DNA from: an uncultured Mediterraneibacter sp.
GTDB taxonomy: Bacteria > Bacillota > Clostridia > Lachnospirales > Lachnospiraceae
Direction: 5' to 3'
Length of the DNA: 64,000 nt
NCBI GenBank assembly: GCA_944383695.1
Contig: CALWQP010000007.1
Span: forward strand, 1-64,000
The number at the start of each line of letters is the position of its first letter. Position 1 is the stretch's first letter. The notes beneath the pieces were generated by a model, which had not been told where the DNA came from, made no database searches, and saw only the letters and a list, made by a program, of their open reading frames with translations. The position numbers and the translations under genes were made by a program. This document shows positions 1-64,000 of this stretch, piece after piece.

Positions 1-22
1 TAGTTTTATAGTTTATCAAAAA

Positions 23-65
23 GTGACATTATCTCAAGAGAATCCTAAGGTGACATTATCATAAG
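23..65. repeat. Short direct repeat at left edge
   Basis: The 11-base word GTGACATTATC occurs twice, at about 25-35 and 50-60, in similar flanks, within an otherwise gene-free AT-rich lead-in to glnS. Closely spaced repeats of this sort can be transposase-binding repeats at the end of an insertion sequence (IS21-type ends have them), but no transposase lies inside the window, so this is only a possibility. Confidence 0.35.
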
Positions 66-158
66 TGAATAACAAAGCGGAAATCCGGCACTTGTGGTCA
101 TTTGCATTTTATGGTAAGATAATCTCCATGAAGTTTTGCGTTATCAGAGGAGGATACA

Positions 159-1829
159 ATGGAAAACGAAGCTGTTTCAAAGAATTTTATCGAGCAGGAG
201 ATCGACAAAGACCTGGCGGAAGGAGTCTATGACCATGTCTGCACACGTTTCCCGCCCGAACCGAATGGGTATCTCCACATCGGACATGCCAAGTCCATCC
301 TTTTAAATTATGGTCTGGCACAGGAGTACGGCGGGACCTTCCATATGAGATTTGACGATACGAATCCGACCAAAGAGAAAATGGAGTTCGTGGATTCTAT
401 CAAAGAAGATATCAAATGGCTGGGAGCGGATTGGGGCGACCATCTGTATTTTGCTTCCGATTATTTTGACCAGATGTATGAGTGCGCTGTGAAGCTCATC
501 AAGAAGGAAAAGGCTTTCGTCTGCGACTTGACGCCGGAGCAGATGAGGGAATACCGCGGCACCCTGAAAGAGCCCGGAAAGGAAAGCCCATACAGAAACC
601 GCTCCGTTGAAGAGAATTTACGGCTCTTTGAGGAAATGCGCGAGGGGAAATATAAAGATGGCGAGAAAGTACTCCGCGCGAAGATTGATATGGCTTCCCC
701 GAATATCAATATGAGGGATCCGATCATTTACCGTGTGGCGCATATGACCCATCACAACACAGGGGATAAGTGGTGCATCTATCCGATGTATGATTTCGCC
801 CATCCCATCGAGGATGCCATTGAGGGAATCACGCACTCTATCTGTACGCTGGAGTTTGAAGACCACAGACCGCTCTATGACTGGGTGGTGCGTGAGTGTG
901 AGTTTGAGAACCCGCCGAGGCAGATCGAGTTTGCGAAACTGTATCTGACGAATGTGGTGACAGGGAAGCGCTATATCAAGAAGCTGGTGGAAGACGGTAT
1001 CGTGGATGGCTGGGATGACCCGCGTCTTGTCTCTATCGCGGCCCTGAGACGCCGCGGCTTTACTCCGGAGTCCATCAAAATGTTCATTGACCTGTGCGGC
1101 GTCTCCAAGGCACAGAGCTCCGTGGATTACGCGATGCTGGAATACTGTATCCGAGAAGACCTGAAGATGAAGAAGCCGCGTATGATGGCTGTCCTTGACC
1201 CCATCAAGCTGGTGATAGACAACTACCCGGAGGATCAGATCGAATATCTCGATGTGGCGAACAATCTGGAGAACGAGGAGCTTGGCTTTCGAAAGGTACC
1301 CTTCGGGCGGGAGCTTTATATCGAGAGGGAAGATTTCATGGAAGAACCCCCGAAGAAATACTTCCGGTTATTCCCGGGCAATGAGGTCCGCCTGATGCAT
1401 GCGTATTTTGTCAGGTGCGAGAGCTTTGTCAAAGATGAGAACGGCAATGTGACGGAAGTCCACTGCACCTATGACCCGGAGACGAAGGCGGGAAGCGGAT
1501 TTACCGGGAGAAAGGTAAAGGGTACGATACACTGGGTTCCGGCTGCTTACGCGCAGAAAGCGGAAGTCAGGCTGTATGAGAACCTGGTCGATGAAGAAAA
1601 GGGCGTTTACAATAAGGAAGACGGTTCCCTGAACTTAAACCCGAACTCTTTGCAGGTCGTCAGGGAAGCTTATGTTGAGCCCAGCTTTGAGGGGGCAGGG
1701 GCGTACGACAGCTTCCAGTTTGTGCGCAACGGCTACTTCTGTATTGACGCCCATGACTCATCGCCGGAGCATCTGGTGTTCAACCGTATTGTGTCGCTGA
1801 AGAGTTCCTTTAAGTTGCCGAAATCATGA
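159..1829 (+). CDS. glnS: Glutaminyl-tRNA synthetase
   Basis: Cytoplasmic class I aminoacyl-tRNA synthetase that charges tRNA-Gln with glutamine using ATP. The 556-residue length is normal for bacterial GlnRS. The N-terminal Rossmann part shows [15 protein letters not shown] (HIGH signature, about residues 33-47), the middle has the MRDPIIYR and [13 protein letters not shown] stretches, and the C-terminal anticodon-binding beta-barrels follow. The KMSKS loop is degenerate ([14 protein letters not shown]), as is common in clostridial GlnRS. ATG is preceded by an AGAGGAGG site. The stop overlaps the start of the downstream MocR-type regulator by four bases (ATGA), implying translational coupling. 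Having GlnRS allows direct charging rather than reliance on GatCAB amidation. Confidence 0.96.
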
Positions 1830-3235
1830 ACGAGCTGACCATCAGTTTAAAAGCCGGGGATAAGATTCCCCTGTACGAACAGATTTATTCGTATATCAAA
1901 GAAGAAATCCGGAAGGGCGTGATCCCGAGTGGGGAAAAGCTCCCCTCTACAAGAGCCCTCTGCCGGCATCTGGATGTGAGCAGGAGCACGGTGGAGCTGG
2001 CATATGAGCAGCTGCTTTCAGAAGGATATATTGAGGCACAGCCTTATAGAGGATATTTTGTGTCAGATATCGAAGGGCTCTGCCAGTTCAGCGGGAGCGG
2101 CAGTACAGAGGAGAAAAGGGAGAGGAAGACACAAAAGCAATACCGGTATGATTTTACTCCAAGCGGTGTGGACTTAAAGAGTTTCCCATACAATGCATGG
2201 AGAAAACTCTCTAAAGAATGCCTGACGGATGACAGGGCAGAGCTGTTCCGTCTGGGCTGTCCCCAGGGGGAGTATGGGCTGAGAAGCGCCATCAGCAGTT
2301 ATCTCCATCAGGCAAGAGGCGTGAACTGTGTGCCGGATCAGATCATTGTGGGCGCGGGCAACGACTATCTCCTTATGCTCCTGTGCTCGGTGCTCGGGCA
2401 AGGACATAAAGTCGCTCTGGAAAACCCCACCTACCGGCAGGCTTACCGCCTCTTTGCAAATCTTTCTTATGACGTACACACTGTGGATATGGACAGCAAG
2501 GGAATGCGCGTTGACAGGCTGAGGGCCTCAGGAGCAGACATTGCCTTTGTCATGCCGTCGCATCAGTATCCGCTCGGAACAGTCATGCCGATCCGCAGGC
2601 GGATCGAACTGCTCAGGTGGGCGGAGGAAGAAGAGGGGAGATATATCATCGAGGATGATTATGACAGTGAGTTTCGCTATAAAGGGAAACCGATCCCCGC
2701 GCTTCAGGGATATGACGCCAGTGGAAAGGTTATCTATATCGGAACATTCTCTAAGTCCATTGCCCCTGCGATCCGCATGAGCTATATGGTGCTGCCGGAA
2801 CCGGTATGCAGGATGTACAGGGAGCGGTGCGGATTCCTCAGTTCCACGGTATCAAAAGTGGACCAGATGATCCTCCAGAAATTCATCGAAGAGGGATATT
2901 ATGAGCGGCATCTGAACAAGACAAGGGCGTTGTACAAAAGCAGACACGATACCCTGTTGTCCGCTCTCAGGGATGTGGAGTCTGATATCCGTATTTCAGG
3001 AGAGAACGCAGGCGTTCATTTGCTCCTCCATTTTCGTGACGGAAGGAGCGAGGAAGAACTGATACAGAGAGCGGCAGAAAAAGGCGTAAAGGTATACGGA
3101 CTGTCTGAGTATTATGTGGATGGAAAAGAAAAAGCAGGAGAAACAGTCATCCTGCTTGGGTACGCCAATATGAACGAAGAGAAGATCCGGCAGGCTGTAA
3201 AGCTGCTGGGCGAGGCGTGGGAAAAGGAGACATAA
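1826..3235 (+). CDS. MocR/PdxR-type GntR regulator with aminotransferase domain
   Basis: 469-residue fusion typical of the MocR family. Residues 1-75 form a GntR winged helix ([17 protein letters not shown] then [21 protein letters not shown]). A linker is followed by a fold-type I aminotransferase-like domain with the expected PLP lysine in [12 protein letters not shown]. Family members use PLP as effector and often control pyridoxal, GABA or amino-acid genes. The target here is not visible: no pdxST or gab genes adjoin it. It overlaps glnS by 4 nt and ends at a strong terminator, so it is cotranscribed with glnS, an uncommon pairing. Confidence 0.9.
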
Positions 3236-3272
3236 AAAGACCTGCTGAAACGGTTGTTTTGCAGGTCTTTTT
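3236..3272 (+). terminator. Intrinsic terminator after glnS-mocR
   Basis: Arms AAAAGACCTGC and GCAGGTCTTTT flank a 15-nt loop and end in a T run immediately after the stop codon of the regulator gene. Confidence 0.9.
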
Positions 3273-3279
3273 AAGTAAA

Positions 3280-3525
3280 TCAGAATTCAGTTTTCTCTTC
3301 TGTATCCGCCTGTTCTTTTGTACTTTCAGATTCCTTGTTGAGAGAAACATATTCCCTTTCGGATGCAGGCTTTAAGTCCGCATCAAGGTCAAAATCTTCT
3401 TCTGTGTGATCAGACTCGTTTTCTTCCGGACTGTCGGAATTGTCCTTGCAGAAATATGCAACGGCAAGCCCGATGGCTGTACCGATGACAGCGAAGATAC
3501 TAAACCATTTTATCAGCTTTTTCAA
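3280..3525 (-). CDS. Small membrane-anchored acidic protein, function unknown
   Basis: 81 residues. One hydrophobic segment at residues 5-25 preceded by two lysines, then a very acidic hydrophilic tail rich in Asp, Glu and Ser. No recognisable domain. The start is a TTG with AAGGAG about eight bases upstream on the minus strand, so I accept this as a real gene. It is convergent with the glnS-mocR unit and divergent from purA. The topology suggests a bitopic protein with the charged tail probably outside. I cannot assign a function. Confidence 0.6.
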   Translation of the reverse strand: MKKLIKWFSIFAVIGTAIGLAVAYFCKDNSDSPEENESDHTEEDFDLDADLKPASEREYVSLNKESESTKEQADTEEKTEF

Positions 3526-3575
3526 CGCAATGTCTCCTTTCCTTATGTCTGCCTCGTTCTCCGCGGCATGACGAT

Positions 3576-3595
3576 GCGCCTGCTAGGCGCTTTTT
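3576..3595 (+). terminator. Short terminator-like hairpin upstream of purA
   Basis: GCGCCT and AGGCGC separated by three bases and followed by five T. It stands alone between the minus-strand small membrane gene and the purA promoter. It may end a short transcript or block read-through into purA. No coding sequence feeding it is evident. Confidence 0.5.
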
Positions 3596-3707
3596 CTGTA
3601 AGAAGATGTGCTCTGCACAAGGCAAAGAGAACATCCCGAATCTGGTTCTTATTCTAATACTTTTCCCGCTCAATTACAAGACCAACACAAAAAACAGGAA
3701 ATAATAT

Positions 3708-3736
3708 TTTACAGAAAGAAAAAATTATAGTATAAT
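3708..3736 (+). promoter_or_regulatory. Sigma-A promoter for purA
   Basis: TTTACA (3708-3713), 17-nt spacer, TATAAT (3731-3736), about 70 nt upstream of the purA start. No obvious guanine riboswitch is seen between promoter and gene. Confidence 0.8.
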
Positions 3737-3804
3737 TCTAACGGCGGTCAGTGATAAGTACCGCTGATAAATATTTACAAGCACGATGCGCAGGAGGAAT
3801 AGAG

Positions 3805-5085
3805 ATGGTAAAAGCAGTAGTTGGTGCTAACTGGGGCGATGAAGGCAAGGGCAAGATCACGGATATGCTCGGAAAAGAATCAGACATCATCGTCCGTTTT
3901 CAGGGCGGGGCAAACGCAGGTCATACGATCGTGAATGATTACGGAAAGTTTGCGCTGCACACACTGCCGTCCGGCGTGTTCTATGAACATACAACGAGCA
4001 TTATTGGAAATGGAGTCGCACTGGACGTCCCGAAACTGTTCGTAGAGGTTAAATCCATTGTGGACCGCGGTGTTCCGATGCCGAAGATCCTCGTGTCTGA
4101 CAGGGCGCAGATGGTGATGTCCTATCACAAGAATTTTGACGCCTATGAGGAAGAACGCCTGGGTGGGAAGTCCTTCGGCTCTACCAAGTCAGGCATAGCG
4201 CCGTTCTATTCAGACAAATATGCAAAGATCGGATTTCAGGTAAGCGAGCTCTTTGACGATGAGCTGCTCCGGGAGAAAGTCGTGCGCGTAGCTGAGCAGA
4301 AGAATGTGCTGCTCGAGCACCTTTATCACAAACCATTGATCGATCCTGAAGAAGTATATAAAGAACTTCTCACTTATAAAGAGATGGTAGAGCCTTATGT
4401 GTCTGATGTATCCCTTTATCTTCACAACGCCCTTAAAGAAGGTAAAAACATCCTTCTGGAAGGACAGCTTGGCTCTCTGAAAGATCCGGATCACGGAATC
4501 TATCCCATGGTCACCTCTTCATCCACACTTGCAGGATACGGCGCGATCGGCGCTGGCATTCCGCCCTATGAGATCAAGCAGGTCATTACAGTGTGCAAGG
4601 CATACTCCAGCGCGGTAGGTGCAGGCGCGTTTGTCAGCGAGATTTTCGGTGATGAGGCGGATGAGCTGAGAAGACGCGGCGGAGACGGCGGAGAGTACGG
4701 CGCGACAACAGGACGCCCGAGACGTGTGGGCTGGTTTGACTGCGTGGCTTCCAAATACGGATGCAGGATGCAGGGGACAACAGACGTGGCGTTTACTGTC
4801 CTTGATGTGCTGGGCTATCTGGATGAAATCCCGGTATGTGTGGGCTATGAGATCAATGGGGAAGTGACCACAGATTTTCCGGTGACCCATCTCCTTGAGA
4901 AGGCAAAACCAGTGCTCAGGGCTCTTCCGGGATGGAAGTGCGATATCCGCGGCATCAGAAAATACGAAGACCTTCCGGAAAACTGCCGCAGCTATATCGA
5001 GTTCATTGAGAAAGAAGTGGGATATCCGTTCACTATGATCAGTAACGGTCCGGGAAGAGATGACATCATCTACCGGAATAAATAG
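3805..5085 (+). CDS. purA: Adenylosuccinate synthetase
   Basis: Converts IMP, aspartate and GTP to adenylosuccinate in AMP synthesis. 426 residues from the ATG at 3805, chosen because AGGAGG sits seven bases upstream; the frame stays open further 5' without a good ribosome site. Catalytic and nucleotide elements are visible: GDEGKGK at residues 11-17 with Asp12, NAGHTIV with His40, and GEYGATTGRPRRVGWFD near residue 300. The segment after the IMP loop (SFGSTKSGIAPFYSDK) departs from the common GTGIGPAY form, a variant I associate with some Clostridia. Monocistronic, with its own promoter and terminator. Confidence 0.96.
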   Translation: MVKAVVGANWGDEGKGKITDMLGKESDIIVRFQGGANAGHTIVNDYGKFALHTLPSGVFYEHTTSIIGNGVALDVPKLFVEVKSIVDRGVPMPKILVSDRAQMVMSYHKNFDAYEEERLGGKSFGSTKSGIAPFYSDKYAKIGFQVSELFDDELLREKVVRVAEQKNVLLEHLYHKPLIDPEEVYKELLTYKEMVEPYVSDVSLYLHNALKEGKNILLEGQLGSLKDPDHGIYPMVTSSSTLAGYGAIGAGIPPYEIKQVITVCKAYSSAVGAGAFVSEIFGDEADELRRRGGDGGEYGATTGRPRRVGWFDCVASKYGCRMQGTTDVAFTVLDVLGYLDEIPVCVGYEINGEVTTDFPVTHLLEKAKPVLRALPGWKCDIRGIRKYEDLPENCRSYIEFIEKEVGYPFTMISNGPGRDDIIYRNK

Positions 5086-5151
5086 AATATAAATCCGAAC
5101 AGATAAGACGCAGACAGAAATTAAGATACAGATAAAAATAAGGTACAGATG

Positions 5152-5215
5152 AAACTGCCAAGAACGGCCGGTGTTTGATATGCCGGGCTGTCCTGCGGCA
5201 GTTTTTCTTTTTTTT
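5152..5215 (+). terminator. Terminator after purA
   Basis: AAACTGCC (5152-5159) pairs with GGCAGTTT (5197-5204) around a GC-rich internal hairpin and is followed by a long T-rich tract. The rest of the gap to 5401 is AT-rich and shows no gene. Confidence 0.8.
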
Positions 5216-5401
5216 ATTTTTCTCAGAAAATTTTCAGGATTCCGTCAATGTATATACACATTTTCGCGGTATGCTTACAGTGAAAAGAAAAGAACATATT
5301 TTCTTTTTGAGGTTCATATAATATAAAGCTGGGATAATGCCGGCATGCGGAAGGGATACTGTTTTGCCGCGTGCCCGGCTGAGAAGGAAGGAGGTATTTC
5401 T

Positions 5402-5557
5402 ATGCGTCAGGACAGCAGGAAAACAGCAGCAAATATGATAACCATGGAAGAATACCTGAAAAAGAGACAAGCGATAAAGAGACAGGAGAATACAGAGAGG
5501 ACAGACCGCCCCCGCGGAGCGGACGCCCTGAAGCTGGCGGAGATGTTATATGTGTGA
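5402..5557 (+). CDS. Small hypothetical protein (51 aa)
   Basis: A short, highly charged protein beginning MRQDSRKTAANMITMEEYLKK. It is supported by a strong GAAGGAGG ribosome site at about 5385-5395, seven to eight bases before the ATG, and by an AT-rich upstream region with a TATAAT hexamer near 5317. The composition (Lys, Arg, Glu) suggests a helical soluble peptide with no membrane segment. The end overlaps the end of the convergent gene at 5546-5791 by 12 bases. No family recognised. Confidence 0.5.
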   Translation: MRQDSRKTAANMITMEEYLKKRQAIKRQENTERTDRPRGADALKLAEMLYV

Positions 5558-5791
5558 ATCTTTGTCGGGATCATCGCCGGAAGTATTCTCAGGATCACTG
5601 CCCTTCAGAAGGCGGGCCACCAGGATATAGGCATACAGAAGGACAGGGATGAGTATAGTTGCTGCCACGGAAGCCCTCAAGAGTCCGTCTGAGGCAGGAG
5701 AGTCCATGAGAGCGAAAACAAGGGTGCAGATATACATGCAGACAAGGAATACAGCGCCGGCAAGGGCGAGGATACGTTTCGTTTTTTTCAT
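5546..5791 (-). CDS. Small two-TM membrane protein, unknown function
   Basis: 81 residues from the ATG at 5791. A TTG three codons upstream is also open, but AAAGGA is best placed for the ATG. Two hydrophobic helices (about residues 8-29 and 41-62) with a short loop, then a polar acidic tail. Convergent with the 51-aa gene and divergent from the SEC-C gene. No known domain is recognised. Confidence 0.55.
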   Translation of the reverse strand: MKKTKRILALAGAVFLVCMYICTLVFALMDSPASDGLLRASVAATILIPVLLYAYILVARLLKGSDPENTSGDDPDKDSHI

Positions 5792-5837
5792 ATTTATCAA
5801 ATCCTTTCTCTACCGTACAGTATACCGAAAAATGTAG

Positions 5838-5866
5838 TTTACGGCAAACAGAAATTGGTATATAAT
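5838..5866 (+). promoter_or_regulatory. Sigma-A promoter for SEC-C gene
   Basis: TTTACG (5838-5843), 17-nt spacer, TATAAT (5861-5866), placing the transcript start shortly before the ribosome site of the gene at 5905. Confidence 0.75.
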
Positions 5867-5904
5867 AGTCAACGATGGATTTTAAGATAAAGGAGCAATA
5901 TACG

Positions 5905-6420
5905 ATGAGTGAAAAATGTTTGTTAGATCAGTGGCGCGATATGGCGTATGACAAAAACATGGCAAAAGACCAGTTGGAAAAATTCTGGGGAAACTACTTT
6001 ATGATCGAGAAGGAGATTTATGAGCAGCTTCTTGATGCTCCGGATACAGAAGTGAAAGGCACCGTAAAGGAGCTTGCCGAGAAATATGGACAGGATGTCA
6101 TGACGATGACAGGATTTCTTGACGGTATCAACGACAGCCTGAAAGAGGCAAACCCCATCGAAACAATGACAGAGGATACAGAAGTGAGTCTTGCATTCGA
6201 TAAGGAAAAGCTGTATAAGAACATGGTCGATGCAAAAGCTGACTGGCTGTACGAACTGCCCCAGTGGGAGAAAATCTTCGACGAGGAGACAAGAAAGCGT
6301 CTCTACCGCGAACAGAAGTCTTCCGGCACGATCCGCAAGCCGAAGAAGATCGGACGGAACGATCCGTGTCCGTGCGGAAGCGGAAAGAAATATAAAAAGT
6401 GCTGCGGAAGAAATGCATAA
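5905..6420 (+). CDS. SEC-C zinc-motif protein
   Basis: 171 residues from the ATG at 5905, which has AAGGAG nine bases upstream; an in-frame ATG at 5875 lacks a site. The last 20 residues form a SEC-C metal-binding motif ([19 protein letters not shown]) like that at the C-terminus of SecA. The larger N-terminal part is helical and acidic and resembles the uncharacterised SEC-C proteins common in Firmicutes. It probably binds zinc through the CPC...CC cysteines and may contact the ribosome, as the SecA tail does, but that is inference. The next gene starts on the base after its stop codon. Confidence 0.8.
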
Positions 6421-7146
6421 ATGAAAATCTATTTTTTGATCGTGGGCCGTCTGTGTATCTTGTATTATCTGATACTTATAGTGTATTCGCGCAGGCTGAG
6501 ATCAACTTTTGCAGTCTTTTGGCTGATAAACGGCGGCGTACATCTGATATTGGGATGTACGCCGCTACCTGTATACATGTATACCATAGCAGGATGGTTC
6601 TGTCTGGCATGCTGGTGCGTTTTCCTCTTTGTGGAATATAAGATCATCCGTGCCATGGGCGCCCGATGTGATGAAGAACTGGACTGGATTATTGTGCTGG
6701 GGGCACAGGTGAGGGGGAGGTATATTACCAATTCCCTCAGACGGCGGCTCGATACAGCGCTGGTCTATGCTGAGCGGTTCCCCGGGTGCAGAGTGATCGT
6801 CTCTGGCGGACAGGGGCCGGGAGAAGAGATATCCGAGGCGGAGGCAATGGCCGGATATTTGTCAGGAAATGGGATACCTGAGAGTCGGGTCTACAAAGAA
6901 GACAAGTCCACCTCCACACGGGAAAATTTCAGGTTCAGCCGGAAGTATGCGGATGCGGGGCGTGATAAGGTGGGGATCGTCACGAACGATTTTCATATAT
7001 TCCGATCCTCCCTGATCGCCCGGCAGGAAGGTTACCGTAATATCCATTTGCTTCCCGCAGATTCAAATCCGGTCTTTCAGCTGAATTATCTGGTAAGAGA
7101 GTTTTTCGGAGTGATACAAGTTTTTTTGTTCCATAAATTTCAATAA
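6421..7146 (+). CDS. YdcF/SanA-like DUF218 membrane protein
   Basis: 241 residues. Three hydrophobic segments fill the first about 75 residues. A DUF218 domain follows from about residue 85: DWIIVLGAQVRGRYITNSLRRRLDTA, VIVSGGQG, SEAEAMAGYL and TSTRENFRFSR, ending with the NDFHIFRSSLIA histidine region. The family (YdcF, SanA, ElyC) includes envelope-related proteins, some binding SAM-like ligands. Its reaction is unsettled. Its ATG directly abuts the stop of the SEC-C gene, so the two are cotranscribed. Confidence 0.85.
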   Translation: MKIYFLIVGRLCILYYLILIVYSRRLRSTFAVFWLINGGVHLILGCTPLPVYMYTIAGWFCLACWCVFLFVEYKIIRAMGARCDEELDWIIVLGAQVRGRYITNSLRRRLDTALVYAERFPGCRVIVSGGQGPGEEISEAEAMAGYLSGNGIPESRVYKEDKSTSTRENFRFSRKYADAGRDKVGIVTNDFHIFRSSLIARQEGYRNIHLLPADSNPVFQLNYLVREFFGVIQVFLFHKFQ

Positions 7147-7288
7147 TATGGATTATTTTCCTGTGTACACGTAAAAGCGGAATATTTTCATAAGATACAG
7201 GGCATAATAATTGCGGATCAGGCGGGCTGAGGAAGCGTTGCTTCTTGAACGCGTTAAATTCCAAGTGGTAAAAAGAGGAGGTTTTATT

Positions 7289-7618
7289 ATGCCAGAGTTA
7301 AAATGCACCGTACAGACATGTGTACACAACGACCAGTACCTGTGCAGGCTGGACAAGATCCAGGTCGGCGGGGACAATGCGAAAAATCCGCAGGAAACAT
7401 GCTGTGACAGTTTCCAGGAGCGCACAGAAGGAAGTTATACAAATTCTATGAATTCTATGTCATCAGCTTCTGACCGTTCGCATGTGGACTGTAAGGCACA
7501 GAATTGTATGTATAACGAAAACTGCGCCTGTCATGCAGGAAAGATCAGCGTTGAAGGCGGAAACGCAAGGCAGGCTGACGGAACAGAGTGCGCGACGTTC
7601 CAGTGTCACTGCGGCTGA
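7289..7618 (+). CDS. Tandem DUF1540 cysteine-rich protein
   Basis: 109 residues from the ATG at 7289, preceded by GAGGAGG. It contains two copies of DUF1540: residues about 3-43 (LKCTVQTCVHNDQYLCRLDKI) and about 66-106 (VDCKAQNCMYNENCACHAGKI), joined by a Ser/Asn-rich linker. Each copy carries a set of conserved cysteines plus a GG(D/E)NA segment, indicating a small metal-binding or disulfide domain. DUF1540 proteins are widespread in spore-forming Clostridia; their function is not established. Followed by its own terminator. Confidence 0.85.
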   Translation: MPELKCTVQTCVHNDQYLCRLDKIQVGGDNAKNPQETCCDSFQERTEGSYTNSMNSMSSASDRSHVDCKAQNCMYNENCACHAGKISVEGGNARQADGTECATFQCHCG

Positions 7619-7646
7619 TCGGAAAGAAAAAAGACATCTTAAAACG

Positions 7647-7688
7647 AAAAAATCCACAGGACAGATTCGGAGTCCGGTGGATTTTTTT
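7647..7688 (+). terminator. Terminator after DUF1540 gene
   Basis: AAAAATCCAC pairs with GTGGATTTTT; the hairpin ends in seven T. Confidence 0.9.
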
Positions 7689-7723
7689 ATGGTGCGGTGA
7701 GTCTTGATTTGATTTTTCGGATA

Positions 7724-7752
7724 TTGCATGAGAAGAAGGAAAGAGGTATAAT
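7724..7752 (+). promoter_or_regulatory. Sigma-A promoter for metA
   Basis: TTGCAT (7724-7729), 17-nt spacer, TATAAT (7747-7752). The leader to metA is about 90 nt, and I see no S-box (SAM riboswitch) pattern in it. Confidence 0.7.
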
Positions 7753-7848
7753 CAACCTATCTGAATTCCGAAAAATCCGGTGTTTAACGGAAATGTTCAT
7801 GGCTTATCCATGTGGAGAAAAATATAAAAGAGGAAGGGGAAATGAACC

Positions 7849-8769
7849 ATGCCCATTCGAGTACAGAATGATCTTCCGGTAAAGGAAATCCTGGAACAGG
7901 AAAATATATTTGTGATGGACGAATACCGCGCGGCACACCAGGATATCCGTCCTCTGAGCATCGGGCTTTTAAACCTGATGCCGCTGAAAGAGGACACTGA
8001 GCTTCAGATCCTGCGGTCGCTTTCCAATACCCCTATCCAGGTGGATGTGACGTTCGTCCGGATGACAAGCCATGTGTCGAAAAACACATCGACGAGCCAT
8101 ATTTATAAATTTTATGAGCCCTTTGAAAGCATCCGGGATAAGCGGTTTGACGGATTTATCATCACCGGCGCGCCTGTGGAACAGATGCCCTTTGAGGAAG
8201 TGGACTACTGGGAAGAGTTAAAAAAGATCATGGAGTGGACGAAGACAAATGTCACCTCCACTCTGCATCTGTGCTGGGGAGCTCAGGCAGGCATTTATTA
8301 TCATTATGGAATCGACAAGGCGCCGCTCTCAAAGAAGCTTTCCGGCGTATACCGCCACCGGGTGCGGAACAGGAAGAACCCCCTTGTAAGAGGATTTGAC
8401 GATGTGTTCATGGCTCCTCATTCCAGGCATACAGAAGTGCCCCAGAATCTTCTGGAGGCAGATGAGAGGATCACGATCCTTGCAGACTCTCTTCAGGCAG
8501 GAGTACTTCTCTGCATGGCGCAGGAGGGGCGGCAGATTTTTGTCATGGGGCATCCGGAATACGACCGCATGACCCTGGATTCCGAATATAAGAGAGATAT
8601 GGGAAGAGGGCTGAACCCGCAGGTCCCGGAGAATTATTATCCGGACGATGACCCGGAAAACAAGCCGGTGCTCACATGGAGATCACATGCCAACAATTTG
8701 TATACGAACTGGGTGAATTATTACGTATATCAAGAGACGCCGTATGATCTGTACGGAGAGAATAAATGA
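7849..8769 (+). CDS. metA: Homoserine O-acetyltransferase (MetA family)
   Basis: 306-residue MetA-family acyltransferase activating homoserine for methionine synthesis. The catalytic Cys142 lies in LHLCWGAQAG; the His of the MAPHSRHTE segment and the Glu of GHPEYD match the family's His-Glu pair. Residue 111 (GAPVEQMPFEEV) is glutamate. In MetA enzymes, Glu at this position (as in Bacillus cereus) goes with acetyl-CoA, whereas Gly goes with succinyl-CoA, so O-acetylhomoserine is the predicted product. This fits the O-acetylhomoserine sulfhydrylase at 34471. The start ATG has a GAGGAAGGGG site upstream. Confidence 0.93.
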   Translation: MPIRVQNDLPVKEILEQENIFVMDEYRAAHQDIRPLSIGLLNLMPLKEDTELQILRSLSNTPIQVDVTFVRMTSHVSKNTSTSHIYKFYEPFESIRDKRFDGFIITGAPVEQMPFEEVDYWEELKKIMEWTKTNVTSTLHLCWGAQAGIYYHYGIDKAPLSKKLSGVYRHRVRNRKNPLVRGFDDVFMAPHSRHTEVPQNLLEADERITILADSLQAGVLLCMAQEGRQIFVMGHPEYDRMTLDSEYKRDMGRGLNPQVPENYYPDDDPENKPVLTWRSHANNLYTNWVNYYVYQETPYDLYGENK

Positions 8770-8824
8770 TGACGACTTTCCGGGACATATTATGGATGAA
8801 TCGCTAAAGAGGAGGAACTTATAA

Positions 8825-10009
8825 GTGGACGCCAGTCATTTTTCAAGTTTGATCAACGAATTTAAGCCGGGGATATTCGGCGCTTTAAATGAAAAGAAGG
8901 ATGCACTTCTGCGCGCCGGGAGAACGGTGTATAATCTCTCCGTCGGAACGCCGGATTTTCAGCCTGCGCCCCATGTGATGAAGGCGATGCAGGAAGCATG
9001 GGGGATGGCAGAGAACTACAAATATTCCCTGTCAGACCTGCCGGAACTTCTGGAGGCGGTGCAGTACCGCTATGAGAAACGTTTTGGCGTACATATGGAC
9101 ACAGACGAGATCATGTCTGTCTATGGTTCTCAGGAGGCAATGGCCCATATCGGTATGGTGTTCTGCGACCCGGGCGATGTGATACTCGTACCTGATCCGG
9201 GATATCCCATGTTTGAGATGAGCGGGATCATGGCCCGGGCGGAGGTGCGGTATTACACGATAGAAGAGAAGAACGGATATCTGCCGGACCTGGACAGTAT
9301 CCCTGAGGAAACGCTTAAAAGAACAAAATACATGATGGTTTCTTATCCGCTCAATCCGGTCTGCGTCTGTGCGCCGGATGGATTTTATGAAAAGCTCATT
9401 GCGTTTGCGAAGAAGTATGATATTATTATCGTCCATGACAATGCTTATTCTGATATTACATTTACAGAAAAGCCGGGCAGATCCTTCCTTTCATTTGAAG
9501 GGGCAAAAGATGTGGGCGTGGAGTTCTATTCCCTTTCCAAGTCCTATAATCTGACAGGGGCGAGGATTTCTTTTGTGGTGGGAAATAAGGATGTCATCAG
9601 CCGTTTTCGGCTGCTCCGTTCACAGATCGATTATGGGATTTTCTATCCGGTGCAGCACGCGGCGATCGCGGCTCTGACCGGACCGGATGATTTTATCGAG
9701 GAGCAGAGGCAGCAGTATGCGGCGCGCAACCGGGCGCTGTGCAGCGGGCTGCGGGAAATCGGGTGGAACGTGCCGGACAGCCAGGGAACGATGTTTGTGT
9801 GGGCAAAGATTCCGGAAGGCTATGGGTCGTCCGCAGATTTCTGTATGGAGCTGATGGAAAAGACCGGGGTGATCGTGACGCCGGGCAGCGCTTTTGGAAA
9901 AGGCGGGGAAGGTTATGTCAGGATGGCTCTTGTGGTGGACGAAACGGTGATCCGGAAAATCATCTGCGTGCTGGACGAATCTGAAATGTTTCGTCGGCCG
10001 ACAATATAG
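8825..10009 (+). CDS. Class I/II PLP aminotransferase
   Basis: 394 residues with a GTG start behind GAGGAGG. Fold-type I aminotransferase of the group containing LL-diaminopimelate and aspartate/methionine aminotransferases. SVGTPDFQPAPHV near the N-terminus, VPDPGYPMFE, HDNAYSDITF and the PLP lysine in FYSLSKSYNLTGARIS are all present. The usual NNPTG motif reads LNPVCVC, keeping the Asn-Pro but losing Thr-Gly, which may alter substrate choice. Position between metA and the dUTPase hints at amino-acid metabolism, perhaps transamination of the methionine precursor 4-methylthio-2-oxobutyrate or a DapL-like role. Neither is proven. Confidence 0.85.
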   Translation: MDASHFSSLINEFKPGIFGALNEKKDALLRAGRTVYNLSVGTPDFQPAPHVMKAMQEAWGMAENYKYSLSDLPELLEAVQYRYEKRFGVHMDTDEIMSVYGSQEAMAHIGMVFCDPGDVILVPDPGYPMFEMSGIMARAEVRYYTIEEKNGYLPDLDSIPEETLKRTKYMMVSYPLNPVCVCAPDGFYEKLIAFAKKYDIIIVHDNAYSDITFTEKPGRSFLSFEGAKDVGVEFYSLSKSYNLTGARISFVVGNKDVISRFRLLRSQIDYGIFYPVQHAAIAALTGPDDFIEEQRQQYAARNRALCSGLREIGWNVPDSQGTMFVWAKIPEGYGSSADFCMELMEKTGVIVTPGSAFGKGGEGYVRMALVVDETVIRKIICVLDESEMFRRPTI

Positions 10010-10040
10010 GAACACGGTGAAAGATAAGAGGAGAGAATGG

Positions 10041-10553
10041 ATGAAGAGGATAGCGAGATTTGAGAAAGTGAGCCTGGAACAGTTCCGGGAAGGGTGGACA
10101 GATACATTTGGGTCAGCAGAGGAAGCAGAGATCCGGAAAATATATGATGGGATAAAGTTGCCGAAACGCGCTACGGCGGGCAGCGCGGGGTATGATTTCT
10201 ATGCGCCGGCAACTTTGAAGCTGGAGCCGGGAGAGACCGTGAAAGTCCCAACAGGCATCCGGGTATGGATGGAGCCGGAGTGGGTGCTCAAATGCTACCC
10301 GAGGAGCGGGCTTGGATTTAAGTTCCGGCTTCAGCTCAACAATACAGTCGGGATCATTGACAGTGATTACTATTATTCTGACAATGAGGGCCATATCTTT
10401 TCCAAGATAACCAATGACAGCAATGAAGGGAAAACCGTGGAGATCAAGGCTGGGGACGGATTCATGCAGGGAATCTTCGTGGAATACGGAATCACGATGG
10501 ATGATGACGCGACAGGGATAAGAAACGGAGGATTCGGAAGTACGACAGCATAG
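10041..10553 (+). CDS. dut: dUTPase-family deoxyuridine triphosphatase
   Basis: Trimeric dUTPase fold that hydrolyses dUTP to dUMP and pyrophosphate. About 170 residues from the ATG at 10041; a GTG at 10017 in frame is the alternative, but AGAGGAGA fits the ATG better. Visible motifs: I, AGSAGYDFYAP; II, PRSGLGF; III, GIIDSDYYYSDNEG; V, the C-terminal GGFGSTTA. The N-terminal 40 residues and the extra segment between motifs III and IV make it longer than classical dUTPases (about 145), as in a Firmicute subgroup. A perfect AGCTTAC/GTAAGCT hairpin lies just after the stop but has no T tract. Confidence 0.88.
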   Translation: MKRIARFEKVSLEQFREGWTDTFGSAEEAEIRKIYDGIKLPKRATAGSAGYDFYAPATLKLEPGETVKVPTGIRVWMEPEWVLKCYPRSGLGFKFRLQLNNTVGIIDSDYYYSDNEGHIFSKITNDSNEGKTVEIKAGDGFMQGIFVEYGITMDDDATGIRNGGFGSTTA

Positions 10554-10709
10554 AGCTTACAGAAATGTAAGCTGTACCGTGGAAAACGTAAGGAAATGTG
10601 ATGGAAGAATGCGGGCGGATTTTATATACTGTGCCTGAAGCATGAGAGAAATCACCGCCGGAAGCTATAATGGCGGGCGGAAAAGTACGAAAGGCAGGAA
10701 ACATACAGT

Positions 10710-11387
10710 ATGAAATGGATCAAACGTCTGTGTTCTTTCATTTTTTTGTGCATACTGATCATTGGAGGCGTGTTAATCTATCAGGGCTATACAGATTACA
10801 GGGAAGCGCTGGAGGCAAAGAGTGTAGAAGAGATGGCGGCTGAAATCGAGTCCATCGATAACTATACGACGCTGGATTCCCTTCCTAAGACATACATTGA
10901 CGCGGTACTGTCAGTGGAGGACAAAAGATTTTACAGCCACCCGGGAATCGATCTCATTGCGATCGGAAGGGCTCTGGTAAATGATATCAAGGCGGGAGCT
11001 TATGTGGAGGGCGGCAGCACTATCACGCAGCAGCTTGCCAAAAACCAGTATTTTACCCAGGATAAAAAGATTGTGCGCAAGATTGCGGAAATGTTCATGG
11101 CATTTAAGATCGAATCTGTCCTGGATAAAGATAAGATTTTTGAACTGTATGTAAATTCAATCTTTTTCGGGAACAATTACTACTGCGTGGCAGACGCGGC
11201 GCAAGGGTATTTCGGGAAACTGCCGTCGGAGATGAATTTTGACGAATGTACCCTGCTGGCGGGAATCCCGAACGCGCCTTCAAATTATAATCCGCAGGCA
11301 AGTCCGGAACTCGCCCGCCAGAGGCAGGCGCAGGTCATCGAGAAGATGAAAAAGGCGGGCTATCTGGAAGCAGAGGAGGAAAATTAG
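10710..11387 (+). CDS. Monofunctional peptidoglycan glycosyltransferase (GT51)
   Basis: 225 residues: one signal anchor (residues 5-24), then a GT51 transglycosylase domain and no penicillin-binding domain. Catalytic Glu70 lies in SVEDKRFYSHPGID and the second motif is GGSTITQQLAKNQYF; RKIAEMFMAFKIE and the YVNSIFFG stretch complete the family. It polymerises lipid II into glycan strands outside the membrane. Similar to MtgA and staphylococcal SgtA. The length is slightly short but all motifs are intact. It precedes the GerA gene by about 85 bases. Confidence 0.92.
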   Translation: MKWIKRLCSFIFLCILIIGGVLIYQGYTDYREALEAKSVEEMAAEIESIDNYTTLDSLPKTYIDAVLSVEDKRFYSHPGIDLIAIGRALVNDIKAGAYVEGGSTITQQLAKNQYFTQDKKIVRKIAEMFMAFKIESVLDKDKIFELYVNSIFFGNNYYCVADAAQGYFGKLPSEMNFDECTLLAGIPNAPSNYNPQASPELARQRQAQVIEKMKKAGYLEAEEEN

Positions 11388-11473
11388 TAGGATTTTGCAT
11401 AATCAGGGAAGAAAAGGGCAATCTAACCATAGAAAATATTGTTGCCTTTCGGCAGAAAAGGGGAACAGGTCTT

Positions 11474-12841
11474 ATGGTAGAGAAAAACAGTAAAAAGCTC
11501 AGCGCTTCCTTTGAAGAAAATATAAGATATATGAATGAAATCCTTCCGGTGAAAGAAAGTTTTGACATCATCCGGCGGGAAATGGAAATCGGAGGAAAGG
11601 CGTCCGTGTTCTACTACATTGACGGATTCATCAAGGATGAGGCAATGTTGAAGATCATGGATTCCTTTCTTTCTGTGTCTGAAAAGGATATGCCGGAGGA
11701 TGCGGAAGGTTTTATCCAGAAAAACGTGCCCTATGTTGAGGTTGACATACTGGAAGATTTTGACCAGGTCATAAGAAACGTCCTCTCAGGTCCGGCGGTG
11801 CTTTTTATTGACGGTTACAAAGAGTGCATTGCCATCGATTGCCGTACCTATCCTGCCCGGAGCGTGGACGAGCCGGACAAGGACAGGTCCCTGCGCGGTT
11901 CAAGGGACGGCTTTGTAGAGACGATCGTATTCAATACAGCGCTTATGCGACGGAGAATCCGTGACCCTCATCTTGTGATGGAGATGACAGAGGCGGGCCA
12001 GACGTCCCGCACGGATATCGCTCTGTGCTATATGCAGGACAGGGTGGACCCGGAGCTTTTAAAAAATCTGAAGAACCGGATCGAGAGCCTTCAGGTCGAC
12101 GATCTGAGGATGAATCAGCAAAGCCTGGCGGAAGCCCTGTTTAAAAGGAAATGGTTCAACCCCTTTCCGAAGTTTAAATTTACAGAACGCCCGGATACCG
12201 CGGCGGCATGTCTCCTCGAGGGGAAGGTCGTGATCTTGGTAGATAACTCGCCTTCGGCAATGATCCTGCCTACTTCCATTCTGGACATGATCGAGGAGGC
12301 GAATGATTATTACTTCCCCACGGTGACGGCGGTGTACCTGAAGGTGACAAGAGCGCTGATCACCATTGCCACAGTGTTTTTTACGCCGCTGTACCTGCTG
12401 TTTATGCAGAATGAGGAATGGCTGCCCGAGGCGTTTGCGTTTGTTGCCGTGCAGGATACAGTGAACATACCGCTCATCTTCCAGTTTCTTTTGCTGGAGT
12501 TGTCCATTGACGGTCTGAGACTTGCGGCAATGAATACCCCAACTATGCTGAGCACCCCTCTGAGTGTGATCGCAGGTATTGTTATGGGAGAGTTCTCCGT
12601 GCAGTCGGGCTGGTTCAACTCCGAGGTGATGCTCTACATGGCATTCGTGGCAGTGGCAAATTACACCCAGCCCAATTTTGAACTTGGCTATGCATTAAAA
12701 TTTATGCGGCTGATGCTGCTGATCCTTACGGCGGTCTTTAATCTTTACGGATTCATCATCGGATGTATCCTTGTGCTGTGCTTCCTGATCTTTAACAAGA
12801 CATTGTCAGGCCGCAATTATATGAATGTGAAACTGAACTGA
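11474..12841 (+). CDS. GerA-family spore germination protein (SpoVAF-like)
   Basis: 455 residues. A hydrophilic N-terminal half (FEENIRYMNEIL, VFYYIDGFIKDEAML, RTYPARSVDEPDKDRSLRGSRDGFVE) precedes a membrane half with five or so helices. That is the GerA architecture; the RGSRDGFVE and MNTPTMLSTPLSVIAG segments are diagnostic. No GerB or GerC partner and no SpoVA genes adjoin it, so a SpoVAF-like accessory channel is more likely than a complete receptor subunit. Acts in the spore inner membrane. Upstream, GCATA (11397), N17 and CAATCTA (11419) resemble a sigma-G promoter, tentatively. Confidence 0.88.
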   Translation: MVEKNSKKLSASFEENIRYMNEILPVKESFDIIRREMEIGGKASVFYYIDGFIKDEAMLKIMDSFLSVSEKDMPEDAEGFIQKNVPYVEVDILEDFDQVIRNVLSGPAVLFIDGYKECIAIDCRTYPARSVDEPDKDRSLRGSRDGFVETIVFNTALMRRRIRDPHLVMEMTEAGQTSRTDIALCYMQDRVDPELLKNLKNRIESLQVDDLRMNQQSLAEALFKRKWFNPFPKFKFTERPDTAAACLLEGKVVILVDNSPSAMILPTSILDMIEEANDYYFPTVTAVYLKVTRALITIATVFFTPLYLLFMQNEEWLPEAFAFVAVQDTVNIPLIFQFLLLELSIDGLRLAAMNTPTMLSTPLSVIAGIVMGEFSVQSGWFNSEVMLYMAFVAVANYTQPNFELGYALKFMRLMLLILTAVFNLYGFIIGCILVLCFLIFNKTLSGRNYMNVKLN

Positions 12842-12847
12842 CAGAAG

Positions 12848-12887
12848 TCCCTCTCCGGCAGTTTTCGGACTCCGGGGAGGGATTTTT
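12848..12887 (+). terminator. Terminator after GerA gene
   Basis: TCCCTCTCCGG (12848-12858) pairs with CCGGGGAGGGA (12872-12882), with one G-U, then five T. It isolates the catechol operon from the upstream transcript. Confidence 0.9.
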
Positions 12888-12930
12888 GCGTCAAGAGAAA
12901 CATAAAAAAATATACAGAAAAACAAAGGAT

Positions 12931-12978
12931 TTGACAGGGGACAAATTATTCGGTATTATCGAATTAAGATTCGATAAT
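12931..12978 (+). promoter_or_regulatory. Promoter P1 with palindromic operator, catechol operon
   Basis: A consensus TTGACA (12931-12936), 17-nt spacer and TATTAT (12954-12959). A perfect inverted repeat, ATTATCGAAT (12955-12964) and ATTCGATAAT (12969-12978) with a 4-nt spacer, covers the -10 box and start site. This is the position expected for a repressor operator. IclR is the obvious candidate ligand-binding regulator because it is the first gene downstream. Confidence 0.75.
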
Positions 12979-12993
12979 GACGAACAGTTGGTA

Positions 12994-13022
12994 TTGTCAC
13001 TCAAAATTGAGTGTGATATATT
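12994..13022 (+). promoter_or_regulatory. Promoter P2 with second palindrome, catechol operon
   Basis: TTGTCA (12994-12999), 17-nt spacer and TATATT (13017-13022). A perfect palindrome, CACTCAA and TTGAGTG around AA (12998-13013), fills the spacer. Its sequence differs from the P1 palindrome, so two regulators, or two site types, may act here. Confidence 0.55.
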
Positions 13023-13048
13023 CAAACTATAATAAAGGAGAGATACAA

Positions 13049-13849
13049 ATGAACAAAGACCAGCCTGTTAAGACCGGCAACTCGCACATTAAATCAGTGG
13101 AACGGGCGATTTTGCTGATCGAGACGCTTGCACAGGAAGACACGGAGATGTCACTGTCACAGCTTTCCCTGAAACTCGGGTGGCCCAAAAGCACGATACA
13201 CGGACTGCTCGCTACACTTCGTGATTACCACTATGTGGACCAGTCCATGGAGAACAGTAATTACCGGCTGGGGACCCGGCTTTTTGAGCTGGGGAACCGG
13301 GTGGCACGCTCCTGGGTCATAAAAGATGCGGCACGTCCGGTCATGCTGAGACTTGTCCGAGAATTTGGGGAGACAGTCCAGCTGGGTACGGAGGACGACG
13401 GCGAGATACTCTATCTGGATAAACTTGTGGCAAACTCGGTGGTCAGCATCATGTCCGAGGTAGGCTTACGGCTCCCGATGCACTGCAGTGGTCTTGGAAA
13501 GGTGCTGCTGGCGCAGAAAAGCCCGGCACAGCTCAAGCGCATCATAGCCCGCAAAGGACTGCCGGCAATGACCAAACGCACGATCACAACACAGGCAAAG
13601 CTTGAGAAGGAGCTGGCACAGGTCAGGGAAAACGGTTATGCCATAGATGAGGGAGAAATCATGGACGGTCTGCGATGTGTGGCAGTTCCCATATGGGACG
13701 GAACCGGGAAGGTCCGTTACGCGCTCAGTATTTCCGGACAGGCCCGCAATATCTACGGTGACCGGCTTGAGCACATTATTGACGGACTCAAGCAGGCGGC
13801 AGGAGAAATTTCCTATGCCATGGGCAGCCGCAGAAATGAATATCAATGA
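13049..13849 (+). CDS. IclR-family transcriptional regulator of catechol operon
   Basis: 266 residues from the ATG at 13049 (AAAGGAGA upstream); the open frame extends 72 bases further 5' into the operator region without a start signal. Residues about 15-80 form the IclR winged helix (VERAILLIETLAQ, SLSQLSLKLGWPKSTIHGLLATL), followed by the effector domain with LRLPMHCSGLGKVLLA and MDGLRCVAVPIWD. IclR proteins often control aromatic catabolism (PobR, PcaU, CatR types) and respond to pathway substrates. Here it heads the catechol gene run in the same direction, so it probably regulates itself and the operon. The effector is unknown; catechol or a ring-cleavage product is a reasonable guess. 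Confidence 0.92.
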   Translation: MNKDQPVKTGNSHIKSVERAILLIETLAQEDTEMSLSQLSLKLGWPKSTIHGLLATLRDYHYVDQSMENSNYRLGTRLFELGNRVARSWVIKDAARPVMLRLVREFGETVQLGTEDDGEILYLDKLVANSVVSIMSEVGLRLPMHCSGLGKVLLAQKSPAQLKRIIARKGLPAMTKRTITTQAKLEKELAQVRENGYAIDEGEIMDGLRCVAVPIWDGTGKVRYALSISGQARNIYGDRLEHIIDGLKQAAGEISYAMGSRRNEYQ

Positions 13850-13919
13850 TAAAACAGCCCATTTCCGGGCGGAACCATACAGGTTAAAACAAAACAAAAA
13901 AGAAAAGGAGAGATGAATT

Positions 13920-14747
13920 ATGGAACAGAAAAGACCTGAAATCGCAAACAGTATTCAGACAGGAGCATTCAAGACGAATTATCATGATCTTGGGAAAGGA
14001 TTTCCGGTGGTATTTTTACACGGCTCTGGTCCCGGAGTCACGGCATGGGCGAACTGGAACAAAGTGTTCCCTCTCATGCAGGATGACTTCCGCCTGATCG
14101 CGCCGGACATGGTAGGATTTGGCTATACAGAGCGGATTGAGGGGCAGGTCTACAACATGAACGTGTGGGTACAGCAGACCATCGATCTCTTTGATGCGCT
14201 GGGCATTGAGAAGGCAAATCTGGTCGGCAATTCCTTCGGAGGAGCGCTGGCGCTCTCCATGGCTGTCAAATACCCTGAGCGTGTCAACAAGCTTGTGTGC
14301 ATGGGAGCCATGGGCGTAAGCTTCCCCATCACTTATGGACTTGACCAGGTATGGGGTTACACTCCGTCACCTTCTAATATGGCGAAACTGCTGGAAATCT
14401 TTACATATGACCATTCCTTTGCTACCCCGGAGCTGGCAGAATCCCGTTACCAGGGAAGCATCCAGCCCGGTTTCCAGGAGAGCTTCTCCCAGATGTTCCC
14501 GGTTCCCCGGCAGAACGGCGTAGAGGATATGGCAGGCAACCAGCAGTATATCCGTGACATCCCTCATGAGACACTTATCATCCATGGCAGGGAGGATCGT
14601 GTGATCCCGCTGAGCAACTCGTATAAGCTTTTGGAGCTTATTCCCAATGCGGAACTGCATGTCTTCGGAAAGTGCGGACACTGGTCACAGATTGAGCACA
14701 CTCAGGACTTTGCAGATCAGCTCCTGTGGTTCTTTAAACGTTCCTGA
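13920..14747 (+). CDS. 2-hydroxymuconate-semialdehyde hydrolase (XylF/DmpD type)
   Basis: 275-residue alpha/beta hydrolase that cleaves the C-C bond of meta ring-fission products, giving 2-oxopent-4-enoate and formate (from catechol) or acetate (from 3-methylcatechol). The oxyanion region is LHGSGPGVTAWANW. The triad is Ser105 (VGNSFGGAL), Asp226 (HGREDRVIP) and His254 (GKCGHWSQIEH). The stretches SFPITYGLDQVWGYTPS and ESFSQMFPVPRQ are closely like those of Pseudomonas DmpD/XylF, so the assignment is well beyond generic hydrolase. Preceded by AAAAGGAGAGATGAATT. A small GCCC/GGGC stem in the 70-nt gap after iclR lacks a T tract, so read-through is expected. Confidence 0.92.
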   Translation: MEQKRPEIANSIQTGAFKTNYHDLGKGFPVVFLHGSGPGVTAWANWNKVFPLMQDDFRLIAPDMVGFGYTERIEGQVYNMNVWVQQTIDLFDALGIEKANLVGNSFGGALALSMAVKYPERVNKLVCMGAMGVSFPITYGLDQVWGYTPSPSNMAKLLEIFTYDHSFATPELAESRYQGSIQPGFQESFSQMFPVPRQNGVEDMAGNQQYIRDIPHETLIIHGREDRVIPLSNSYKLLELIPNAELHVFGKCGHWSQIEHTQDFADQLLWFFKRS

Positions 14748-14823
14748 TGAAAAGACAGCAGTTATAAAGAAGGAAAATGTTTCCTCCTGTACTGCTGGCA
14801 GACAGATAGAAATGAGGTTGCAC

Positions 14824-15603
14824 ATGGAAAATACAAATATACAAAAATATGCGGATATGCTCCGGGAGGCGGAGGCGTCACGAAACGCCATCCCTCCCCT
14901 GACGGAGACGGACGAAAGCCTTGACATTGACGATGCTTATGCGATCCAGCTTGCCAATGTGGAGCACACGGTCCGTGCAGGACATATAGTTTCAGGCAAA
15001 AAGATCGGCCTGACCTCAGAAGGCATCCAGAAGCAGCTTGGGGTAAACGAACCGGATTACGGTCACCTTTTTGCGGCGATGGAATGTCCCGACGGCATGG
15101 TAGAGACGGATAAGCTCATGCAGCCTAAGATCGAGGGCGAGATTGCCTTTGTGTTAAAAGACGATCTGGCAGGAGGCAGGGTGACGGCAGAAGATGTGCG
15201 CCGTGCTACGGATTATGTGGTGGCAGCCTTTGAGATTGTTGACAGCAGGGTGGCTGACTGGAAGATCAAACTGGTAGACACAGTGGCTGACAATGCTTCC
15301 TCTGGCAGATATGTGTTGGGAGAGAAGAAGATGTCCCTTGATGAAGTGGACTTGCCCAACGTGCCTATGGTTCTGACAAAGAACGGTGAGAAGGCGGGAG
15401 AAGGCAGAGGATCCGCGGTGCTGGGAGACCCAGCGGAGGCTGTGGCATGGCTTGCCAACAGGCTGTGGGGGTACGGCGTGACCCTGAAAAAGGGCGAGGT
15501 CATTCTCTCCGGTGCGTTTTCAGCCGCCCCGGAGGCTGAAAAAGGCGATGAGTTCACCGCGGACTTTGGACCGATGGGGAAGGTAACGGCAAAATTCATA
15601 TAA
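14824..15603 (+). CDS. 2-oxopent-4-enoate hydratase (XylJ/DmpE/MhpD type)
   Basis: 259 residues. Hydrates 2-hydroxypenta-2,4-dienoate to 4-hydroxy-2-oxovalerate with a divalent metal. Family marks: KKIGLTSEGIQKQLGVNEPDYG, then KIEGEIAFVL with Glu104 and Glu106, and AAFEIVDSR with Glu137 (the metal-binding glutamates), followed by DNASSGRYVLG. The close relatives 4-oxalocrotonate decarboxylases share this fold. The hydratase call is favoured because the neighbours are the hydrolase, aldehyde dehydrogenase and aldolase, and no dehydrogenase/tautomerase branch is present. Start ATG 14824 has GAGG six bases upstream; ATG 14812 is also in frame. Confidence 0.88.
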   Translation: MENTNIQKYADMLREAEASRNAIPPLTETDESLDIDDAYAIQLANVEHTVRAGHIVSGKKIGLTSEGIQKQLGVNEPDYGHLFAAMECPDGMVETDKLMQPKIEGEIAFVLKDDLAGGRVTAEDVRRATDYVVAAFEIVDSRVADWKIKLVDTVADNASSGRYVLGEKKMSLDEVDLPNVPMVLTKNGEKAGEGRGSAVLGDPAEAVAWLANRLWGYGVTLKKGEVILSGAFSAAPEAEKGDEFTADFGPMGKVTAKFI

Positions 15604-15646
15604 AAAATATCATATGGAAATGTGATGGGATAGAGAGGTGGATAAA

Positions 15647-16531
15647 ATGGACAGGATAAAAGTCGCCGTGATCGGACCGGGTAATATCGGCAGCGATCTG
15701 ATGTACAAGATATTTCGCAGTAAGTATCTGGAGATGGCAATGATGGCAGGAATCGTAGAATCAGAGGGAATCCGCCGTGCCAAATCCAAAGGTGTAAAGA
15801 CAACGATAGAAGGTGTGGACGGCGTGGTGCGCGAGGATGATATCCGTATTGCCTTTGACGCCACCAGTGCATCGGCACATCTGAAATTCAACGGACCTAA
15901 GCTAAAGGAGAAGGGCATTGTTTCCATTGACTTAACGCCCGCAGCCATTGGTCCCTACTGTGTGCCCGTGGTCAATCTGGACCAGCTTCAGCAGGAGCCG
16001 GACATCAATATGGTGACCTGCGGAGGGCAGGCAACCATCCCTGTGGTGTATGCTGTGTCCCAAGTGGCAGGAGCTGCTTATGCTGAGATCGTGGCATGTA
16101 TTTCCAGCAAAAGCGCAGGTCCCGGAACACGCGCCAATATGGACGAGTTTACAGAGACTACCAGCAAGGCGCTTGAGGTCGTGGGCGGCGCGGACAAGGG
16201 GAAGGCGATCATCGTGCTCAATCCTGCGGAGCCTCCTCTTATGATGACCAATACGATCAGTGTCAAAGTAAAAGATACAAGCGTAGGATTTGACAAGATC
16301 CGCGAAGCAATAGAGAAAATGGTAGATCAAGTAAGGACTTACGTTCCGGGATATAAACTGCGCGTTCCTCCCACCATGGAAGGTGACAGGGTGACTGCCA
16401 TCGTGCAGGTGGAAGGACAGGCTGACTTCCTTCCGGCTTACAGCGGAAACCTTGACATCATCAATTCGGCGGCAGTGGCGGCAGCCGAAAAGATTGCGGA
16501 GCGCATGCTCAGAGAAGGGAGGAACGGATAA
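15647..16531 (+). CDS. Acetaldehyde dehydrogenase, acylating (DmpF/MhpF type)
   Basis: 294 residues from ATG 15647 (AGAGG upstream). Converts acetaldehyde, CoA and NAD+ to acetyl-CoA. The N-terminal Rossmann motif is [17 protein letters not shown] (residues 6-22) and the catalytic Cys125 is in [41 protein letters not shown] and [23 protein letters not shown] match the DmpF/MhpF family rather than the large AdhE-type enzymes. In known systems it forms a heterotetramer with the aldolase and receives acetaldehyde by channelling. Here the two genes overlap by one base (TAATG), consistent with a coupled complex. Confidence 0.95.
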
Positions 16532-17538
16532 TGGCAGAGCGTAAGATTACTTTTGTAGACACGACGATGCGGGACGGCAGCCATGCTGTGCGCCACAGCT
16601 TTACCGAGGAACAGGTGTCGCAGATTGCTCGAAGACTGGATAAATGCGGCGTACCGCTCATCGAACTTTCCCATGGCGATGGACTGGGCGGTTCCAGCTA
16701 TACCTACGGATTCTCCAAGACCAATGAGTTCACTTTGATGGAGGCGGCTGCCAAAGAGATCAAAAACGGCAGACTCACGGTTCTGCTCCTGCCGGGAATC
16801 GGTACTATTGCCGATCTTAAGCAGGCTAAGGCATGCGGAGCGAAAGCCGTGCGCGTGGCGACTCATGTGACAGAGGCTGATGTGAGCGCAGAACATATCT
16901 ATGCCGCAAAAGAGCTGGACATGATGGCGGTGGGATTTCTTATGATGGTACATACTGCGCCTGTGGAGCGCATCGTCGAAGAGGCCAGGAAGATGGAAAG
17001 CTATGGGGCGGATTACATCAATCTTGCTGATTCTGCCGGTTATCTCATGCCCGAGGATGTGAAGGCACGCATCACTGCTGTGCGGGAGGCTGTAAATATT
17101 CCGGTGGGATTTCATGCCCACAACAATATGGGACTGGCGATTGCCAACTCACTGATTGCCGTGCAGAGCGGGGCGGACTTTGTGGACGGAACTCTCCGCG
17201 GTCTCGGCGCAGGAGCGGGCAATGCTCAGATCGAGGTGCTGGCAGGAGTCATGAAGCGGAATGGATACGAGACAGGCGTGGATTTCTATGGGCTTATGGA
17301 CTTGGCTGCTGAAGTAGTGGAACCGATCATGCTCCGTCCCCAGACCATTGACAACGGCTCCCTCATGCTGGCATACACAGGGGTATATTCCAGCTTTCTG
17401 CTTCATGTGTATGACGCGGCAAAGAAATACTCGCTTGATCAAAGAGATATTCTTGTTGAACTGGGTCGCCGCAAGATGGTGGGCGGACAGGAGGACATGA
17501 TCATAGATGTGGCTTACCAGCTCACACAAAAGCTATAA
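16531..17538 (+). CDS. 4-hydroxy-2-oxovalerate aldolase (DmpG/MhpE type)
   Basis: 335-residue metal-dependent class II aldolase with a TIM barrel, cleaving 4-hydroxy-2-oxovalerate to pyruvate and acetaldehyde. TTMRDGSHAVRHSF gives the Arg14, Asp15 and His18 catalytic set; the metal-binding histidines are His195 and His197 in GFHAHNNMGLAIANSL. GLGAGAGNAQIEVL and the C-terminal communication domain (YGLMDLAAEVVEPIM to the end) are present. This length and the C-terminal domain separate it from HMG-CoA lyase and isopropylmalate synthase. Starts on the overlap with the dehydrogenase stop. Confidence 0.95.
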   Translation: MAERKITFVDTTMRDGSHAVRHSFTEEQVSQIARRLDKCGVPLIELSHGDGLGGSSYTYGFSKTNEFTLMEAAAKEIKNGRLTVLLLPGIGTIADLKQAKACGAKAVRVATHVTEADVSAEHIYAAKELDMMAVGFLMMVHTAPVERIVEEARKMESYGADYINLADSAGYLMPEDVKARITAVREAVNIPVGFHAHNNMGLAIANSLIAVQSGADFVDGTLRGLGAGAGNAQIEVLAGVMKRNGYETGVDFYGLMDLAAEVVEPIMLRPQTIDNGSLMLAYTGVYSSFLLHVYDAAKKYSLDQRDILVELGRRKMVGGQEDMIIDVAYQLTQKL

Positions 17539-17559
17539 AAACTGCAGGAGAGCAGAAGG

Positions 17560-17841
17560 ATGAACGATTACAGGATCACAGACGGAGCAACAGGCGAAGC
17601 TTTTCTCTGTCATTCGGATGAAAATCTGCTGGCAGCAATGCGCCGTTCGGGGAAGGGCCCTATAAAGACAGGCTGTTTCGGCGGCGGATGCGGAGTGTGC
17701 AAAGTACGCATATTGGACGGTAGATACCAGGCGTTCAAAAAGATGAGCAAGGCGCATGTCTCACCGGAGGAAGAAAAGCAGAACATCGTGCTTGCCTGCT
17801 GCGTCAGACCCCTTAGTAACATTACGCTGATCAAAGCGTAA
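17560..17841 (+). CDS. XylT-like [2Fe-2S] ferredoxin
   Basis: 93-residue plant-type ferredoxin. The cluster ligands fit Cys39, Cys44 and Cys47 (KTGCFGGGCGVCKVRI) and a Cys at 80 or 81 (VLACCVRP). GRYQAFKKMSKAHVSPEEEKQ is characteristic of the XylT/DmpQ/NahT group, which sits beside catechol 2,3-dioxygenase in Pseudomonas meta operons and re-reduces the dioxygenase iron when it is oxidised to Fe(III). It has 38 bases to the dioxygenase start, so the partnership seems preserved. The source of electrons is not encoded nearby. Confidence 0.9.
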   Translation: MNDYRITDGATGEAFLCHSDENLLAAMRRSGKGPIKTGCFGGGCGVCKVRILDGRYQAFKKMSKAHVSPEEEKQNIVLACCVRPLSNITLIKA

Positions 17842-17879
17842 TAGATATAATCAAATTTATAACAAAGGAGGAAACAAAA

Positions 17880-18806
17880 ATGGCACTCAACAAAACTCTA
17901 CGCCCCGGACTGATTCAAATGCGGGTATTGGATCTGGACCAGACCCTGGATTTCTACACTAACATCCTTGGTCTTAATGAGGTAGGACGCACCGAGGATG
18001 GGCGCGTTATGCTCAAAGGATATGATGAATTTGATCATCATTCCGTGACCCTTCGTCTGGCTGACGAGGCAGGCCTTGACTATGTTGCCTTTAAAGTGGA
18101 TAGTCCCGGGACTCTGGAGAGCCTCAAGGACGCCACAGAAGCATTTGGATATCCGGTAGATGAAGTACCAGCCAACACGAATCAGCCTGGTTTTGGCAAG
18201 CGCTACGGGTTTACCATCTGCACCGGACACCGCATTGAACTCTATGCGGATGTGGAGAAAGCTGCGCAGGTTCCCATGACACACAACCCTCACCCATGGG
18301 TGGAAGCTCCCCGGGGAATGCGCGCACAGCGTTTTGACCACTGCCTGCTCTACGGACCGAACATTGCGGAAGCTGAGAGGTATTTCACGGAAGTCCTGGG
18401 CATGTTTGCGCCGGAGGTATGTAATACACCGGAAGGTAACCGGTTCGCGACCTGGCTTACCAGCGGAAATAAGGCTCATGATATTGCTTTTGTGGAGTAT
18501 GAGAAGCCGGGCAAGATCCATCATCTGGCATTCCTTCTTCAGGACTGGAATGATATCGGCAATGCAGCGGACTTTATCGGACGTTACAGCTTAAAACGTG
18601 ATGTAGGCCCCACCCGCCATGCCATCACACGAGGACAGACGATCTACTTCTGGGAGCCCTCCGGTAACCGTATCGAGACCTATTGCGGCGGATATACGGC
18701 ATATCCGGACAACCCGGTCCGTGTATGGGATGTATCTGAGGTTGGCAAAGGACTGTTCTACTATGAGGGAGAACTGATTCCATCCTTCCTTCAGGTAGTG
18801 ACCTAG
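17880..18806 (+). CDS. Catechol 2,3-dioxygenase (XylE/DmpB type)
   Basis: 308-residue extradiol dioxygenase: catechol + O2 to 2-hydroxymuconate semialdehyde. Two vicinal-oxygen-chelate modules. The Fe(II) ligands match P. putida XylE with a one-residue offset: His154 (RFDHCLLYG), His215 (KIHHLAFLL) and Glu266 (SGNRIETYCGG). The active-site His200 (KAHDIAFV), His247 (PTRHAITRG) and Tyr256 (TIYFWEP) are also present, so the protein looks fully functional. It ends the operon before a strong terminator and has an AAAGGAGG ribosome site. The reaction needs molecular oxygen, which is odd for a presumed obligate anaerobe. Substrate (catechol or alkylcatechol) cannot be read from the sequence. Confidence 0.95.
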   Translation: MALNKTLRPGLIQMRVLDLDQTLDFYTNILGLNEVGRTEDGRVMLKGYDEFDHHSVTLRLADEAGLDYVAFKVDSPGTLESLKDATEAFGYPVDEVPANTNQPGFGKRYGFTICTGHRIELYADVEKAAQVPMTHNPHPWVEAPRGMRAQRFDHCLLYGPNIAEAERYFTEVLGMFAPEVCNTPEGNRFATWLTSGNKAHDIAFVEYEKPGKIHHLAFLLQDWNDIGNAADFIGRYSLKRDVGPTRHAITRGQTIYFWEPSGNRIETYCGGYTAYPDNPVRVWDVSEVGKGLFYYEGELIPSFLQVVT

Positions 18807-18841
18807 TATTTGAAAAAATGTGAAAAATAGGATGATCCGTA

Positions 18842-18893
18842 CCCTGGCAGTGTGACGCAGGAAAACAGATGCGTCATACTGCCGGGGATTTTT
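18842..18893 (+). terminator. Terminator ending catechol operon
   Basis: An 18-bp stem (18842-18859 with 18870-18887, two G-U pairs) around a 10-nt loop, then A and five T. Very strong. Confidence 0.95.
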
Positions 18894-18964
18894 ATGGTCT
18901 TTTGGAAGCCTGACGGTTTCATTCCTCAAAATAAAACAGTTCTTCAAATGGTTTTGGAAAGTTT

Positions 18965-18993
18965 ATGACAAAAGAACTCACAAGTGATATAAT
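18965..18993 (+). promoter_or_regulatory. Promoter for small lipoprotein gene
   Basis: ATGACA (18965-18970), 17-nt spacer, TATAAT (18988-18993), about 95 nt upstream of the gene at 19089. Confidence 0.6.
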
Positions 18994-19088
18994 GTCTATA
19001 AGAATTGGAGCAACTGTCCAAGTGCCAACTTACCCAACTGTAAGAAAAGAGCGTTTGAGAAACATTCATATTGAAAGGAGAGGGCACA

Positions 19089-19424
19089 ATGAAAAAGCTG
19101 TTGACAGCGGTAGTTTTCTGCACAGTGCTGTTTGTCGGATGTGGAAAAAATGAGACCACGAAAACATATGAGCAGTCTGAAAAGGACGGAGTAGTAAAAA
19201 CATACTATGAGATGGATGACGGCACATGGAAATGTGATGATGTCACATATCAGCACAGATTGGAGCTGAGCGGGAAAATGCCTAACGCGGCGAAGGATAG
19301 CCGATTTGTTGTGCTGACAGATCAGGAAGGGCTCACCTTTGAGGAGGTATCTAAAAGTCTGTACAGCAGTTCCATGAAGGACGTCAGGGTCATGGAAGGT
19401 TCCGTCATTGTGGAGATGAAATAG
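19089..19424 (+). CDS. Small putative lipoprotein
   Basis: 111 residues from ATG 19089 (GAAAGGAGAGG upstream). The N-terminus is a lipoprotein signal, MKKLLTAVVFCTVLFVGC, with the lipobox Cys18. The mature part begins KNETTKTYEQSEKDG and has no domain I recognise; it alternates short beta-like stretches (VVKTYYEMDDGTWKCDD, RFVVLTDQEG). Expected to be tethered to the outer face of the membrane. Own promoter and terminator, so a single-gene unit. Confidence 0.75.
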   Translation: MKKLLTAVVFCTVLFVGCGKNETTKTYEQSEKDGVVKTYYEMDDGTWKCDDVTYQHRLELSGKMPNAAKDSRFVVLTDQEGLTFEEVSKSLYSSSMKDVRVMEGSVIVEMK

Positions 19425-19435
19425 AGTTTTGAGGG

Positions 19436-19464
19436 CAGGTCCGGCTTTGGCCGGACCTGATTTT
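19436..19464 (+). terminator. Terminator after lipoprotein gene
   Basis: Perfect 10-bp stem CAGGTCCGGC / GCCGGACCTG with a TTTG loop, then ATTTT. Confidence 0.9.
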
Positions 19465-19528
19465 ATCTGGAAAAATATGAGAATACCTGTAAAGAAAATA
19501 TACAAATTCAGAGATTTGTTAAAATATT

Positions 19529-19557
19529 TTGATAAACAGATGAAAAAGTGCTATGAT
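19529..19557 (+). promoter_or_regulatory. Promoter for degV
   Basis: TTGATA (19529-19534), 17-nt spacer, TATGAT (19552-19557), about 55 nt before the ATG. Confidence 0.65.
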
Positions 19558-19613
19558 AGACATGATAATACTGCCTTACATGGCAGACAGTGATATAAGC
19601 AGGAGGTACAAAG

Positions 19614-20477
19614 ATGAGAGATTATGTGATCACAGTGAACAGTACTGTGGATCTGCCTAAGGAGTGGCTTAAGGAGAGACATGTCCCCGTGGTTCCGCTC
19701 AGATATACAATAGACGGAAGGACCTATACGGATATGGAGGGACTGTCTGCAAAAGAATTTTTCGCAAAGCTCCGGGAAGGAAAGATGTCTGTGACGTCGC
19801 AGGTGAACCCGGAAGAAGCGGTAGAGGCGCTGGAGCCTTATGTGAAGGAAGGAAAGGATATCCTGCATCTTGGATTCTCTTCGGGCTTGAGCGGTACGCT
19901 CAACAGTATGCGGATCGCAGGGCAGATGCTTGAGGAGAAATACCCGGAGGCAAAAGTCATCGTGATTGATACCCTCTGTGCATGCCTGGGGGAAGGGCTT
20001 CTGCTCCACAAAGCGCTCCAGGTCAAAGAGCAGGGCAGGACCATCGAAGAAACAGCGCAGTGGGTGGAGGAGAATAAACTCCATATCTGCCATAATGTGA
20101 CTGTGGACGACTTAAATCACCTCCACAGAGGCGGAAGAGTGTCAAAGACAACTGCTGTGATCGGAACGCTTGTTCAGATCAAACCTATCATACATATGGA
20201 CAATGCCGGCAAGCTTCAGGTGATCGGAAAAGAGAGGGGCAGGAAAAAGTCACTGAATAAGATTGTTGATATGGCTGTGGAGCAGTCAAAAGGCTGGGAT
20301 AATGACATTATCATGATCACTCATGGCGACTGCCTTGAGGACGCGGAGTATGTGGCAAAGCTGGTACGCGAGAAGATGGGCGTTGACAATATCCTGATCA
20401 ACAATATCGGAACGGTGATCGGAAGCCATACCGGACCGGGCGTGGTGGCAGTGTTCTGTATGGGAGAAAAGAGATAG
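19614..20477 (+). CDS. DegV-family fatty-acid-binding protein
   Basis: 287 residues, the usual DegV length. In Firmicutes such proteins (FakB) carry a fatty acid for phosphorylation by FakA. Marks: ITVNSTVDLPKEWL at the N-terminus, TSQVNPEEAVEALEPYV, LGFSSGLSGTLNSM (fatty-acid carboxylate site) and IIHMDNAGKLQVIGKERGRKKS. The C-terminal GTVIGSHTGPGVVAVFC segment is intact. GGAGG lies eight bases before the ATG. It is on its own transcript; no fakA homologue adjoins it. Confidence 0.93.
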   Translation: MRDYVITVNSTVDLPKEWLKERHVPVVPLRYTIDGRTYTDMEGLSAKEFFAKLREGKMSVTSQVNPEEAVEALEPYVKEGKDILHLGFSSGLSGTLNSMRIAGQMLEEKYPEAKVIVIDTLCACLGEGLLLHKALQVKEQGRTIEETAQWVEENKLHICHNVTVDDLNHLHRGGRVSKTTAVIGTLVQIKPIIHMDNAGKLQVIGKERGRKKSLNKIVDMAVEQSKGWDNDIIMITHGDCLEDAEYVAKLVREKMGVDNILINNIGTVIGSHTGPGVVAVFCMGEKR

Positions 20478-20587
20478 AATCCGGATTTGTTGTAGGGATG
20501 TGTGGCTCGAGAGCCTTTCTATACATAGCGGGCAGCTGCCCGGTCCGTTTAGGGCTGGAGGCTGCCTGCTGTGCATTATTAAAACTG

Positions 20588-20618
20588 AAATTGTGCGGGA
20601 GAACTCTCGCCGCACAAT
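20588..20618. terminator. Hairpin between convergent genes
   Basis: AATTGTGCGGGAGA pairs with TCTCGCCGCACAATT with one bulged base. It lies between degV (+) and the FKBP gene (-) and could end the minus-strand transcript; T-richness is modest on both sides. Confidence 0.55.
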
Positions 20619-20629
20619 TCTGATAAGAT

Positions 20630-21181
20630 TTACTTATATATTCCGTTGACTGTTACCTGGAAGAGCGCTTCTTTTCCATTCAGATCTTCTACTCCGTAAT
20701 TTTCCGGGAAGGTTACATACACATCTACCTGGTCTCCCGGGTGCGCGCCGATGAGCTGGTCTTCGAAATCATCGATATAGCTTCCTGAGCCGATTTCGAG
20801 ATCTGCGCCCATTCCCTGAGTATTACCGCCCTCAAATTCTACTCCGTCAATGCTCCCTACATAGTCAATGTTGACAGTATCGCCGTTTTCCACCGTGAGG
20901 GAGGTATCAGTGGAGTAGGAGGTGCCGGTGTCTTCAGCGGTCGTATCTGTGCCGTCAGACGTGGTGTCTGTTCCAGAGGCATCTTCCGTATTCGTGTTGT
21001 CCGTCTGGCTGTTATCTGTATTGTTGGAATTTCCATTAACGATAAGTACGATCACGAGGACCAATACAGCAAGACTTGGGATACCGATCGCAAGAATCTT
21101 GCTCAGCTTTTTTTGGAATTCTTTTTTGCGCCGTTCTTCAGCTCTGCGCTGCTGTGCCATTTTTCGATTTTCTTTTTTCAT
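20630..21181 (-). CDS. Membrane-anchored FKBP-type peptidyl-prolyl isomerase
   Basis: 183 residues. A basic N-terminus ([19 protein letters not shown]) stays inside, one transmembrane helix spans about residues 28-50, a Thr/Asp/Asn-rich linker of about 45 residues follows, and an FKBP-like domain ([20 protein letters not shown] to the end) lies outside. [33 protein letters not shown] matches the FKBP/trigger-factor PPIase core. Likely folds exported proteins in the envelope. Convergent with degV, and divergent from helD, whose promoter region it shares. Confidence 0.85.
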
Positions 21182-21282
21182 TGTCTTACCTCATTTTGTT
21201 TAGATGTCTTTTGATGCCATAGATATAATATTATAAAAAGAAAATATGACTAATTTGTGATTTCTTTTCAAAAAATACGTGG

Positions 21283-21326
21283 TATAATGATTGCACGCTG
21301 TGCAATCCAGACCGCCACGGCGGTCT
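21283..21326 (+). promoter_or_regulatory. helD -10 box with two tandem palindromes
   Basis: TATAAT (21283-21288) is followed at once by GATTGCAC-GCT-GTGCAATC (21289-21307) and then AGACCGCC-AC-GGCGGTCT (21309-21326), both perfect. The first covers the expected start site, so it could be an operator; the second would form a hairpin in the leader. The -35 box is weak. Confidence 0.6.
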
Positions 21327-21394
21327 GCCCCGCCATGCGGACTTATACCTCAGCCGCGGTAGTAAATTTGAAGAGCAGACTGGAGAGAAGAGAT

Positions 21395-23452
21395 ATGACA
21401 GAAAACAACAGGTGTTTTGACGGAACTCTTTTTCTTGAAGATATAGAGAGCAAACTGAGACAGAGACTTGACCAGCTTAATAAGGAGCTGGACGAAGGAC
21501 AGAAAGAAATCGAAAACATGCACGAGTATTACTGGGAAAACTATACAGAGATGGACCAGTATGGCTATGAGGACTATGATAATCAGCAGGCACTCCTTTA
21601 TCAAGTGAATTCGAACCAGGAAAAGGCAAAATTAAAGCGCCGGTTTGAGAAAATGCTGGATTCGCCGTTTTTTGGCAGAGTGGATTTCCGGTTTGAGGGG
21701 GAGGAAGAAGCAGAGCCTTTCTATATCGGCATCGGGAATTTCGCGGAGCGGGCAGGAATGACGCCCCTGGTCTATGACTGGCGGGCCCCTGTGAGCGGGT
21801 TATTTTATGATTATGATAAGGGACCGGCATCCTATGAAGCGCCATCCGGGACGATCAGCGGAGAGATTACTGCAAAATGGCAGTATAAGATCCGGGGCGG
21901 CAAGATGGTCTATGGGTTTGAAAGCGATGTAAAGATTGATGATGAAATCTTAAAGCAGGAGCTTGGCAACAATGGGGACGCGCAGTTAAAGAGCATTGTG
22001 CGGACGATCCAGAAGGAGCAGAACGAGATCATCCGTAACACCAAAGACCGGATACTGGTCATACAGGGAGCGGCGGGAAGCGGAAAGACATCAATTGCGC
22101 TTCACAGGATCGCCTATCTTTTATACCATGACAGGCTTAATCTGCGTTCATCCAATATCCTTATCCTGTCGCCGAACAGTGTTTTTGCGGATTACATTTC
22201 CCACATTCTTCCAGAACTTGGCGAGGAAAATATCCGTGAGATGAGTTTTGACCTGTTTGCATATAAAGAATTGAAGGACACTGCGGCTGACTGCGAGGAC
22301 CGGTATGATCATTTAGAGCGGATGATGAAGTTCCCGGACTCTAAGGCTGATGAGAGGTTTCATTGGAAGCAGTCCGCAGAGTTCGTGGGTGAGGTGGAAG
22401 GATTTCTGGCAGTAGAAGAGGACAGGCTGATGGATTTCCGGGATATTGAATTTCGTGGAATGAGGCTGTCAGAGGAGGAACTCATCCATCTCTTTTATGA
22501 TAAATTTTATGACACGCCGATACTGAAACGGATGGATGCGGTGATGGAATATTTCGTGGATTCTTATGAGACTCTGAGAGGGAGAGACATTGAAGAAGAG
22601 GACAGGGAACTCCTTCAGAAAAAATTCGACAGAATGTACGTGACGAAAGACATTTATAGTCTTTATAACCGGCTGATGGAGTTCTGCGGACAGGAGGAAC
22701 TGTCCGACACTCCTTTTGACAGAAGAAAAATTCTTTATGAAGACGTATTTCCGATGCTGTATCTGAAATACAGGCTGACCGGGGAGAGCGCACACAAAAA
22801 TATCAAGCATCTTGTGATCGATGAGATGCAGGATTATTCTTACCTTCAATATGTGATCCTCCAAAGACTGTTTGACTGCCGGATGACTATCCTGGGAGAC
22901 CGGGCGCAGACGCTTGATAAAGAACAGCAGGATGTGCTGAGATTCCTCCCTAAAATATTCGGAAAGGGCATTCGCACGGTGGTCATGAATAAGAGCTATC
23001 GAAACACTTGGGAGATCGCAACCTATGCTGGGAAGATCAGTGGAATCACAGATATAGAGCTTCTGGAGCGCCATGGAAAGGAAGTAGAGCAAAAGACATT
23101 TGCTTCAGAAGACGAGATGCTCTCCGCGATCAGGGAAAACCTGAATGTAGGAGCAGAAGGCTTTGAGACAGCCGCGGTCATTGCAATGACAGAGGAAGAA
23201 GCATTTGATATTTACAGACTGCTGGAGAACAGGGGAATCGATGTCTCTTATGTAGACAGGGACAGTTCAGCATTTCGCAGAGGACTGACAGTGACAACAT
23301 TTTACCTTGCAAAAGGCCTGGAATTTGACCAGGTATTTGCAGTGCGGGGAAAACCGGACAATCCGCTGGCAGGGCAGGCGGAATACATCTGTGCGACAAG
23401 AGCCCTGCATGAGCTGTATGTGTATCAGATTGAGAAGCCTTCCGGCTGCTGA
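21395..23452 (+). CDS. helD: HelD-type RNA polymerase recycling ATPase
   Basis: 685 residues from ATG 21395; the frame is open 138 bases upstream but only this start has a GGAGAGAAGAG site. UvrD/Rep-like superfamily 1 ATPase. A long N-terminal coiled arm (LEDIESKLRQRLDQLNKELDEGQKEIENM) is typical of HelD, which inserts into the RNA polymerase channel. Walker A is IQGAAGSGKTSIALHRIAYLLY, Walker B VIDEMQDYSYLQ, then LGDRAQTLD and NKSYRNTWEIA. The C-terminal helicase part has TVTTFYLAKGLEFDQVF. HelD frees stalled RNA polymerase using ATP and can affect rifamycin tolerance. A DNA-repair helicase is less likely because of the arm. Confidence 0.88.
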   Translation: MTENNRCFDGTLFLEDIESKLRQRLDQLNKELDEGQKEIENMHEYYWENYTEMDQYGYEDYDNQQALLYQVNSNQEKAKLKRRFEKMLDSPFFGRVDFRFEGEEEAEPFYIGIGNFAERAGMTPLVYDWRAPVSGLFYDYDKGPASYEAPSGTISGEITAKWQYKIRGGKMVYGFESDVKIDDEILKQELGNNGDAQLKSIVRTIQKEQNEIIRNTKDRILVIQGAAGSGKTSIALHRIAYLLYHDRLNLRSSNILILSPNSVFADYISHILPELGEENIREMSFDLFAYKELKDTAADCEDRYDHLERMMKFPDSKADERFHWKQSAEFVGEVEGFLAVEEDRLMDFRDIEFRGMRLSEEELIHLFYDKFYDTPILKRMDAVMEYFVDSYETLRGRDIEEEDRELLQKKFDRMYVTKDIYSLYNRLMEFCGQEELSDTPFDRRKILYEDVFPMLYLKYRLTGESAHKNIKHLVIDEMQDYSYLQYVILQRLFDCRMTILGDRAQTLDKEQQDVLRFLPKIFGKGIRTVVMNKSYRNTWEIATYAGKISGITDIELLERHGKEVEQKTFASEDEMLSAIRENLNVGAEGFETAAVIAMTEEEAFDIYRLLENRGIDVSYVDRDSSAFRRGLTVTTFYLAKGLEFDQVFAVRGKPDNPLAGQAEYICATRALHELYVYQIEKPSGC

Positions 23453-23546
23453 TACTGATTTACAGTGGTTTTTGAGTACGGTTTTTTCGTATAAATTGCC
23501 TCTGGCTGGAAATCTTATAATAATAAAAAGCAACCAGGAGGCATCT

Positions 23547-24995
23547 ATGGAATCCATATGGAGTAAAACCTGTGATATGCGGAAGCGTCAGGCTCTGGAC
23601 AGGGATATTGAGACAGACGTGGCTGTGATCGGCGGCGGGATGGCAGGGATACTGACTTCGTATCAGCTGGAGCGTTCCGGTGTGCGGACAGTCATTCTGG
23701 AAGCTGAGCGGATCGGTGGTGGGCAGACTAAGAACACCACAGCAAAGATTACATCCCAGCATGGAATGTTCTGCCGCGACTTCATTGAAAAGAAGGGGAA
23801 AGACGCTGCACGGCAGTATGTCCGGGCAAATCAGGCGGCAGTGGAGGAATATAAGAGGATCATCCGGGAGGAGGAGATTGACTGCGATCTTGGAGAAACG
23901 GATTCTTATGTATATTCACAAGACGGAGAAAAATTAAAATCTGAAGCCGGGGCAGCACTGGAACTTGGTATTGATGCCGCCTATGAACGTCAGGTCGAGA
24001 TACCGGCTGTGTGCGCCGGAGCAGTGAAATTCGCCCGACAGGCCCAGTTTCACCCGCTGAAATTTATTGACGCGCTGTCTGAACAATTAACAGTTTACGA
24101 AGACACACCTGTAAAGGAAGTAGAAGAGCATACGATTAGGACGCCAGGTGGGAGCGTGAGGGCAGGGAAGATTGTTTTTGCCACTCATTTTCCATTTATT
24201 AATTTTCCTGGCATGTATTTCGCGCGGATGCATCAGGAACGTTCCTATGTTCTGGCGCTGGAGAATACGGGGACGATCAATGGAATGTACATCGGTGATG
24301 GGGTGGATGCACTTTCGTTCCGGCAGTTTGACCGTTATCTCCTCCTTGGCGGGGAGGGACACCGTACAGGCGAGAACAATGAAGGAGGAAAATATGAGGG
24401 TGGAAGCTATGAGAGACTGCGTGCGGCAGCGAGGGAACTCTATCCTCAGAGCCGGGAAACTGCCTGCTGGTCCGCCCAGGACTGTGTCACCGCTGACAAG
24501 ATCCCCTTCATCGGCAGATATGCATCGGATCGTCCGGACTGGTTTGTCGCCACAGGTTTTCAGAAGTGGGGCATGAGCTCATCCATGGTATCGGCCATGC
24601 TCCTTCGAGATATGATCTGCGGAACAGAGAACTCCTGTGCGGAAGTATTCGCACCGTCAAGGTTTTCTGCAGAAGAGATCCCGCAGATCATGAAAGACAG
24701 CGGAAAGGCGGTAAAAGGGCTGACAAAGCGATTCTTTCACATCCCTGAGGAGACAGTCAGTCAATTGAAACCGGGACAAGGCGCGGTCGTCGAGACGGAG
24801 AGCGGCAAGGCAGGGGTCTACAAGACAGAGGATCAGAAAATTTATAAGGTGGATATCGTGTGCCCACATCTGGGATGTGAGCTGACATGGAATCCGGATG
24901 AAAAGTCATGGGACTGCCCATGCCACGGCTCCCGCTTTGACTATAAAGGGAACTTGCTGGAGGGGCCTGCACAGGAGGGGATTCATTATGAGTGA
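23547..24995 (+). CDS. FAD-dependent oxidoreductase with C-terminal Rieske domain
   Basis: 482 residues from ATG 23547 (CAGGAGG seven bases before). N-terminal DAO-type FAD fold: DVAVIGGGMAGILTSYQLERSG (about residues 25-46), EAERIGGGQTKNTTAKITSQHG, and FVATGFQKWGMSSSM near the end of the fold. The C-terminal about 80 residues are a Rieske [2Fe-2S] domain with Cys439, His441, Cys457 and His460, plus the extra Cys444 and Cys459 that form the stabilising disulfide. Substrate unknown; Bacillus YhfW has the same layout. Its stop codon overlaps the next gene's start by 8 bases, so the two act together at least in expression. Confidence 0.9.
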   Translation: MESIWSKTCDMRKRQALDRDIETDVAVIGGGMAGILTSYQLERSGVRTVILEAERIGGGQTKNTTAKITSQHGMFCRDFIEKKGKDAARQYVRANQAAVEEYKRIIREEEIDCDLGETDSYVYSQDGEKLKSEAGAALELGIDAAYERQVEIPAVCAGAVKFARQAQFHPLKFIDALSEQLTVYEDTPVKEVEEHTIRTPGGSVRAGKIVFATHFPFINFPGMYFARMHQERSYVLALENTGTINGMYIGDGVDALSFRQFDRYLLLGGEGHRTGENNEGGKYEGGSYERLRAAARELYPQSRETACWSAQDCVTADKIPFIGRYASDRPDWFVATGFQKWGMSSSMVSAMLLRDMICGTENSCAEVFAPSRFSAEEIPQIMKDSGKAVKGLTKRFFHIPEETVSQLKPGQGAVVETESGKAGVYKTEDQKIYKVDIVCPHLGCELTWNPDEKSWDCPCHGSRFDYKGNLLEGPAQEGIHYE

Positions 24996-25917
24996 TCACT
25001 TTTATGGATGGTATTTCCGGTGTCAGGGAGAAGAGGGGAGTATCGCAGTGATCCCGGCGGTGCACATCTCTGCAAAGAAACGGTCCTGTTCCATTCAGGT
25101 CATTACAGAGTCAGGAAGCTGGAATAGAGTGTTTCCGGTCCAGCAGTTCCGGATCAACAGGGACAAGGGTATCATGCAGATCGGGGAGAATCTGTTCTCA
25201 AGGAAGGGAATCCGCCTGAATCTGGAAACTGAAGAGTTAAAGATCAGCGGCATCCTGCGGTTTGGCCAGTTTGCCGAACCAAAGTATGACATCATGGGAC
25301 CATTTCGGTATATTCCGGGAATGGAGTGCAGACATGCTGTGTACAGCATGAGGCATTCTGTGACCGGAGAACTGAGAGTGAATGGAGAGCTGCTTCGTTT
25401 CCAGGATGGAAAAGGCTATATGGAAGGAGACAGCGGAAGCTCCTTTCCGGAACAGTATGCCTGGACACAGCACTTTCTCGGTGACGGCTCTCTTATGCTT
25501 GCGGCGGCTACGGTACCGCTGGGACAGATGTGTTTCACAGGAACTGTCGGCATCCTGTATCAGAAGGGGAGGGAATACCGGTTTGCAACTTATCTCGGCG
25601 CGTCCGTACAGAAAATAGGAAATGGAGAATTGTTCATCCGGCAGGGGAAATACTCTCTGAGAGTCCGTTTTCCAAGGCAGACAGGAAGCGTGCTGTGCGC
25701 GCCGCAAAATGGGAAAATGACGCGGAAAATCCGGGAAAGTGTATCCTGCCGGGCAGAGTGTACATTGCTGTGCGGGGACAGGATCGTGTTCCGGACAGTC
25801 ACGGACAAAGCAGCGTTTGAATACGAGACAAAAGAGGAAGAAAATGAAGATATCAGTAATCGCAGCAGGGAAGATAAAAGAGAGATATTTAAAAGACGCT
25901 ATCACAGAATACAGTAA
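24988..25917 (+). CDS. Tocopherol-cyclase-like family protein
   Basis: 309 residues from ATG 24988 (GGAGGGG upstream). All-beta protein resembling the tocopherol cyclase-like family (Pfam Tocopherol_cycl): DHFYGWYFRCQGEEGSIAVIP, ILRFGQFAEPKYDIMGPF, MECRHAVYSMRHSVTG and GYMEGDSGSSFPEQYAWTQ are the clearest stretches. In plants the family closes the chromanol ring of vitamin E; bacterial members, including this one, have no known substrate. The last 24 codons overlap the start of rlmH by 74 bases, in another frame; that tail (NRSREDKREIFKRRYHRIQ) is probably not part of the fold. Coupled to the FAD-Rieske gene. Confidence 0.75.
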   Translation: MSDHFYGWYFRCQGEEGSIAVIPAVHISAKKRSCSIQVITESGSWNRVFPVQQFRINRDKGIMQIGENLFSRKGIRLNLETEELKISGILRFGQFAEPKYDIMGPFRYIPGMECRHAVYSMRHSVTGELRVNGELLRFQDGKGYMEGDSGSSFPEQYAWTQHFLGDGSLMLAAATVPLGQMCFTGTVGILYQKGREYRFATYLGASVQKIGNGELFIRQGKYSLRVRFPRQTGSVLCAPQNGKMTRKIRESVSCRAECTLLCGDRIVFRTVTDKAAFEYETKEEENEDISNRSREDKREIFKRRYHRIQ

Positions 25918-26323
25918 AAGGCTGAGCCGTTATTGCAGGCTGGAAATTATTGAGGTGGCGGATGAGAAGACTCCGGAGCAGGCAAGTGAAACGGTTGAGG
26001 AGGCTATCCGGTCAAAAGAAGGGGAGCGTCTCTTGAAATATATCCGGGACGATATGTATGTGATCACCCTGGAAATCGGTGGGAAGATGCTCACGTCCGA
26101 GGAGTTTGCAGAGAAGATCGAGACGCTGGGAGTGCAGGGTAAAAGCAGTATTGCATTTGTGATCGGCGGTTCTATCGGTCTTGGGAAAGAGGTGCTGAGA
26201 CGGTCAGATTTTGCGCTTAGTTTTTCGAAGATGACATTTCCGCATCAGTTGATGCGGGTGGTGCTGCTGGAGCAGGTGTACCGAGGGTATCGGATTATCA
26301 ATGGAGAGCCATATCACAAGTAA
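25844..26323 (+). CDS. rlmH: 23S rRNA pseudouridine-1915 N3-methyltransferase
   Basis: 159 residues, exactly the family length, from ATG 25844 (AGAGGAAG upstream). SPOUT methyltransferase using SAM to methylate pseudouridine 1915 in helix 69 of 23S rRNA. KISVIAAGKIKERYLKDAITEYSKRL at the start, FVIGGSIGLGKEVLRRSDFALSFSKMTFPHQLMRVVLLEQVYRGYRI with the trefoil-knot SAM loop, and the C-terminal EPYHK are all conserved. Its first 74 bases lie within the end of the preceding gene, an unusually long overlap. Confidence 0.96.
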   Translation: MKISVIAAGKIKERYLKDAITEYSKRLSRYCRLEIIEVADEKTPEQASETVEEAIRSKEGERLLKYIRDDMYVITLEIGGKMLTSEEFAEKIETLGVQGKSSIAFVIGGSIGLGKEVLRRSDFALSFSKMTFPHQLMRVVLLEQVYRGYRIINGEPYHK

Positions 26324-26333
26324 GGGCGGTATT

Positions 26334-26355
26334 GGAGGAACTGTTTAGTTCCTCC
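26334..26355 (+). terminator. Hairpin after rlmH
   Basis: GGAGGAAC (26334-26341) and GTTCCTCC (26348-26355) with a 6-nt loop. The downstream T run is short (TTAAT), so termination may be weak. Confidence 0.55.
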
Positions 26356-26389
26356 TTAATCCATACCATAATGCTATCAGAACATGATT

Positions 26390-26899
26390 TTATTCTTTCT
26401 TCCGTGTTAAGAAAATTCCAATGATTGCAATAATAAAGATAAGCGGTGCTGCTCTGACAAACAACCATTCAAATGAGTGAAATGCCACTCCAAGAATAGC
26501 GGTTTCAGGGTCACTATAATCCCACCCCCAATAAGGACTCTTTAATATTACTAAGGCTGCAAAAACCATTACTGTGATTGCACATAATGAAATAAACAGC
26601 CAACGGATAAATTTTCTTCTCGTATTTTTCCTTTGTGCCAGTTGCCAATTTATCACTTCCAATTTTACGGAAATGGCTTTTATATTATCAACCTCCGTTT
26701 CAGTAACAGTTTCTCCAAGTAAAGTGCCCACAGGTGTTTCAAGCACTTTCGATATGGAGATTAACATATCAGAATCGGGAACCGACAGTCCTTGCTCCCA
26801 TTTAGAAACCGTCTGCCGCACGACGTTCAGTTTGACCGCAAGCTCCTGTTGCGAAAGTCCTTTTGATTTTCTGATTGCTTTAATATTTTCGTTGAGCAT
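26390..26899 (-). CDS. XRE-family regulator with membrane tail
   Basis: 169 residues. Residues 4-60 are a Cro/C1-type HTH (NIKAIRKSKGLSQQELAVKLNVVRQTVSKWEQG). A short linker leads to two transmembrane helices (about 98-120 and 143-163). Such membrane-linked XRE regulators are common in Firmicutes next to small regulated membrane genes; none is seen here. The minus-strand ATG at 26899 has AAAGGAGA upstream. It sits in an AT-rich segment. Confidence 0.85.
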   Translation of the reverse strand: MLNENIKAIRKSKGLSQQELAVKLNVVRQTVSKWEQGLSVPDSDMLISISKVLETPVGTLLGETVTETEVDNIKAISVKLEVINWQLAQRKNTRRKFIRWLFISLCAITVMVFAALVILKSPYWGWDYSDPETAILGVAFHSFEWLFVRAAPLIFIIAIIGIFLTRKKE

Positions 26900-27130
26900 T
26901 AGGGATAGTCTCCTTTCTTTCCTTCGTTACCATTATTGTAGTCTGAATTGTCCGTTGCCACAAGCAACGCGTCTTAACATCTTTAGAAAAACTGTTGATA
27001 ACACTGATAATTTCCAGCCGGGCTATGATATTTTATTCATTCTTTTTCTGATGGCAATGGAAGAATGGCACAATTATGGTATAATGAAGAAAAGTCAGGT
27101 CAACGGATTGGAATTTAGCGGGGAGAAAAA

Positions 27131-27691
27131 ATGGAGAAGAAGTTATCTGAAATGAGTTTAGAAGAATTATGGAAGCTATTTCCTATCTACTTGACAGAGT
27201 ATCAGCCATATTGGAAAGAATGGTACACTGATGAAGAAAAATTTTTGAAAAACAGAGTTCCTAAAATAGAGAGAATTAGTCATATAGGAAGTACAGCGAT
27301 TAGTTCTATTTGTGCAAAACCTATTATTGATATTCTTGTGGAAATTTCAAAAGATTATAAGTTATCGGACTATAAAGAATTGATTGTGAAAAGTGGCTAT
27401 GTTTGCATGTCCGAAACATCTGATAGAATTTCTTTTAACAAGGGATATACAGAAAAAGGATTTGCCAAGAGGGTGTTTCACCTACACCTAAGATATATTG
27501 GAGATAATGATGAATTATATTTTAGGGATTATTTCATTGAGCATACCAATATTGCTATGAAGTACGAGAAGATGAAATTGAAATTATGGAAAAAATATGA
27601 ATTTAATAGAGAGGGTTATACAAATTCTAAAACAGATTTCATTCAAAAGTACACCGAAAAAGCAAAGGTGAAATATGGAGATAAATATTAA
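27131..27691 (+). CDS. GrpB family protein (nucleotidyltransferase-like)
   Basis: 186 residues from ATG 27131, preceded by GGGGAG and by TATAAT at about 27078. GrpB/CoaE-linked UPF0157 fold: YQPYWKEWYTDEEKFL, RISHIGSTAISSICAKPIIDILVEI (the characteristic HIGSTA(V/I)xG(L/I)xAKPIID stretch, varied here) and FHLHLRYIGDNDELYFRDYF. The nucleotidyltransferase-like fold suggests nucleotide transfer, but no member's reaction is known to me. Markedly AT-rich with many AAA and ATA codons, unlike the flanking core genes, so acquisition by transfer is likely. Its end overlaps the next gene by 17 bases. Confidence 0.85.
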   Translation: MEKKLSEMSLEELWKLFPIYLTEYQPYWKEWYTDEEKFLKNRVPKIERISHIGSTAISSICAKPIIDILVEISKDYKLSDYKELIVKSGYVCMSETSDRISFNKGYTEKGFAKRVFHLHLRYIGDNDELYFRDYFIEHTNIAMKYEKMKLKLWKKYEFNREGYTNSKTDFIQKYTEKAKVKYGDKY

Positions 27692-28016
27692 TAAATCTGA
27701 ATTTAAAAGTTTAAAATCAAAGATAGTTTATTTGATTTATATTATGAAGATACCTGCAATATTAAAAAGTGATTTGATATCATTTATGAAAGCTAATTCA
27801 AATTATGAAGATAAAGACTGTGTATCTTTGACGCAAACAAAAATGATGATATTAGTTGGAAGTAAGGAGAGACTGATTATGAAAAAATCAGCAAAGAATA
27901 TTTCTAATTTAATTTCCAAAAGTAAATCAGAGATATTAAAGGGATATTGTCACGGAGATATTAGTATAAATCATGCTGATGAATATGCAGAAATAATAAA
28001 AAGATTAGTTTGTTAA
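27675..28016 (+). CDS. Hypothetical protein in AT-rich segment
   Basis: 113 residues, Lys/Ile/Ser-rich, starting MEININKSEFKSLKSK, with a reasonable AAAGGTG site inside the end of the GrpB gene. No recognisable domain. Possible helical segments at residues 17-40 (IVYLIYIMKIPAILKSDLISFM) and the C-terminus; a moderately hydrophobic stretch is not long enough for a confident membrane span. Probably cotranscribed with the GrpB gene and, by composition, acquired with it. Confidence 0.5.
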   Translation: MEININKSEFKSLKSKIVYLIYIMKIPAILKSDLISFMKANSNYEDKDCVSLTQTKMMILVGSKERLIMKKSAKNISNLISKSKSEILKGYCHGDISINHADEYAEIIKRLVC

Positions 28017-28112
28017 ATCCTCAGTTTCCGATCGACAGCAACTGCGGGTTGCTTGCTAAAGTTGAAGTGTAAGGCCATAATGACAGTATACTATTTATCA
28101 GGAGGAACAAGA

Positions 28113-28556
28113 ATGGAAATTCAGGATATACTGAAACAGTTGCGTGAAAATAACAATCTTACACAAGAACAAATGGCAGCACGATTAATGGTTACGAGAC
28201 AGGCGGTTAGCCGGTGGGAAAATGGTGAGACGCAGCCGAATACAGAAACATTAAAATTGTTGTCGAGGGAATTTGATGTGTCGATCAATACACTCCTGGG
28301 TTCTCCACGACAGCTTATTTGCCAATGTTGCGGAATGCCATTAAACGAAGACAGTATGATCAGCCGTGAGAAGGATGGCAGTTATAACGAGGACTATTGC
28401 AAATGGTGTTATGCGGATGGTGAATTTACATATGAATCAAAAGAATCTCTGCTTGATTTCCTTGTGGATCACATGCCTAATCCTGAAAATATAAAGGATG
28501 GAGATCGGCGCAGCCAGTTTGATGCATATCTGTCTCAGTTGAAACATTGGAAATGA
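28113..28556 (+). CDS. XRE regulator with zinc-ribbon domain
   Basis: 147 residues from ATG 28113, which has CAGGAGGAACAAG upstream. Residues 3-60 form a Cro/C1 HTH (LRENNNLTQEQMAARLMVTRQAVSRWENG). The C-terminal part from residue 70 (ICQCCGMPLNED, CKWCYADGEFTYES) is a putative zinc ribbon with paired cysteines. Proteins joining these two domains are frequent in Clostridia and usually regulate a nearby stress or transport gene; the target is not evident here. Confidence 0.85.
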   Translation: MEIQDILKQLRENNNLTQEQMAARLMVTRQAVSRWENGETQPNTETLKLLSREFDVSINTLLGSPRQLICQCCGMPLNEDSMISREKDGSYNEDYCKWCYADGEFTYESKESLLDFLVDHMPNPENIKDGDRRSQFDAYLSQLKHWK

Positions 28557-28679
28557 CGCCATCCATACAACGCTTGAAGATGCAACTGTCAGTTGACATA
28601 TTGAAAAGTACCGATTGGTAGAAAATAACTACAAAAAAATTTAAATCAGACTATAAATTTATTCATTGGAGGATTTAAT

Positions 28680-29146
28680 ATAATTTTTGCAGACAAACTT
28701 ATTCAGCTCCGTAAAAAGGCTGGCTGGTCACAGGAAGAACTGGCAGAACAAATGAACGTGTCAAGACAATCTGTTTCCAAATGGGAAGGGGATGAAACGA
28801 TCCCGGATATCCGTCAAGCAAAGAAAATGGCTGTGTTGTATCATTTGTCTTTAGATGAACTGATTGATTTTGACATAAACATGACAGAAATTCAAGAAAT
28901 GATCGAGAAGAGCAGTGAAGAAACAAATGAAAAAATCAACTGGACAAATGCCTGGGGGAAATATATCCTGTTCTGCTTAAATATCAAGGCAAAGTAAATA
29001 TACTTAATTACGCTCACAGATTAAGCAAAATGTTAGATGAAATAGAGCAGGAATATCAGTTCAATGAACAAGATGCAATGTTGGTACTTAAAGACATTTT
29101 ATATCGTGTCTGGGAGAAACGGAAAGCGCAGAGAGGTAAATCCTGA
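28680..29146 (+). pseudogene. Broken XRE-family regulator
   Basis: An HTH protein (FADKLIQLRKKAGWSQEELAEQMNV) follows GGAGG, but the position where ATG is expected reads ATA (28680). The frame then breaks at about 28960: the original frame ends at 28997, while the matching continuation (YPVLLKYQGKVNILNYAH, then the tail WEKRKAQRG) is in another frame and runs to 29146. Either lesion alone could be tolerated, but both point to a dead gene. The next ATG (28752) would start inside the HTH. Confidence 0.75.
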
Positions 29147-29344
29147 TGGCTGCTCCGGGATCGGAACTGACCGGGCTGAATGCGGGGGATATTCCAGGAG
29201 GTACGACTAAATTGAATTGGCATAATGAAAACAATTTCGGTATACATAGTTAATGTGTTTTTATTGACAGCAGATGTAATAATAATGCTGAATGAAGATG
29301 TTATGGGGGATAGTGTTCGAAAGAAGCAGAATGGAGTCAAGGGT

Positions 29345-29620
29345 ATGAAAGATAATATAAAGCTGGTCGCAGTTGATATAGATGGCACATTTGTCCGTTC
29401 AGATTATACTTACGATATTCCGCGATTTAAACAAATTTTGTCTCATATGAGAAATGTGGGATGTAATTTTGTTGTAGCAAGCGGAAATCAGTATTATCAG
29501 TTAAGAGATTTATTTCCGGGCTGTCACAATGAATTGTCCTTTGTGGCAGAAAACGGAGCTTTCGAAAAAGACCGCACAGAACTTGTTCTTCAATATCCCA
29601 AAGAGTTTGAAATGAATTGA
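29345..29620 (+). pseudogene. Truncated Cof-type HAD hydrolase
   Basis: Only 91 residues remain of a family normally about 260-290 long. The catalytic DXD motif (VAVDIDGTFV) and the second motif region (VVASGNQYYQLRDLF) are present; the cap domain and motifs III and IV are missing because of the stop at 29618-29620. No continuation was found in the following 150 bases. The remnant cannot be a full phosphatase. It sits between the broken regulator and the terminator before cysK. Confidence 0.8.
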
Positions 29621-29672
29621 AAACAAGCTGTGTCATCACACATGAGAAATGAAAATAAGAGAAAATAAAAAG

Positions 29673-29714
29673 CAGGAGAGGTTCCGCAGTCAGGCGGATC
29701 CTTTCCTGTTTTTT
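29673..29714 (+). terminator. Terminator before cysK
   Basis: A 15-bp imperfect stem (29673-29687 with 29694-29708) around AGTCAG, then six T. Confidence 0.85.
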
Positions 29715-29778
29715 GGTTCAGGAAAAGTGATGGCATCACTTTTTCCCCGGTTCTGTATAATTTTACCATAAAACACTA

Positions 29779-29815
29779 AAAACCTATTGACAAAGTAGGT
29801 TTTAGCGGTTATGAT
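29779..29815 (+). promoter_or_regulatory. cysK promoter with inverted repeat over -35
   Basis: TTGACA (29787-29792), 17-nt spacer, TATGAT (29810-29815). AAAACCTA (29779-29786) and TAGGTTTT (29796-29803) are perfect 8-bp arms 9 bases apart and embrace the -35 box, so a bound protein would block RNA polymerase. The Rrf2 regulator encoded immediately after cysK is the natural candidate. Confidence 0.7.
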
Positions 29816-29861
29816 GGTTCAAACAAGCAAACAGTAGATTTGAGAAAGAGAGGATTAGAAA

Positions 29862-30797
29862 ATGGCTGGTTACTATAAAGGAACGTTGGATTTGATCGGA
29901 AACACTCCTCTGGTCGAAGTGGTAAACATTGAAAGAGAACTGGGACTGGAAGCTAAGATTCTTGTAAAGCTTGAGTACTTCAATCCGGCAGGAAGTGTAA
30001 AGGACCGTATTGCTAAGAGCATGATCGAGGATGCGGAGACAAAAGGATTGTTAAAGGAAGGCTCTGTCATTATCGAGCCTACATCAGGAAATACGGGTAT
30101 CGGACTCGCAGCTATCGCGGCGGCAAAGGGATACCGCATTATCCTCACCATGCCGGAGACCATGAGCGTTGAGAGGCGGAATATCCTGAAAGCCTACGGC
30201 GCAGAGCTGGTGCTTACAGAGGGGGTCAAGGGGATGAAAGGTGCCATTGCCAAGGCAGACGAACTGGCAAAGGAAATTCCTAACAGTTTTATCCCGGGTC
30301 AGTTTGTGAATCCGGCTAATCCAGCCGTACACAGGAACACGACCGGACCGGAGATCTGGAATGACACGGACGGACAAGTCGATATTTTTGTGGCAGGAGT
30401 AGGGACAGGAGGAACCATTTCGGGTGTCGGTTCATATTTAAAAGAAAAGAACCCAAATGTAAAAGTTGTTGCTCTGGAGCCGGCGGACTCACCCGTTCTG
30501 TCAGAGGGCAGAGCCGGCGTCCACAAAATCCAGGGGATCGGAGCGGGATTCGTGCCGGATACTTTGAACACGGAAATTTATGATGAGATTTTCACCTCCA
30601 CAAGTGAGGCAGCATTTGAAACGGCCAGGCTGCTGGCAAAAAAAGAAGGTATCCTTACGGGAATCTCATCAGGAGCGGCTTTCCACGGTGCAATTGAGCT
30701 GGCGAGACGTCCGGAGAATAAAGGAAAAACAATCGTGGTCTTGCTGCCTGACAACGGAGACAGGTATTATTCCACTCCCATGTTTACTGATCTGTGA
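29862..30797 (+). CDS. cysK: Cysteine synthase A (O-acetylserine sulfhydrylase)
   Basis: 311 residues. PLP enzyme making cysteine from O-acetylserine and sulfide. The Schiff-base lysine lies in [14 protein letters not shown] (about residue 46), the substrate loop is [12 protein letters not shown], and the phosphate-binding glycines are in [21 protein letters not shown] is the serine-containing loop. The C-terminal [14 protein letters not shown] is typical of CysK. Cystathionine beta-synthase is less likely for lack of extra domains. CysK can also bind CymR in Bacillus, and an Rrf2/CymR-like gene follows. Promoter carries an inverted repeat. Confidence 0.96.
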
Positions 30798-30841
30798 TCC
30801 ATTTACAGATTTACAGCGTGATTTCAAAGGAGAGTAGCACA

Positions 30842-31288
30842 ATGAATTTTTCCAAACGGAGCAGATACGGCATACGGGCGCTGATCTATCTTGCATGGCA
30901 TACGGACTGTGCCTGTATCCAGCTAAATGACATTGCAGAGCGTAATGGGATTTCTTTAAAATATCTGGAGCAGATCTTCGCGGCGCTCCGGAAAGCTGGT
31001 ATTGTCAAGAGTATAAAAGGACCTCAGGGCGGGTATTTTCTGGCAGGGACTCCGGCCAGCATCCGGGTTGCGGATATTGTGTCCGTACTAGATGGGAATT
31101 ATCTTCTGGAAGCAGAAGAGATCCCCACTGAAGAAAACGGCGGGGCAGAAGCACTCACCGTCCAGTCAGCGGTCATTGACCCGGTCAATGAATATATTGA
31201 CCAATTTTTAAATACGCTGACGTTAAAAGACCTTGTGGAGCGCTCTGAGCAGTACAGGGAGGCAGTGCAGTATATGTATTATATCTGA
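30842..31288 (+). CDS. Rrf2-family regulator (CymR-like)
   Basis: 148 residues from ATG 30842 (AAAGGAGAG upstream). Rrf2 winged helix: FSKRSRYGIRALIYLA, IQLNDIAERNGISLKYLEQIFAALRKAGIVKSIKGPQGGYFLA, and DIVSVLDG. It lacks the three clustered cysteines of IscR, so it should not carry an Fe-S cluster, as in CymR, the repressor of cysteine uptake and synthesis in Bacilli. The neighbours (cysK, amino-acid ABC transporter, metY) support that role. It may bind the repeat at the cysK promoter. Confidence 0.9.
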   Translation: MNFSKRSRYGIRALIYLAWHTDCACIQLNDIAERNGISLKYLEQIFAALRKAGIVKSIKGPQGGYFLAGTPASIRVADIVSVLDGNYLLEAEEIPTEENGGAEALTVQSAVIDPVNEYIDQFLNTLTLKDLVERSEQYREAVQYMYYI

Positions 31289-31346
31289 CAGGAGCAGTTA
31301 TATACAGTGCTTTTGTCACACACTATATCAGACTTGGAGAATGTAA

Positions 31347-32006
31347 ATGGACTGGGAATTTATCGTACAACATATACCCCTTTATCAGGAGGCAGCATGG
31401 CTGACTGTCCGGATCGGGCTGCTTGGTGTAGTCTTTTCCATCCTGATCGGACTGGTCTGCGCGGCAATCCAGTATTTTAGAGTTCCGGTGTTAAGGCGCA
31501 TCACAGGCATCTACATTGAACTTAGCCGGAACACCCCCCTTTTGATACAATTGTTTTTTATTTATTATGGGCTTCCGAAAATTGGCATACAGACGGATCC
31601 CGAGCTGTGCGGGATCGCAGGTCTTGCGTTCCTTGGGGGAAGCTATATGGCAGAGGCTTTTCGGAGCGGACTGGAGGCTGTGTCGCCTATCCAGATGGAG
31701 AGTGCGCTTAGTCTGGGCATGAACCGGCGTCAGACTATGGGCTATGTGGTCCTTCCACAGGCAGCCTCCATAAGTGTGCCGGCTTTTATAGCAAATGTGA
31801 TCTTCCTCCTCAAAGAGACCAGCGTATTCAGCGCGATCAGTCTGATGGATCTGATGTTTACTGCAAAAGATCTGATCGGTCTGTACTATAAGACAACAGA
31901 AAGCCTTGTGCTGCTTGTTGTGTTCTATCTGCTCATCCTGCTACCGGTCTCCGTCTGCGGGACGCTTCTGGAAAGGAGGCTGCGCTATGCCGGATTTGGG
32001 TCTTGA
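31347..32006 (+). CDS. Polar amino-acid ABC transporter permease 1
   Basis: 219-residue HisMQ-type inner membrane permease with about five helices. LYQEAAWLTVRIGLLGVVFSILIG and the N-terminal ELSRNTPLLIQLFFIYYGLP segment identify the family; the coupling EAA loop lies in MESALSLGMNRRQTMGYVVLPQA. The 3' end overlaps permease 2 by 20 bases. With permease 2, the ATPase and the lipoprotein it forms a polar amino-acid importer. Cystine or cysteine is the likely cargo given the surrounding sulfur genes. Confidence 0.93.
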   Translation: MDWEFIVQHIPLYQEAAWLTVRIGLLGVVFSILIGLVCAAIQYFRVPVLRRITGIYIELSRNTPLLIQLFFIYYGLPKIGIQTDPELCGIAGLAFLGGSYMAEAFRSGLEAVSPIQMESALSLGMNRRQTMGYVVLPQAASISVPAFIANVIFLLKETSVFSAISLMDLMFTAKDLIGLYYKTTESLVLLVVFYLLILLPVSVCGTLLERRLRYAGFGS

Positions 32007-32661
32007 GGTCCTACTGAAAGGACAAAACATGGTACGGCTGCTGGAAGGTCTCTGGATCGCTCTGCGCATCAGTCTGACAGCAGTTGTCATCAGCATTCCC
32101 GCAGGCATCCTGCTGGGCGCGATGATGACGAGGAAAAACCGGGTTGTCCGGGCAGTTCTCCGGCTCTACCTGGAGATCATACGGATCATGCCTCAGATGG
32201 TCCTTCTTTTCATTGTGTTTTTTGGAACAACTCGTGCATTCGGGTGGGACTTATCCGGGGAAACTGCCTCCATCCTTGTGTTCTCCCTCTGGGGAACAGC
32301 GGAGATGAGTGATCTGGTGAGGGGAGCGCTGATCAGCATCCCTGTCCATCAATATGAAAGCGGCGAGGCTCTGGGACTTCGCAGAGTCCAAGTGTACCGA
32401 TATATCATCATTCCCCAGACATTCCGGCGGCTGGTTCCGCTGTCCATCAACCTGATCACACGGATGATAAAGACCACAAGCCTCATCCTCATGATCGGAG
32501 TGGTGGAAGTTCTTAAGGTTGCCCAGCAGATCATCGAGGCTAACCGCATGGCAAGCCCAAACGCGGCTTTCGGCGTGTATCTTGCCGTTTTCCTTTTGTA
32601 TTTTATTGCCTGCTGGCCAATCAGTATGTTTGCCAAATATCTGGAGAAAAGGTGGAGGTAA
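31987..32661 (+). CDS. Polar amino-acid ABC transporter permease 2
   Basis: 224 residues from ATG 31987, chosen because GGAAAGGAGG precedes it; the frame is open further 5' inside permease 1. Same HisMQ topology: LEGLWIALRISLTAVVISIPAGILLG, the family motif LEIIRIMPQMVLLFIVFFG, and the EAA-type loop ESGEALGLRRVQVYRYIIIPQ. Two different permeases suggest a heterodimeric channel. It ends six bases before the ATPase gene. Confidence 0.93.
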   Translation: MPDLGLEVLLKGQNMVRLLEGLWIALRISLTAVVISIPAGILLGAMMTRKNRVVRAVLRLYLEIIRIMPQMVLLFIVFFGTTRAFGWDLSGETASILVFSLWGTAEMSDLVRGALISIPVHQYESGEALGLRRVQVYRYIIIPQTFRRLVPLSINLITRMIKTTSLILMIGVVEVLKVAQQIIEANRMASPNAAFGVYLAVFLLYFIACWPISMFAKYLEKRWR

Positions 32662-32667
32662 TCCCAA

Positions 32668-33450
32668 ATGACCGAAACATTACTTAAAATAGAGCATCTT
32701 GTAAAGAAATTCGATGACAATCTGATCCTGGATGATATTAATCTGGAAGTGAAGAAAGGGGAAGTCATTGTTGTTATAGGTCCAAGCGGGTGTGGGAAAA
32801 GCACCCTTCTTCGATGTATCAATGCCCTGGAGCCGATCCAGGGTGGCACGATCAGTCTGGATGGAGAGCCTATTGACGATAAGAGCAGATCACTGTCCGT
32901 TCTCAGGGAAAAAATCGGAATGGTATTTCAAAGCTATGAACTGTTCCCTCACCTGAGTGTGCTCAACAATGTGATGCTTGCTCCCTTAAAGGTGCAGAAA
33001 AGAAAAAAAGAGGAAGTAAAAGAGGAAGCCCTTACCCTCCTGGAGCGTGTGGGGCTTAAGGAAAAAGCCGGCAGCTTTCCACGCCAGCTGTCCGGAGGGC
33101 AAAAACAGCGTGTGGCGATCGTACGGGCGCTCTGCATGCACCCGGAGCTCCTCCTGTTTGATGAGGTCACGGCTGCCCTTGACCCGGAGATGGTGCGGGA
33201 AGTGCTTGATGTGATATTAAAGCTGGCTGCACAGGGGAGGACAATGATCATTGTTACTCATGAAATGCAGTTTGCCCAGGCAGTTGCCGACAGGATTCTG
33301 TTCCTTGACGGAGGCTCGATCATCGAGAGCGCGCCTCCGGAGGAGTTCTTTGAGCATCCGAAGACAGACCGTGCAAAGCAGTTTTTGAATACATTTACTT
33401 TTGAAGCGGTTAAGACCCCGCATAAAACGATCAAGGAAGAAGAGGACTGA
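32668..33450 (+). CDS. Polar amino-acid ABC transporter ATPase
   Basis: 260 residues, GlnQ/TcyC-like. Walker A GPSGCGKSTLLRC (about residues 37-49), Q-loop MVFQSYELFPHLSVLNN, signature LSGGQKQRVAIVRAL, Walker B LLLFDEVTAALDPEMV and the switch His in IIVTHEM are all intact. Supplies energy to the two upstream permeases. The last residues (KTPHKTIKEEED) extend slightly beyond the usual end. Confidence 0.96.
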   Translation: MTETLLKIEHLVKKFDDNLILDDINLEVKKGEVIVVIGPSGCGKSTLLRCINALEPIQGGTISLDGEPIDDKSRSLSVLREKIGMVFQSYELFPHLSVLNNVMLAPLKVQKRKKEEVKEEALTLLERVGLKEKAGSFPRQLSGGQKQRVAIVRALCMHPELLLFDEVTAALDPEMVREVLDVILKLAAQGRTMIIVTHEMQFAQAVADRILFLDGGSIIESAPPEEFFEHPKTDRAKQFLNTFTFEAVKTPHKTIKEEED

Positions 33451-33454
33451 AATT

Positions 33455-34315
33455 ATGAAAAATCATATCTTAAAGAAACTTGTAACACTTGGCACTGCCG
33501 TTGGTTCCGTCATCGCCCTGACTGCGTGCTCCGGGGGCGGATCTGCGGGAGGCTCGGGACAGCCATACCGGACACTGGAGCAGATCCAGGAGGACGGAAC
33601 TATAAACATCGGTGTATTCTCTGATAAGAATCCCTTTGGGTATGTAGATGAGAACGGGGAATATCAGGGATATGACATTTATCTGGCAAGAAGGCTCGGC
33701 GAGGATCTGGGCGTGGAGATCAATTTTGTCTCCACCGAAGCAGCCAACCGGATCGAATACCTCCAGACGGGCAAGGTGGATGTGATCCTTGCCAACTTTA
33801 CCGTGACGCCTGAACGCAGTGAGGAGGTTGATTTTGCCTCACCGTATATGAATGTGGCGCTTGGAGTCGTATCCCCAAATGACAATGTGATCGAAAGCCT
33901 GGATGACTGGAACAGTGAAGATGAGATGATCGTGATCTCCGGGACGACTGCCGAGACGTACCTGATGGAAAATTATCCGGACATAAAACTGCAGAAATAC
34001 GATTCTTACGCGACTGCCAAAAACGCTCTGGAGAATGGAAATGGGGCAGCATGGGCAAATGACAACACAGAAGTCATCGCATTTGCAGTGCAAAATGACG
34101 GCTACACAGTCGGCATTCCCGAGCTGGGCAACCAGGATACCATTGCCCCCGCAGTATACAAGGGAAACACCACCTTACTGGACTGGATCAATGAGGAAAT
34201 CCAAAGTCTTTCAGCAGAGCGGTTTTTCCACACTGCGTATGACGAGACCCTTTCGGATACTTATGGGACAGAGTACAAGGAGAGCCTTGTAGTGGAAGCT
34301 GGAACTTCAGAATAA
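33455..34315 (+). CDS. Amino-acid ABC transporter substrate-binding lipoprotein
   Basis: 286 residues from ATG 33455; the frame extends upstream into the ATPase gene. Lipoprotein signal with lipobox LTAC (Cys at about residue 24) and a Gly/Ser linker. SBP family 3 domain follows: INIGVFSDKNPFGYVDENGEYQGYDIYLARRLGEDLG, then VILANFTVTPERSEEVDFASPYM, and SDTYGTEYKESLVVEAG at the end. It binds substrate outside the membrane and delivers it to the permeases. Sulfur-gene context suggests cystine; specificity is not readable. Confidence 0.94.
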   Translation: MKNHILKKLVTLGTAVGSVIALTACSGGGSAGGSGQPYRTLEQIQEDGTINIGVFSDKNPFGYVDENGEYQGYDIYLARRLGEDLGVEINFVSTEAANRIEYLQTGKVDVILANFTVTPERSEEVDFASPYMNVALGVVSPNDNVIESLDDWNSEDEMIVISGTTAETYLMENYPDIKLQKYDSYATAKNALENGNGAAWANDNTEVIAFAVQNDGYTVGIPELGNQDTIAPAVYKGNTTLLDWINEEIQSLSAERFFHTAYDETLSDTYGTEYKESLVVEAGTSE

Positions 34316-34349
34316 TAAACAAGCGTTGTTCGCAGAATTTCATTGAACG

Positions 34350-34388
34350 CCCGGTTATAAAATCAGTTTATAACCGGGTATTTTTTTT
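34350..34388 (+). terminator. Terminator after ABC transporter
   Basis: Perfect 12-bp stem CCCGGTTATAAA / TTTATAACCGGG with loop ATCAG, then TA and eight T. Confidence 0.95.
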
Positions 34389-34470
34389 GCGTATTGGACA
34401 GTATGGTACTGCCATGCTAGTATTGTGATAAAGATTCGGGCACACAAGCCCGGAAAACGGAGGTATGACC

Positions 34471-35778
34471 ATGACAGATATCAGAAATTCTAAAAACTGG
34501 GGATTTGAGACAAAGCAGCTTCATATCGGGCAGGAACAGGCTGACCCGGTGACAGACGCCCGCGCAGTGCCGATCTACGCTACCACATCTTATGTGTTCC
34601 ACAGCGCCCAGCACGCGGCAGACCGGTTTGCCCTGCGGGATGCGGGAAACATTTACGGCAGGCTCACCAATCCGACACAGGGTGTGTTTGAGGAGCGGGT
34701 GGCTGCGCTGGAGGGCGGTGTCGGAGCCCTTGCCACAGCTTCGGGTGCTGCGGCTTTAAGTTATACGTTCCAGGCGCTTGCCAAAGCAGGGGAGCACATC
34801 GTATCAGCAAGAACGATCTACGGCGGGACTTACAATCTGCTTGCCAACACCCTGCCGCTGACGAATCAGATCACCACCACCTTTGTAGACCCGGAAAAAG
34901 AGGGGGCTTTTGAGGCAGCCATACAGGAAAACACAAAAGCAATCTTTATTGAGACACTGGGCAATCCAAATTCCAACATCATTGACATTGAGGAAGTTGC
35001 CAGGATCGCGCATCGCCATCAGATTCCTCTTGTTGTGGATTCTACCTTTGCCACTCCATATCTTGTGCGTCCCATTGAATATGGCGCGGATATCGTCATC
35101 CATTCAGCTACGAAATTCATCGGTGGACATGGGACTGCCATCGGTGGGATCATTGTAGACGGCGGGAAGTTTGATTATAAAGCGTCAGGCGTATATCCGT
35201 GGATTTCTGAGCCAAACCCCAGCTACCATGGGGTATCCTTTACAGAGGCGGCGGGACCGGCGGCATTCGTGACTTATATCCGGGCTGTGCTGCTGCGGGA
35301 TACAGGAGCCGCGCTTTCTCCATTCCACGCATTTCTTTTCCTCCAGGGACTGGAGACGCTGTCCCTCCGGGTGGAGCGGCATGTGAGCAATGCACTTAAG
35401 CTGGTGGAATACCTGTCCGGGCATCCGCAGGTGGAAGCCGTACATCATCCGTCTCTGAAAGGAGAAGCAGGGCATGGACTTTATGGGAAATATTTCCCCA
35501 ACGGCGGAGGCTCGATCTTTACCTTTGAGATCAAGGGAGATGCGGGGACAGCGCACAGGTTTATTGACAATCTCCCCATCTTTTCTCTCCTCGCGAACGT
35601 GGCGGATGTGAAATCTCTTGTGATCCACCCAGCTACCACCACCCACAGCCAATGCACGCAGGAGGAATTAAAAGAGCAGGGCATCCGCCCAAACACCATC
35701 CGTTTGTCTGTTGGGATCGAGAAGGCGGAGGACCTTATCGCAGCGCTTGAGACAGCATTTGACGCTGTGAAGCAGTAA
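34471..35778 (+). CDS. metY: O-acetylhomoserine sulfhydrylase
   Basis: 435 residues from ATG 34471; GGAGG lies seven bases upstream, whereas the ATG at 34465 is too close. Cys/Met-metabolism PLP enzyme making homocysteine from O-acetylhomoserine and sulfide. Marks: FETKQLHIGQEQADPVTDARAVPIY, YGRLTNPTQGVFEERVAALEGG, the PLP lysine in HSATKFIGGHGTAIGG, and NPSYHGV. The long form (about 430 versus 380 for cystathionine gamma-synthase) and the central insertion favour MetY. It pairs with the acetyl-type MetA at 7849. It has its own upstream region after a terminator. Confidence 0.93.
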   Translation: MTDIRNSKNWGFETKQLHIGQEQADPVTDARAVPIYATTSYVFHSAQHAADRFALRDAGNIYGRLTNPTQGVFEERVAALEGGVGALATASGAAALSYTFQALAKAGEHIVSARTIYGGTYNLLANTLPLTNQITTTFVDPEKEGAFEAAIQENTKAIFIETLGNPNSNIIDIEEVARIAHRHQIPLVVDSTFATPYLVRPIEYGADIVIHSATKFIGGHGTAIGGIIVDGGKFDYKASGVYPWISEPNPSYHGVSFTEAAGPAAFVTYIRAVLLRDTGAALSPFHAFLFLQGLETLSLRVERHVSNALKLVEYLSGHPQVEAVHHPSLKGEAGHGLYGKYFPNGGGSIFTFEIKGDAGTAHRFIDNLPIFSLLANVADVKSLVIHPATTTHSQCTQEELKEQGIRPNTIRLSVGIEKAEDLIAALETAFDAVKQ

Positions 35779-35820
35779 TGGGAAAGGGCGTGCCGTTAAA
35801 CAAACAAAAAGTCATACATA

Positions 35821-35859
35821 AAAAGCGGGCGGAAAGCTATCAGCTTTCTGTCCGCTTTT
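35821..35859 (+). terminator. Terminator after metY
   Basis: AAAAGCGGGCGGAAAGCT pairs imperfectly with AGCTTTCTGTCCGCTTTT around a three-base loop, leading into T's. Confidence 0.8.
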
Positions 35860-36138
35860 CCAGCAGAATGATACATGCGGTCACTACACAGATTATTCTT
35901 ATCATCGTAAATCCACTTGTCCATTGAAAAATCCTCCGTTATAATATGTTCATATATAGTAATGCTGTTAAAAAGTCGTAATTTCTTGAAATTCTGATTT
36001 TCTGAATTGGCAAAATCAATCGTTGATATTTTTCATCAAGTATTTAAAAACTCTCCGTTTTTCTGTAGCCAACGATATTTTTGCAGATACTGTTTAAGGA
36101 AATAGAAAAAGCCGTTTTTGAGATACAGAGGTGATATT
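35860..36138. other. AT-rich gap without a supported gene
   Basis: The stretch between the metY terminator and the hydrolase gene has no convincing open frame. A 42-codon minus-strand frame at 35796-35924 has a fair GGAGG site but runs through the terminator hairpin, so I do not accept it as a gene. Confidence 0.6.
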
Positions 36139-36741
36139 TTGAAAAATGTAATTTTATATATTCATGGAAAAGGCGGAACCCATCTGGAGGCGGAACAGTA
36201 TAAGAAAAATTGCTTAGATTTTGATGTGATTGGAATAGATTACAACGAATATTTCCCATGGATTGTACAGGAGCAAATTAAATCAGTCTATGACAAAGTA
36301 CATGGAAAATACGATCAAATATATATACTTGCTAATAGTGTAGGGGCTTACTTTGCAATGCATACACTTCAGAATTGTAATATCGAGAAAGCGTTGTTCA
36401 TATCACCTGTGCTTGACATGGAACAACTTATACTGGATATGATGGAGTGGGCAAATGTGTCAGAAAAAGATCTCTATGAGAAGGAGCAGATTTCCACTGA
36501 TTTTGGGGAAACACTATCATGGAAGTATCTGTGCTTTGTTAGAGAAAATCCGATCGCATGGAATGTCCCCACGGAAATTCTATATGCTGAAAAAGATAAT
36601 CTCATATCTCGTCAAACAGTAGACAGATTTGTTGATAGTCATAATGCGAATCTTACTGTAATGGAAAATGGTGAGCATTGGTTTCACACTGATGAACAAT
36701 TAGCTTTCTTAGAGGGATGGATGAAAAAAGCAATACAATAA
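36139..36741 (+). CDS. Small alpha/beta hydrolase (putative esterase)
   Basis: 200 residues from TTG 36139, chosen because AGAGGTGA is correctly spaced; an ATG at 36118 has no site. Compact alpha/beta hydrolase: oxyanion segment YIHGKGG, nucleophile elbow ANSVGAY (Ser at about residue 66, a departure from GxSxG), acid region LYAEKDNLIS, and catalytic His in ENGEHWFHTDEQ. It resembles the RBBP9/YdeN-like group. AT-rich codon use unlike the sulfur genes upstream suggests transfer. Substrate unknown. Confidence 0.8.
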   Translation: MKNVILYIHGKGGTHLEAEQYKKNCLDFDVIGIDYNEYFPWIVQEQIKSVYDKVHGKYDQIYILANSVGAYFAMHTLQNCNIEKALFISPVLDMEQLILDMMEWANVSEKDLYEKEQISTDFGETLSWKYLCFVRENPIAWNVPTEILYAEKDNLISRQTVDRFVDSHNANLTVMENGEHWFHTDEQLAFLEGWMKKAIQ

Positions 36742-36822
36742 TATTCAATTTAGTGTGGCTTGTTCAGATGAATATTCTATTCATATAGAAACTTTTAATG
36801 AATAATGGAGAACAGGAAAATA

Positions 36823-37095
36823 ATGGGACATTTTGGATTTTCATATGTAGGTCTGATCTTTTTGCTGGCACTATTTATTCCCAATATTATTTGGGCAGGA
36901 AAAAGACCACAAGGATATACTTCTGAAAAAGAAAATTACAGCAGTTTCCTGGGGATTCCCCATGCAGGAGCGACATTACCAGTAATTGCTTTTTTCCTGC
37001 TCGGTATATATGGGAAAGTTATATGGCTTTTGGCAGCCACTATAATCTTAGGAGTTGGACATATAGGGATACATATACAGCATAGAAGAAACTAG
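36823..37095 (+). CDS. Shortened conserved membrane protein
   Basis: 90 residues from ATG 36823 (ACAGGA upstream; an ATG at 36805 is also in frame). Starts MGHFGFSYVGLIFLLALFIPN and ends with a hydrophobic pair and IGIHIQHRRN. As I recall the family, intact clostridial relatives are about twice as long, with several more helices between SEKEN and YSSFLGIP. Here those two points are joined in frame, so this looks like an internal in-frame deletion. It may be non-functional. It ends 12 bases before the next gene. Confidence 0.6.
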   Translation: MGHFGFSYVGLIFLLALFIPNIIWAGKRPQGYTSEKENYSSFLGIPHAGATLPVIAFFLLGIYGKVIWLLAATIILGVGHIGIHIQHRRN

Positions 37096-37106
37096 TGAGG
37101 TATGAT

Positions 37107-37559
37107 ATGGATTTCCAGGATGCGTACGCAAAATTTTACGAAGAATTTGGAACTGGTAAAAAAATGGTTCTATCAACATCCCTTGATGATGTTGTGACAT
37201 CAAGGACGATGAGCATTGTAAGACTCAACGAAAAATTTTATTTTCAGACAGACAAAACTTTCAGAAAATACAATCAATTAAAAGGGAATTTGAATGTGGC
37301 GCTCTGTATAGATAATATACAAATTGAAGGGCGCTGCGAAGAAGTGGGAATACCTCTTGGAAATGTAGAGTTTTCTAATGCTTACAAAAAGTATTTTTCG
37401 AATTCTTACATAAGATACACATCTCTTAAAAACGAAAGATTATTTGAAGTAACACCGACATTTATTGAACGCTGGCTATATATTGAAGGTGTTCCGTACA
37501 TAGAAACATTTGATGTTGCAAATCAACGATACAGGTTGACTCAATATCTGGGAGAGTGA
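37107..37559 (+). CDS. Pyridoxamine-5'-phosphate oxidase family protein
   Basis: 150 residues from ATG 37107 (GTGAGG upstream). Split-barrel flavin-binding fold: KMVLSTSLDDVVTSRTMSIVRLNEKFYFQTDKTFRKYNQLKGNLNVALCIDNIQIEGRCEEVG. That layout is typical of the small FMN- or F420-binding proteins used as general flavin reductases, not of the vitamin B6 enzyme itself. It shares low-GC codon use with the two genes before it and forms a short run with the shortened membrane protein. Confidence 0.8.
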   Translation: MDFQDAYAKFYEEFGTGKKMVLSTSLDDVVTSRTMSIVRLNEKFYFQTDKTFRKYNQLKGNLNVALCIDNIQIEGRCEEVGIPLGNVEFSNAYKKYFSNSYIRYTSLKNERLFEVTPTFIERWLYIEGVPYIETFDVANQRYRLTQYLGE

Positions 37560-37662
37560 ACTGTTACGCAAAGTTTCTTTTCTGCTCCTGAAACGGAGAA
37601 GAGAAAACGCCGGGAACAGAATGAGATTCGGACACTTAAGAAAATTAACGTCAAGCGGAAAT

Positions 37663-38097
37663 TTATGCGTGATCGCCCAGTATGCCATAGATTGCTTTTT
37701 TAAATGGCGTAAGGCCGTCCCAAATCCAGCGGTTGTTATCTATGCCGCGTTCTCCGCAGTCAATGATTTCCGTGTGGCTGCGGACGTGATCCATCAGTTT
37801 TTTGACAGGCTGATGCAGGGCAGCAGGGAACTGGCTGCTGATGGATGACAGAGCAGTGGAAAAAGAATCTGCATAGGTGTGTGCAAGAATCTCGATTGCC
37901 AGGGAATCCTGACTGATTTTCAGTGGGAAGCCCTGGAACTTTTTGTATCTTTCAAGTATGTATGAGCTGAGTTCCAGCGCACCGTTTCCCTTTTCTTCCA
38001 GATAAGATTTTAAAGTGGTATCACAGGTAATCTGTACGAGCCTGTCTGAGTACCGTATCTTGATATTGTAAAATGATTTGTCTTCTGTGAATTTCAT
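37663..38097 (-). CDS. Uncharacterised protein
   Basis: 144 residues, starting MKFTEDKSFYNIKIRYSDRL. No domain recognised. Soluble, mixed alpha/beta composition; the C-terminal part (DNNRWIWDGLTPFKKAIYGIL) has the look of a conserved segment. GGAGAAC precedes the minus-strand ATG. It is flanked by + strand genes and has no operon partner. The composition is closer to the core genome than the three genes before it. Confidence 0.55.
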   Translation of the reverse strand: MKFTEDKSFYNIKIRYSDRLVQITCDTTLKSYLEEKGNGALELSSYILERYKKFQGFPLKISQDSLAIEILAHTYADSFSTALSSISSQFPAALHQPVKKLMDHVRSHTEIIDCGERGIDNNRWIWDGLTPFKKAIYGILGDHA

Positions 38098-38280
38098 CCG
38101 TTATGTTCTCCTTCATTTTCTGGGATGATTTAACCCATTCGCCTGCATCCGCTTATATATTTCGGGAATCGGAAAGATTTTCCCTGTCATTATACTGCTT
38201 CCGTATATTTTAGTCAAAAAAGGAGGCAGTTGTTTCATATAGGAATACTGCAGTAAAGTGTGAAAAGAAATGACAGGACG

Positions 38281-38391
38281 TTGGCTGAATGGTATACTGG
38301 TTTTGACGGGTTATCAAAGTGTGCGGAGGAAGTGCACGGCAATGCATACCGACGTTCTCTTAAATACAGGATTTATGAGCAAGGAGATTTT
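38281..38391 (+). pseudogene. Remnant of the end of a nitrilase-family gene
   Basis: The open frame just upstream of the coiled-coil gene reads EEVHGNAYRRSLKYRIYEQGDF, close to CEAHGNAYRHPAKYGILTEE at the end of the nitrilase-family gene at 39385-40276. Bases 38338-38351 are identical to 40187-40200 (GGCAATGCATACCG). It therefore looks like the 3' end of a second, mostly deleted copy. Confidence 0.55.
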
Positions 38392-38394
38392 AAG

Positions 38395-39342
38395 ATGAAT
38401 TACTACGACACTGAACTTCAGCGCCTTCAGAGTGAGCTGATGGAAAAGAAACGGACAGAAGCAAAATTATCCGACCTTCTGATCCAGCAGGCGGAATTGA
38501 AAAAACGAGTATCTGAGCTTCAAAAGATAATGAGGGATGAGCAGGAAGATGTTGACAGGCTGAACAGCAGGAGCCTTACAGCGCTTTTTTACAGGATGAC
38601 CGGAAAGATTGGGGAGAAAATGTCGAAAGAGGAAGAGGAGGCATATGCTGCGGCGGTAAAATATGATGCGGCAGAGAGCGAACTGCTGGCAGTGGAAGAG
38701 GATATTGCCGTATGCAGGAAAAGGCTTTCCGAGCTTCAATGGTGTGAACAGGAATATCAGGATATGCTGGCTGATAAGAGAGAACAGATCAAGGCATTGG
38801 GAACTCCTGAAGCTGACAGGATCATGGAACTTGAGGAACAGCTGATATTTTTGAAAAATCAGCAGAAGGAGACAGAAGAAGCAGTCTGTGCCGGACGTAC
38901 TGCATTCAGCATTTCATGTGAGGTCTTGGAGGATCTGGGCAATGCAAAGAACTGGGGAGTAATAGACATGCTGGGCGGAGGTCTCATAGCGGATATAGTA
39001 AAATATGACAATCTGAATAAAGCACAGGATAAAATAAAAACGCTGCAGAATTCCCTGAGAAACTTCCGGACAGAACTGGCGGATGTCACAGAGCGGATAT
39101 CCGGGGACATACATACAGAAATCGGAGATTTTCTCTGCTTTGCCGACTATTTTTTTGATGGGCTGATCACAGACTGGATGGTGTACGATAAGATTACTGA
39201 ATCTAAAGACAGGGCAGAAGTGACCAGCAGTCAGATTCAGAATGTCCTGAAACAGCTGGAACAGATTCAGGACAGTAACATCAGTGAGCAGGAGCAGACA
39301 GAAAAACAGTTGGAGAAGATGATAACTGCGGCGAAGCTGTAG
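38395..39342 (+). CDS. Coiled-coil protein of unknown function
   Basis: 315 residues from ATG 38395 (GCAAGGAG upstream). Almost entirely helical with long heptad-like stretches: residues 5-60 (LQRLQSELMEKKRTEAKLSDLL) and about 75-165. A Gly-rich turn (GVIDMLGGGLIADIVKYDNL) near residue 195 and a second coiled-coil at the C-terminus follow. No transmembrane segment or signal. The central GGG-containing turn could mark a hinge or a membrane-contact segment. Function unknown; it lies between the nitrilase remnant and the frameshifted nitrilase gene. Confidence 0.75.
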   Translation: MNYYDTELQRLQSELMEKKRTEAKLSDLLIQQAELKKRVSELQKIMRDEQEDVDRLNSRSLTALFYRMTGKIGEKMSKEEEEAYAAAVKYDAAESELLAVEEDIAVCRKRLSELQWCEQEYQDMLADKREQIKALGTPEADRIMELEEQLIFLKNQQKETEEAVCAGRTAFSISCEVLEDLGNAKNWGVIDMLGGGLIADIVKYDNLNKAQDKIKTLQNSLRNFRTELADVTERISGDIHTEIGDFLCFADYFFDGLITDWMVYDKITESKDRAEVTSSQIQNVLKQLEQIQDSNISEQEQTEKQLEKMITAAKL

Positions 39343-39384
39343 TGTCATGTGCAGTGAGACCGTGAATATTTCCGGGAGGAGAGG

Positions 39385-40276
39385 ATGATTCTCATGAATG
39401 ATTTGAAAATAGGACTGCTGCAGATTTCTCCCTGCGGCACTTTAAATACCAATCTCCAAAAAGGCATCGAATACTGCCGCAGGGCAAAGAAAGCAAGCGC
39501 AGACATTGCTTTATTTCCTGAGATGTGGAGCAATGGGTATGGGATCTGTGACCGCCCGGCAGAAGTGTGGAGAGAAGAAGCGATTTCCGCTGACAGTGAT
39601 TTTGTCAGGAAATTCGGAGAAACGGCCCGGGAGCTTGAGATGGCGGTCGGAATTACTTTCCTTGAAAAGTATGGAGATGGACTTCGCAATACACTGGTCC
39701 TATTTGACCGATTCGGGAAGAAAAAAATGACTTACGCGAAGATGCATACGTGTGATTTTGGTGCGGAGCGCAGGCTGATCCCGGGAGAGGATTTTTTTAC
39801 TGTTGATCTTGATACGGAGTGCGGCGTTGTAAAGGTTGGGGCAATGATCTGCTACGACCGGGAGTTCCCCGAAAGTGCACGGATACTTATGCTTCAGGGG
39901 GGCAGAGCTTGTCCTGGTACCCAACGCCTGCCCGATGGAGATTAACCGGCTTTCCCAGCTTCGCGGAAGGGCCTATGAAAACATGCTGGCGCTTGCTACC
40001 TTCAATTATCCTGAAACAGTCCCGGGCTGCAACGGGCACTCAACCGTCTTTGATGGAGTGGCTTATCTTCCGGGGATGGAAGAATCCCGGGATATGTGTA
40101 TTCTGGAAGCTGACGGGAAAGAAGGAATCTATATTGCCGGGCTTGACCTGAAACAGCTGAGGGAATACCGCAACTGCGAGGCGCATGGCAATGCATACCG
40201 CCATCCCGCAAAATATGGGATTCTGACAGAAGAAAAGATACAGGCTCCTTTTGTGAGAGCAGATCGCCGTCAGTGA
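39385..40276 (+). pseudogene. Carbon-nitrogen hydrolase gene with a frameshift
   Basis: Nitrilase-superfamily amidase. The first part (to about 39900) contains the Glu, Lys and Cys of the catalytic triad: ALFPEMWSNGYG, YAKMHTCDFGAE and MICYDREFPESARILM. At a run of six G (39897-39902) the frame shifts; the rest (AELVLVPNACPMEINRLSQLRGRAYENM through to HGNAYRHPAKYGIL) continues in another frame to 40276. Removing one G restores a protein of about 295 residues, normal for the family. Could be a true mutation, a phase-variable tract or a sequencing error. Confidence 0.8.
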
Positions 40277-40395
40277 GAAAGCAGAAGATGATCTTTTCGG
40301 AATACCAGCAGTAAGGGGGCATTTCACATTCAGCATGCGCTTACTGTGGAGGGAGTGATGCGCACCTGCGAAGCGGTCATTCAGAAGGAAATGGC

Positions 40396-40423
40396 TTGTA
40401 AATAAAATGATAAATGCTATAAT
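40396..40423 (+). promoter_or_regulatory. Promoter for trkAH
   Basis: TTGTAA (40396-40401), 16-nt spacer, TATAAT (40418-40423), about 95 nt before trkA. The rest of the 240-nt gap shows no gene and no recognisable c-di-AMP riboswitch. Confidence 0.65.
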
Positions 40424-40517
40424 ATTCCCAGTGTCCTGATACGACATGCCGGGGCACAGAATTTTGTCTTCATTTATATGATAAATAAAAGGTGTAAGAG
40501 AACTGAGTGGAGGGACT

Positions 40518-41879
40518 ATGAAGATTATTATAATCGGGTGTGGAAAAGTCGGCAGCACCCTGGCAGAAGAATTGTGTGAGGAGGATCATGAGCTGACCGT
40601 GATCGATACGAATCCTCAGAAGATCCAGCAACTGAGTGAAAGCCTTGATGTAATGGGGAGCTGCGGAAACGGTTCCAGTATACAAGTGCTGTCAGAAGCC
40701 GGAGTAGAGGAGGCGGATATCCTGATCGCTGTCACAGGGTCAGACGAGCTGAACCTTCTCTGCTGCCTTATTGCAAAGAAAGTGAGCCAGTGTCACACGA
40801 TCGCCCGTGTGCGAAATCCCATCTATCACAAAGAAGTTCATTTTATTAAAAAGAGCCTGGGAATCTCCATGATCATCAACCCGGAATTTGCGGCTGCCAT
40901 GGAGATTTCCAGATTATTGCGTTTCCCATCTGCGATCAAGCTGGATACGTTTTCAAAGGGAAGGGCAGAGCTGCTGAAATTCAAACTCCTGCCGGAGTTT
41001 AAACTTGGCGGCATGAAAGTGGCTGACATTATGGAGAAACTCCGCTGCGACGTGCTGATATGCGGAGTTGAAAGAGGAGGACAGGTATTTATCCCATCCG
41101 GAGACTTTGTGCTGGAGGATCAGGACCTTGTTTCTGTCATCGCTTCGCCGAAAAATTCCAATCTGTTCTTTAAAAAGATCGGCATTCATACGCATCAGGT
41201 GAAGAATGCGCTGATCGTAGGAGGAGGGACTCTTGGTTTTTATCTTGCGGTAATACTCTCTGATATGAGGATCAAGGTCAGCCTCATAGAAAAGAAGAGG
41301 GAAAGGTGTGAGGAACTCAGTGAGCTCCTGCCGACGGTCACAGTCGTCTGCGGAGACGGCACGGATAAGAAACTTCTCATGGAGGAGGGGCTTGCGCATG
41401 CTGAGTCTTTTGTGACATTGACGAATATGGATGAGGAAAACATCCTTCTGAGCCTTTTTGCAAAAAAAGTTTCCCAGGCGAAAATTGTTACAAAAGTGAA
41501 CAGGATCGCATTTGATGACATTGTGGACGGACTGGATCTTGGCAGTGTTATTCATCCGAAATATATAACGGCTGACTACATCCTACAGTATGTAAGGGCA
41601 ATGGGGAATTCGATCGGCAGTAATGTGGAGACATTGTACCATATCCTTGACGGACGGGCCGAAGCACTCGAATTTGCTGTTCGGGAGAAGTCCTCAGTGA
41701 CAGGTGTTCCATTGTCTGAGCTGCGTTTGAAAGACAATCTTCTGATCGCGTGCATCAACCGCAATGGCGTGGTACACATCCCCAGGGGACAGGACGCCAT
41801 ACAGCCGGGAGATACGGTTATTGTCGTTACTACTGTACGAGGACTGAATGACCTTACAGACATTCTGAAGGTAAGGTAG
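40518..41879 (+). CDS. trkA: Trk potassium uptake regulatory protein TrkA
   Basis: 453 residues with the duplicated RCK layout of TrkA: two N-terminal NAD-binding Rossmann folds (IIIIGCGKVGSTLAEEL at residue 2 and ALIVGGGTLGFYLAVIL at about 234) each followed by an RCK_C domain. Soluble gating ring that binds NAD(H)/ATP and controls TrkH at the inner face of the membrane. trkH starts 15 bases after its stop. Length is the usual about 450. Confidence 0.95.
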   Translation: MKIIIIGCGKVGSTLAEELCEEDHELTVIDTNPQKIQQLSESLDVMGSCGNGSSIQVLSEAGVEEADILIAVTGSDELNLLCCLIAKKVSQCHTIARVRNPIYHKEVHFIKKSLGISMIINPEFAAAMEISRLLRFPSAIKLDTFSKGRAELLKFKLLPEFKLGGMKVADIMEKLRCDVLICGVERGGQVFIPSGDFVLEDQDLVSVIASPKNSNLFFKKIGIHTHQVKNALIVGGGTLGFYLAVILSDMRIKVSLIEKKRERCEELSELLPTVTVVCGDGTDKKLLMEEGLAHAESFVTLTNMDEENILLSLFAKKVSQAKIVTKVNRIAFDDIVDGLDLGSVIHPKYITADYILQYVRAMGNSIGSNVETLYHILDGRAEALEFAVREKSSVTGVPLSELRLKDNLLIACINRNGVVHIPRGQDAIQPGDTVIVVTTVRGLNDLTDILKVR

Positions 41880-41894
41880 GATGCGGGGGCTGAG

Positions 41895-43337
41895 ATGAAT
41901 TTTTCAATTGTAAAATATATTATCGGATATGTTCTTGCTTTTGAAGCTGCTTTTATGGCGCTTCCGTGCATTGTGGCCGTTGTCTATCAGGAGAGGGAGG
42001 GCTGGTCTTTCGTTATAACAGCGGCGCTCTGTCTGCTTTTGGGCTTCCTGCTTCTCCGCAGGAAACCGGAGAACAGGGTCTTCTATATAAAAGAAGGGTT
42101 TGTGACAGTTGCGCTTAGCTGGATCGTGTTGAGTGTAATGGGAAGTATTCCTTTCTTACTAACAGGCTCCATGACGAATCCAGTGGATGCCCTTTTTGAG
42201 ACAGTTTCGGGATTCACGACTACCGGGGCAAGTATTCTGTCAGATGTGGAGGCTCTGTCCAGATCTGTGATGTTCTGGAGGAGCTTTACCCACTGGATTG
42301 GCGGTATGGGAGTGCTGGTGTTTCTGCTATCACTGCTCCATGTAAAGGGAGACGGATCACATATTAATCTGATGAGGGCAGAGAGCCCGGGGCCTTCCGT
42401 CAGCAAGCTGGTCCCTACGGTACAGTCCACGGCAAAAATATTATATATCATTTATATCGCTATGACGCTTTTGGAGATCGGATTACTCCTTCTGGGGAAA
42501 ATGCCCCTCTTTGACGCGCTTACGATCAGCTTCGGCACGGCAGGAACAGGGGGCTTCGGGATTAAAAATGACAGCATGGCCGGATATTCAGTATACCTGC
42601 AGGTAGTTGTCACAATCTTTATGATCCTGTTTGGCGTTAATTTCAGCGCTTATTTCCTGCTTCTGCGAAAAAAGTTTAAGCAGGCATTTTCCATGGAAGA
42701 GGTGCGGTGCTATTTCCTTATCATATTGGTATCAATTGCGGCCATCAGTATATCGGTCAAAGACATGTACGCATCTTTTGGAGAAGCTGTTCAGCAGGCG
42801 GCATTCCAGGTCGGTTCGATCATAACCACGACCGGATATGCCAGCACAGACTTTAATCTGTGGCCGGAAGTGCCTCAGACGATCCTGGTTCTTCTGATGT
42901 TCGTCGGCGCCTGTGCCGGAAGCACCGGAGGCGGCATTAAGGTCTCGCGCCTGGTAATACTCGTGAAGACAATCAAGAAAGAGCTTCATACACTGCTTCA
43001 TCCGCGAAGCCTGAAGAAACTTAAGATGGACGGACATACTCTTGAACATGAGACAGTCCGCGCCACGAATGTGTTCCTGATTGCTTATGTACTTATTTTT
43101 TCATTTTCTGTCCTTCTTGTAGGGTTTGACGGACATGACCTTGTCACGAACTTTACGGCTGTAGCCTCAGCCTTGAACAACATTGGACCTGGTCTGAGTC
43201 TGGTGGGGCCGATAGAGAATTTCGGTCTTTTTTCTAATGGGGCGAAGCTGGTCCTGATCTTTGACATGCTGGCCGGAAGACTTGAGATATTCCCGCTGCT
43301 CCTTCTGTTTGTGCGCGATACGTGGAAGAAGTTTTAG
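41895..43337 (+). CDS. trkH: Trk potassium transporter TrkH
   Basis: 480-residue polytopic membrane protein with the four pore-loop repeats of the SKT superfamily. Selectivity segments are visible: TVSGFTTTGAS, FGTAGTGGFGIK, SIITTTGYASTD and SALNNIGPGLS. GACAGSTGGGIKVSRL is the characteristic TrkH/KtrB gating region. Takes up potassium with TrkA encoded immediately upstream. ATG follows GGGGCTGAG. Confidence 0.95.
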   Translation: MNFSIVKYIIGYVLAFEAAFMALPCIVAVVYQEREGWSFVITAALCLLLGFLLLRRKPENRVFYIKEGFVTVALSWIVLSVMGSIPFLLTGSMTNPVDALFETVSGFTTTGASILSDVEALSRSVMFWRSFTHWIGGMGVLVFLLSLLHVKGDGSHINLMRAESPGPSVSKLVPTVQSTAKILYIIYIAMTLLEIGLLLLGKMPLFDALTISFGTAGTGGFGIKNDSMAGYSVYLQVVVTIFMILFGVNFSAYFLLLRKKFKQAFSMEEVRCYFLIILVSIAAISISVKDMYASFGEAVQQAAFQVGSIITTTGYASTDFNLWPEVPQTILVLLMFVGACAGSTGGGIKVSRLVILVKTIKKELHTLLHPRSLKKLKMDGHTLEHETVRATNVFLIAYVLIFSFSVLLVGFDGHDLVTNFTAVASALNNIGPGLSLVGPIENFGLFSNGAKLVLIFDMLAGRLEIFPLLLLFVRDTWKKF

Positions 43338-43423
43338 AGAAATAATAATTGAAATTTTAATCCTCTTTTAGTAGAATGGATGCGACTGTGAACAAAAAAA
43401 CATACATAAGAGGAGATATATTT

Positions 43424-44080
43424 ATGATACAGAAATGGATCAGCAGTATTTTGGCAGGTGGATTTATCGCAATGGGGGCAATGGTCTATCTGTCGGTTCC
43501 CAATGCTCTGGTTGGAAGCCTGCTCTTTGCAACTGGGATTTTCCTTGTGCTCAATCTGCACAACATGCTGTTTACAAGAGTCTGCCCGCTGATGGTATAT
43601 GTTCATCAATACAACTGGGGCGACATGGGGATCGCCTGGATCGGGAATGGGATCGGCGCTTTTCTGGCGGCTTGGGCAGTATCTCTTACACGGCTTGGAA
43701 ATACGCTTGGAGAAGCAGTGGCGGACATCAGTGAGACAAAGCTTGGCGACAGCCCGCTGAGTCTGTTTGTCCTTGGGATATTTTGTGCTTTTTTTGTCTC
43801 ATTTGCCGTACTTGTAGGCGCGAAACAGAAGCAGGGGTCATTCGGACAGATTTTCTATGTGTGGCTCTTTATCACGGCTTTTGTGTTCTGCGGGTTTGAG
43901 CATATCGTGGCAGATATGTTTTATATTTCCTGCTATGCCCTGAATTACGGCGTGCAGGTGTTTGATGTGGCCAAGGTGCTCGTATGCGTGACTGCAGGAA
44001 ACATAGCAGGAGGGCTGTTTATTGCCTGGGCGGTAAGAGAGCTGGATAAAAACAGAGAGCAGACCCTGGGTGTGCGTTAA
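43424..44080 (+). CDS. Formate/nitrite transporter family protein
   Basis: 218 residues from ATG 43424 (AGAGGAG upstream). About six transmembrane helices with FNT-like segments: SSILAGGFIAMGAMVYL, GSLLFATGIFLVLNLHNMLFT, WIGNGIGAFLAAW, FCGFEHIVADMFY (the FNT FEHxVANM motif, slightly changed) and NIAGGLFIAWAV. Pentameric anion channel or symporter for formate, nitrite, hydrosulfide or acetate; specificity is not readable. Formate is a predicted product of the catechol pathway, but the genes are 25 kb apart. Confidence 0.85.
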   Translation: MIQKWISSILAGGFIAMGAMVYLSVPNALVGSLLFATGIFLVLNLHNMLFTRVCPLMVYVHQYNWGDMGIAWIGNGIGAFLAAWAVSLTRLGNTLGEAVADISETKLGDSPLSLFVLGIFCAFFVSFAVLVGAKQKQGSFGQIFYVWLFITAFVFCGFEHIVADMFYISCYALNYGVQVFDVAKVLVCVTAGNIAGGLFIAWAVRELDKNREQTLGVR

Positions 44081-44097
44081 GGAAGGGGGAGACCGGA

Positions 44098-44604
44098 TTG
44101 AGAGCGATGCGCTTACATAAAAGAGAGCTACATGCCCCGGAGATCATCAAAGAAATTCTGGAAGAATGTGATGTGGTCAGGATCGGGACACAGGATGAAG
44201 AAGGGATGTTCATCATCCCGGTCAACTATGGCTACGATTTTTCTGTGTCAGGGGAAACGATGGAACTGGCGCTTTTCATACACGGCGCAGGCGAGGGAAG
44301 AAAAGCAGATGCCTTTGCCGCCAGCCCTTTTGTGGCAGTGGAGATGGACTGCCGCCATGGACTGATCACCGGAGATTATACATGCAGTTATTCCTATTCT
44401 TACCGGAGCATTATGGGAAGTGGGACAGTGCGCAGGCTTGAAGACGAGCAGGAGAAAATCTACGGCCTTACAAAGATCATGGAGCATATGGCTCCCGGGA
44501 CCAGGATTGATTTTCGTCCGGAGATGCTTGCGCGGACAGAGGTATTTTGTATTGAAGTGGAGCATTTTACAGGAAAAGAGAGAAAACGGAATAATGGACA
44601 CTGA
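44098..44604 (+). CDS. Pyridoxamine-5'-phosphate oxidase family (Nim-like) protein
   Basis: 168 residues from TTG 44098, which has GGGGGAG six bases upstream; ATG 44107 is the alternative. Split-barrel flavin-binding protein of the Nim/5-nitroimidazole-antibiotic-resistance type: CDVVRIGTQDEEGMFIIPVNYGYD, LALFIHGAGEGRKADAF, and SYSYRSIMGSGTVRRLED. Related proteins reduce nitroimidazoles or act as general flavin reductases. No resistance phenotype can be deduced. Runs 18 bases after the FNT gene. Confidence 0.85.
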   Translation: MRAMRLHKRELHAPEIIKEILEECDVVRIGTQDEEGMFIIPVNYGYDFSVSGETMELALFIHGAGEGRKADAFAASPFVAVEMDCRHGLITGDYTCSYSYSYRSIMGSGTVRRLEDEQEKIYGLTKIMEHMAPGTRIDFRPEMLARTEVFCIEVEHFTGKERKRNNGH

Positions 44605-44668
44605 TCAGCCATGAGAAATGAATAGAACATAACATGCCGCACATATACTGACTATAAAAGGCGTATGT

Positions 44669-44968
44669 GTGGCATTTTCTATGGAGAGAGAACAGATCAG
44701 GGAGCGGCTCGCATCGGCTGCAAGTATGCCGAAAGATGTAGTCATGGGAGCATCAGTGGTCACCGTGCTTGGAGACTTTGAAGTGTGTATCGAAAACTAC
44801 CGCGGGATCACAGAATATACAGAGTGCCTTGTCCGGGTGCAGACAAAAGGGGGACAGCTCAGGCTGACAGGCAGGAGACTTCAGATCGAGTATTACACCA
44901 ATGATGAGATGAAGATCACAGGGAAGATAAAGACGCTTGAATTTATCGATGGGAGGAACCAAGAGTGA
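44669..44968 (+). CDS. yqfC: Sporulation protein YqfC
   Basis: 99 residues from GTG 44669 (AAAAGG upstream); an internal ATG at 44681 is possible. YqfC/YabP-type beta-rich domain: VVMGASVVTVLGDFEVCIENYRGITEYTECLVRVQTKGGQLRLTGRRLQIEYY. In Bacillus it is made in the mother cell under sigma-E. CATATACT at 44642 with GAATAGA at 44620 (15-nt spacer) could be such a promoter, but this is weak. Overlaps yqfD by four bases. Confidence 0.85.
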   Translation: MAFSMEREQIRERLASAASMPKDVVMGASVVTVLGDFEVCIENYRGITEYTECLVRVQTKGGQLRLTGRRLQIEYYTNDEMKITGKIKTLEFIDGRNQE

Positions 44969-46272
44969 TCCGTTCATTCATCCGCTGGCTGAGGGGATAT
45001 GTCAGGCTATGCATAGCAGGCTATTCTCCGGAACGTTTCCTGAATATGTGCTGTTATCACCAGCTTTATATATGGGGCCTGGAACCCACTGGAAATGGAT
45101 ATGAGATGTATATGAGCATTTCTGATTTCCGGAAGCTGAAGCCTCTTGTCAGAAAAACGCATACAAGAGTCATACTGGCAGGAAGATATGGCTTCCCATT
45201 CTTTCTTGCCCGCTACCGGAAGAGAAAACTTTTTTTCGCAGGCCTTTTTGTGTGCGCGGTACTGCTATGGGGATATTCTCTTTTTATATGGGATATTCAT
45301 TTTGAGGGGAATGAGAGATATCCGGACACGACGCTTGCGGAATTTCTCGAGTCGGAGGGGGTGGCGCCTGCGATGTTAAGGAGCAGGGTAGACTGTCCGG
45401 GTATTGTAAAAGCGATCCGAAAGGAATATAATGATATCGTTTGGGTCTCTGCCTCGATTGATGGAAGCAGGCTGAAAATACAGATTAAAGAAAACGAGGA
45501 TACTTTTCCGGAAGAAGAGGAGGGAAATCCGGCGAATGAGGAGACTTCCGCTGAGGAGGACGCATCTGCCGCCTCCGGCAGCGAGGAGGAAAAACCAGTG
45601 GACCTGATAGCGGCCGCTGATGGCGTGATAACAGAAATCGTCACAAGATCGGGAGTGCCCCAGGTGCATGTGGGAGACACTGTAAAAAAGGGGGATATCC
45701 TTGTCCTCGGAAGAGTGGAAGTGGTCAATGACAGCCAGGAAGTAGTGGGCTATCAGTATCACAGGTCAGATGCGGATGTGTTTGCCGACACACAGATGGA
45801 GTACACGGATACCCTGTCTCTGACTTATCAGGAGAAGGTTTATGATGGAAAAAAGAGATACCAGCCCTTCATCCGTCTGGCTGACTGGACAGTCTCTGTG
45901 GGCAGCATAAAGAATAAATATGAGTATAGCGAGACATTTTCAGAGGAAACACAGGTCAGGCTGGGTGAGAATTTTTATCTGCCTTTTTCATACGGACTGA
46001 AGACTGCGAAGTCGTATTCTTTTGAAAAAAAGACATATACGGAAGAAGAGGCCAGGCAGCTTCTGAGTCTGGATTTTAACCGGTTTTGCGAAGATTTGGA
46101 GGAAAAAGGTATTCAAATAAGGGAAAATAGTGTTAAAATACATTTATATGAAAATTCTGCCACTGCCTCGGGCACGCTTTATCTGAATGAGAGGATCACT
46201 GAGGAGGCAGATACAGAAATATTAACAGTCGAAAGGAAAGAAACGGATGAGTCTGTCGGAACTGATGATTGA
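44965..46272 (+). CDS. yqfD: Sporulation protein YqfD
   Basis: 435 residues from GTG 44965 in the GTGA overlap, with GGGAGG upstream. One N-terminal membrane helix (KLFFAGLFVCAVLLWGYSLFIW, about residues 89-110) follows a cytoplasmic head (FNMCCYHQLYIWGLEP). A long extracytoplasmic part contains EGNERYPDTTLAEFLESEGV and GDTVKKGDILVLGRVEVVND, which looks like a biotinyl/lipoyl-like hammerhead. An acidic Glu-rich insertion (about residues 175-205) is notable. Needed for mother-cell or engulfment steps in relatives. Overlaps phoH by 26 bases. Confidence 0.9.
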   Translation: MIRSFIRWLRGYVRLCIAGYSPERFLNMCCYHQLYIWGLEPTGNGYEMYMSISDFRKLKPLVRKTHTRVILAGRYGFPFFLARYRKRKLFFAGLFVCAVLLWGYSLFIWDIHFEGNERYPDTTLAEFLESEGVAPAMLRSRVDCPGIVKAIRKEYNDIVWVSASIDGSRLKIQIKENEDTFPEEEEGNPANEETSAEEDASAASGSEEEKPVDLIAAADGVITEIVTRSGVPQVHVGDTVKKGDILVLGRVEVVNDSQEVVGYQYHRSDADVFADTQMEYTDTLSLTYQEKVYDGKKRYQPFIRLADWTVSVGSIKNKYEYSETFSEETQVRLGENFYLPFSYGLKTAKSYSFEKKTYTEEEARQLLSLDFNRFCEDLEEKGIQIRENSVKIHLYENSATASGTLYLNERITEEADTEILTVERKETDESVGTDD

Positions 46273-47254
46273 CATACCGGCCGAACATGAGGCAAACGTG
46301 TTCGGACAGTTTGACGCATATGCAAAGAAGCTTGAGAGGACATTTCATGTGACTTTGATCGCAAGGGATGGGAGCACGAAGATCGTGGGAGAGAGCGCGG
46401 CGGCTGAAAAGGCGCTCCGCGTGCTCACCCAGCTCGTCGAATTATCAAAGCGGGGAAATACGATCACAGAGCAGAATGTGGACTATGCGATTTCACTCGT
46501 TTTTGATGACCAGGAGGAGGGGATCGTAGAGATCGACAGGGAGCTCATCTGTCATACTCTCCAGGGAAAGCCGATCAAGCCCAAGACGCTGGGACAGAAA
46601 AAATATGTAGACGCCATCCGCAATGAAATGATCACCTTCGGACTGGGACCGGCAGGAACAGGGAAGACCTATCTTGCAATGGCAATGGCCATCACTGCAT
46701 TTAAGAGGAATGAAGTGAGCAGGATCATCCTGACACGCCCTGCCATCGAGGCGGGTGAGAAGCTGGGATTTCTCCCGGGAGACCTCCAGAGCAAGATCGA
46801 CCCCTATCTCCGTCCGCTTTACGATGCGCTTTATCAGATCATGGGGGCCGAGAGCTTTATCAAGAATTTGGAGAAAGGGCTGATCGAGGTGGCCCCTCTT
46901 GCTTACATGAGGGGGAGGACCCTTGACAATGCATTTATCATCCTTGACGAGGCGCAGAATACCACTCCGGCACAGATGAAGATGTTCCTTACAAGGATCG
47001 GGTTTGGCTCCAAGGTCGTCATTACCGGCGATTCCACCCAGAAAGACCTTCCGGCGGGCGCGGTGTCCGGTCTGGACGTGGCTGTGAAGGTGGTAAAAGA
47101 CCTGGAGGGGATCAGCATCTGTACGCTGACGAGCAAGGATGTAGTCCGTCATCCCCTTGTACAGAGGATCGTCAAGGCTTATGAAGAATATGAGAAAAAG
47201 AGTGAAAGGAAGAATGCCGGAAGGACAAAGGGCGGCAGGAGGAAAAACGTATGA
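46247..47254 (+). CDS. phoH: PhoH-family ATPase
   Basis: 335 residues. N-terminal KH-like region then a PhoH ATPase domain: PKTLGQKKYVDAI, Walker A GLGPAGTGKTYLAMAMA (about residues 128-144), GEKLGFLPGDLQSKIDPYLRPLYDAL, and Walker B FIILDEAQNTTPAQMKMFLTRIG. Conserved neighbour of ybeY, suggesting RNA metabolism or ribosome maturation. The C-terminus is Lys/Arg-rich (ERKNAGRTKGGRRKN) and its stop overlaps the ybeY start. Confidence 0.95.
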   Translation: MSLSELMIDIPAEHEANVFGQFDAYAKKLERTFHVTLIARDGSTKIVGESAAAEKALRVLTQLVELSKRGNTITEQNVDYAISLVFDDQEEGIVEIDRELICHTLQGKPIKPKTLGQKKYVDAIRNEMITFGLGPAGTGKTYLAMAMAITAFKRNEVSRIILTRPAIEAGEKLGFLPGDLQSKIDPYLRPLYDALYQIMGAESFIKNLEKGLIEVAPLAYMRGRTLDNAFIILDEAQNTTPAQMKMFLTRIGFGSKVVITGDSTQKDLPAGAVSGLDVAVKVVKDLEGISICTLTSKDVVRHPLVQRIVKAYEEYEKKSERKNAGRTKGGRRKNV

Positions 47255-47745
47255 CGCTTTATATCGAAGAGGAAGGAAATGTGACGCTGCCCTTTGACGT
47301 AAAGGAGACGGCTGAGTTCATAGTGGGGACAGTGCTGGACTGTGAGGAGTGTCCCTATGAGGCTGAAGTGAATCTTCTCCTTACCGACGATGAAGAGATC
47401 CGCGTCATGAACCGGGAACACAGGCAGATCGACCGGGCGACGGACGTGCTCTCTTTTCCCATGCTGGAATATGAAACGCCAGGAGATCTCTCCGGTACTG
47501 AAGAGACAGCAGATGCGTTCAATCCGGAGACCGGCGAACTCATGCTGGGGGATATCGTGATATCAAAAGACCGGGTCGTGGGACAGGCAGAGGAATACGG
47601 ACATTCCGTGAGGAGGGAGTATGCCTTTTTGATCGCCCACAGTATGCTCCATCTTCTTGGATATGACCATATGGAGGAAGAGGAGCGCAGACTCATGGAG
47701 GACAGGCAGCGGGCCATCATGGAGAAAGCAGGAATACCGCGCTGA
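47251..47745 (+). CDS. ybeY: Endoribonuclease YbeY
   Basis: 164 residues. Zinc-dependent RNase required for 16S rRNA 3' maturation and ribosome quality control. The metal site HxxxHxxGYDH is HSMLHLLGYDHMEEEE (about residues 130-145), with Ser where Gly is usual. DRATDVLSFPM and GDIVISKDRVVGQAEEYGHS are typical. The ATGA overlap with phoH indicates coupling. Confidence 0.94.
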   Translation: MTLYIEEEGNVTLPFDVKETAEFIVGTVLDCEECPYEAEVNLLLTDDEEIRVMNREHRQIDRATDVLSFPMLEYETPGDLSGTEETADAFNPETGELMLGDIVISKDRVVGQAEEYGHSVRREYAFLIAHSMLHLLGYDHMEEEERRLMEDRQRAIMEKAGIPR

Positions 47746-47777
47746 TCCGAGAATAAAGAGAGCTGGAGGAAATAGAA

Positions 47778-49457
47778 ATGGCAGATACACCAAAGACGAG
47801 AGTTCGATCCGCTCAAAATGACGATTTTATCGCACAGGGCGCGATCCTAGCCGCGGCGACTGTCCTTACAAAGGTCATAGGCGTCATATACAGGATCCCC
47901 CTTGCAAATATACTGGGAGACGCCGGTAATGGGTTCTATGGATATGCGTATCAGATTTATGCCATGGCGCTTATGGTCTCGTCCCTGAGTCTTCCGACTG
48001 CTGTCTCCAAGCTGGTATCCGCCAAGCTGGCAGCAGGACAGAAGAGGAATTCCGTCCGCGTATTCCGCTGTTCCATGCTCTTTGCGGTGGTCGTGGGACT
48101 GGTCATTACTGCGGCAGTTTTTTTCGGAGCAGATGCGATTTCCGTGTACGCAATGAAATCCCCTTTGAGCGTCTATGCTCTCCAGATGCTCGCGCCGGGG
48201 CTTTTCCTTGTCGCGGTCATGGCTGTGATCAGAGGATATTTCCAGGGACTTGGCTCTATGATGCCGACAGCGGTGTCGCAGATCATCGAGCAGCTTATTC
48301 GCGCGGTGGTCAGCATCATGGGTGCAAGTATGTTCGTGGACATCGGCACCCGGGCAGGCGAGAAAGCGGGAGAAGAGCTTTTGGGACCGGCATATGGCGC
48401 GGCCGGGGCAACGCTGGGGACCGTGCTGGGTGCTCTTATTGCCCTGATCTTTCTGATTTTTGTCATATGGGCTTATCGGGGACAGATGAACAGGCAGTAC
48501 CAGACAGACCGTTCCGGGAAAGAAGACAGCTACCGCAATATCCTGAAGGTGCTTGTTCTTACAGCCGTCCCGATCCTGTTCAGTACAGCAATTTATAATA
48601 TCAATCAGCTACTTGACCTTACTATTTTTAATCATATCATGGAGGCGCAGGGATATGTGGAGGAGGAATATATGGCGCTCCAGGGGATTTATTCAGGCAA
48701 GTATGACACGCTGGTCAATGTGCCTCTTTCCATCCCATGGGCGCTGTGCTCGTCTGTAGTGCCCAGTCTGACAGCGGCAGTTGCCACCAGGTCAAGACGG
48801 CTGGTGCATGAGAAGATCGATCAGACACTGCGGCTGACGATGGTCATTACGATCCCATGCGGTATGGGCTTTCTCGTGCTGGCATCGCCGCTTATGGTGC
48901 TGCTTTATAATGACGCCAGCAAAACGCCCGCTTATCTGCTCATGATGGGATCAGTCGTTGTGGTGCTGTATGGGTGGTCGTCTATATCGAATTCTATCCT
49001 GCATGGGCTGAACCATATATCCAGCCCGGCGAAGAACGCATGTGCCGCGCTGGTGATCCATCTTGCCGCGTTTGTAGCCATGATGGTGGCATTTAAAATG
49101 AACGTCTATGCGCTGGCAGCGGGAAACATTGTTTTTGCCGCATGCATGTGTTATCTCAACCAGAGAAAAGTACATAAGGTGTGCGGGTTCAGGATGAATG
49201 TTATGGATACATTTGTAAAACCGCTCATTGCATCTGCTGTTATGGGAATCGTAACTTACGCAGTGCATCTGGCGATGGACCTTTTAGTGGGCGGGCGCTG
49301 GATTCCGACGATTATTGCGATTCTTACAGCGATCATTGTCTACGTAGTCGTCGTTCTCAAGATCGGGACGCTGTCAGATGAGGATATCGAGGCGCTCCCC
49401 ATGGGTGCGAGGCTGCTCCGGCTGTGCAGAAAGCTGCATCTGATGCCTGCAGGATAA
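47778..49457 (+). CDS. SpoVB/MurJ-like oligosaccharide flippase
   Basis: 559-residue polytopic protein of the MOP superfamily with about 14 helices. QGAILAAATVLTKVIGVIYRIPLANILGDAGNGFYGYAYQIYAMAL is the hallmark opening of SpoVB and YabM-type proteins, followed by SLSLPTAVSKLVSAKLAAG. In Bacilli SpoVB and its relatives export lipid-linked cell wall or spore cortex precursors. Lies 32 bases after ybeY and its own site GCTGGAGGAA. Whether it acts in cortex synthesis or vegetative wall growth is open. Confidence 0.92.
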   Translation: MADTPKTRVRSAQNDDFIAQGAILAAATVLTKVIGVIYRIPLANILGDAGNGFYGYAYQIYAMALMVSSLSLPTAVSKLVSAKLAAGQKRNSVRVFRCSMLFAVVVGLVITAAVFFGADAISVYAMKSPLSVYALQMLAPGLFLVAVMAVIRGYFQGLGSMMPTAVSQIIEQLIRAVVSIMGASMFVDIGTRAGEKAGEELLGPAYGAAGATLGTVLGALIALIFLIFVIWAYRGQMNRQYQTDRSGKEDSYRNILKVLVLTAVPILFSTAIYNINQLLDLTIFNHIMEAQGYVEEEYMALQGIYSGKYDTLVNVPLSIPWALCSSVVPSLTAAVATRSRRLVHEKIDQTLRLTMVITIPCGMGFLVLASPLMVLLYNDASKTPAYLLMMGSVVVVLYGWSSISNSILHGLNHISSPAKNACAALVIHLAAFVAMMVAFKMNVYALAAGNIVFAACMCYLNQRKVHKVCGFRMNVMDTFVKPLIASAVMGIVTYAVHLAMDLLVGGRWIPTIIAILTAIIVYVVVVLKIGTLSDEDIEALPMGARLLRLCRKLHLMPAG

Positions 49458-49563
49458 GAGCAGAAAAAGCAGAGCTGCACAGTTAAACCAAGTTCTCAAA
49501 GAAGTTCAAAATTGTATAAAATAAGTCAAAAAGCCAATAATGTATAAAAAAGGAGTGGAAATT

Positions 49564-49941
49564 ATGAAATCCAGATACATTATCGGCTTTTTTGCGGCAT
49601 TTTTGGTATTGGGAATGCTGCTTACAGCAGGATACCGGCTCACTTATGATCATGTGATGGACAGGCAGGAGGCGCAGGCAAGGGATGAAGTGTCCGGGAC
49701 TGAAAGTATTGCGGCTGAAGGAGAAAAAGTAACAAACCCTGAGGATGGAGAAGAGGGATTCTACCTGTGCGAACTTCAAGGATTTGTGGCCGTGTATCTG
49801 AGCGACCGGAAGACTATCTATGAATTTACGGAGATTCCTGTGACAGATCTGCCTGCGGAGGTACAGCAGGAGGTTGCAGAAGGGAAATACGTTGCAACGG
49901 TAAAGGAACTGTATGCATTTCTCGAAAACTATTCCAGTTGA
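49564..49941 (+). CDS. Membrane-anchored protein with BofC-like C-terminal domain
   Basis: 125 residues from ATG 49564 (AAAGGAGTGG upstream). One N-terminal helix (residues 5-24), a polar acidic linker, then an alpha/beta domain: GFYLCELQGFVAVYLSDRKTIYEFTEIPVTDLPAEVQQEVAEGKYVATVKELYAFLENYSS. The domain resembles the C-terminal domain of BofC, a forespore inhibitor of SpoIVB signalling, but I am not certain. Likely a small extracytoplasmic domain tethered to the membrane. Confidence 0.65.
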   Translation: MKSRYIIGFFAAFLVLGMLLTAGYRLTYDHVMDRQEAQARDEVSGTESIAAEGEKVTNPEDGEEGFYLCELQGFVAVYLSDRKTIYEFTEIPVTDLPAEVQQEVAEGKYVATVKELYAFLENYSS

Positions 49942-50078
49942 TGCAAGCCTGCGGAACATGGACATGGCGGATGTCTGTCTGGACGAAGGAGAATAAATAG
50001 TGTATAATACAGTCCGGTGAAAAAGAAGCGCCCGGAAAACAGCGCGTCAGACCAGGGAAAAGAGCGGAGAGGAAAAGT

Positions 50079-50300
50079 ATGGACGAACAGAAGATAAAAA
50101 GGATTAATGAGCTGTACAGAAAATCAAAGGCGGAAGGACTCACAGAGGCAGAACGTCAGGAACAGAAGGTGCTGCGCGCAGAGTATCTCGAGGCTGTGAA
50201 GCGCAATCTCAGAGGACAGCTCAATAATATCGATATTGAAGAGAAAGACGGGACAGTCATAAATCTCGGCGAAAAATATGGAAACAAAAGAGGAAATTAG
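50079..50300 (+). CDS. DUF896 (YnzC-like) protein
   Basis: 73-residue helical protein: MDEQKIKRINELYRKSKAEGLTEAERQEQKVLRAEYL then a basic stretch and a C-terminal INLGEKY tail. Matches the YnzC/DUF896 family; in Bacillus some members are linked to the SOS response. Function not settled. Overlaps the next gene by 23 bases. Confidence 0.9.
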   Translation: MDEQKIKRINELYRKSKAEGLTEAERQEQKVLRAEYLEAVKRNLRGQLNNIDIEEKDGTVINLGEKYGNKRGN

Positions 50301-50865
50301 AAAATATGCCCTTGAGCTCAGGGCGGGGCTTCAAATGCCGCAGCGCCGCGCGGCGGAGAGGTCGATCACAGAACGCCTTGTGGAAGAACCTCTCTATGAG
50401 AACGCCCGCTGTATATACTGTTACGCATCTTTTCGCGATGAAGTGGATACCTCCGGTATTATCAGGGAATCTCTGATCCGGGAAAAGAAAGTAGCGGTTC
50501 CCAGAGTCACCGGCAGGAGAAAAATGGAGTTTTACTTTATAAAAAGTATGGCTGACTTAAGACCGGGGACCTGGAATATACCAGAGCCCGGACCATGGTG
50601 TGAAAAAGCTCCTCAGCCGGATGAAGAGACGCTGATTATCCTGCCAGGGGCTGCTTTTGACTGCTCAGGCGCACGGATCGGATACGGCGGCGGGTTTTAT
50701 GACGCCTACCTTGAGAGAAACGATAAATGCAGGAAGGCGGCGCTTGCGTTTGATGTACAGTGTATGGACAAGATTCCTGTGGATGACCATGACATCCGGG
50801 CTGAAATTATTATTACGGAAAAGGAGCTGATCACATGTTCTCAGGATTACCCGGAGACCCGGTGA
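50278..50865 (+). CDS. 5-formyltetrahydrofolate cyclo-ligase
   Basis: 195 residues. Converts 5-formyl-THF and ATP to 5,10-methenyl-THF, keeping folate in use. KEEIRKYALELRAGL at the start, the conserved basic residues in VAVPRVTGRRKMEFYFI, and LIILPGAAFDCSGARIGYGGGFYDAYLER with the glycine-rich Mg-ATP loop are all present. Length is normal. It overlaps the DUF896 gene by 23 bases and the DUF4250 gene by 31 bases, so the three are translated together. Confidence 0.93.
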   Translation: METKEEIRKYALELRAGLQMPQRRAAERSITERLVEEPLYENARCIYCYASFRDEVDTSGIIRESLIREKKVAVPRVTGRRKMEFYFIKSMADLRPGTWNIPEPGPWCEKAPQPDEETLIILPGAAFDCSGARIGYGGGFYDAYLERNDKCRKAALAFDVQCMDKIPVDDHDIRAEIIITEKELITCSQDYPETR

Positions 50866-51017
50866 TGCTTTTAGGCGTGATCAATACAAAGCTGAGAGAT
50901 TTTTATCCGTCGCTGGAGGCGCTCTGTGATGACATGCAGATCGATGAAGATGAGCTGACGGAGAAGCTTGCTGCCATTGATTATACATATGATACAAAGA
51001 GAAACCAGTTTGTTTAA
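50835..51017 (+). CDS. DUF4250 protein
   Basis: 60 residues: LPGDPVMLLGVINTKLRDFYPSLEALCDDMQIDEDELTEKLAAIDYTYDTKRNQFV, a helical small protein common in Lachnospiraceae. AAGGAG lies eight bases before the ATG at 50835, inside the end of the cyclo-ligase gene; an in-frame ATG at 50865 would omit the conserved DPVM. Function unknown. Confidence 0.85.
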   Translation: MFSGLPGDPVMLLGVINTKLRDFYPSLEALCDDMQIDEDELTEKLAAIDYTYDTKRNQFV

Positions 51018-51051
51018 CAGGTAAATGTAAGAAAAGCAGGGAAAGAAAAGT

Positions 51052-52497
51052 ATGGAGAATAAGAAAATGAATCTGGCTGAGCGGGAGATGGAAATCCCTG
51101 CATCTGAGCCGGAAAGACAATATTATTTTATTGAGCGGGCAAGGCAGGATCTGGAGAAGATGAAAGAAGCCGCAGGGCGGCAGCTTACGTTCTGCGTCAC
51201 GACTTTCGGATGCCAGATGAATGCGAGAGATTCGGAAAAACTCGTAGGAATACTGGAACAGGTAGGATACATAGAAGAACCAGACGAAGAGAAAGCAGAT
51301 TTCGTTATCTACAATACATGTACTGTACGCGAGAACGCCAATCAGCGTGTGTATGGAAGGCTGGGACAGCTTGGACATATCAAGAAGAAAAACCCCCACA
51401 TGATGATCGCGCTCTGCGGATGTATGATGCAGAAGCCGGAGGTCGTTGAGAAGCTGAAGAAAAGCTACCGGTTTATTGACCTGATCTTTGGTACTCATAA
51501 TATCTACAAGTTTGCAGAGCTGCTGGCGACCCGCATGGAATCCGGGCGCATGGTCATCGACATCTGGAAGGATACGGACAAGATCGTGGAAGATCTGCCC
51601 AGTGAAAGAAAATATCCTTTCAAGTCCGGGGTCAATATTATGTTTGGCTGCAATAATTTCTGCAGCTATTGCATCGTGCCTTATGTGAGGGGACGCGAGA
51701 GGAGCCGTGACCCGCGGGCGATCATCCGTGAGATCGAGCGCCTTGTCGCTGACGGCGTGGTGGAAGTCATGCTTCTGGGACAGAATGTCAATTCTTATGG
51801 AAAGACGCTGGAAGAACCTATGACATTCGCGCAGCTTTTAAAAGAAATCGAGAAAATAGATGGACTTGAGAGGATACGCTTTATGACGTCTCATCCCAAA
51901 GATCTGTCGGATGAATTGATCGAAGTGATGGGGCAGTCCAGAAAAATCTGCAGACATCTCCATCTGCCGGTCCAGTCAGGGAGCAGCCGCATCCTTGAGA
52001 AGATGAACCGCAGATATACGAAAGAACATTATCTGGAACTGGTAAAGAAGATCAGGGCAGCAGTGCCGGATATTTCCCTGACCACAGATATCATCGTCGG
52101 TTTTCCGGGAGAAATGGAGGAAGATTTCCAGGAGACGCTGGATGTGGTGCGGCAAGTGCGGTATGATAGCGCCTTTACTTTTATTTATTCCAAACGCACC
52201 GGAACGCCTGCGGCGGCGATGGAGGAACAGGTGTCGGAGGACGTGGTGAAGGACCGGTTTGACCGGCTGCTCACGGAAGTGCAGAAAATTGCCGGAGAAA
52301 TGTGCTCTGTCCATCAGGGCGCTGTGCAGACAGTGCTGGTGGAATCCGTAAATGAGCACGATCCGGAATTGATGACCGGACGACTGAGCAACAATCTTCT
52401 TGTACATTTCCCGGGAGATGAGTCTCTAATTGGAAAACTGGTGGATGTCAGTCTGGATGAGTGCAGGGGATTCTATTACATCGGGAGACAGATTTAG
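51052..52497 (+). CDS. miaB: tRNA-i6A37 methylthiotransferase MiaB
   Basis: 481-residue radical SAM enzyme adding a methylthio group to isopentenyladenosine 37 of tRNA. The N-terminal UPF0004 domain contains three cysteines (TFGCQMNARDSE, NTCTVREN and LCGCMMQK) for the auxiliary cluster. The radical SAM CxxxCxxC is GCNNFCSYCIVPYVRGRERSR. TRAM domain closes the protein. The N-terminus is about 40 residues longer than E. coli MiaB, normal for Clostridia. Followed by a strong hairpin. Confidence 0.95.
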   Translation: MENKKMNLAEREMEIPASEPERQYYFIERARQDLEKMKEAAGRQLTFCVTTFGCQMNARDSEKLVGILEQVGYIEEPDEEKADFVIYNTCTVRENANQRVYGRLGQLGHIKKKNPHMMIALCGCMMQKPEVVEKLKKSYRFIDLIFGTHNIYKFAELLATRMESGRMVIDIWKDTDKIVEDLPSERKYPFKSGVNIMFGCNNFCSYCIVPYVRGRERSRDPRAIIREIERLVADGVVEVMLLGQNVNSYGKTLEEPMTFAQLLKEIEKIDGLERIRFMTSHPKDLSDELIEVMGQSRKICRHLHLPVQSGSSRILEKMNRRYTKEHYLELVKKIRAAVPDISLTTDIIVGFPGEMEEDFQETLDVVRQVRYDSAFTFIYSKRTGTPAAAMEEQVSEDVVKDRFDRLLTEVQKIAGEMCSVHQGAVQTVLVESVNEHDPELMTGRLSNNLLVHFPGDESLIGKLVDVSLDECRGFYYIGRQI

Positions 52498-52567
52498 ACA
52501 AAATGCTTGTTGCCTAAACGAATCGTAGAGTGTGGTTGCTTTTGAATTCGTTTTTTATTACTAGGAT

Positions 52568-52621
52568 AAAAAGGTCATTACTCTATAGGAAATTAGTTTT
52601 CTATGGAGTAATGACCTTTTT
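52568..52621. terminator. Terminator after miaB, long inverted repeat
   Basis: A nearly perfect 25-bp inverted repeat (52568-52592 with 52597-52621), starting with five A and ending with five T, so it can act on both strands. One arm overlaps the end of the remnant gene on the minus strand. Confidence 0.85.
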
Positions 52622-52938
52622 AAAATCAGTCGTAATAAATCCAAGCAGTTTTGCTATTTTTAGCTCTGTCCCATACATTTTTTTCAAAGGAACGCCAAAA
52701 AATTTTCAAAATCCACAGCGTTTATTTTGGTGCTGTACGCAGTCCAGAACAAATAATAAACCATGCGCTGCCGGAGAGAAAAGCGAATAGTCAAAGAAAT
52801 CGGAAGTTTACCTGCGTCCACTCTTTTGCAATAGTCTTCTACGGAAAATGTGTTGATCTTAAACTGTTCTTTGAGCAGAGTCGTCATAATACCCTTCATA
52901 AAGATTCTCACTTTCCTGTTAAAAAAAACAATTGCCAC
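52601..52938 (-). pseudogene. 3' remnant of a radical SAM (HemN/HemZ-like) gene
   Basis: Minus-strand reading gives VRIFMKGIMTTLLKEQFKI, then GKLPISLTIRFSLRQRMVYYL, to DFENFLAF. After a frame change near 52685 it continues KKMYGTELKIAKLLGFITTDF to a stop at 52601. That series resembles, from memory, the C-terminal part of coproporphyrinogen-oxidase-like radical SAM proteins of Clostridia. The radical SAM core is absent and the rest is frameshifted, so it is a relic. From 52970 to 53071 I see only AT-rich sequence. Confidence 0.5.
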
Positions 52939-53071
52939 TGTAAAATATCCAAACCATATTTTTATTTAGTTTATCATATCATTATAAATACTTCCACTGC
53001 TTATAATCCAAATCCGCCTTTTGCATAAATCATTTCCCAGAGGACGCGGCCCTCTCTGTAAACTTTTTCAG

Positions 53072-53099
53072 GAATATTTTACCACCCTGCACATATATT
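53072..53099 (+). promoter_or_regulatory. Sigma-E-like promoter for spoIIIA operon
   Basis: GAATATT (53072-53078), 13-nt spacer and CATATATT (53092-53099), close to the mother-cell sigma-E consensus, 20 nt before the spoIIIAA start. In Bacillus this operon is sigma-E controlled. Confidence 0.65.
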
Positions 53100-53118
53100 G
53101 TGTAAAGAGGTGGACAAG

Positions 53119-54057
53119 ATGGAAAGAAGGGATAGAAAAGCACAGATATTGAATATTCTGGCGAAAAATGTGCGCAGGATCATTGAGGAGGATATCCCGG
53201 ATATTTCCGGGCTTCAGGAAATCCGGCTCCGCACCGGGCAGCCTCTGCGGGTCCTGCGCGGAAACAGGGAAGCTGTCCTGCCTTCAGGAGGACAGCCGCA
53301 TATCGTTACGAAGGAAGAGTTGAGGGAGACAATGGAGTATATCAGCCATTACTCCCTCTATGCATATGAAAATGAATTGAGGCAGGGATTCCTGACCGTA
53401 GAAGGAGGGCACAGAGTGGGAGTGGCAGGGAAAGTGATCATGGAAAAAGAAAAGGTGAAAAATATCCAGTACATATCATCCGTCAATATCCGGGTATCTC
53501 ATGAGGTGCTGGGGTGCGCCGACAGGCTCCTTCCTTATATCACAAAGAACATGCAGGTGTGCCATACACTGATCATTTCACCGCCGTGCTGCGGGAAAAC
53601 AACGCTTATCCGGGATCTGATCAGGCAGATATCAGACGGCAACCAGTATGTGAAGGGGTGTTCTGTCGGAGTGGTGGATGAACGCTCCGAGCTTGGAGGA
53701 TGTTATCTCGGTATTGCGCAGAACCATATGGGTACGAGGACGGACATCCTCGACTGCTGTCCCAAAGCGGAAGGGATGATCATGTTGATCCGGTCCATGT
53801 CACCCCAGGTGATCGCAGTGGATGAGATCGGCACGAGTGAGGATATCCATGCGATCGAGTATGCCATGCAGTGCGGATGCAAACTGATCGCCAGTGTGCA
53901 TGGGCTGGATATGGATGAGGCAACGAAGAAACCAGTGCTCGGAGAGCTGATAAGAAGAAGGATGTTCGAACGGTATGTAGTCCTTGGAAATGGGCAACAG
54001 CCGGGAGAGATCAGGGGAGTCTATGACGAGCGGGGGAGTGTATTGTGCAGAGAGTGA
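53119..54057 (+). CDS. spoIIIAA: Stage III sporulation protein AA
   Basis: 312 residues from ATG 53119 (AAAGAGGTGG upstream). Secretion-type ATPase of the mother-cell feeding-tube complex. IRLRTGQPLRV near the N-terminus, Walker A SPPCCGKTTLIRDL (two cysteines in the loop), GVVDERSELGG, and the Walker B/Asp-box IAVDEIGTSEDI are present. Cytoplasmic; energises assembly or transport through SpoIIIAB-AH with SpoIIQ. Overlaps spoIIIAB by 13 bases. Confidence 0.95.
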   Translation: MERRDRKAQILNILAKNVRRIIEEDIPDISGLQEIRLRTGQPLRVLRGNREAVLPSGGQPHIVTKEELRETMEYISHYSLYAYENELRQGFLTVEGGHRVGVAGKVIMEKEKVKNIQYISSVNIRVSHEVLGCADRLLPYITKNMQVCHTLIISPPCCGKTTLIRDLIRQISDGNQYVKGCSVGVVDERSELGGCYLGIAQNHMGTRTDILDCCPKAEGMIMLIRSMSPQVIAVDEIGTSEDIHAIEYAMQCGCKLIASVHGLDMDEATKKPVLGELIRRRMFERYVVLGNGQQPGEIRGVYDERGSVLCRE

Positions 54058-54563
54058 TAGGAGGGATACTGATCCTGATAGCGACAGGCGGAGCAGGATA
54101 TGTGTATGGGAAAGAATTGAAACGATATTTGGGAAGAATGTTGTATTTCCGGTATGTGATGAGTCTGATCAAAGGCGAGATCGCATATACACATGCGCCG
54201 CTTCCGGAAATTTTTTCGGAAGTAGCGAGGAGGGTGAAAGCCCCATATGACCGATGGCTTATAAAAACGGCGGCGGAGATGGAAAAACGGGAGGAATATG
54301 GTTTTGCCCGGATGTGGAACCGTTGTGTGGATAAATATCTAGGGGAACTGAATTTGAAATATGAACATTCTATTCTGGTAAAAGAGCCGGGGACATTTCT
54401 TGGGAGTTTGGAGAAGGACACGCTGGATCATGCCATGCAGATGTATTTAAACCGGTTGGATCTTGAAATCGAGAAACTGCGGGAAGGGCTTTCCGCAAAG
54501 ACGAGGATCAGCGGATGTCTGGGTGTGATGAGCGGTATTTTTCTCATTGTGATCCTGCTTTGA
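54045..54563 (+). CDS. spoIIIAB: Stage III sporulation protein AB
   Basis: 172 residues, GTG start behind CGGGGGAG. N- and C-terminal hydrophobic helices (IGGILILIATGGAGYVYG and GCLGVMSGIFLIVILL) enclose a helical domain similar to type II secretion GspF. LPEIFSEVARRVKAPYDRWL and LGSLEKDTLDHAMQMYLNRLDLEIEKLRE are family stretches. Confidence 0.92.
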   Translation: MQRVIGGILILIATGGAGYVYGKELKRYLGRMLYFRYVMSLIKGEIAYTHAPLPEIFSEVARRVKAPYDRWLIKTAAEMEKREEYGFARMWNRCVDKYLGELNLKYEHSILVKEPGTFLGSLEKDTLDHAMQMYLNRLDLEIEKLREGLSAKTRISGCLGVMSGIFLIVILL

Positions 54564-54576
54564 ACATGGAGGAAGC

Positions 54577-54771
54577 ATGAATATAAGTCTTATTTTTAAG
54601 ATCGCGGCGGTTGGGATACTTGTATCCATATTAAGTCAGGTGCTGAAACACAGCGGCAGGGAAGAACAGGCATTTCTGGCAAGCCTTGCAGGATTGATCC
54701 TGGTACTGTCATGGATACTGCCTTATATTTACGATCTCTTCCTGTCCATCCGGCAGCTCTTTGCACTGTGA
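54577..54771 (+). CDS. spoIIIAC: Stage III sporulation protein AC
   Basis: 64 residues with two transmembrane helices (FKIAAVGILVSILSQVL and FLASLAGLILVLSWILPYI), the usual size for SpoIIIAC. Pore-associated membrane subunit; it and SpoIIIAD are similar to each other. Site GGAGG lies seven bases before the ATG. Confidence 0.92.
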   Translation: MNISLIFKIAAVGILVSILSQVLKHSGREEQAFLASLAGLILVLSWILPYIYDLFLSIRQLFAL

Positions 54772-54783
54772 GGAGGTGGCAGT

Positions 54784-55170
54784 ATGAGCATGGTGCAGAT
54801 CGGCATCATCGGCGTGATCGGAGCGGTCCTCGCGATCCAGCTAAAAGGCGGAAAAGCAGAATATGGAATCTATGTAAGCGTGGCAGTGAGCATTATCCTG
54901 TTTTCCTTTATCGTGGACAGGCTGGGAATTTTTATCAGTACAGTGGGGCAGATTGCTTCTTATATTGATATGGATGCAGGGTATCTGGCCACCATGATGA
55001 AGATGATCGGGATTACTTATATCGCAGAATTTTCGTCCGGCATCTGTAAGGATGCAGGGTATCAGACTATAGCAGGGCAGATCGAGATATTTGCCAAGCT
55101 GACCATACTGGCACTTGGAATGCCGGTGCTGCTGGCTCTTCTGGAGACGATCAGGGAGTTCCTGTCATGA
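54784..55170 (+). CDS. spoIIIAD: Stage III sporulation protein AD
   Basis: 128 residues, about four helices: QIGIIGVIGAVLAIQLKG, VAVSIILFSFIVDRLG and a longer region ending in LGMPVLLALLETIREFLS. MMKMIGITYIAEFSSGICKDAGYQTIAGQIEIFAKL is the family core. GAGGAGGTGG precedes the ATG; it overlaps spoIIIAE by four bases. Confidence 0.92.
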   Translation: MSMVQIGIIGVIGAVLAIQLKGGKAEYGIYVSVAVSIILFSFIVDRLGIFISTVGQIASYIDMDAGYLATMMKMIGITYIAEFSSGICKDAGYQTIAGQIEIFAKLTILALGMPVLLALLETIREFLS

Positions 55171-56339
55171 GCGGCAGAAAGAGACAGTTCCTGTTTACGA
55201 TTTTTCTCGTTCTCCTTATTTTCGGGATAGGGACGAAGATCGTGAGCGCAGAGGAACAAGAAGGAGAAGAAAGGGATCAGGTTCAGGAAAAGATCGAGGA
55301 GGCGATCCTGTCCGAGTTCGACTTTGATGAGATTGAAAAAAGCCTTAAAGAGATGTTTCCGGAAGAAAAAATTGAATTCGGGGATGTCGTATCCTCGCTT
55401 ATGTCGGGAGATCCTCAGGAAACAGGGAGGGTTTTCATTGACTTTCTTTCGGATATGATCTCCTATGAGTTCAGATATAACTGGCATAATTTAGTTTACA
55501 TCCTGCTCATCTCACTTGCGGCGGCGGTGTTCAGTAATTTTTCGGGGGCGTTTCGGAACAGGCAGATATCAGATATCAGTTTTTATGTACTGTATATGCT
55601 ATTGATCACTCTGTGCCTGACTTCCTTCCAGACTGCCGCGCAGGGCTTAGAAGGAAGACTTGATTCTGTGGTTGAGTTTATGAGGGTGCTGTGCCCTGCC
55701 TATTTTCTTGCAGTGGCCTTTGCATCCGGCAGCGTGACATCCATGTTTTTTTATAATGTAATCCTTTTTTTGATCTATGTGGTAGAGCTGGTGATCATCC
55801 GGTTTCTGCTCCCGGTCATTCACATTTACATTATGGTCCGGGTGCTGGGCAATCTGACGGACGAGGATTTCCTGTCTGAATTTGCAGGACTGATCCACAA
55901 AGTGGTGACCTGGGTACTGAGGACGTTGCTTGCCTGTGTCGTTGGCGTGAATGTCGTCCAGGGACTCCTTGGCCCTGCAATAGATACGCTGAAACGCAGC
56001 GCCCTGACCAGGACGGCAGAAGCACTGCCCTGGGTAGGAAATGCGATAGGAGGCGCAGCGGAGATATTTTTCGGAACGGCAGTGCTGATAAAAAACGGTA
56101 TCGGAATGGCAGGCGCAGTTATCGCGGTACTGATCTGTCTCGGCCCGGTCATCCAGATGGCGTTGATGGCGCTGATGTATAAGCTGGCGGCGGCTCTTGT
56201 ACAGCCGGTGTCTGATAAACGGATCACAGCATGCATCAGCGGCGTCAGTGAAGGGTACGAGCTTATGGTCAGGGTCATTTTCACTGTGGGACTTTTATTT
56301 TTGCTTACGATCGGGGTCGTTGCCGCGTCTACATCCTGA
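55167..56339 (+). CDS. spoIIIAE: Stage III sporulation protein AE
   Basis: 390 residues. N-terminal signal-like helix, an acidic extracytoplasmic segment, then about seven membrane helices. SLMSGDPQETGRVFIDFLSDMISYEFR and SALTRTAEALPWVGNAIGGAAEIFFGTAVLIKNGIG are typical of SpoIIIAE, a permease-like member of the forespore channel. Confidence 0.93.
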   Translation: MSGRKRQFLFTIFLVLLIFGIGTKIVSAEEQEGEERDQVQEKIEEAILSEFDFDEIEKSLKEMFPEEKIEFGDVVSSLMSGDPQETGRVFIDFLSDMISYEFRYNWHNLVYILLISLAAAVFSNFSGAFRNRQISDISFYVLYMLLITLCLTSFQTAAQGLEGRLDSVVEFMRVLCPAYFLAVAFASGSVTSMFFYNVILFLIYVVELVIIRFLLPVIHIYIMVRVLGNLTDEDFLSEFAGLIHKVVTWVLRTLLACVVGVNVVQGLLGPAIDTLKRSALTRTAEALPWVGNAIGGAAEIFFGTAVLIKNGIGMAGAVIAVLICLGPVIQMALMALMYKLAAALVQPVSDKRITACISGVSEGYELMVRVIFTVGLLFLLTIGVVAASTS

Positions 56340-56391
56340 ACACAGGACATCCAAGGGGATTCCGGGTGTCTGATTTATGAGGAGGGAAGAC

Positions 56392-56787
56392 ATGCTGGAA
56401 GGAATTTATGGCTGGATACAGGATATCTCTGTTTACCTGATCGTTATGGCGGCGGTAATGCACGCTATACCGGGAAAAGATTATGGAAAATATATCCGGT
56501 TTTTTTCAGGACTGGTGCTCATACTGCTTCTCTCGACCCCTCTTCTGAAGCTGGCGGGGATGGAAGATACGTTCCGTACGATTTACAGAGACAGGGAGTA
56601 TGAGATGGAGCGGCAGGAGATCGAGCGGGCAGAAGAAATTTATGAACAGGCAGATGTTTTCGGATTTGTCAGTGAGGATACGGCGGAGCAGGGGACATCG
56701 GGCTCGGGAGGAAGTGAAGCGCCGAGAGAAGATGGGGTGCAGGAAGAAGGAATGATCAGAGTGGAGGATATAGAAATTGGGGAATGA
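56392..56787 (+). CDS. spoIIIAF: Stage III sporulation protein AF
   Basis: 131 residues from ATG 56392; the GAGGAGGG inside the ORF at 56379-56386 is its ribosome site, so the ATG at 56377 is not the start. Two N-terminal helices (ISVYLIVMAAVMHAIP and YIRFFSGLVLILLLSTPLLKLAG) followed by an acidic periplasmic tail. Overlaps spoIIIAG by 11 bases. Confidence 0.88.
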   Translation: MLEGIYGWIQDISVYLIVMAAVMHAIPGKDYGKYIRFFSGLVLILLLSTPLLKLAGMEDTFRTIYRDREYEMERQEIERAEEIYEQADVFGFVSEDTAEQGTSGSGGSEAPREDGVQEEGMIRVEDIEIGE

Positions 56788-57376
56788 GAAATGGAAAAAT
56801 TGGATCGCGGGCTTGCGCACCGGCGAGAAGCTGCCGAAAAAGAACCAGCTTCTGCTCGTTCTGCTGGCGGGCATCCTCCTTATTGTTATCGTCTTCCCTG
56901 TTTCGGACCCATCCGGAAGTGCAGACCGGCAGTCAGAGGATATCCAGGAAACAACGACAGCCGGCAGCCGGGATAATGGGGATTATGAGAAGTATCTGGA
57001 AGAGAAGACTGCACGTGTACTGGAGGATGTAGAGGGAGTGGGTGAGGTCACTGTGATGATCACTTTAAAGTCAGACGGTCAGAAAATCATTGAAAAAGAC
57101 CAGTCCAGTTCCAGCCAGGCTACCGAGGAAGAGGACAGCAGCGGAGGTACAAGAAGCGTGGAAGATCAGTCCTCGGACAAGACGAGCATTTATGAGCAGG
57201 CTGCGGACGGCTCGTCCGTTCCCTATGTAAGCAAGGAGCTTGCCCCGGAAGTGGAGGGCGTGGTGGTGATTGCGGACGGTGGGGACAATGCGGTCGTGGC
57301 TCAGAACATTACAGAGGCGGTTCAGGCATTATTCGGCGTGGAGGCGCATAAGATTAAAATAATGAAACGGGCTTAA
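56777..57376 (+). CDS. spoIIIAG: Stage III sporulation protein AG
   Basis: 199 residues, TTG start behind GGAGG. One membrane helix (LLLVLLAGILLIVIVFPV, about residues 25-42), then an acidic/Ser-rich stretch and a ring-building domain: VGEVTVMITLKSDGQKIIEKD, then PYVSKELAPEVEGVVVIADGGDNAVVAQNITEAVQALFGVEAHKIKIM. In Bacillus SpoIIIAG forms a large ring in the intermembrane space. Confidence 0.92.
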   Translation: MGNEKWKNWIAGLRTGEKLPKKNQLLLVLLAGILLIVIVFPVSDPSGSADRQSEDIQETTTAGSRDNGDYEKYLEEKTARVLEDVEGVGEVTVMITLKSDGQKIIEKDQSSSSQATEEEDSSGGTRSVEDQSSDKTSIYEQAADGSSVPYVSKELAPEVEGVVVIADGGDNAVVAQNITEAVQALFGVEAHKIKIMKRA

Positions 57377-57399
57377 TACATAGAAGGAGGATCATAAGA

Positions 57400-58011
57400 G
57401 TGAAACGATTGTTTAAGAAAAACCAGATCATCATTGCCACACTTGCGGTCATGATCGCGGTCGCCGGATATCTAAACTATTCCGGCAGACTGTTCGGAGA
57501 GTCGGCGGACGGCACGGCGGAGGCGAATGCGGATCTGGCGAATCAGGAGCTTCTGGACATTTCTCAGGAGGACATCGAGACAGGGACAGAGGACATTGAG
57601 AGCAATGACTCTGAGGTGGAGGGAACACCCGGAGAAGCGGTGCTCACGAGCGGGAGCGCTGAAACGACGGTGGCTCAGGCAAAAGTCACAAGAGAGCAGG
57701 TCCGCGCCCAGAACAAGGAAACCCTGCAGGGCATCATCGACAATACGAATTTGAGCGATGCGGAAAAGCAGTCTGCTGTGGATCAGATGGTACAGATGAC
57801 ACAGATCGCGGAGCAGGAGGCGGCGATTGAGACCCTCATGGCGTCAAAAGGATTCTCCGAGGCAGTCGTGAGCCTTGACGCAGACTCTGCGGACGTGGTC
57901 GTTAAAGCAGATGAGCTGACAGATGCGAACCGGGCGCAGATTGAGGATATCGTGACGAGGAAAACAGAGATCGCGCCGGAAAATATCGTGATCACTCCGA
58001 TCCATGAGTAA
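57400..58011 (+). CDS. spoIIIAH: Stage III sporulation protein AH
   Basis: 203 residues, GTG start with GAAGGAGG upstream. One N-terminal helix (IIIATLAVMIAVAGYLNY) and a YscJ/FliF-like C-terminal domain (LSDAEKQSAVDQMVQMTQIAEQEAAIETLMASKGFSEAVVSLDADSADVVV). In Bacillus it binds SpoIIQ across the intermembrane space. The middle is unusually rich in Glu, Thr and Ser. Ends the operon; no spoIIQ in this window. Confidence 0.92.
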   Translation: MKRLFKKNQIIIATLAVMIAVAGYLNYSGRLFGESADGTAEANADLANQELLDISQEDIETGTEDIESNDSEVEGTPGEAVLTSGSAETTVAQAKVTREQVRAQNKETLQGIIDNTNLSDAEKQSAVDQMVQMTQIAEQEAAIETLMASKGFSEAVVSLDADSADVVVKADELTDANRAQIEDIVTRKTEIAPENIVITPIHE

Positions 58012-58032
58012 GAAACGGCAGGGAATTTTATA

Positions 58033-58085
58033 TTGCATACAGTATAAAAAGCAGTTATAATAGCGTCGGTATACACCGGCGCTAT
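58033..58085 (+). promoter_or_regulatory. prfC promoter with palindrome at start site
   Basis: TTGCAT (58033-58038), 17-nt spacer, TATAAT (58056-58061). ATAGCGTCGGT (58060-58070) and ACCGGCGCTAT (58075-58085) form an inverted repeat, with one G-U, spanning the start region. It could be an operator or a leader hairpin; it may also help end the spoIIIA transcript. Confidence 0.65.
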
Positions 58086-58159
58086 CACTGTTTATGATCA
58101 GGATAGAATATCGGTCAGAGAATGAAGCGGCATAAGAAAGGAAAAGGTTGAGATAGATC

Positions 58160-59749
58160 ATGTCAGATATCAGAAGTGAAATAAAAAAAAGAAGAACATT
58201 TGCCATCATTTCCCATCCTGATGCCGGAAAGACGACTTTGACGGAGAAGTTCCTTCTCTATGGCGGGGTCATCAACACGGCGGGGTCCGTAAAAGGAAAG
58301 GCAACGGCAAAGCACGCCGTCTCGGATTGGATGGAGATCGAGAAGGAGAGGGGAATCTCAGTAACTTCCTCTGTACTCCAATTTAATTACGGCGGCTATT
58401 GTATCAACATCCTGGATACGCCCGGACATCAGGATTTCTCGGAAGATACTTACCGTACGCTGATGGCGGCGGATTCCGCGGTCATGGTCATTGATGCTTC
58501 CAAGGGTGTGGAGGCTCAGACAAGGAAGCTGTTCAAGGTCTGCGCTATGCGGCATATCCCGATCTTTACTTTTATCAATAAGATGGACCGGGATGCAAAA
58601 GACACCTTTGATCTTTTGGATGATATTGAAAAGGAGCTTGGGATCCCGACCTGCCCGGTGAACTGGCCTATTGGATCGGGAAAGGCGTTCAAGGGCGTCT
58701 ATGACCGCCGGAAAAAAGAAGTGGAGCTGTTCTCTGACACGAGAAAAGGAACTTCCGTCGGTGAAGTGAAAAAAGTAGATATCAATAATCCTGAGGTGGA
58801 CTGGCTCATCGGCGACGAGGCAAAGGTGACGTTGAATGAAGAGATCGAGCTGCTGGACGGAGCGTCCGCTGAGTTTGACCAGGAGCTTGTCGATAAAGGG
58901 GAGCTCTCACCGGTATTTTTCGGCTCGGCGCTGACGAATTTCGGTGTGGAGACCTTTCTTCAGCATTTCCTGGCGATGACCACATCGCCGCTGCCCAGGA
59001 TGTCTGACCACGGTGCGGTCGATCCGATGACAGAACCGGATTTCTCTGCCTTTGTATTTAAGATCCAGGCGAACATGAACAAGGCGCACAGGGACAGGAT
59101 CGCGTTTATGCGTATCTGTTCCGGAGAGTTTGACGCAGGAATGACCGTGTATCATGTCCAGGGAGGGAAGGATGTGCGTCTCTCACAGCCCCAGCAGATG
59201 ATGGCGAGTGAGAGAAAGATCATTGACAAAGCTTATGGCGGAGATATCATCGGCGTGTTTGATCCGGGCATCTTTTCCATTGGCGATACCCTGACCACAT
59301 CAAAAGAGAAGTTCGCATATGAAGGAATCCCGACATTCGCGCCGGAGCATTTTGCGAGAGTGCGTCAGGTAGATACGATGAAGAGAAAACAGTTCGTCAA
59401 GGGCATCAATCAGATCGCACAGGAGGGCGCGATCCAGATCTTCCAGGAATACAATACCGGGATGGAAGAGATTATTGTGGGCGTGGTCGGCGTACTCCAG
59501 TTCGACGTGCTGAAATACCGCCTGAAAAACGAGTACAATGTAGAGATTATTCTTGAAAATCTGCCGTATGAGCATATCCGCTGGATCGAGAACGAGGAAA
59601 TTGACCTGGATCGTATCAGCGGAACTTCGGACATGAAGAAGATCAAGGATTTAAAAGACCGTCCGCTGCTCCTGTTTATCCACGAGTGGAGTATCCGTAT
59701 GACAATGGAACGCAACGAAGGACTGAAGCTTTCAGAGTTTGGACGCTAA
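58160..59749 (+). CDS. prfC: Peptide chain release factor 3
   Basis: 529-residue translational GTPase that recycles RF1/RF2 after termination. G1 ISHPDAGKTTLTEK, G2/switch region GISVTSSVLQF, G3 LDTPGHQDFSEDTYR, G4 INKMDRDAKD. Domain II/III follow, with NLPYEHIRWI and LLLFIHEWSIRMTMERNEGLKLSEFGR at the end. Distinguished from EF-G by its lack of domains IV-V. Own promoter. Confidence 0.95.
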   Translation: MSDIRSEIKKRRTFAIISHPDAGKTTLTEKFLLYGGVINTAGSVKGKATAKHAVSDWMEIEKERGISVTSSVLQFNYGGYCINILDTPGHQDFSEDTYRTLMAADSAVMVIDASKGVEAQTRKLFKVCAMRHIPIFTFINKMDRDAKDTFDLLDDIEKELGIPTCPVNWPIGSGKAFKGVYDRRKKEVELFSDTRKGTSVGEVKKVDINNPEVDWLIGDEAKVTLNEEIELLDGASAEFDQELVDKGELSPVFFGSALTNFGVETFLQHFLAMTTSPLPRMSDHGAVDPMTEPDFSAFVFKIQANMNKAHRDRIAFMRICSGEFDAGMTVYHVQGGKDVRLSQPQQMMASERKIIDKAYGGDIIGVFDPGIFSIGDTLTTSKEKFAYEGIPTFAPEHFARVRQVDTMKRKQFVKGINQIAQEGAIQIFQEYNTGMEEIIVGVVGVLQFDVLKYRLKNEYNVEIILENLPYEHIRWIENEEIDLDRISGTSDMKKIKDLKDRPLLLFIHEWSIRMTMERNEGLKLSEFGR

Positions 59750-59804
59750 AAGCCGACCGGATCATGGGTGGGCATGGCGGGCCTTTATGTCTGAACTTTT
59801 TCCT

Positions 59805-59832
59805 TTGCAAACAGAGGGATATTTGTTATAAT
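59805..59832 (+). promoter_or_regulatory. Promoter for asp23 gene
   Basis: TTGCAA (59805-59810), 16-nt spacer, TATAAT (59827-59832), about 35 nt before the gene. Confidence 0.65.
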
Positions 59833-59868
59833 AGGGAAAGAGATTAGACAAAATGGGAGGTTTTGAAT

Positions 59869-60252
59869 ATGGCAAAGGACGAAAGACACACATATACGAT
59901 ACAGAACGACGCCAGTCTTGGTGAAGTGAAGATCGCAGATGAAGTCGTAGCGATCATTGCGGCGCTGGCAGCGACGGAAGTCGAAGGCGTTGCTTCCATG
60001 TCTGGAAATATCACAAACGAAGTGATCGGACGGCTGGGCATAAAGAACCTGTCCAAAGGTGTGAAAGTGGACGTCCTTGAGGGCGTTGTCACCGTATCTC
60101 TTGCACTGAACCTGAAATATAACTATAATATCATGGATGTTACCGGCAAGGTACAGGAAAAGGTGAAAAATGCTGTGGAGAACATGACTGGGCTTGAGGT
60201 GGCTGACGTCAATATCAAGGTGGCAGGCGTTGAGATGGAGAACCAGGACTGA
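59869..60252 (+). CDS. Asp23/Gls24 family protein
   Basis: 127 residues from ATG 59869 (GGGAGG eight bases upstream). Asp23 domain: LGEVKIADEVVAIIAALAATEVEGVASMSG, GVKVDVLEGVVTVSLALNLKYNYNIMDVTGKVQEKVKNAVENMTGLEVADVNIKVAGV. Envelope-stress-related in Gram-positives, here like YloU next to the nusB region. No membrane helix; probably attached through a partner. Short run ahead of nusB, separated by a terminator. Confidence 0.93.
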   Translation: MAKDERHTYTIQNDASLGEVKIADEVVAIIAALAATEVEGVASMSGNITNEVIGRLGIKNLSKGVKVDVLEGVVTVSLALNLKYNYNIMDVTGKVQEKVKNAVENMTGLEVADVNIKVAGVEMENQD

Positions 60253-60288
60253 GAGATCCTGTATGCCAGACTGCCTTTGCACCATAAG

Positions 60289-60311
60289 GGATGTCGTAAG
60301 ACATCCTTTTT
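60289..60311 (+). terminator. Terminator between asp23 and nusB
   Basis: GGATGTC-GTAA-GACATCC followed by five T, the second arm starting at 60300. Confidence 0.85.
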
Positions 60312-60366
60312 CTATAAGCATCAGATATTATTTCCGCGATATCGTGATATAAAGAAAGGAATCTAT

Positions 60367-60774
60367 ATGATAAGGACAGAACTGAGGGAGCACATTTTCA
60401 AAATGCTGTTCCAGATTGAGTTTAACGATCCGGCGGACATGCCGGACCATCTGAAATATTATTTTGAAACGCTGGACGATGCGGCAGACAGGGATAAAAA
60501 ATATATCCGGGAAAAATATGAGGCTGTCTTCAGGCATGTGCCGGAAATCGATGAGCTCCTGAATGAAAATGCAAAGGGATGGAAGACTGCCCGGATGAAC
60601 AAGGTCGACCTGACGATTTTAAGGCTGGCAGTTTACGAAATGAAATGGGACGAGGATATCCCGAATGGCGTTGCTATCAATGAAGCGGTGGAGCTGGCGA
60701 AGCGCTTTGGCGGTGAGAGCAGTTCATCGTTTGTAAATGGGATTCTCGGAAAGCTTTCAAAACAGGAGTCCTGA
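60367..60774 (+). CDS. nusB: Transcription antitermination factor NusB
   Basis: 135 residues from ATG 60367 (AAGAAAGGA upstream); the frame is open further upstream but through the terminator. All-helical NusB: LREHIFKMLFQIEF near the N-terminus, LTILRLAVYEMKWDEDIPNGVAINEAVELAKRFGGESSSSFVNGILGKL at the C-terminus. Binds boxA with NusE during rRNA synthesis. Two bases before xseA. Confidence 0.93.
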   Translation: MIRTELREHIFKMLFQIEFNDPADMPDHLKYYFETLDDAADRDKKYIREKYEAVFRHVPEIDELLNENAKGWKTARMNKVDLTILRLAVYEMKWDEDIPNGVAINEAVELAKRFGGESSSSFVNGILGKLSKQES

Positions 60775-60776
60775 GA

Positions 60777-61997
60777 ATGAAAAATGTTTATACGGTGAAG
60801 CAGGTCAATTCCTATATCAAAAATATGTTCACACAGGATTTTATGCTGAGCCGGATCTACGTAAAGGGTGAAGTCTCCAACTGCAAATACCATACGTCCG
60901 GGCACATTTATTTTTCTCTGAAAGATGAGTCTGGAACTATTGCCTGTGTCATGTTCGCGGGTTCCCGGGCCGGACTCTCCTTTAAGATGCAGGAAGGTCA
61001 GCAGGTGATCGTGCTCGGCTCGGTGAGCGTGTATGAGCGGGATGGGAAATACCAGCTCTATGCAAGGGAGATCGTGAGGGATGGCGTGGGAGCGCTCTAT
61101 GAACGCTTTGAGGCGCTGAAACAGGAGCTGTCCGAGATGGGAATGTTTGCTCCGGAGTATAAGAGGCCAATCCCCAGATATGTGCATACCGTGGGAATTG
61201 TTACAGCGCCCACAGGCGCGGCAGTCAGGGATATCATCAATATTGCGGGGCGGCGCAATCCTTACGTCCAGCTTATCCTGTACCCGGCTCAGGTTCAGGG
61301 CGAGGGCGCGGCGCAGAGCGTGGCGGAAGGGATCCGCGCGCTGGAGAAAAAGCAGGTGGATGTCATTATCGTCGGGCGCGGCGGAGGAAGCATGGAGGAC
61401 CTGTGGGCATTTAATGAGGAGACCGTAGCGCGCGCTATTTTTGAATGCGCGGTTCCGATTATCTCAGCGGTGGGGCATGAAACCGATACAACGATTGCTG
61501 ATTACGTGGCTGATCTGAGAGCGCCTACGCCTTCGGCGGCGGCGGAGCTGGCTGTATATGATGTCCGTGAAATGAGGGAACGCCTGCTGGCTTACAAGGA
61601 GGCTTTTCAACGAATGATCCGTCTTGAGACAGAGAGGAGACGGAAGCTGCTGGAGCATGCGGCGCTGCGGCTGAAGCTGGCCCACCCTCGTCAGCGGCTG
61701 AATGAGAGCCGCCAGTACGCGGCAGATCTGGAGACCAGGATGCGTACCCGGATGGAAGAGCGAATGACAGAGGAAAAGCACCGGCTGGCGTTGTGCATCG
61801 AGAAGATGAAAGGATTGTCTCCACTGCTGAAACTGAGCCAGGGATATTCTTATGTACAGACGGCAGAGGGAGAAAATGTAAAGAGCATTGCTCAGGCAGA
61901 AGAAGGCGCCTGTCTTGATATCTATGTGTGCGATGGCAGGGTGAAGACACAGGTGATATCGTCTGAACCGGTTTCCTACCCGGAAAAGCAGGGATGA
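60777..61997 (+). CDS. xseA: Exodeoxyribonuclease VII large subunit
   Basis: 406 residues. N-terminal OB fold (VYTVKQVNSYIKNMF, VKGEVSNCKYHTSGHIYFSLKDE), catalytic core VGIVTAPTGAAVRDIINIAGRRNP and VIIVGRGGGSMEDLWAFNEE, AVGHETDTTIADYVADLRAPTPSAAAELA, then a long coiled coil and the C-terminal LSQGYSYVQT segment. Somewhat short in the coiled coil relative to E. coli. Works with XseB on single-stranded DNA. Confidence 0.95.
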   Translation: MKNVYTVKQVNSYIKNMFTQDFMLSRIYVKGEVSNCKYHTSGHIYFSLKDESGTIACVMFAGSRAGLSFKMQEGQQVIVLGSVSVYERDGKYQLYAREIVRDGVGALYERFEALKQELSEMGMFAPEYKRPIPRYVHTVGIVTAPTGAAVRDIINIAGRRNPYVQLILYPAQVQGEGAAQSVAEGIRALEKKQVDVIIVGRGGGSMEDLWAFNEETVARAIFECAVPIISAVGHETDTTIADYVADLRAPTPSAAAELAVYDVREMRERLLAYKEAFQRMIRLETERRRKLLEHAALRLKLAHPRQRLNESRQYAADLETRMRTRMEERMTEEKHRLALCIEKMKGLSPLLKLSQGYSYVQTAEGENVKSIAQAEEGACLDIYVCDGRVKTQVISSEPVSYPEKQG

Positions 61998-62029
61998 CCA
62001 TATGGCAGTCAGACACGGCAAGGAGGAAT

Positions 62030-62281
62030 ATGACAAAAATGGCAGATAATACTGAGAATATGGGAACAACAGAAAATGAAAAGAAACAGAGCCTTGAAGA
62101 GATGTTTGTACAGCTTGAGGGAGTGATCACGGAGATGGAGAAAGATGGAGTATCACTGGAACATTCTTTTGAGCTTTATAATAAGGGCATGGGACTTTTA
62201 AAGGAATGCAGCAGATCGATCGATGAAGTGGAAAAGAAAGTGCTCATTCTGGATGAAGATGGAGAGACACATGAATTTTAA
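62030..62281 (+). CDS. xseB: Exodeoxyribonuclease VII small subunit
   Basis: 83 residues from ATG 62030, the first start after AGGAGG (spacing is short; ATG 62039 is the alternative). Helical hairpin: SLEEMFVQLEGVITEMEKDGVSLEHSFELYNKGMGLLKECSRSIDEVEKKVLIL. Partner of XseA upstream. Overlaps the prenyl synthase gene by 11 bases. Confidence 0.92.
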   Translation: MTKMADNTENMGTTENEKKQSLEEMFVQLEGVITEMEKDGVSLEHSFELYNKGMGLLKECSRSIDEVEKKVLILDEDGETHEF

Positions 62282-63161
62282 AGACGAATATCAGAAACGA
62301 GTCGAATATATCGAAAGCATATTGAGAAAATATCTTCCGAAGCAGGAGGGATATCAGAAGATCATCATGGAGGCAATGGAATACAGCCTTATGGCGGGCG
62401 GGAAGCGTCTCCGTCCCATGCTGATGTGGGAATCTTTCTGCCTGTTCAACGGAGAGGGAGAAATCATAGAGCCGTTCATGGCGGCGATTGAAATGATCCA
62501 CACTTACTCCCTGGTCCATGACGATCTGCCGGCAATGGATAATGACGAGTACCGTCGCGGAAGAAAGACGACGCATGTGGTATATGGAGAGGATATGGGC
62601 ATCCTTGCCGGAGACGCGCTTTTGAACTATGCATTTGAAACAGCATGCCGGGCTTTTGATATTGCCCCTGAGAACAGCAGACGCATCGGAGAAGCGCTTA
62701 AAATCCTGTCGGGAAAGGCAGGGATTTACGGCATGATCGGCGGGCAGGTGGTAGATGTAAAAGAATCCGGCCACAGACTGACAGGAGATATGCTGGATTT
62801 TATCTACCGGCTGAAGACAAGCGCACTGATCGAGTCATCCATGATGACAGGAGCAGTGCTCGCCGGGGCCGGGGCTGAAGAAATCAGCACAATGGAGACG
62901 ATTGCCCGCAGGATCGGGCTGGCATTCCAGATCCAGGATGATATCCTCGATGTTACGAGCACGACAGAAGTACTTGGAAAGCCGGTACACAGTGATGAGA
63001 AGAACGAGAAGACCACTTATGTCACATGGAAAGGTCTGGATGCATCAAAAGAAGAAGTCGCGCGCATGACTGACGAGGCGGTCCGTGAGCTGCGTGTGAT
63101 CCGTGAAGACGGCGGCTTCCTTGAAGAACTCCTGAAAAGTCTCGTGTACAGAGAAAAATAA
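62271..63161 (+). CDS. ispA: Farnesyl/geranylgeranyl diphosphate synthase (IspA family)
   Basis: 296 residues from ATG 62271 (GGAGAG upstream). Trans-prenyltransferase joining IPP to DMAPP/GPP. First Asp-rich motif LVHDDLPAMDND (about residues 83-94), second AFQIQDDILDVTS, plus GGKRLRPML. Spacing of two residues between first-motif aspartates (DDxxxxD form) is typical of bacterial FPP synthases. Feeds isoprenoids from the MEP pathway whose first gene, dxs, follows. Confidence 0.92.
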   Translation: MNFKDEYQKRVEYIESILRKYLPKQEGYQKIIMEAMEYSLMAGGKRLRPMLMWESFCLFNGEGEIIEPFMAAIEMIHTYSLVHDDLPAMDNDEYRRGRKTTHVVYGEDMGILAGDALLNYAFETACRAFDIAPENSRRIGEALKILSGKAGIYGMIGGQVVDVKESGHRLTGDMLDFIYRLKTSALIESSMMTGAVLAGAGAEEISTMETIARRIGLAFQIQDDILDVTSTTEVLGKPVHSDEKNEKTTYVTWKGLDASKEEVARMTDEAVRELRVIREDGGFLEELLKSLVYREK

Positions 63162-63172
63162 GGGGGACCATT

Positions 63173-64000
63173 ATGGCACTAGAGAAAATCCGGAAGGAAA
63201 ATGATATAAAGAAGCTGGATGAAAGCCAGATAAAAGAACTTGCTGATGAGATCCGGCAGTTCCTGATCGAAAAGATCAGCAGGACAGGCGGGCATCTTGC
63301 CTCAAATCTCGGAGTAGTGGAGCTGACCATGGCGCTCCATCTCACTCTGGATTTCCCGCAGGACAAGCTGATATGGGATGTGGGACACCAGTCTTATACG
63401 CACAAGCTGCTTACCGGGAGAAAGGATGGGTTTGACGAGCTGCGCAAATATGGAGGGATGAGCGGATTTCCGAAGCGGAAGGAAAGCCCCTGTGACGCTT
63501 TTGATACAGGGCACAGTTCTACTTCGATTTCTGCCGGCCTGGGATATGTGGCGGCAAGAGAACTTCTTGGGGAGGACCACAGTGTGGTGTCCGTGATCGG
63601 CGACGGCTCGCTCACAGGAGGCATGGCATACGAGGCTCTCAACAATGCGTCCCGGCTGAAAAGCAATTTTATTATCGTTCTCAACGACAACAACATGTCC
63701 ATATCTGAGAACGTAGGCGGGATGTCGAAATATTTAAGCGGACTGCGGACGGCACAGGCATATGCAGATCTGAAAAAAGGGGTAGAGGACACGCTGAGGC
63801 GAATTCCGGTAAAAGGAGAGCGGATCGTAAACCAGATCCGAAAGACAAAGAGCGGGATCAAGCAGCTCCTTGTGCCGGGGATGTTTTTTGAAGATATGGA
63901 CATTACCTATCTCGGACCTGTGGACGGACACGATATCCGGAAGCTGGTGAAGATATTCCAAGAGGCGAAGCGGGTAGACCATGCTGTCCTTGTCCATGTG
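63173..64000 (+). CDS. dxs: 1-deoxy-D-xylulose-5-phosphate synthase (partial)
   Basis: ATG 63173 (GGGGGACC upstream) with 276 codons inside the window; the gene continues past the right edge, so the remaining about 345 residues are not visible. ThDP enzyme joining pyruvate and glyceraldehyde-3-phosphate, the first step of the MEP pathway. DVGHQSYTHKLLTGRK, GHSSTSISAGLG, and the ThDP motif GDGSLTGGMAYEALNNAS are present, with LGPVDGHDI near the window end. Twelve bases after the prenyl synthase. Confidence 0.95.
   Translation, partial: MALEKIRKENDIKKLDESQIKELADEIRQFLIEKISRTGGHLASNLGVVELTMALHLTLDFPQDKLIWDVGHQSYTHKLLTGRKDGFDELRKYGGMSGFPKRKESPCDAFDTGHSSTSISAGLGYVAARELLGEDHSVVSVIGDGSLTGGMAYEALNNASRLKSNFIIVLNDNNMSISENVGGMSKYLSGLRTAQAYADLKKGVEDTLRRIPVKGERIVNQIRKTKSGIKQLLVPGMFFEDMDITYLGPVDGHDIRKLVKIFQEAKRVDHAVLVHV

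Follow-up and report, generated by a model that had tools for sequence, protein, structure and literature searches.

A XylT-type ferredoxin paired with catechol 2,3-dioxygenase in a meta-cleavage cassette of gut anaerobes

The 64,000-nucleotide stretch of DNA analysed here (the window) encodes a small plant-type ferredoxin immediately ahead of a catechol 2,3-dioxygenase (C23O), the two genes closing a cassette carried by a gut Lachnospiraceae bacterium. We consider it probable that the ferredoxin re-reduces its C23O neighbour, within a hydrolytic meta-cleavage cassette of gut anaerobes that would depend on O2 and appears to have spread horizontally.

The cassette and its host

Contig C7, which contains the window, belongs to an assembly of 2.84 Mb (completeness 99.7%), and the nearest relatives of its C23O come from Candidatus Mediterraneibacter species (98–99% identity); the host is a Mediterraneibacter-like Lachnospiraceae. 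Between a germination gene and a degV gene, the cassette runs in the order IclR regulator, hydrolase, hydratase, acetaldehyde dehydrogenase, aldolase, ferredoxin and C23O:

11474..12841, + strand: GerA spore-germination protein, left neighbour and left edge of the insertion site (PF03323, 9e-140)
12977..13849, + strand: IclR-family regulator (Pfam IclR_C, 5.5e-48, plus HTH_IclR; start codon uncertain)
13920..14747, + strand: alpha/beta hydrolase, XylF/DmpD-like (Abhydrolase_1, 9e-34; 56% to the pWW0 hydrolase)
14824..15603, + strand: putative 2-oxopent-4-enoate hydratase, XylJ/DmpE-like (TIGR03220, 287.9 bits, below the 408.8 cut-off)
15638..16531, + strand: acylating acetaldehyde dehydrogenase (TIGR03215, 428.5 bits, above the 282.25 cut-off)
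16531..17538, + strand: 4-hydroxy-2-oxovalerate aldolase (TIGR03217, 493.2 bits, above the 286 cut-off; DmpG_comm domain)
17560..17841, + strand: XylT-type [2Fe-2S] ferredoxin, 93 aa (Fer2, 7.1e-16; 38% to XylT)
17880..18806, + strand: catechol 2,3-dioxygenase, XylE type, 308 aa (TIGR03211, 357.8 bits, cut-off 320.2)
19614..20477, + strand: DegV protein, right neighbour and right edge of the insertion site (PF02645, 8e-78)

The hydrolytic branch of meta-cleavage (hydrolase, hydratase, aldolase and acylating aldehyde dehydrogenase) is present in full and linked to the C23O, and the IclR regulator is the first cassette gene in 18 loci of identical order. The top NCBIfam matches of the hydrolase are HsaD (191.8 bits) and BphD (174.5 bits), each below its own cut-off; it is predicted to be a 2-hydroxymuconic semialdehyde hydrolase. 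The hydratase is 48% identical to a pWW0 stretch, with a start at 14824 taken from the orthologue in the sister locus L038 (same MENTNIQK start), the longest open frame beginning at 14647. Because both enzymes score under their equivalog cut-offs, their exact substrates are predictions.

A contaminating or misassembled aerobic fragment was ruled out: other Mediterraneibacter assemblies carry the same cassette flanked by the same genes, and contamination of the host assembly stands at 0.08%. Elsewhere in the window, at 23307–25917, an FAD-dependent oxidoreductase carrying a Rieske domain at its C-terminus precedes a tocopherol cyclase family match, a combination unusual for Lachnospiraceae. Two further regions, 26001–30000 (containing an HTH regulator) and 36001–38000, have a GC content of 0.36–0.39 against ~0.48 and are possibly mobile.

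Searches of the host assembly found no cytochrome bd oxidase subunit I, no UbiD decarboxylase and no ring-hydroxylating dioxygenase alpha subunit; rubrerythrins are present. Seven PF01494 matches were considered as hydroxylases and dismissed (best 27 bits; six of the seven cover at most 50 profile positions). Since bd oxidase, UbiD and the dioxygenase alpha subunit were not found, O2 at the enzyme may be incidental or come from the gut wall. No catechol source was located among UbiD, ring-hydroxylating dioxygenase alpha and PF01494 candidates, so catechol would be supplied from outside or via an unrecognised enzyme.

Identity of the ferredoxin and the dioxygenase

The first-pass annotation had placed a XylT-type ferredoxin beside a dioxygenase at 17560–18806, an interval that covers both genes. 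Both open frames are indeed there, the ferredoxin ending 38 bp upstream of the C23O, and the two sequence marks on which that assignment leaned hold up. Cysteines fall at positions 17, 39, 44, 47, 80 and 81 of the ferredoxin; C39-x4-C44-x2-C47...C80 forms the cluster motif, with all four residues kept in 45/45 aligned rows, and the KMSKAHVS segment aligns with RMSRGHVP of XylT.

In pairwise comparison the ferredoxin is nearer to XylT of pWW0 (38% over 87 aa, E 1e-9) than to the Fer2 domain of pWW0 XylZ (31%, E 6e-8), the margin being modest. A family HMM, built from the relatives, gives 2.7e-26 for XylT and 5.9e-10 for XylZ. All four plasmid matches to the ferredoxin are proteobacterial, and of the two viewed, one (H4) adjoins a C23O and the other (H1) sits in a meta-pathway cluster. 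In structural comparisons, Foldseek included, an AlphaFold2 model (45 sequences, mean pLDDT 95) resembles both plant-type ferredoxins and the Fer2 domains of reductases (Z 13–15, RMSD 1.6–2.2 Å), a fold that cannot separate XylT from other Fer2 proteins. No second small stand-alone Fer2 protein was found in the assembly, whose four remaining Fer2 matches sit in open frames of 585, 904, 518 and 163 aa.

With XylT (Pseudomonas putida TOL plasmid pWW0; the NahT/DmpQ/PheQ type) the window protein shares the plant-type Fer2 domain with its C-x4-C-x2-C...C pattern and GGGCG core, the MS(K/R)xHV segment, a gene directly upstream of C23O and a net positive charge. It is shorter (93 aa versus 112), its third and fourth cysteines are spaced by 31 residues rather than 30, and, unlike the XylT setting, its host is without a detected ring-hydroxylating dioxygenase alpha subunit. 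A further difference is C81, right after the fourth cluster cysteine, which occurs in 42 of the 45 aligned rows and is absent from XylT. A second extra cysteine, beside the first ligand, appears in 23/45 rows and is not found in the window ferredoxin. The net charge of the latter is +5 (K+R−D−E); among relatives the charge is positive in 47 of 59, zero in 10 and negative in 2, so the trait is not universal. Net positive charge is named as a trait of the C23O-reactivating ferredoxin class in the available part of PMC2590616.

The dioxygenase is ~41% identical to XylE, and its H154, H200, H215, H247, Y256 and E266 match XylE H153, H199, H214, H246, Y255 and E265, which we take to be the metal-binding or catalytic residues. 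Across 69 C23O rows these six positions are departed from only in L038 (Y256C). PDB relatives by sequence are the C23Os 3hpv and 1mpy. A generic glyoxalase-fold identity was ruled out, the TIGR03211 score lying above its cut-off; in a family scan of 299 genomes, 81 match the C23O at E ≤ 0.001 and just two score above the cut-off. The gene appears to encode a full-length catechol 2,3-dioxygenase, with catechol as its predicted substrate.

Pairing and loss among relatives

Scanning genome contigs with the window C23O as query yielded 75 loci, seeded from close relatives of the window and hence not a sample of all C23Os. By record names they include Lachnospiraceae, Oscillospiraceae, Erysipelotrichaceae, Peptococcaceae, Fusibacter, Synergistaceae, Treponema and other Spirochaetaceae, one Actinomycetes MAG, one Anaerolineaceae and some Gammaproteobacteria. 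Some carry goat, sheep, buffalo or chicken-like isolate codes, and many others are, presumably, termite-gut or rumen MAGs, going by their codes.

Sixty-nine C23O copies can be judged, their starts being intact and preceded by 450 bases or more (eight truncated copies were set aside). The ferredoxin lies directly upstream on the same strand in 58 of them, at a median gap of ~32 bp, being split over two frames in one (L071). Together with the kinship to XylT, this favours C23O as the partner, as initially annotated. The pair is unbroken in three Synergistaceae loci and in Treponema L084, despite a changed order in which lower-pathway genes follow the C23O. Ferredoxin and C23O distances correlate strongly (r = 0.84 for 57 pairs, L071 left out; r = 0.72 for the 49 pairs of the anaerobe clade), with 0/2,000 permutations as high. 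The pairing is not due to chance. Gene clusters common to at least four loci comprise the genes of the cassette, open frames antisense to these, and unannotated neighbours that are scattered or specific to a lineage; no dedicated reductase was recognised among them as a recurrent neighbour of the cassette.

Fusibacter paucivorans (L063:7649–10924) has IclR, hydrolase, ferredoxin and C23O only, the hydratase, aldehyde dehydrogenase and aldolase being absent from 20.9 kb. In a Bacillota sample, C23O matches at E ≤ 1e-50 occur in 3 of 398 genomes, the window's own included. The other two are 40–42% identical, and in one of them (L166) none of the open frames in its 3.9 kb encodes a ferredoxin.

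The ferredoxin is missing upstream of 11 of the 69 copies. Three of these, from Lacrimispora xylanisolvens, L. defluvii and a Hungatella MAG (L043, L044 and L109), retain the rest of the cassette and an intact-looking C23O, with an aldolase–C23O gap of ~70–80 bases, and a profile search of the three genomes found such a ferredoxin in none. As these hosts keep the cassette without it, the ferredoxin is dispensable. At eight positions their C23Os differ from residues conserved to 85% or more across 50 ferredoxin-linked rows; none of the eight is catalytic. The remaining absences are of other kinds. Three are extra C23O copies in genomes with the ferredoxin elsewhere (L068, L086 and L108). Two more occur in Treponema loci as the second of two copies, the other being ferredoxin-linked. 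The genome of L089 has a weak ferredoxin match only; in L093 the match (5e-11) falls within a frame of 238 aa, and in L095 a strong one lies on a different contig. Two of the extra copies (L068:8769–9701 and L086:10001–10924) are orphan C23Os outside any cassette, on a branch of their own together with L088. In the C23O tree the ferredoxin-less rows nest in the ferredoxin-bearing set, which makes losses the simpler reading; six changes are needed, a count to be taken with caution given long branches.

Acquisition, proposed function and alternatives

Six pairwise comparisons of the window and three Mediterraneibacter assemblies give dN/dS of 0.046–0.186 for the ferredoxin, 0.016–0.043 for C23O and 0.019–0.041 for the aldolase. 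By these ratios the ferredoxin is under purifying selection, in keeping with its first-pass description as retained, and evolves faster than C23O. The C23O is damaged in two of the three sister assemblies: catalytic Tyr256 reads Cys in L038 (10001–10924), and in L039 (10001–10924) codon 223 is an in-frame TGA. Each lesion is known from a single MAG and is a possible assembly error; L036 and L037, being the same contigs, bring no further evidence.

C23O is carried by 4 of 58 genus genomes. Insertion-site loci were obtained from 30 of the 54 genus genomes matching DegV, 26 of them cassette-less, and GerA directly adjoins DegV in 23 of those 26 and not in three. GC content is 0.52 in the cassette against 0.48 on both flanks. 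On the simplest reading, the cassette was probably gained as a block between GerA and DegV, though repeated loss may be the alternative.

The active-site iron of C23O can be oxidised during turnover with poor substrates as well as by air. In the mechanism that we propose, iron oxidised to Fe(III) would receive one electron from the ferredoxin, returning C23O to its active Fe(II) form. Catechol and O2 would then yield 2-hydroxymuconic semialdehyde, which would be split to formate and 2-oxopent-4-enoate; the latter would pass through 4-hydroxy-2-oxovalerate to pyruvate and acetaldehyde, and on to acetyl-CoA. The O2 consumed would be the traces present along the gut lining or met on exposure to air. 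Such a role has precedents: the available parts of the sources cite C23O reactivation by such ferredoxins (PMC2590616), describe how the C23O iron is reduced to its ferrous form (PMC8696081), tie XylT-type reactivation to oxidation of the active-site iron (PMC2590616, PMC8696081) and count C23O-reactivating ferredoxins as one strategy against catechol accumulation (PMC5336314).

Kinship to XylT, conserved adjacency, co-divergence, purifying selection and positive charge argue for repair of C23O. Counting against it are the loss in Lacrimispora and Hungatella, the eight other copies without a nearby ferredoxin, the faster evolution of the ferredoxin, the lack of a recurrent reductase, the sister C23O lesions and a charge that is not universal. 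From the retention of the ferredoxin, the first-pass annotation had gone on to argue that the dioxygenase is really exposed to O2 and oxidised in this host. This is reasonable and partly supported, in that the gene is under purifying selection. It does not amount to independent evidence: O2 is a substrate of C23O, so a selected C23O already implies O2 and the ferredoxin adds little. The argument is weakened further by the dispensability seen in Lacrimispora and Hungatella, the likely block acquisition and the sister lesions.

Because the cassette was apparently acquired as a block, the ferredoxin might in principle have arrived with it as a passenger and have lost its use in Mediterraneibacter, whose C23O would be decaying. 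The GerA–DegV junction in cassette-less relatives, the small number of genus genomes with the cassette, its raised GC, the L038 and L039 lesions and the Lacrimispora loci without ferredoxin are what such a history would leave. Against this, both genes have low dN/dS, the four cluster cysteines are intact in every aligned row and the lesions sit in single MAGs that may be misassembled, which makes a passenger improbable. That the ferredoxin works for another partner, such as a Fer2-dependent oxidoreductase elsewhere, with its place beside C23O a relic of operon history, we regard as very unlikely. No reductase lies in the cassette or recurs beside it, and C23O reactivation is here a predicted function, but the adjacency survives rearrangements, the two proteins co-diverge and the closest kin is XylT.

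A distinct possibility, which we entertain tentatively and which is compatible with repair, is that the cassette serves mainly to detoxify O2 or catechol, the ferredoxin keeping C23O cycling as an O2 scavenger. The enzymes found and missed in the host (rubrerythrins; no bd oxidase, ring-hydroxylating dioxygenase alpha or UbiD), the reduced Fusibacter locus and the orphan C23Os of some genomes fit this idea, yet in most loci the pathway is complete down to pyruvate and acetyl-CoA, more than a purely detoxifying function would call for. It is also conceivable, if doubtful, that gut anaerobes have a repair-ferredoxin clade of their own adapted to intermittent O2, in which the extra cysteine next to the fourth cluster ligand, often joined by another next to the first, would permit ligand swapping or redox sensing, and the Lacrimispora loss would be offset by a low-potential ferredoxin pool or a changed C23O. 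Re-reduction of the neighbouring C23O remains our preferred reading.

XylT-type ferredoxins and meta-cleavage cassettes are both known kinds; the present host is unexpected. A 2014 paper reportedly described C23O and meta-cleavage genes in the gut anaerobe Treponema primitia. Treponema MAG loci of our scan bear the same cassette, from which the window differs by its Lachnospiraceae host. The phe operon of Geobacillus stearothermophilus (PMC2590616) is likewise a Firmicute meta-pathway with a reactivation-type ferredoxin. There, in the available part of the source, other genes including phenol hydroxylase lie between fdx and C23O and no hydrolase was found, whereas the window cassette has a hydrolase and no hydroxylase. 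A literature search of titles and abstract openings returned no report of the cassette in gut Clostridia. New here are the distribution of one cassette across gut Clostridia and other groups, its insertion into Mediterraneibacter, the clade-wide extra cysteine beside the fourth ligand and the loss of the ferredoxin in Lacrimispora. A near-universal ferredoxin, alongside cultured Lacrimispora that do without it, offers a natural test of the need for reactivation in anaerobes. If the cassette works, Lachnospiraceae lacking bd oxidase would spend O2 on opening aromatic rings, a reaction usually credited to aerobes.
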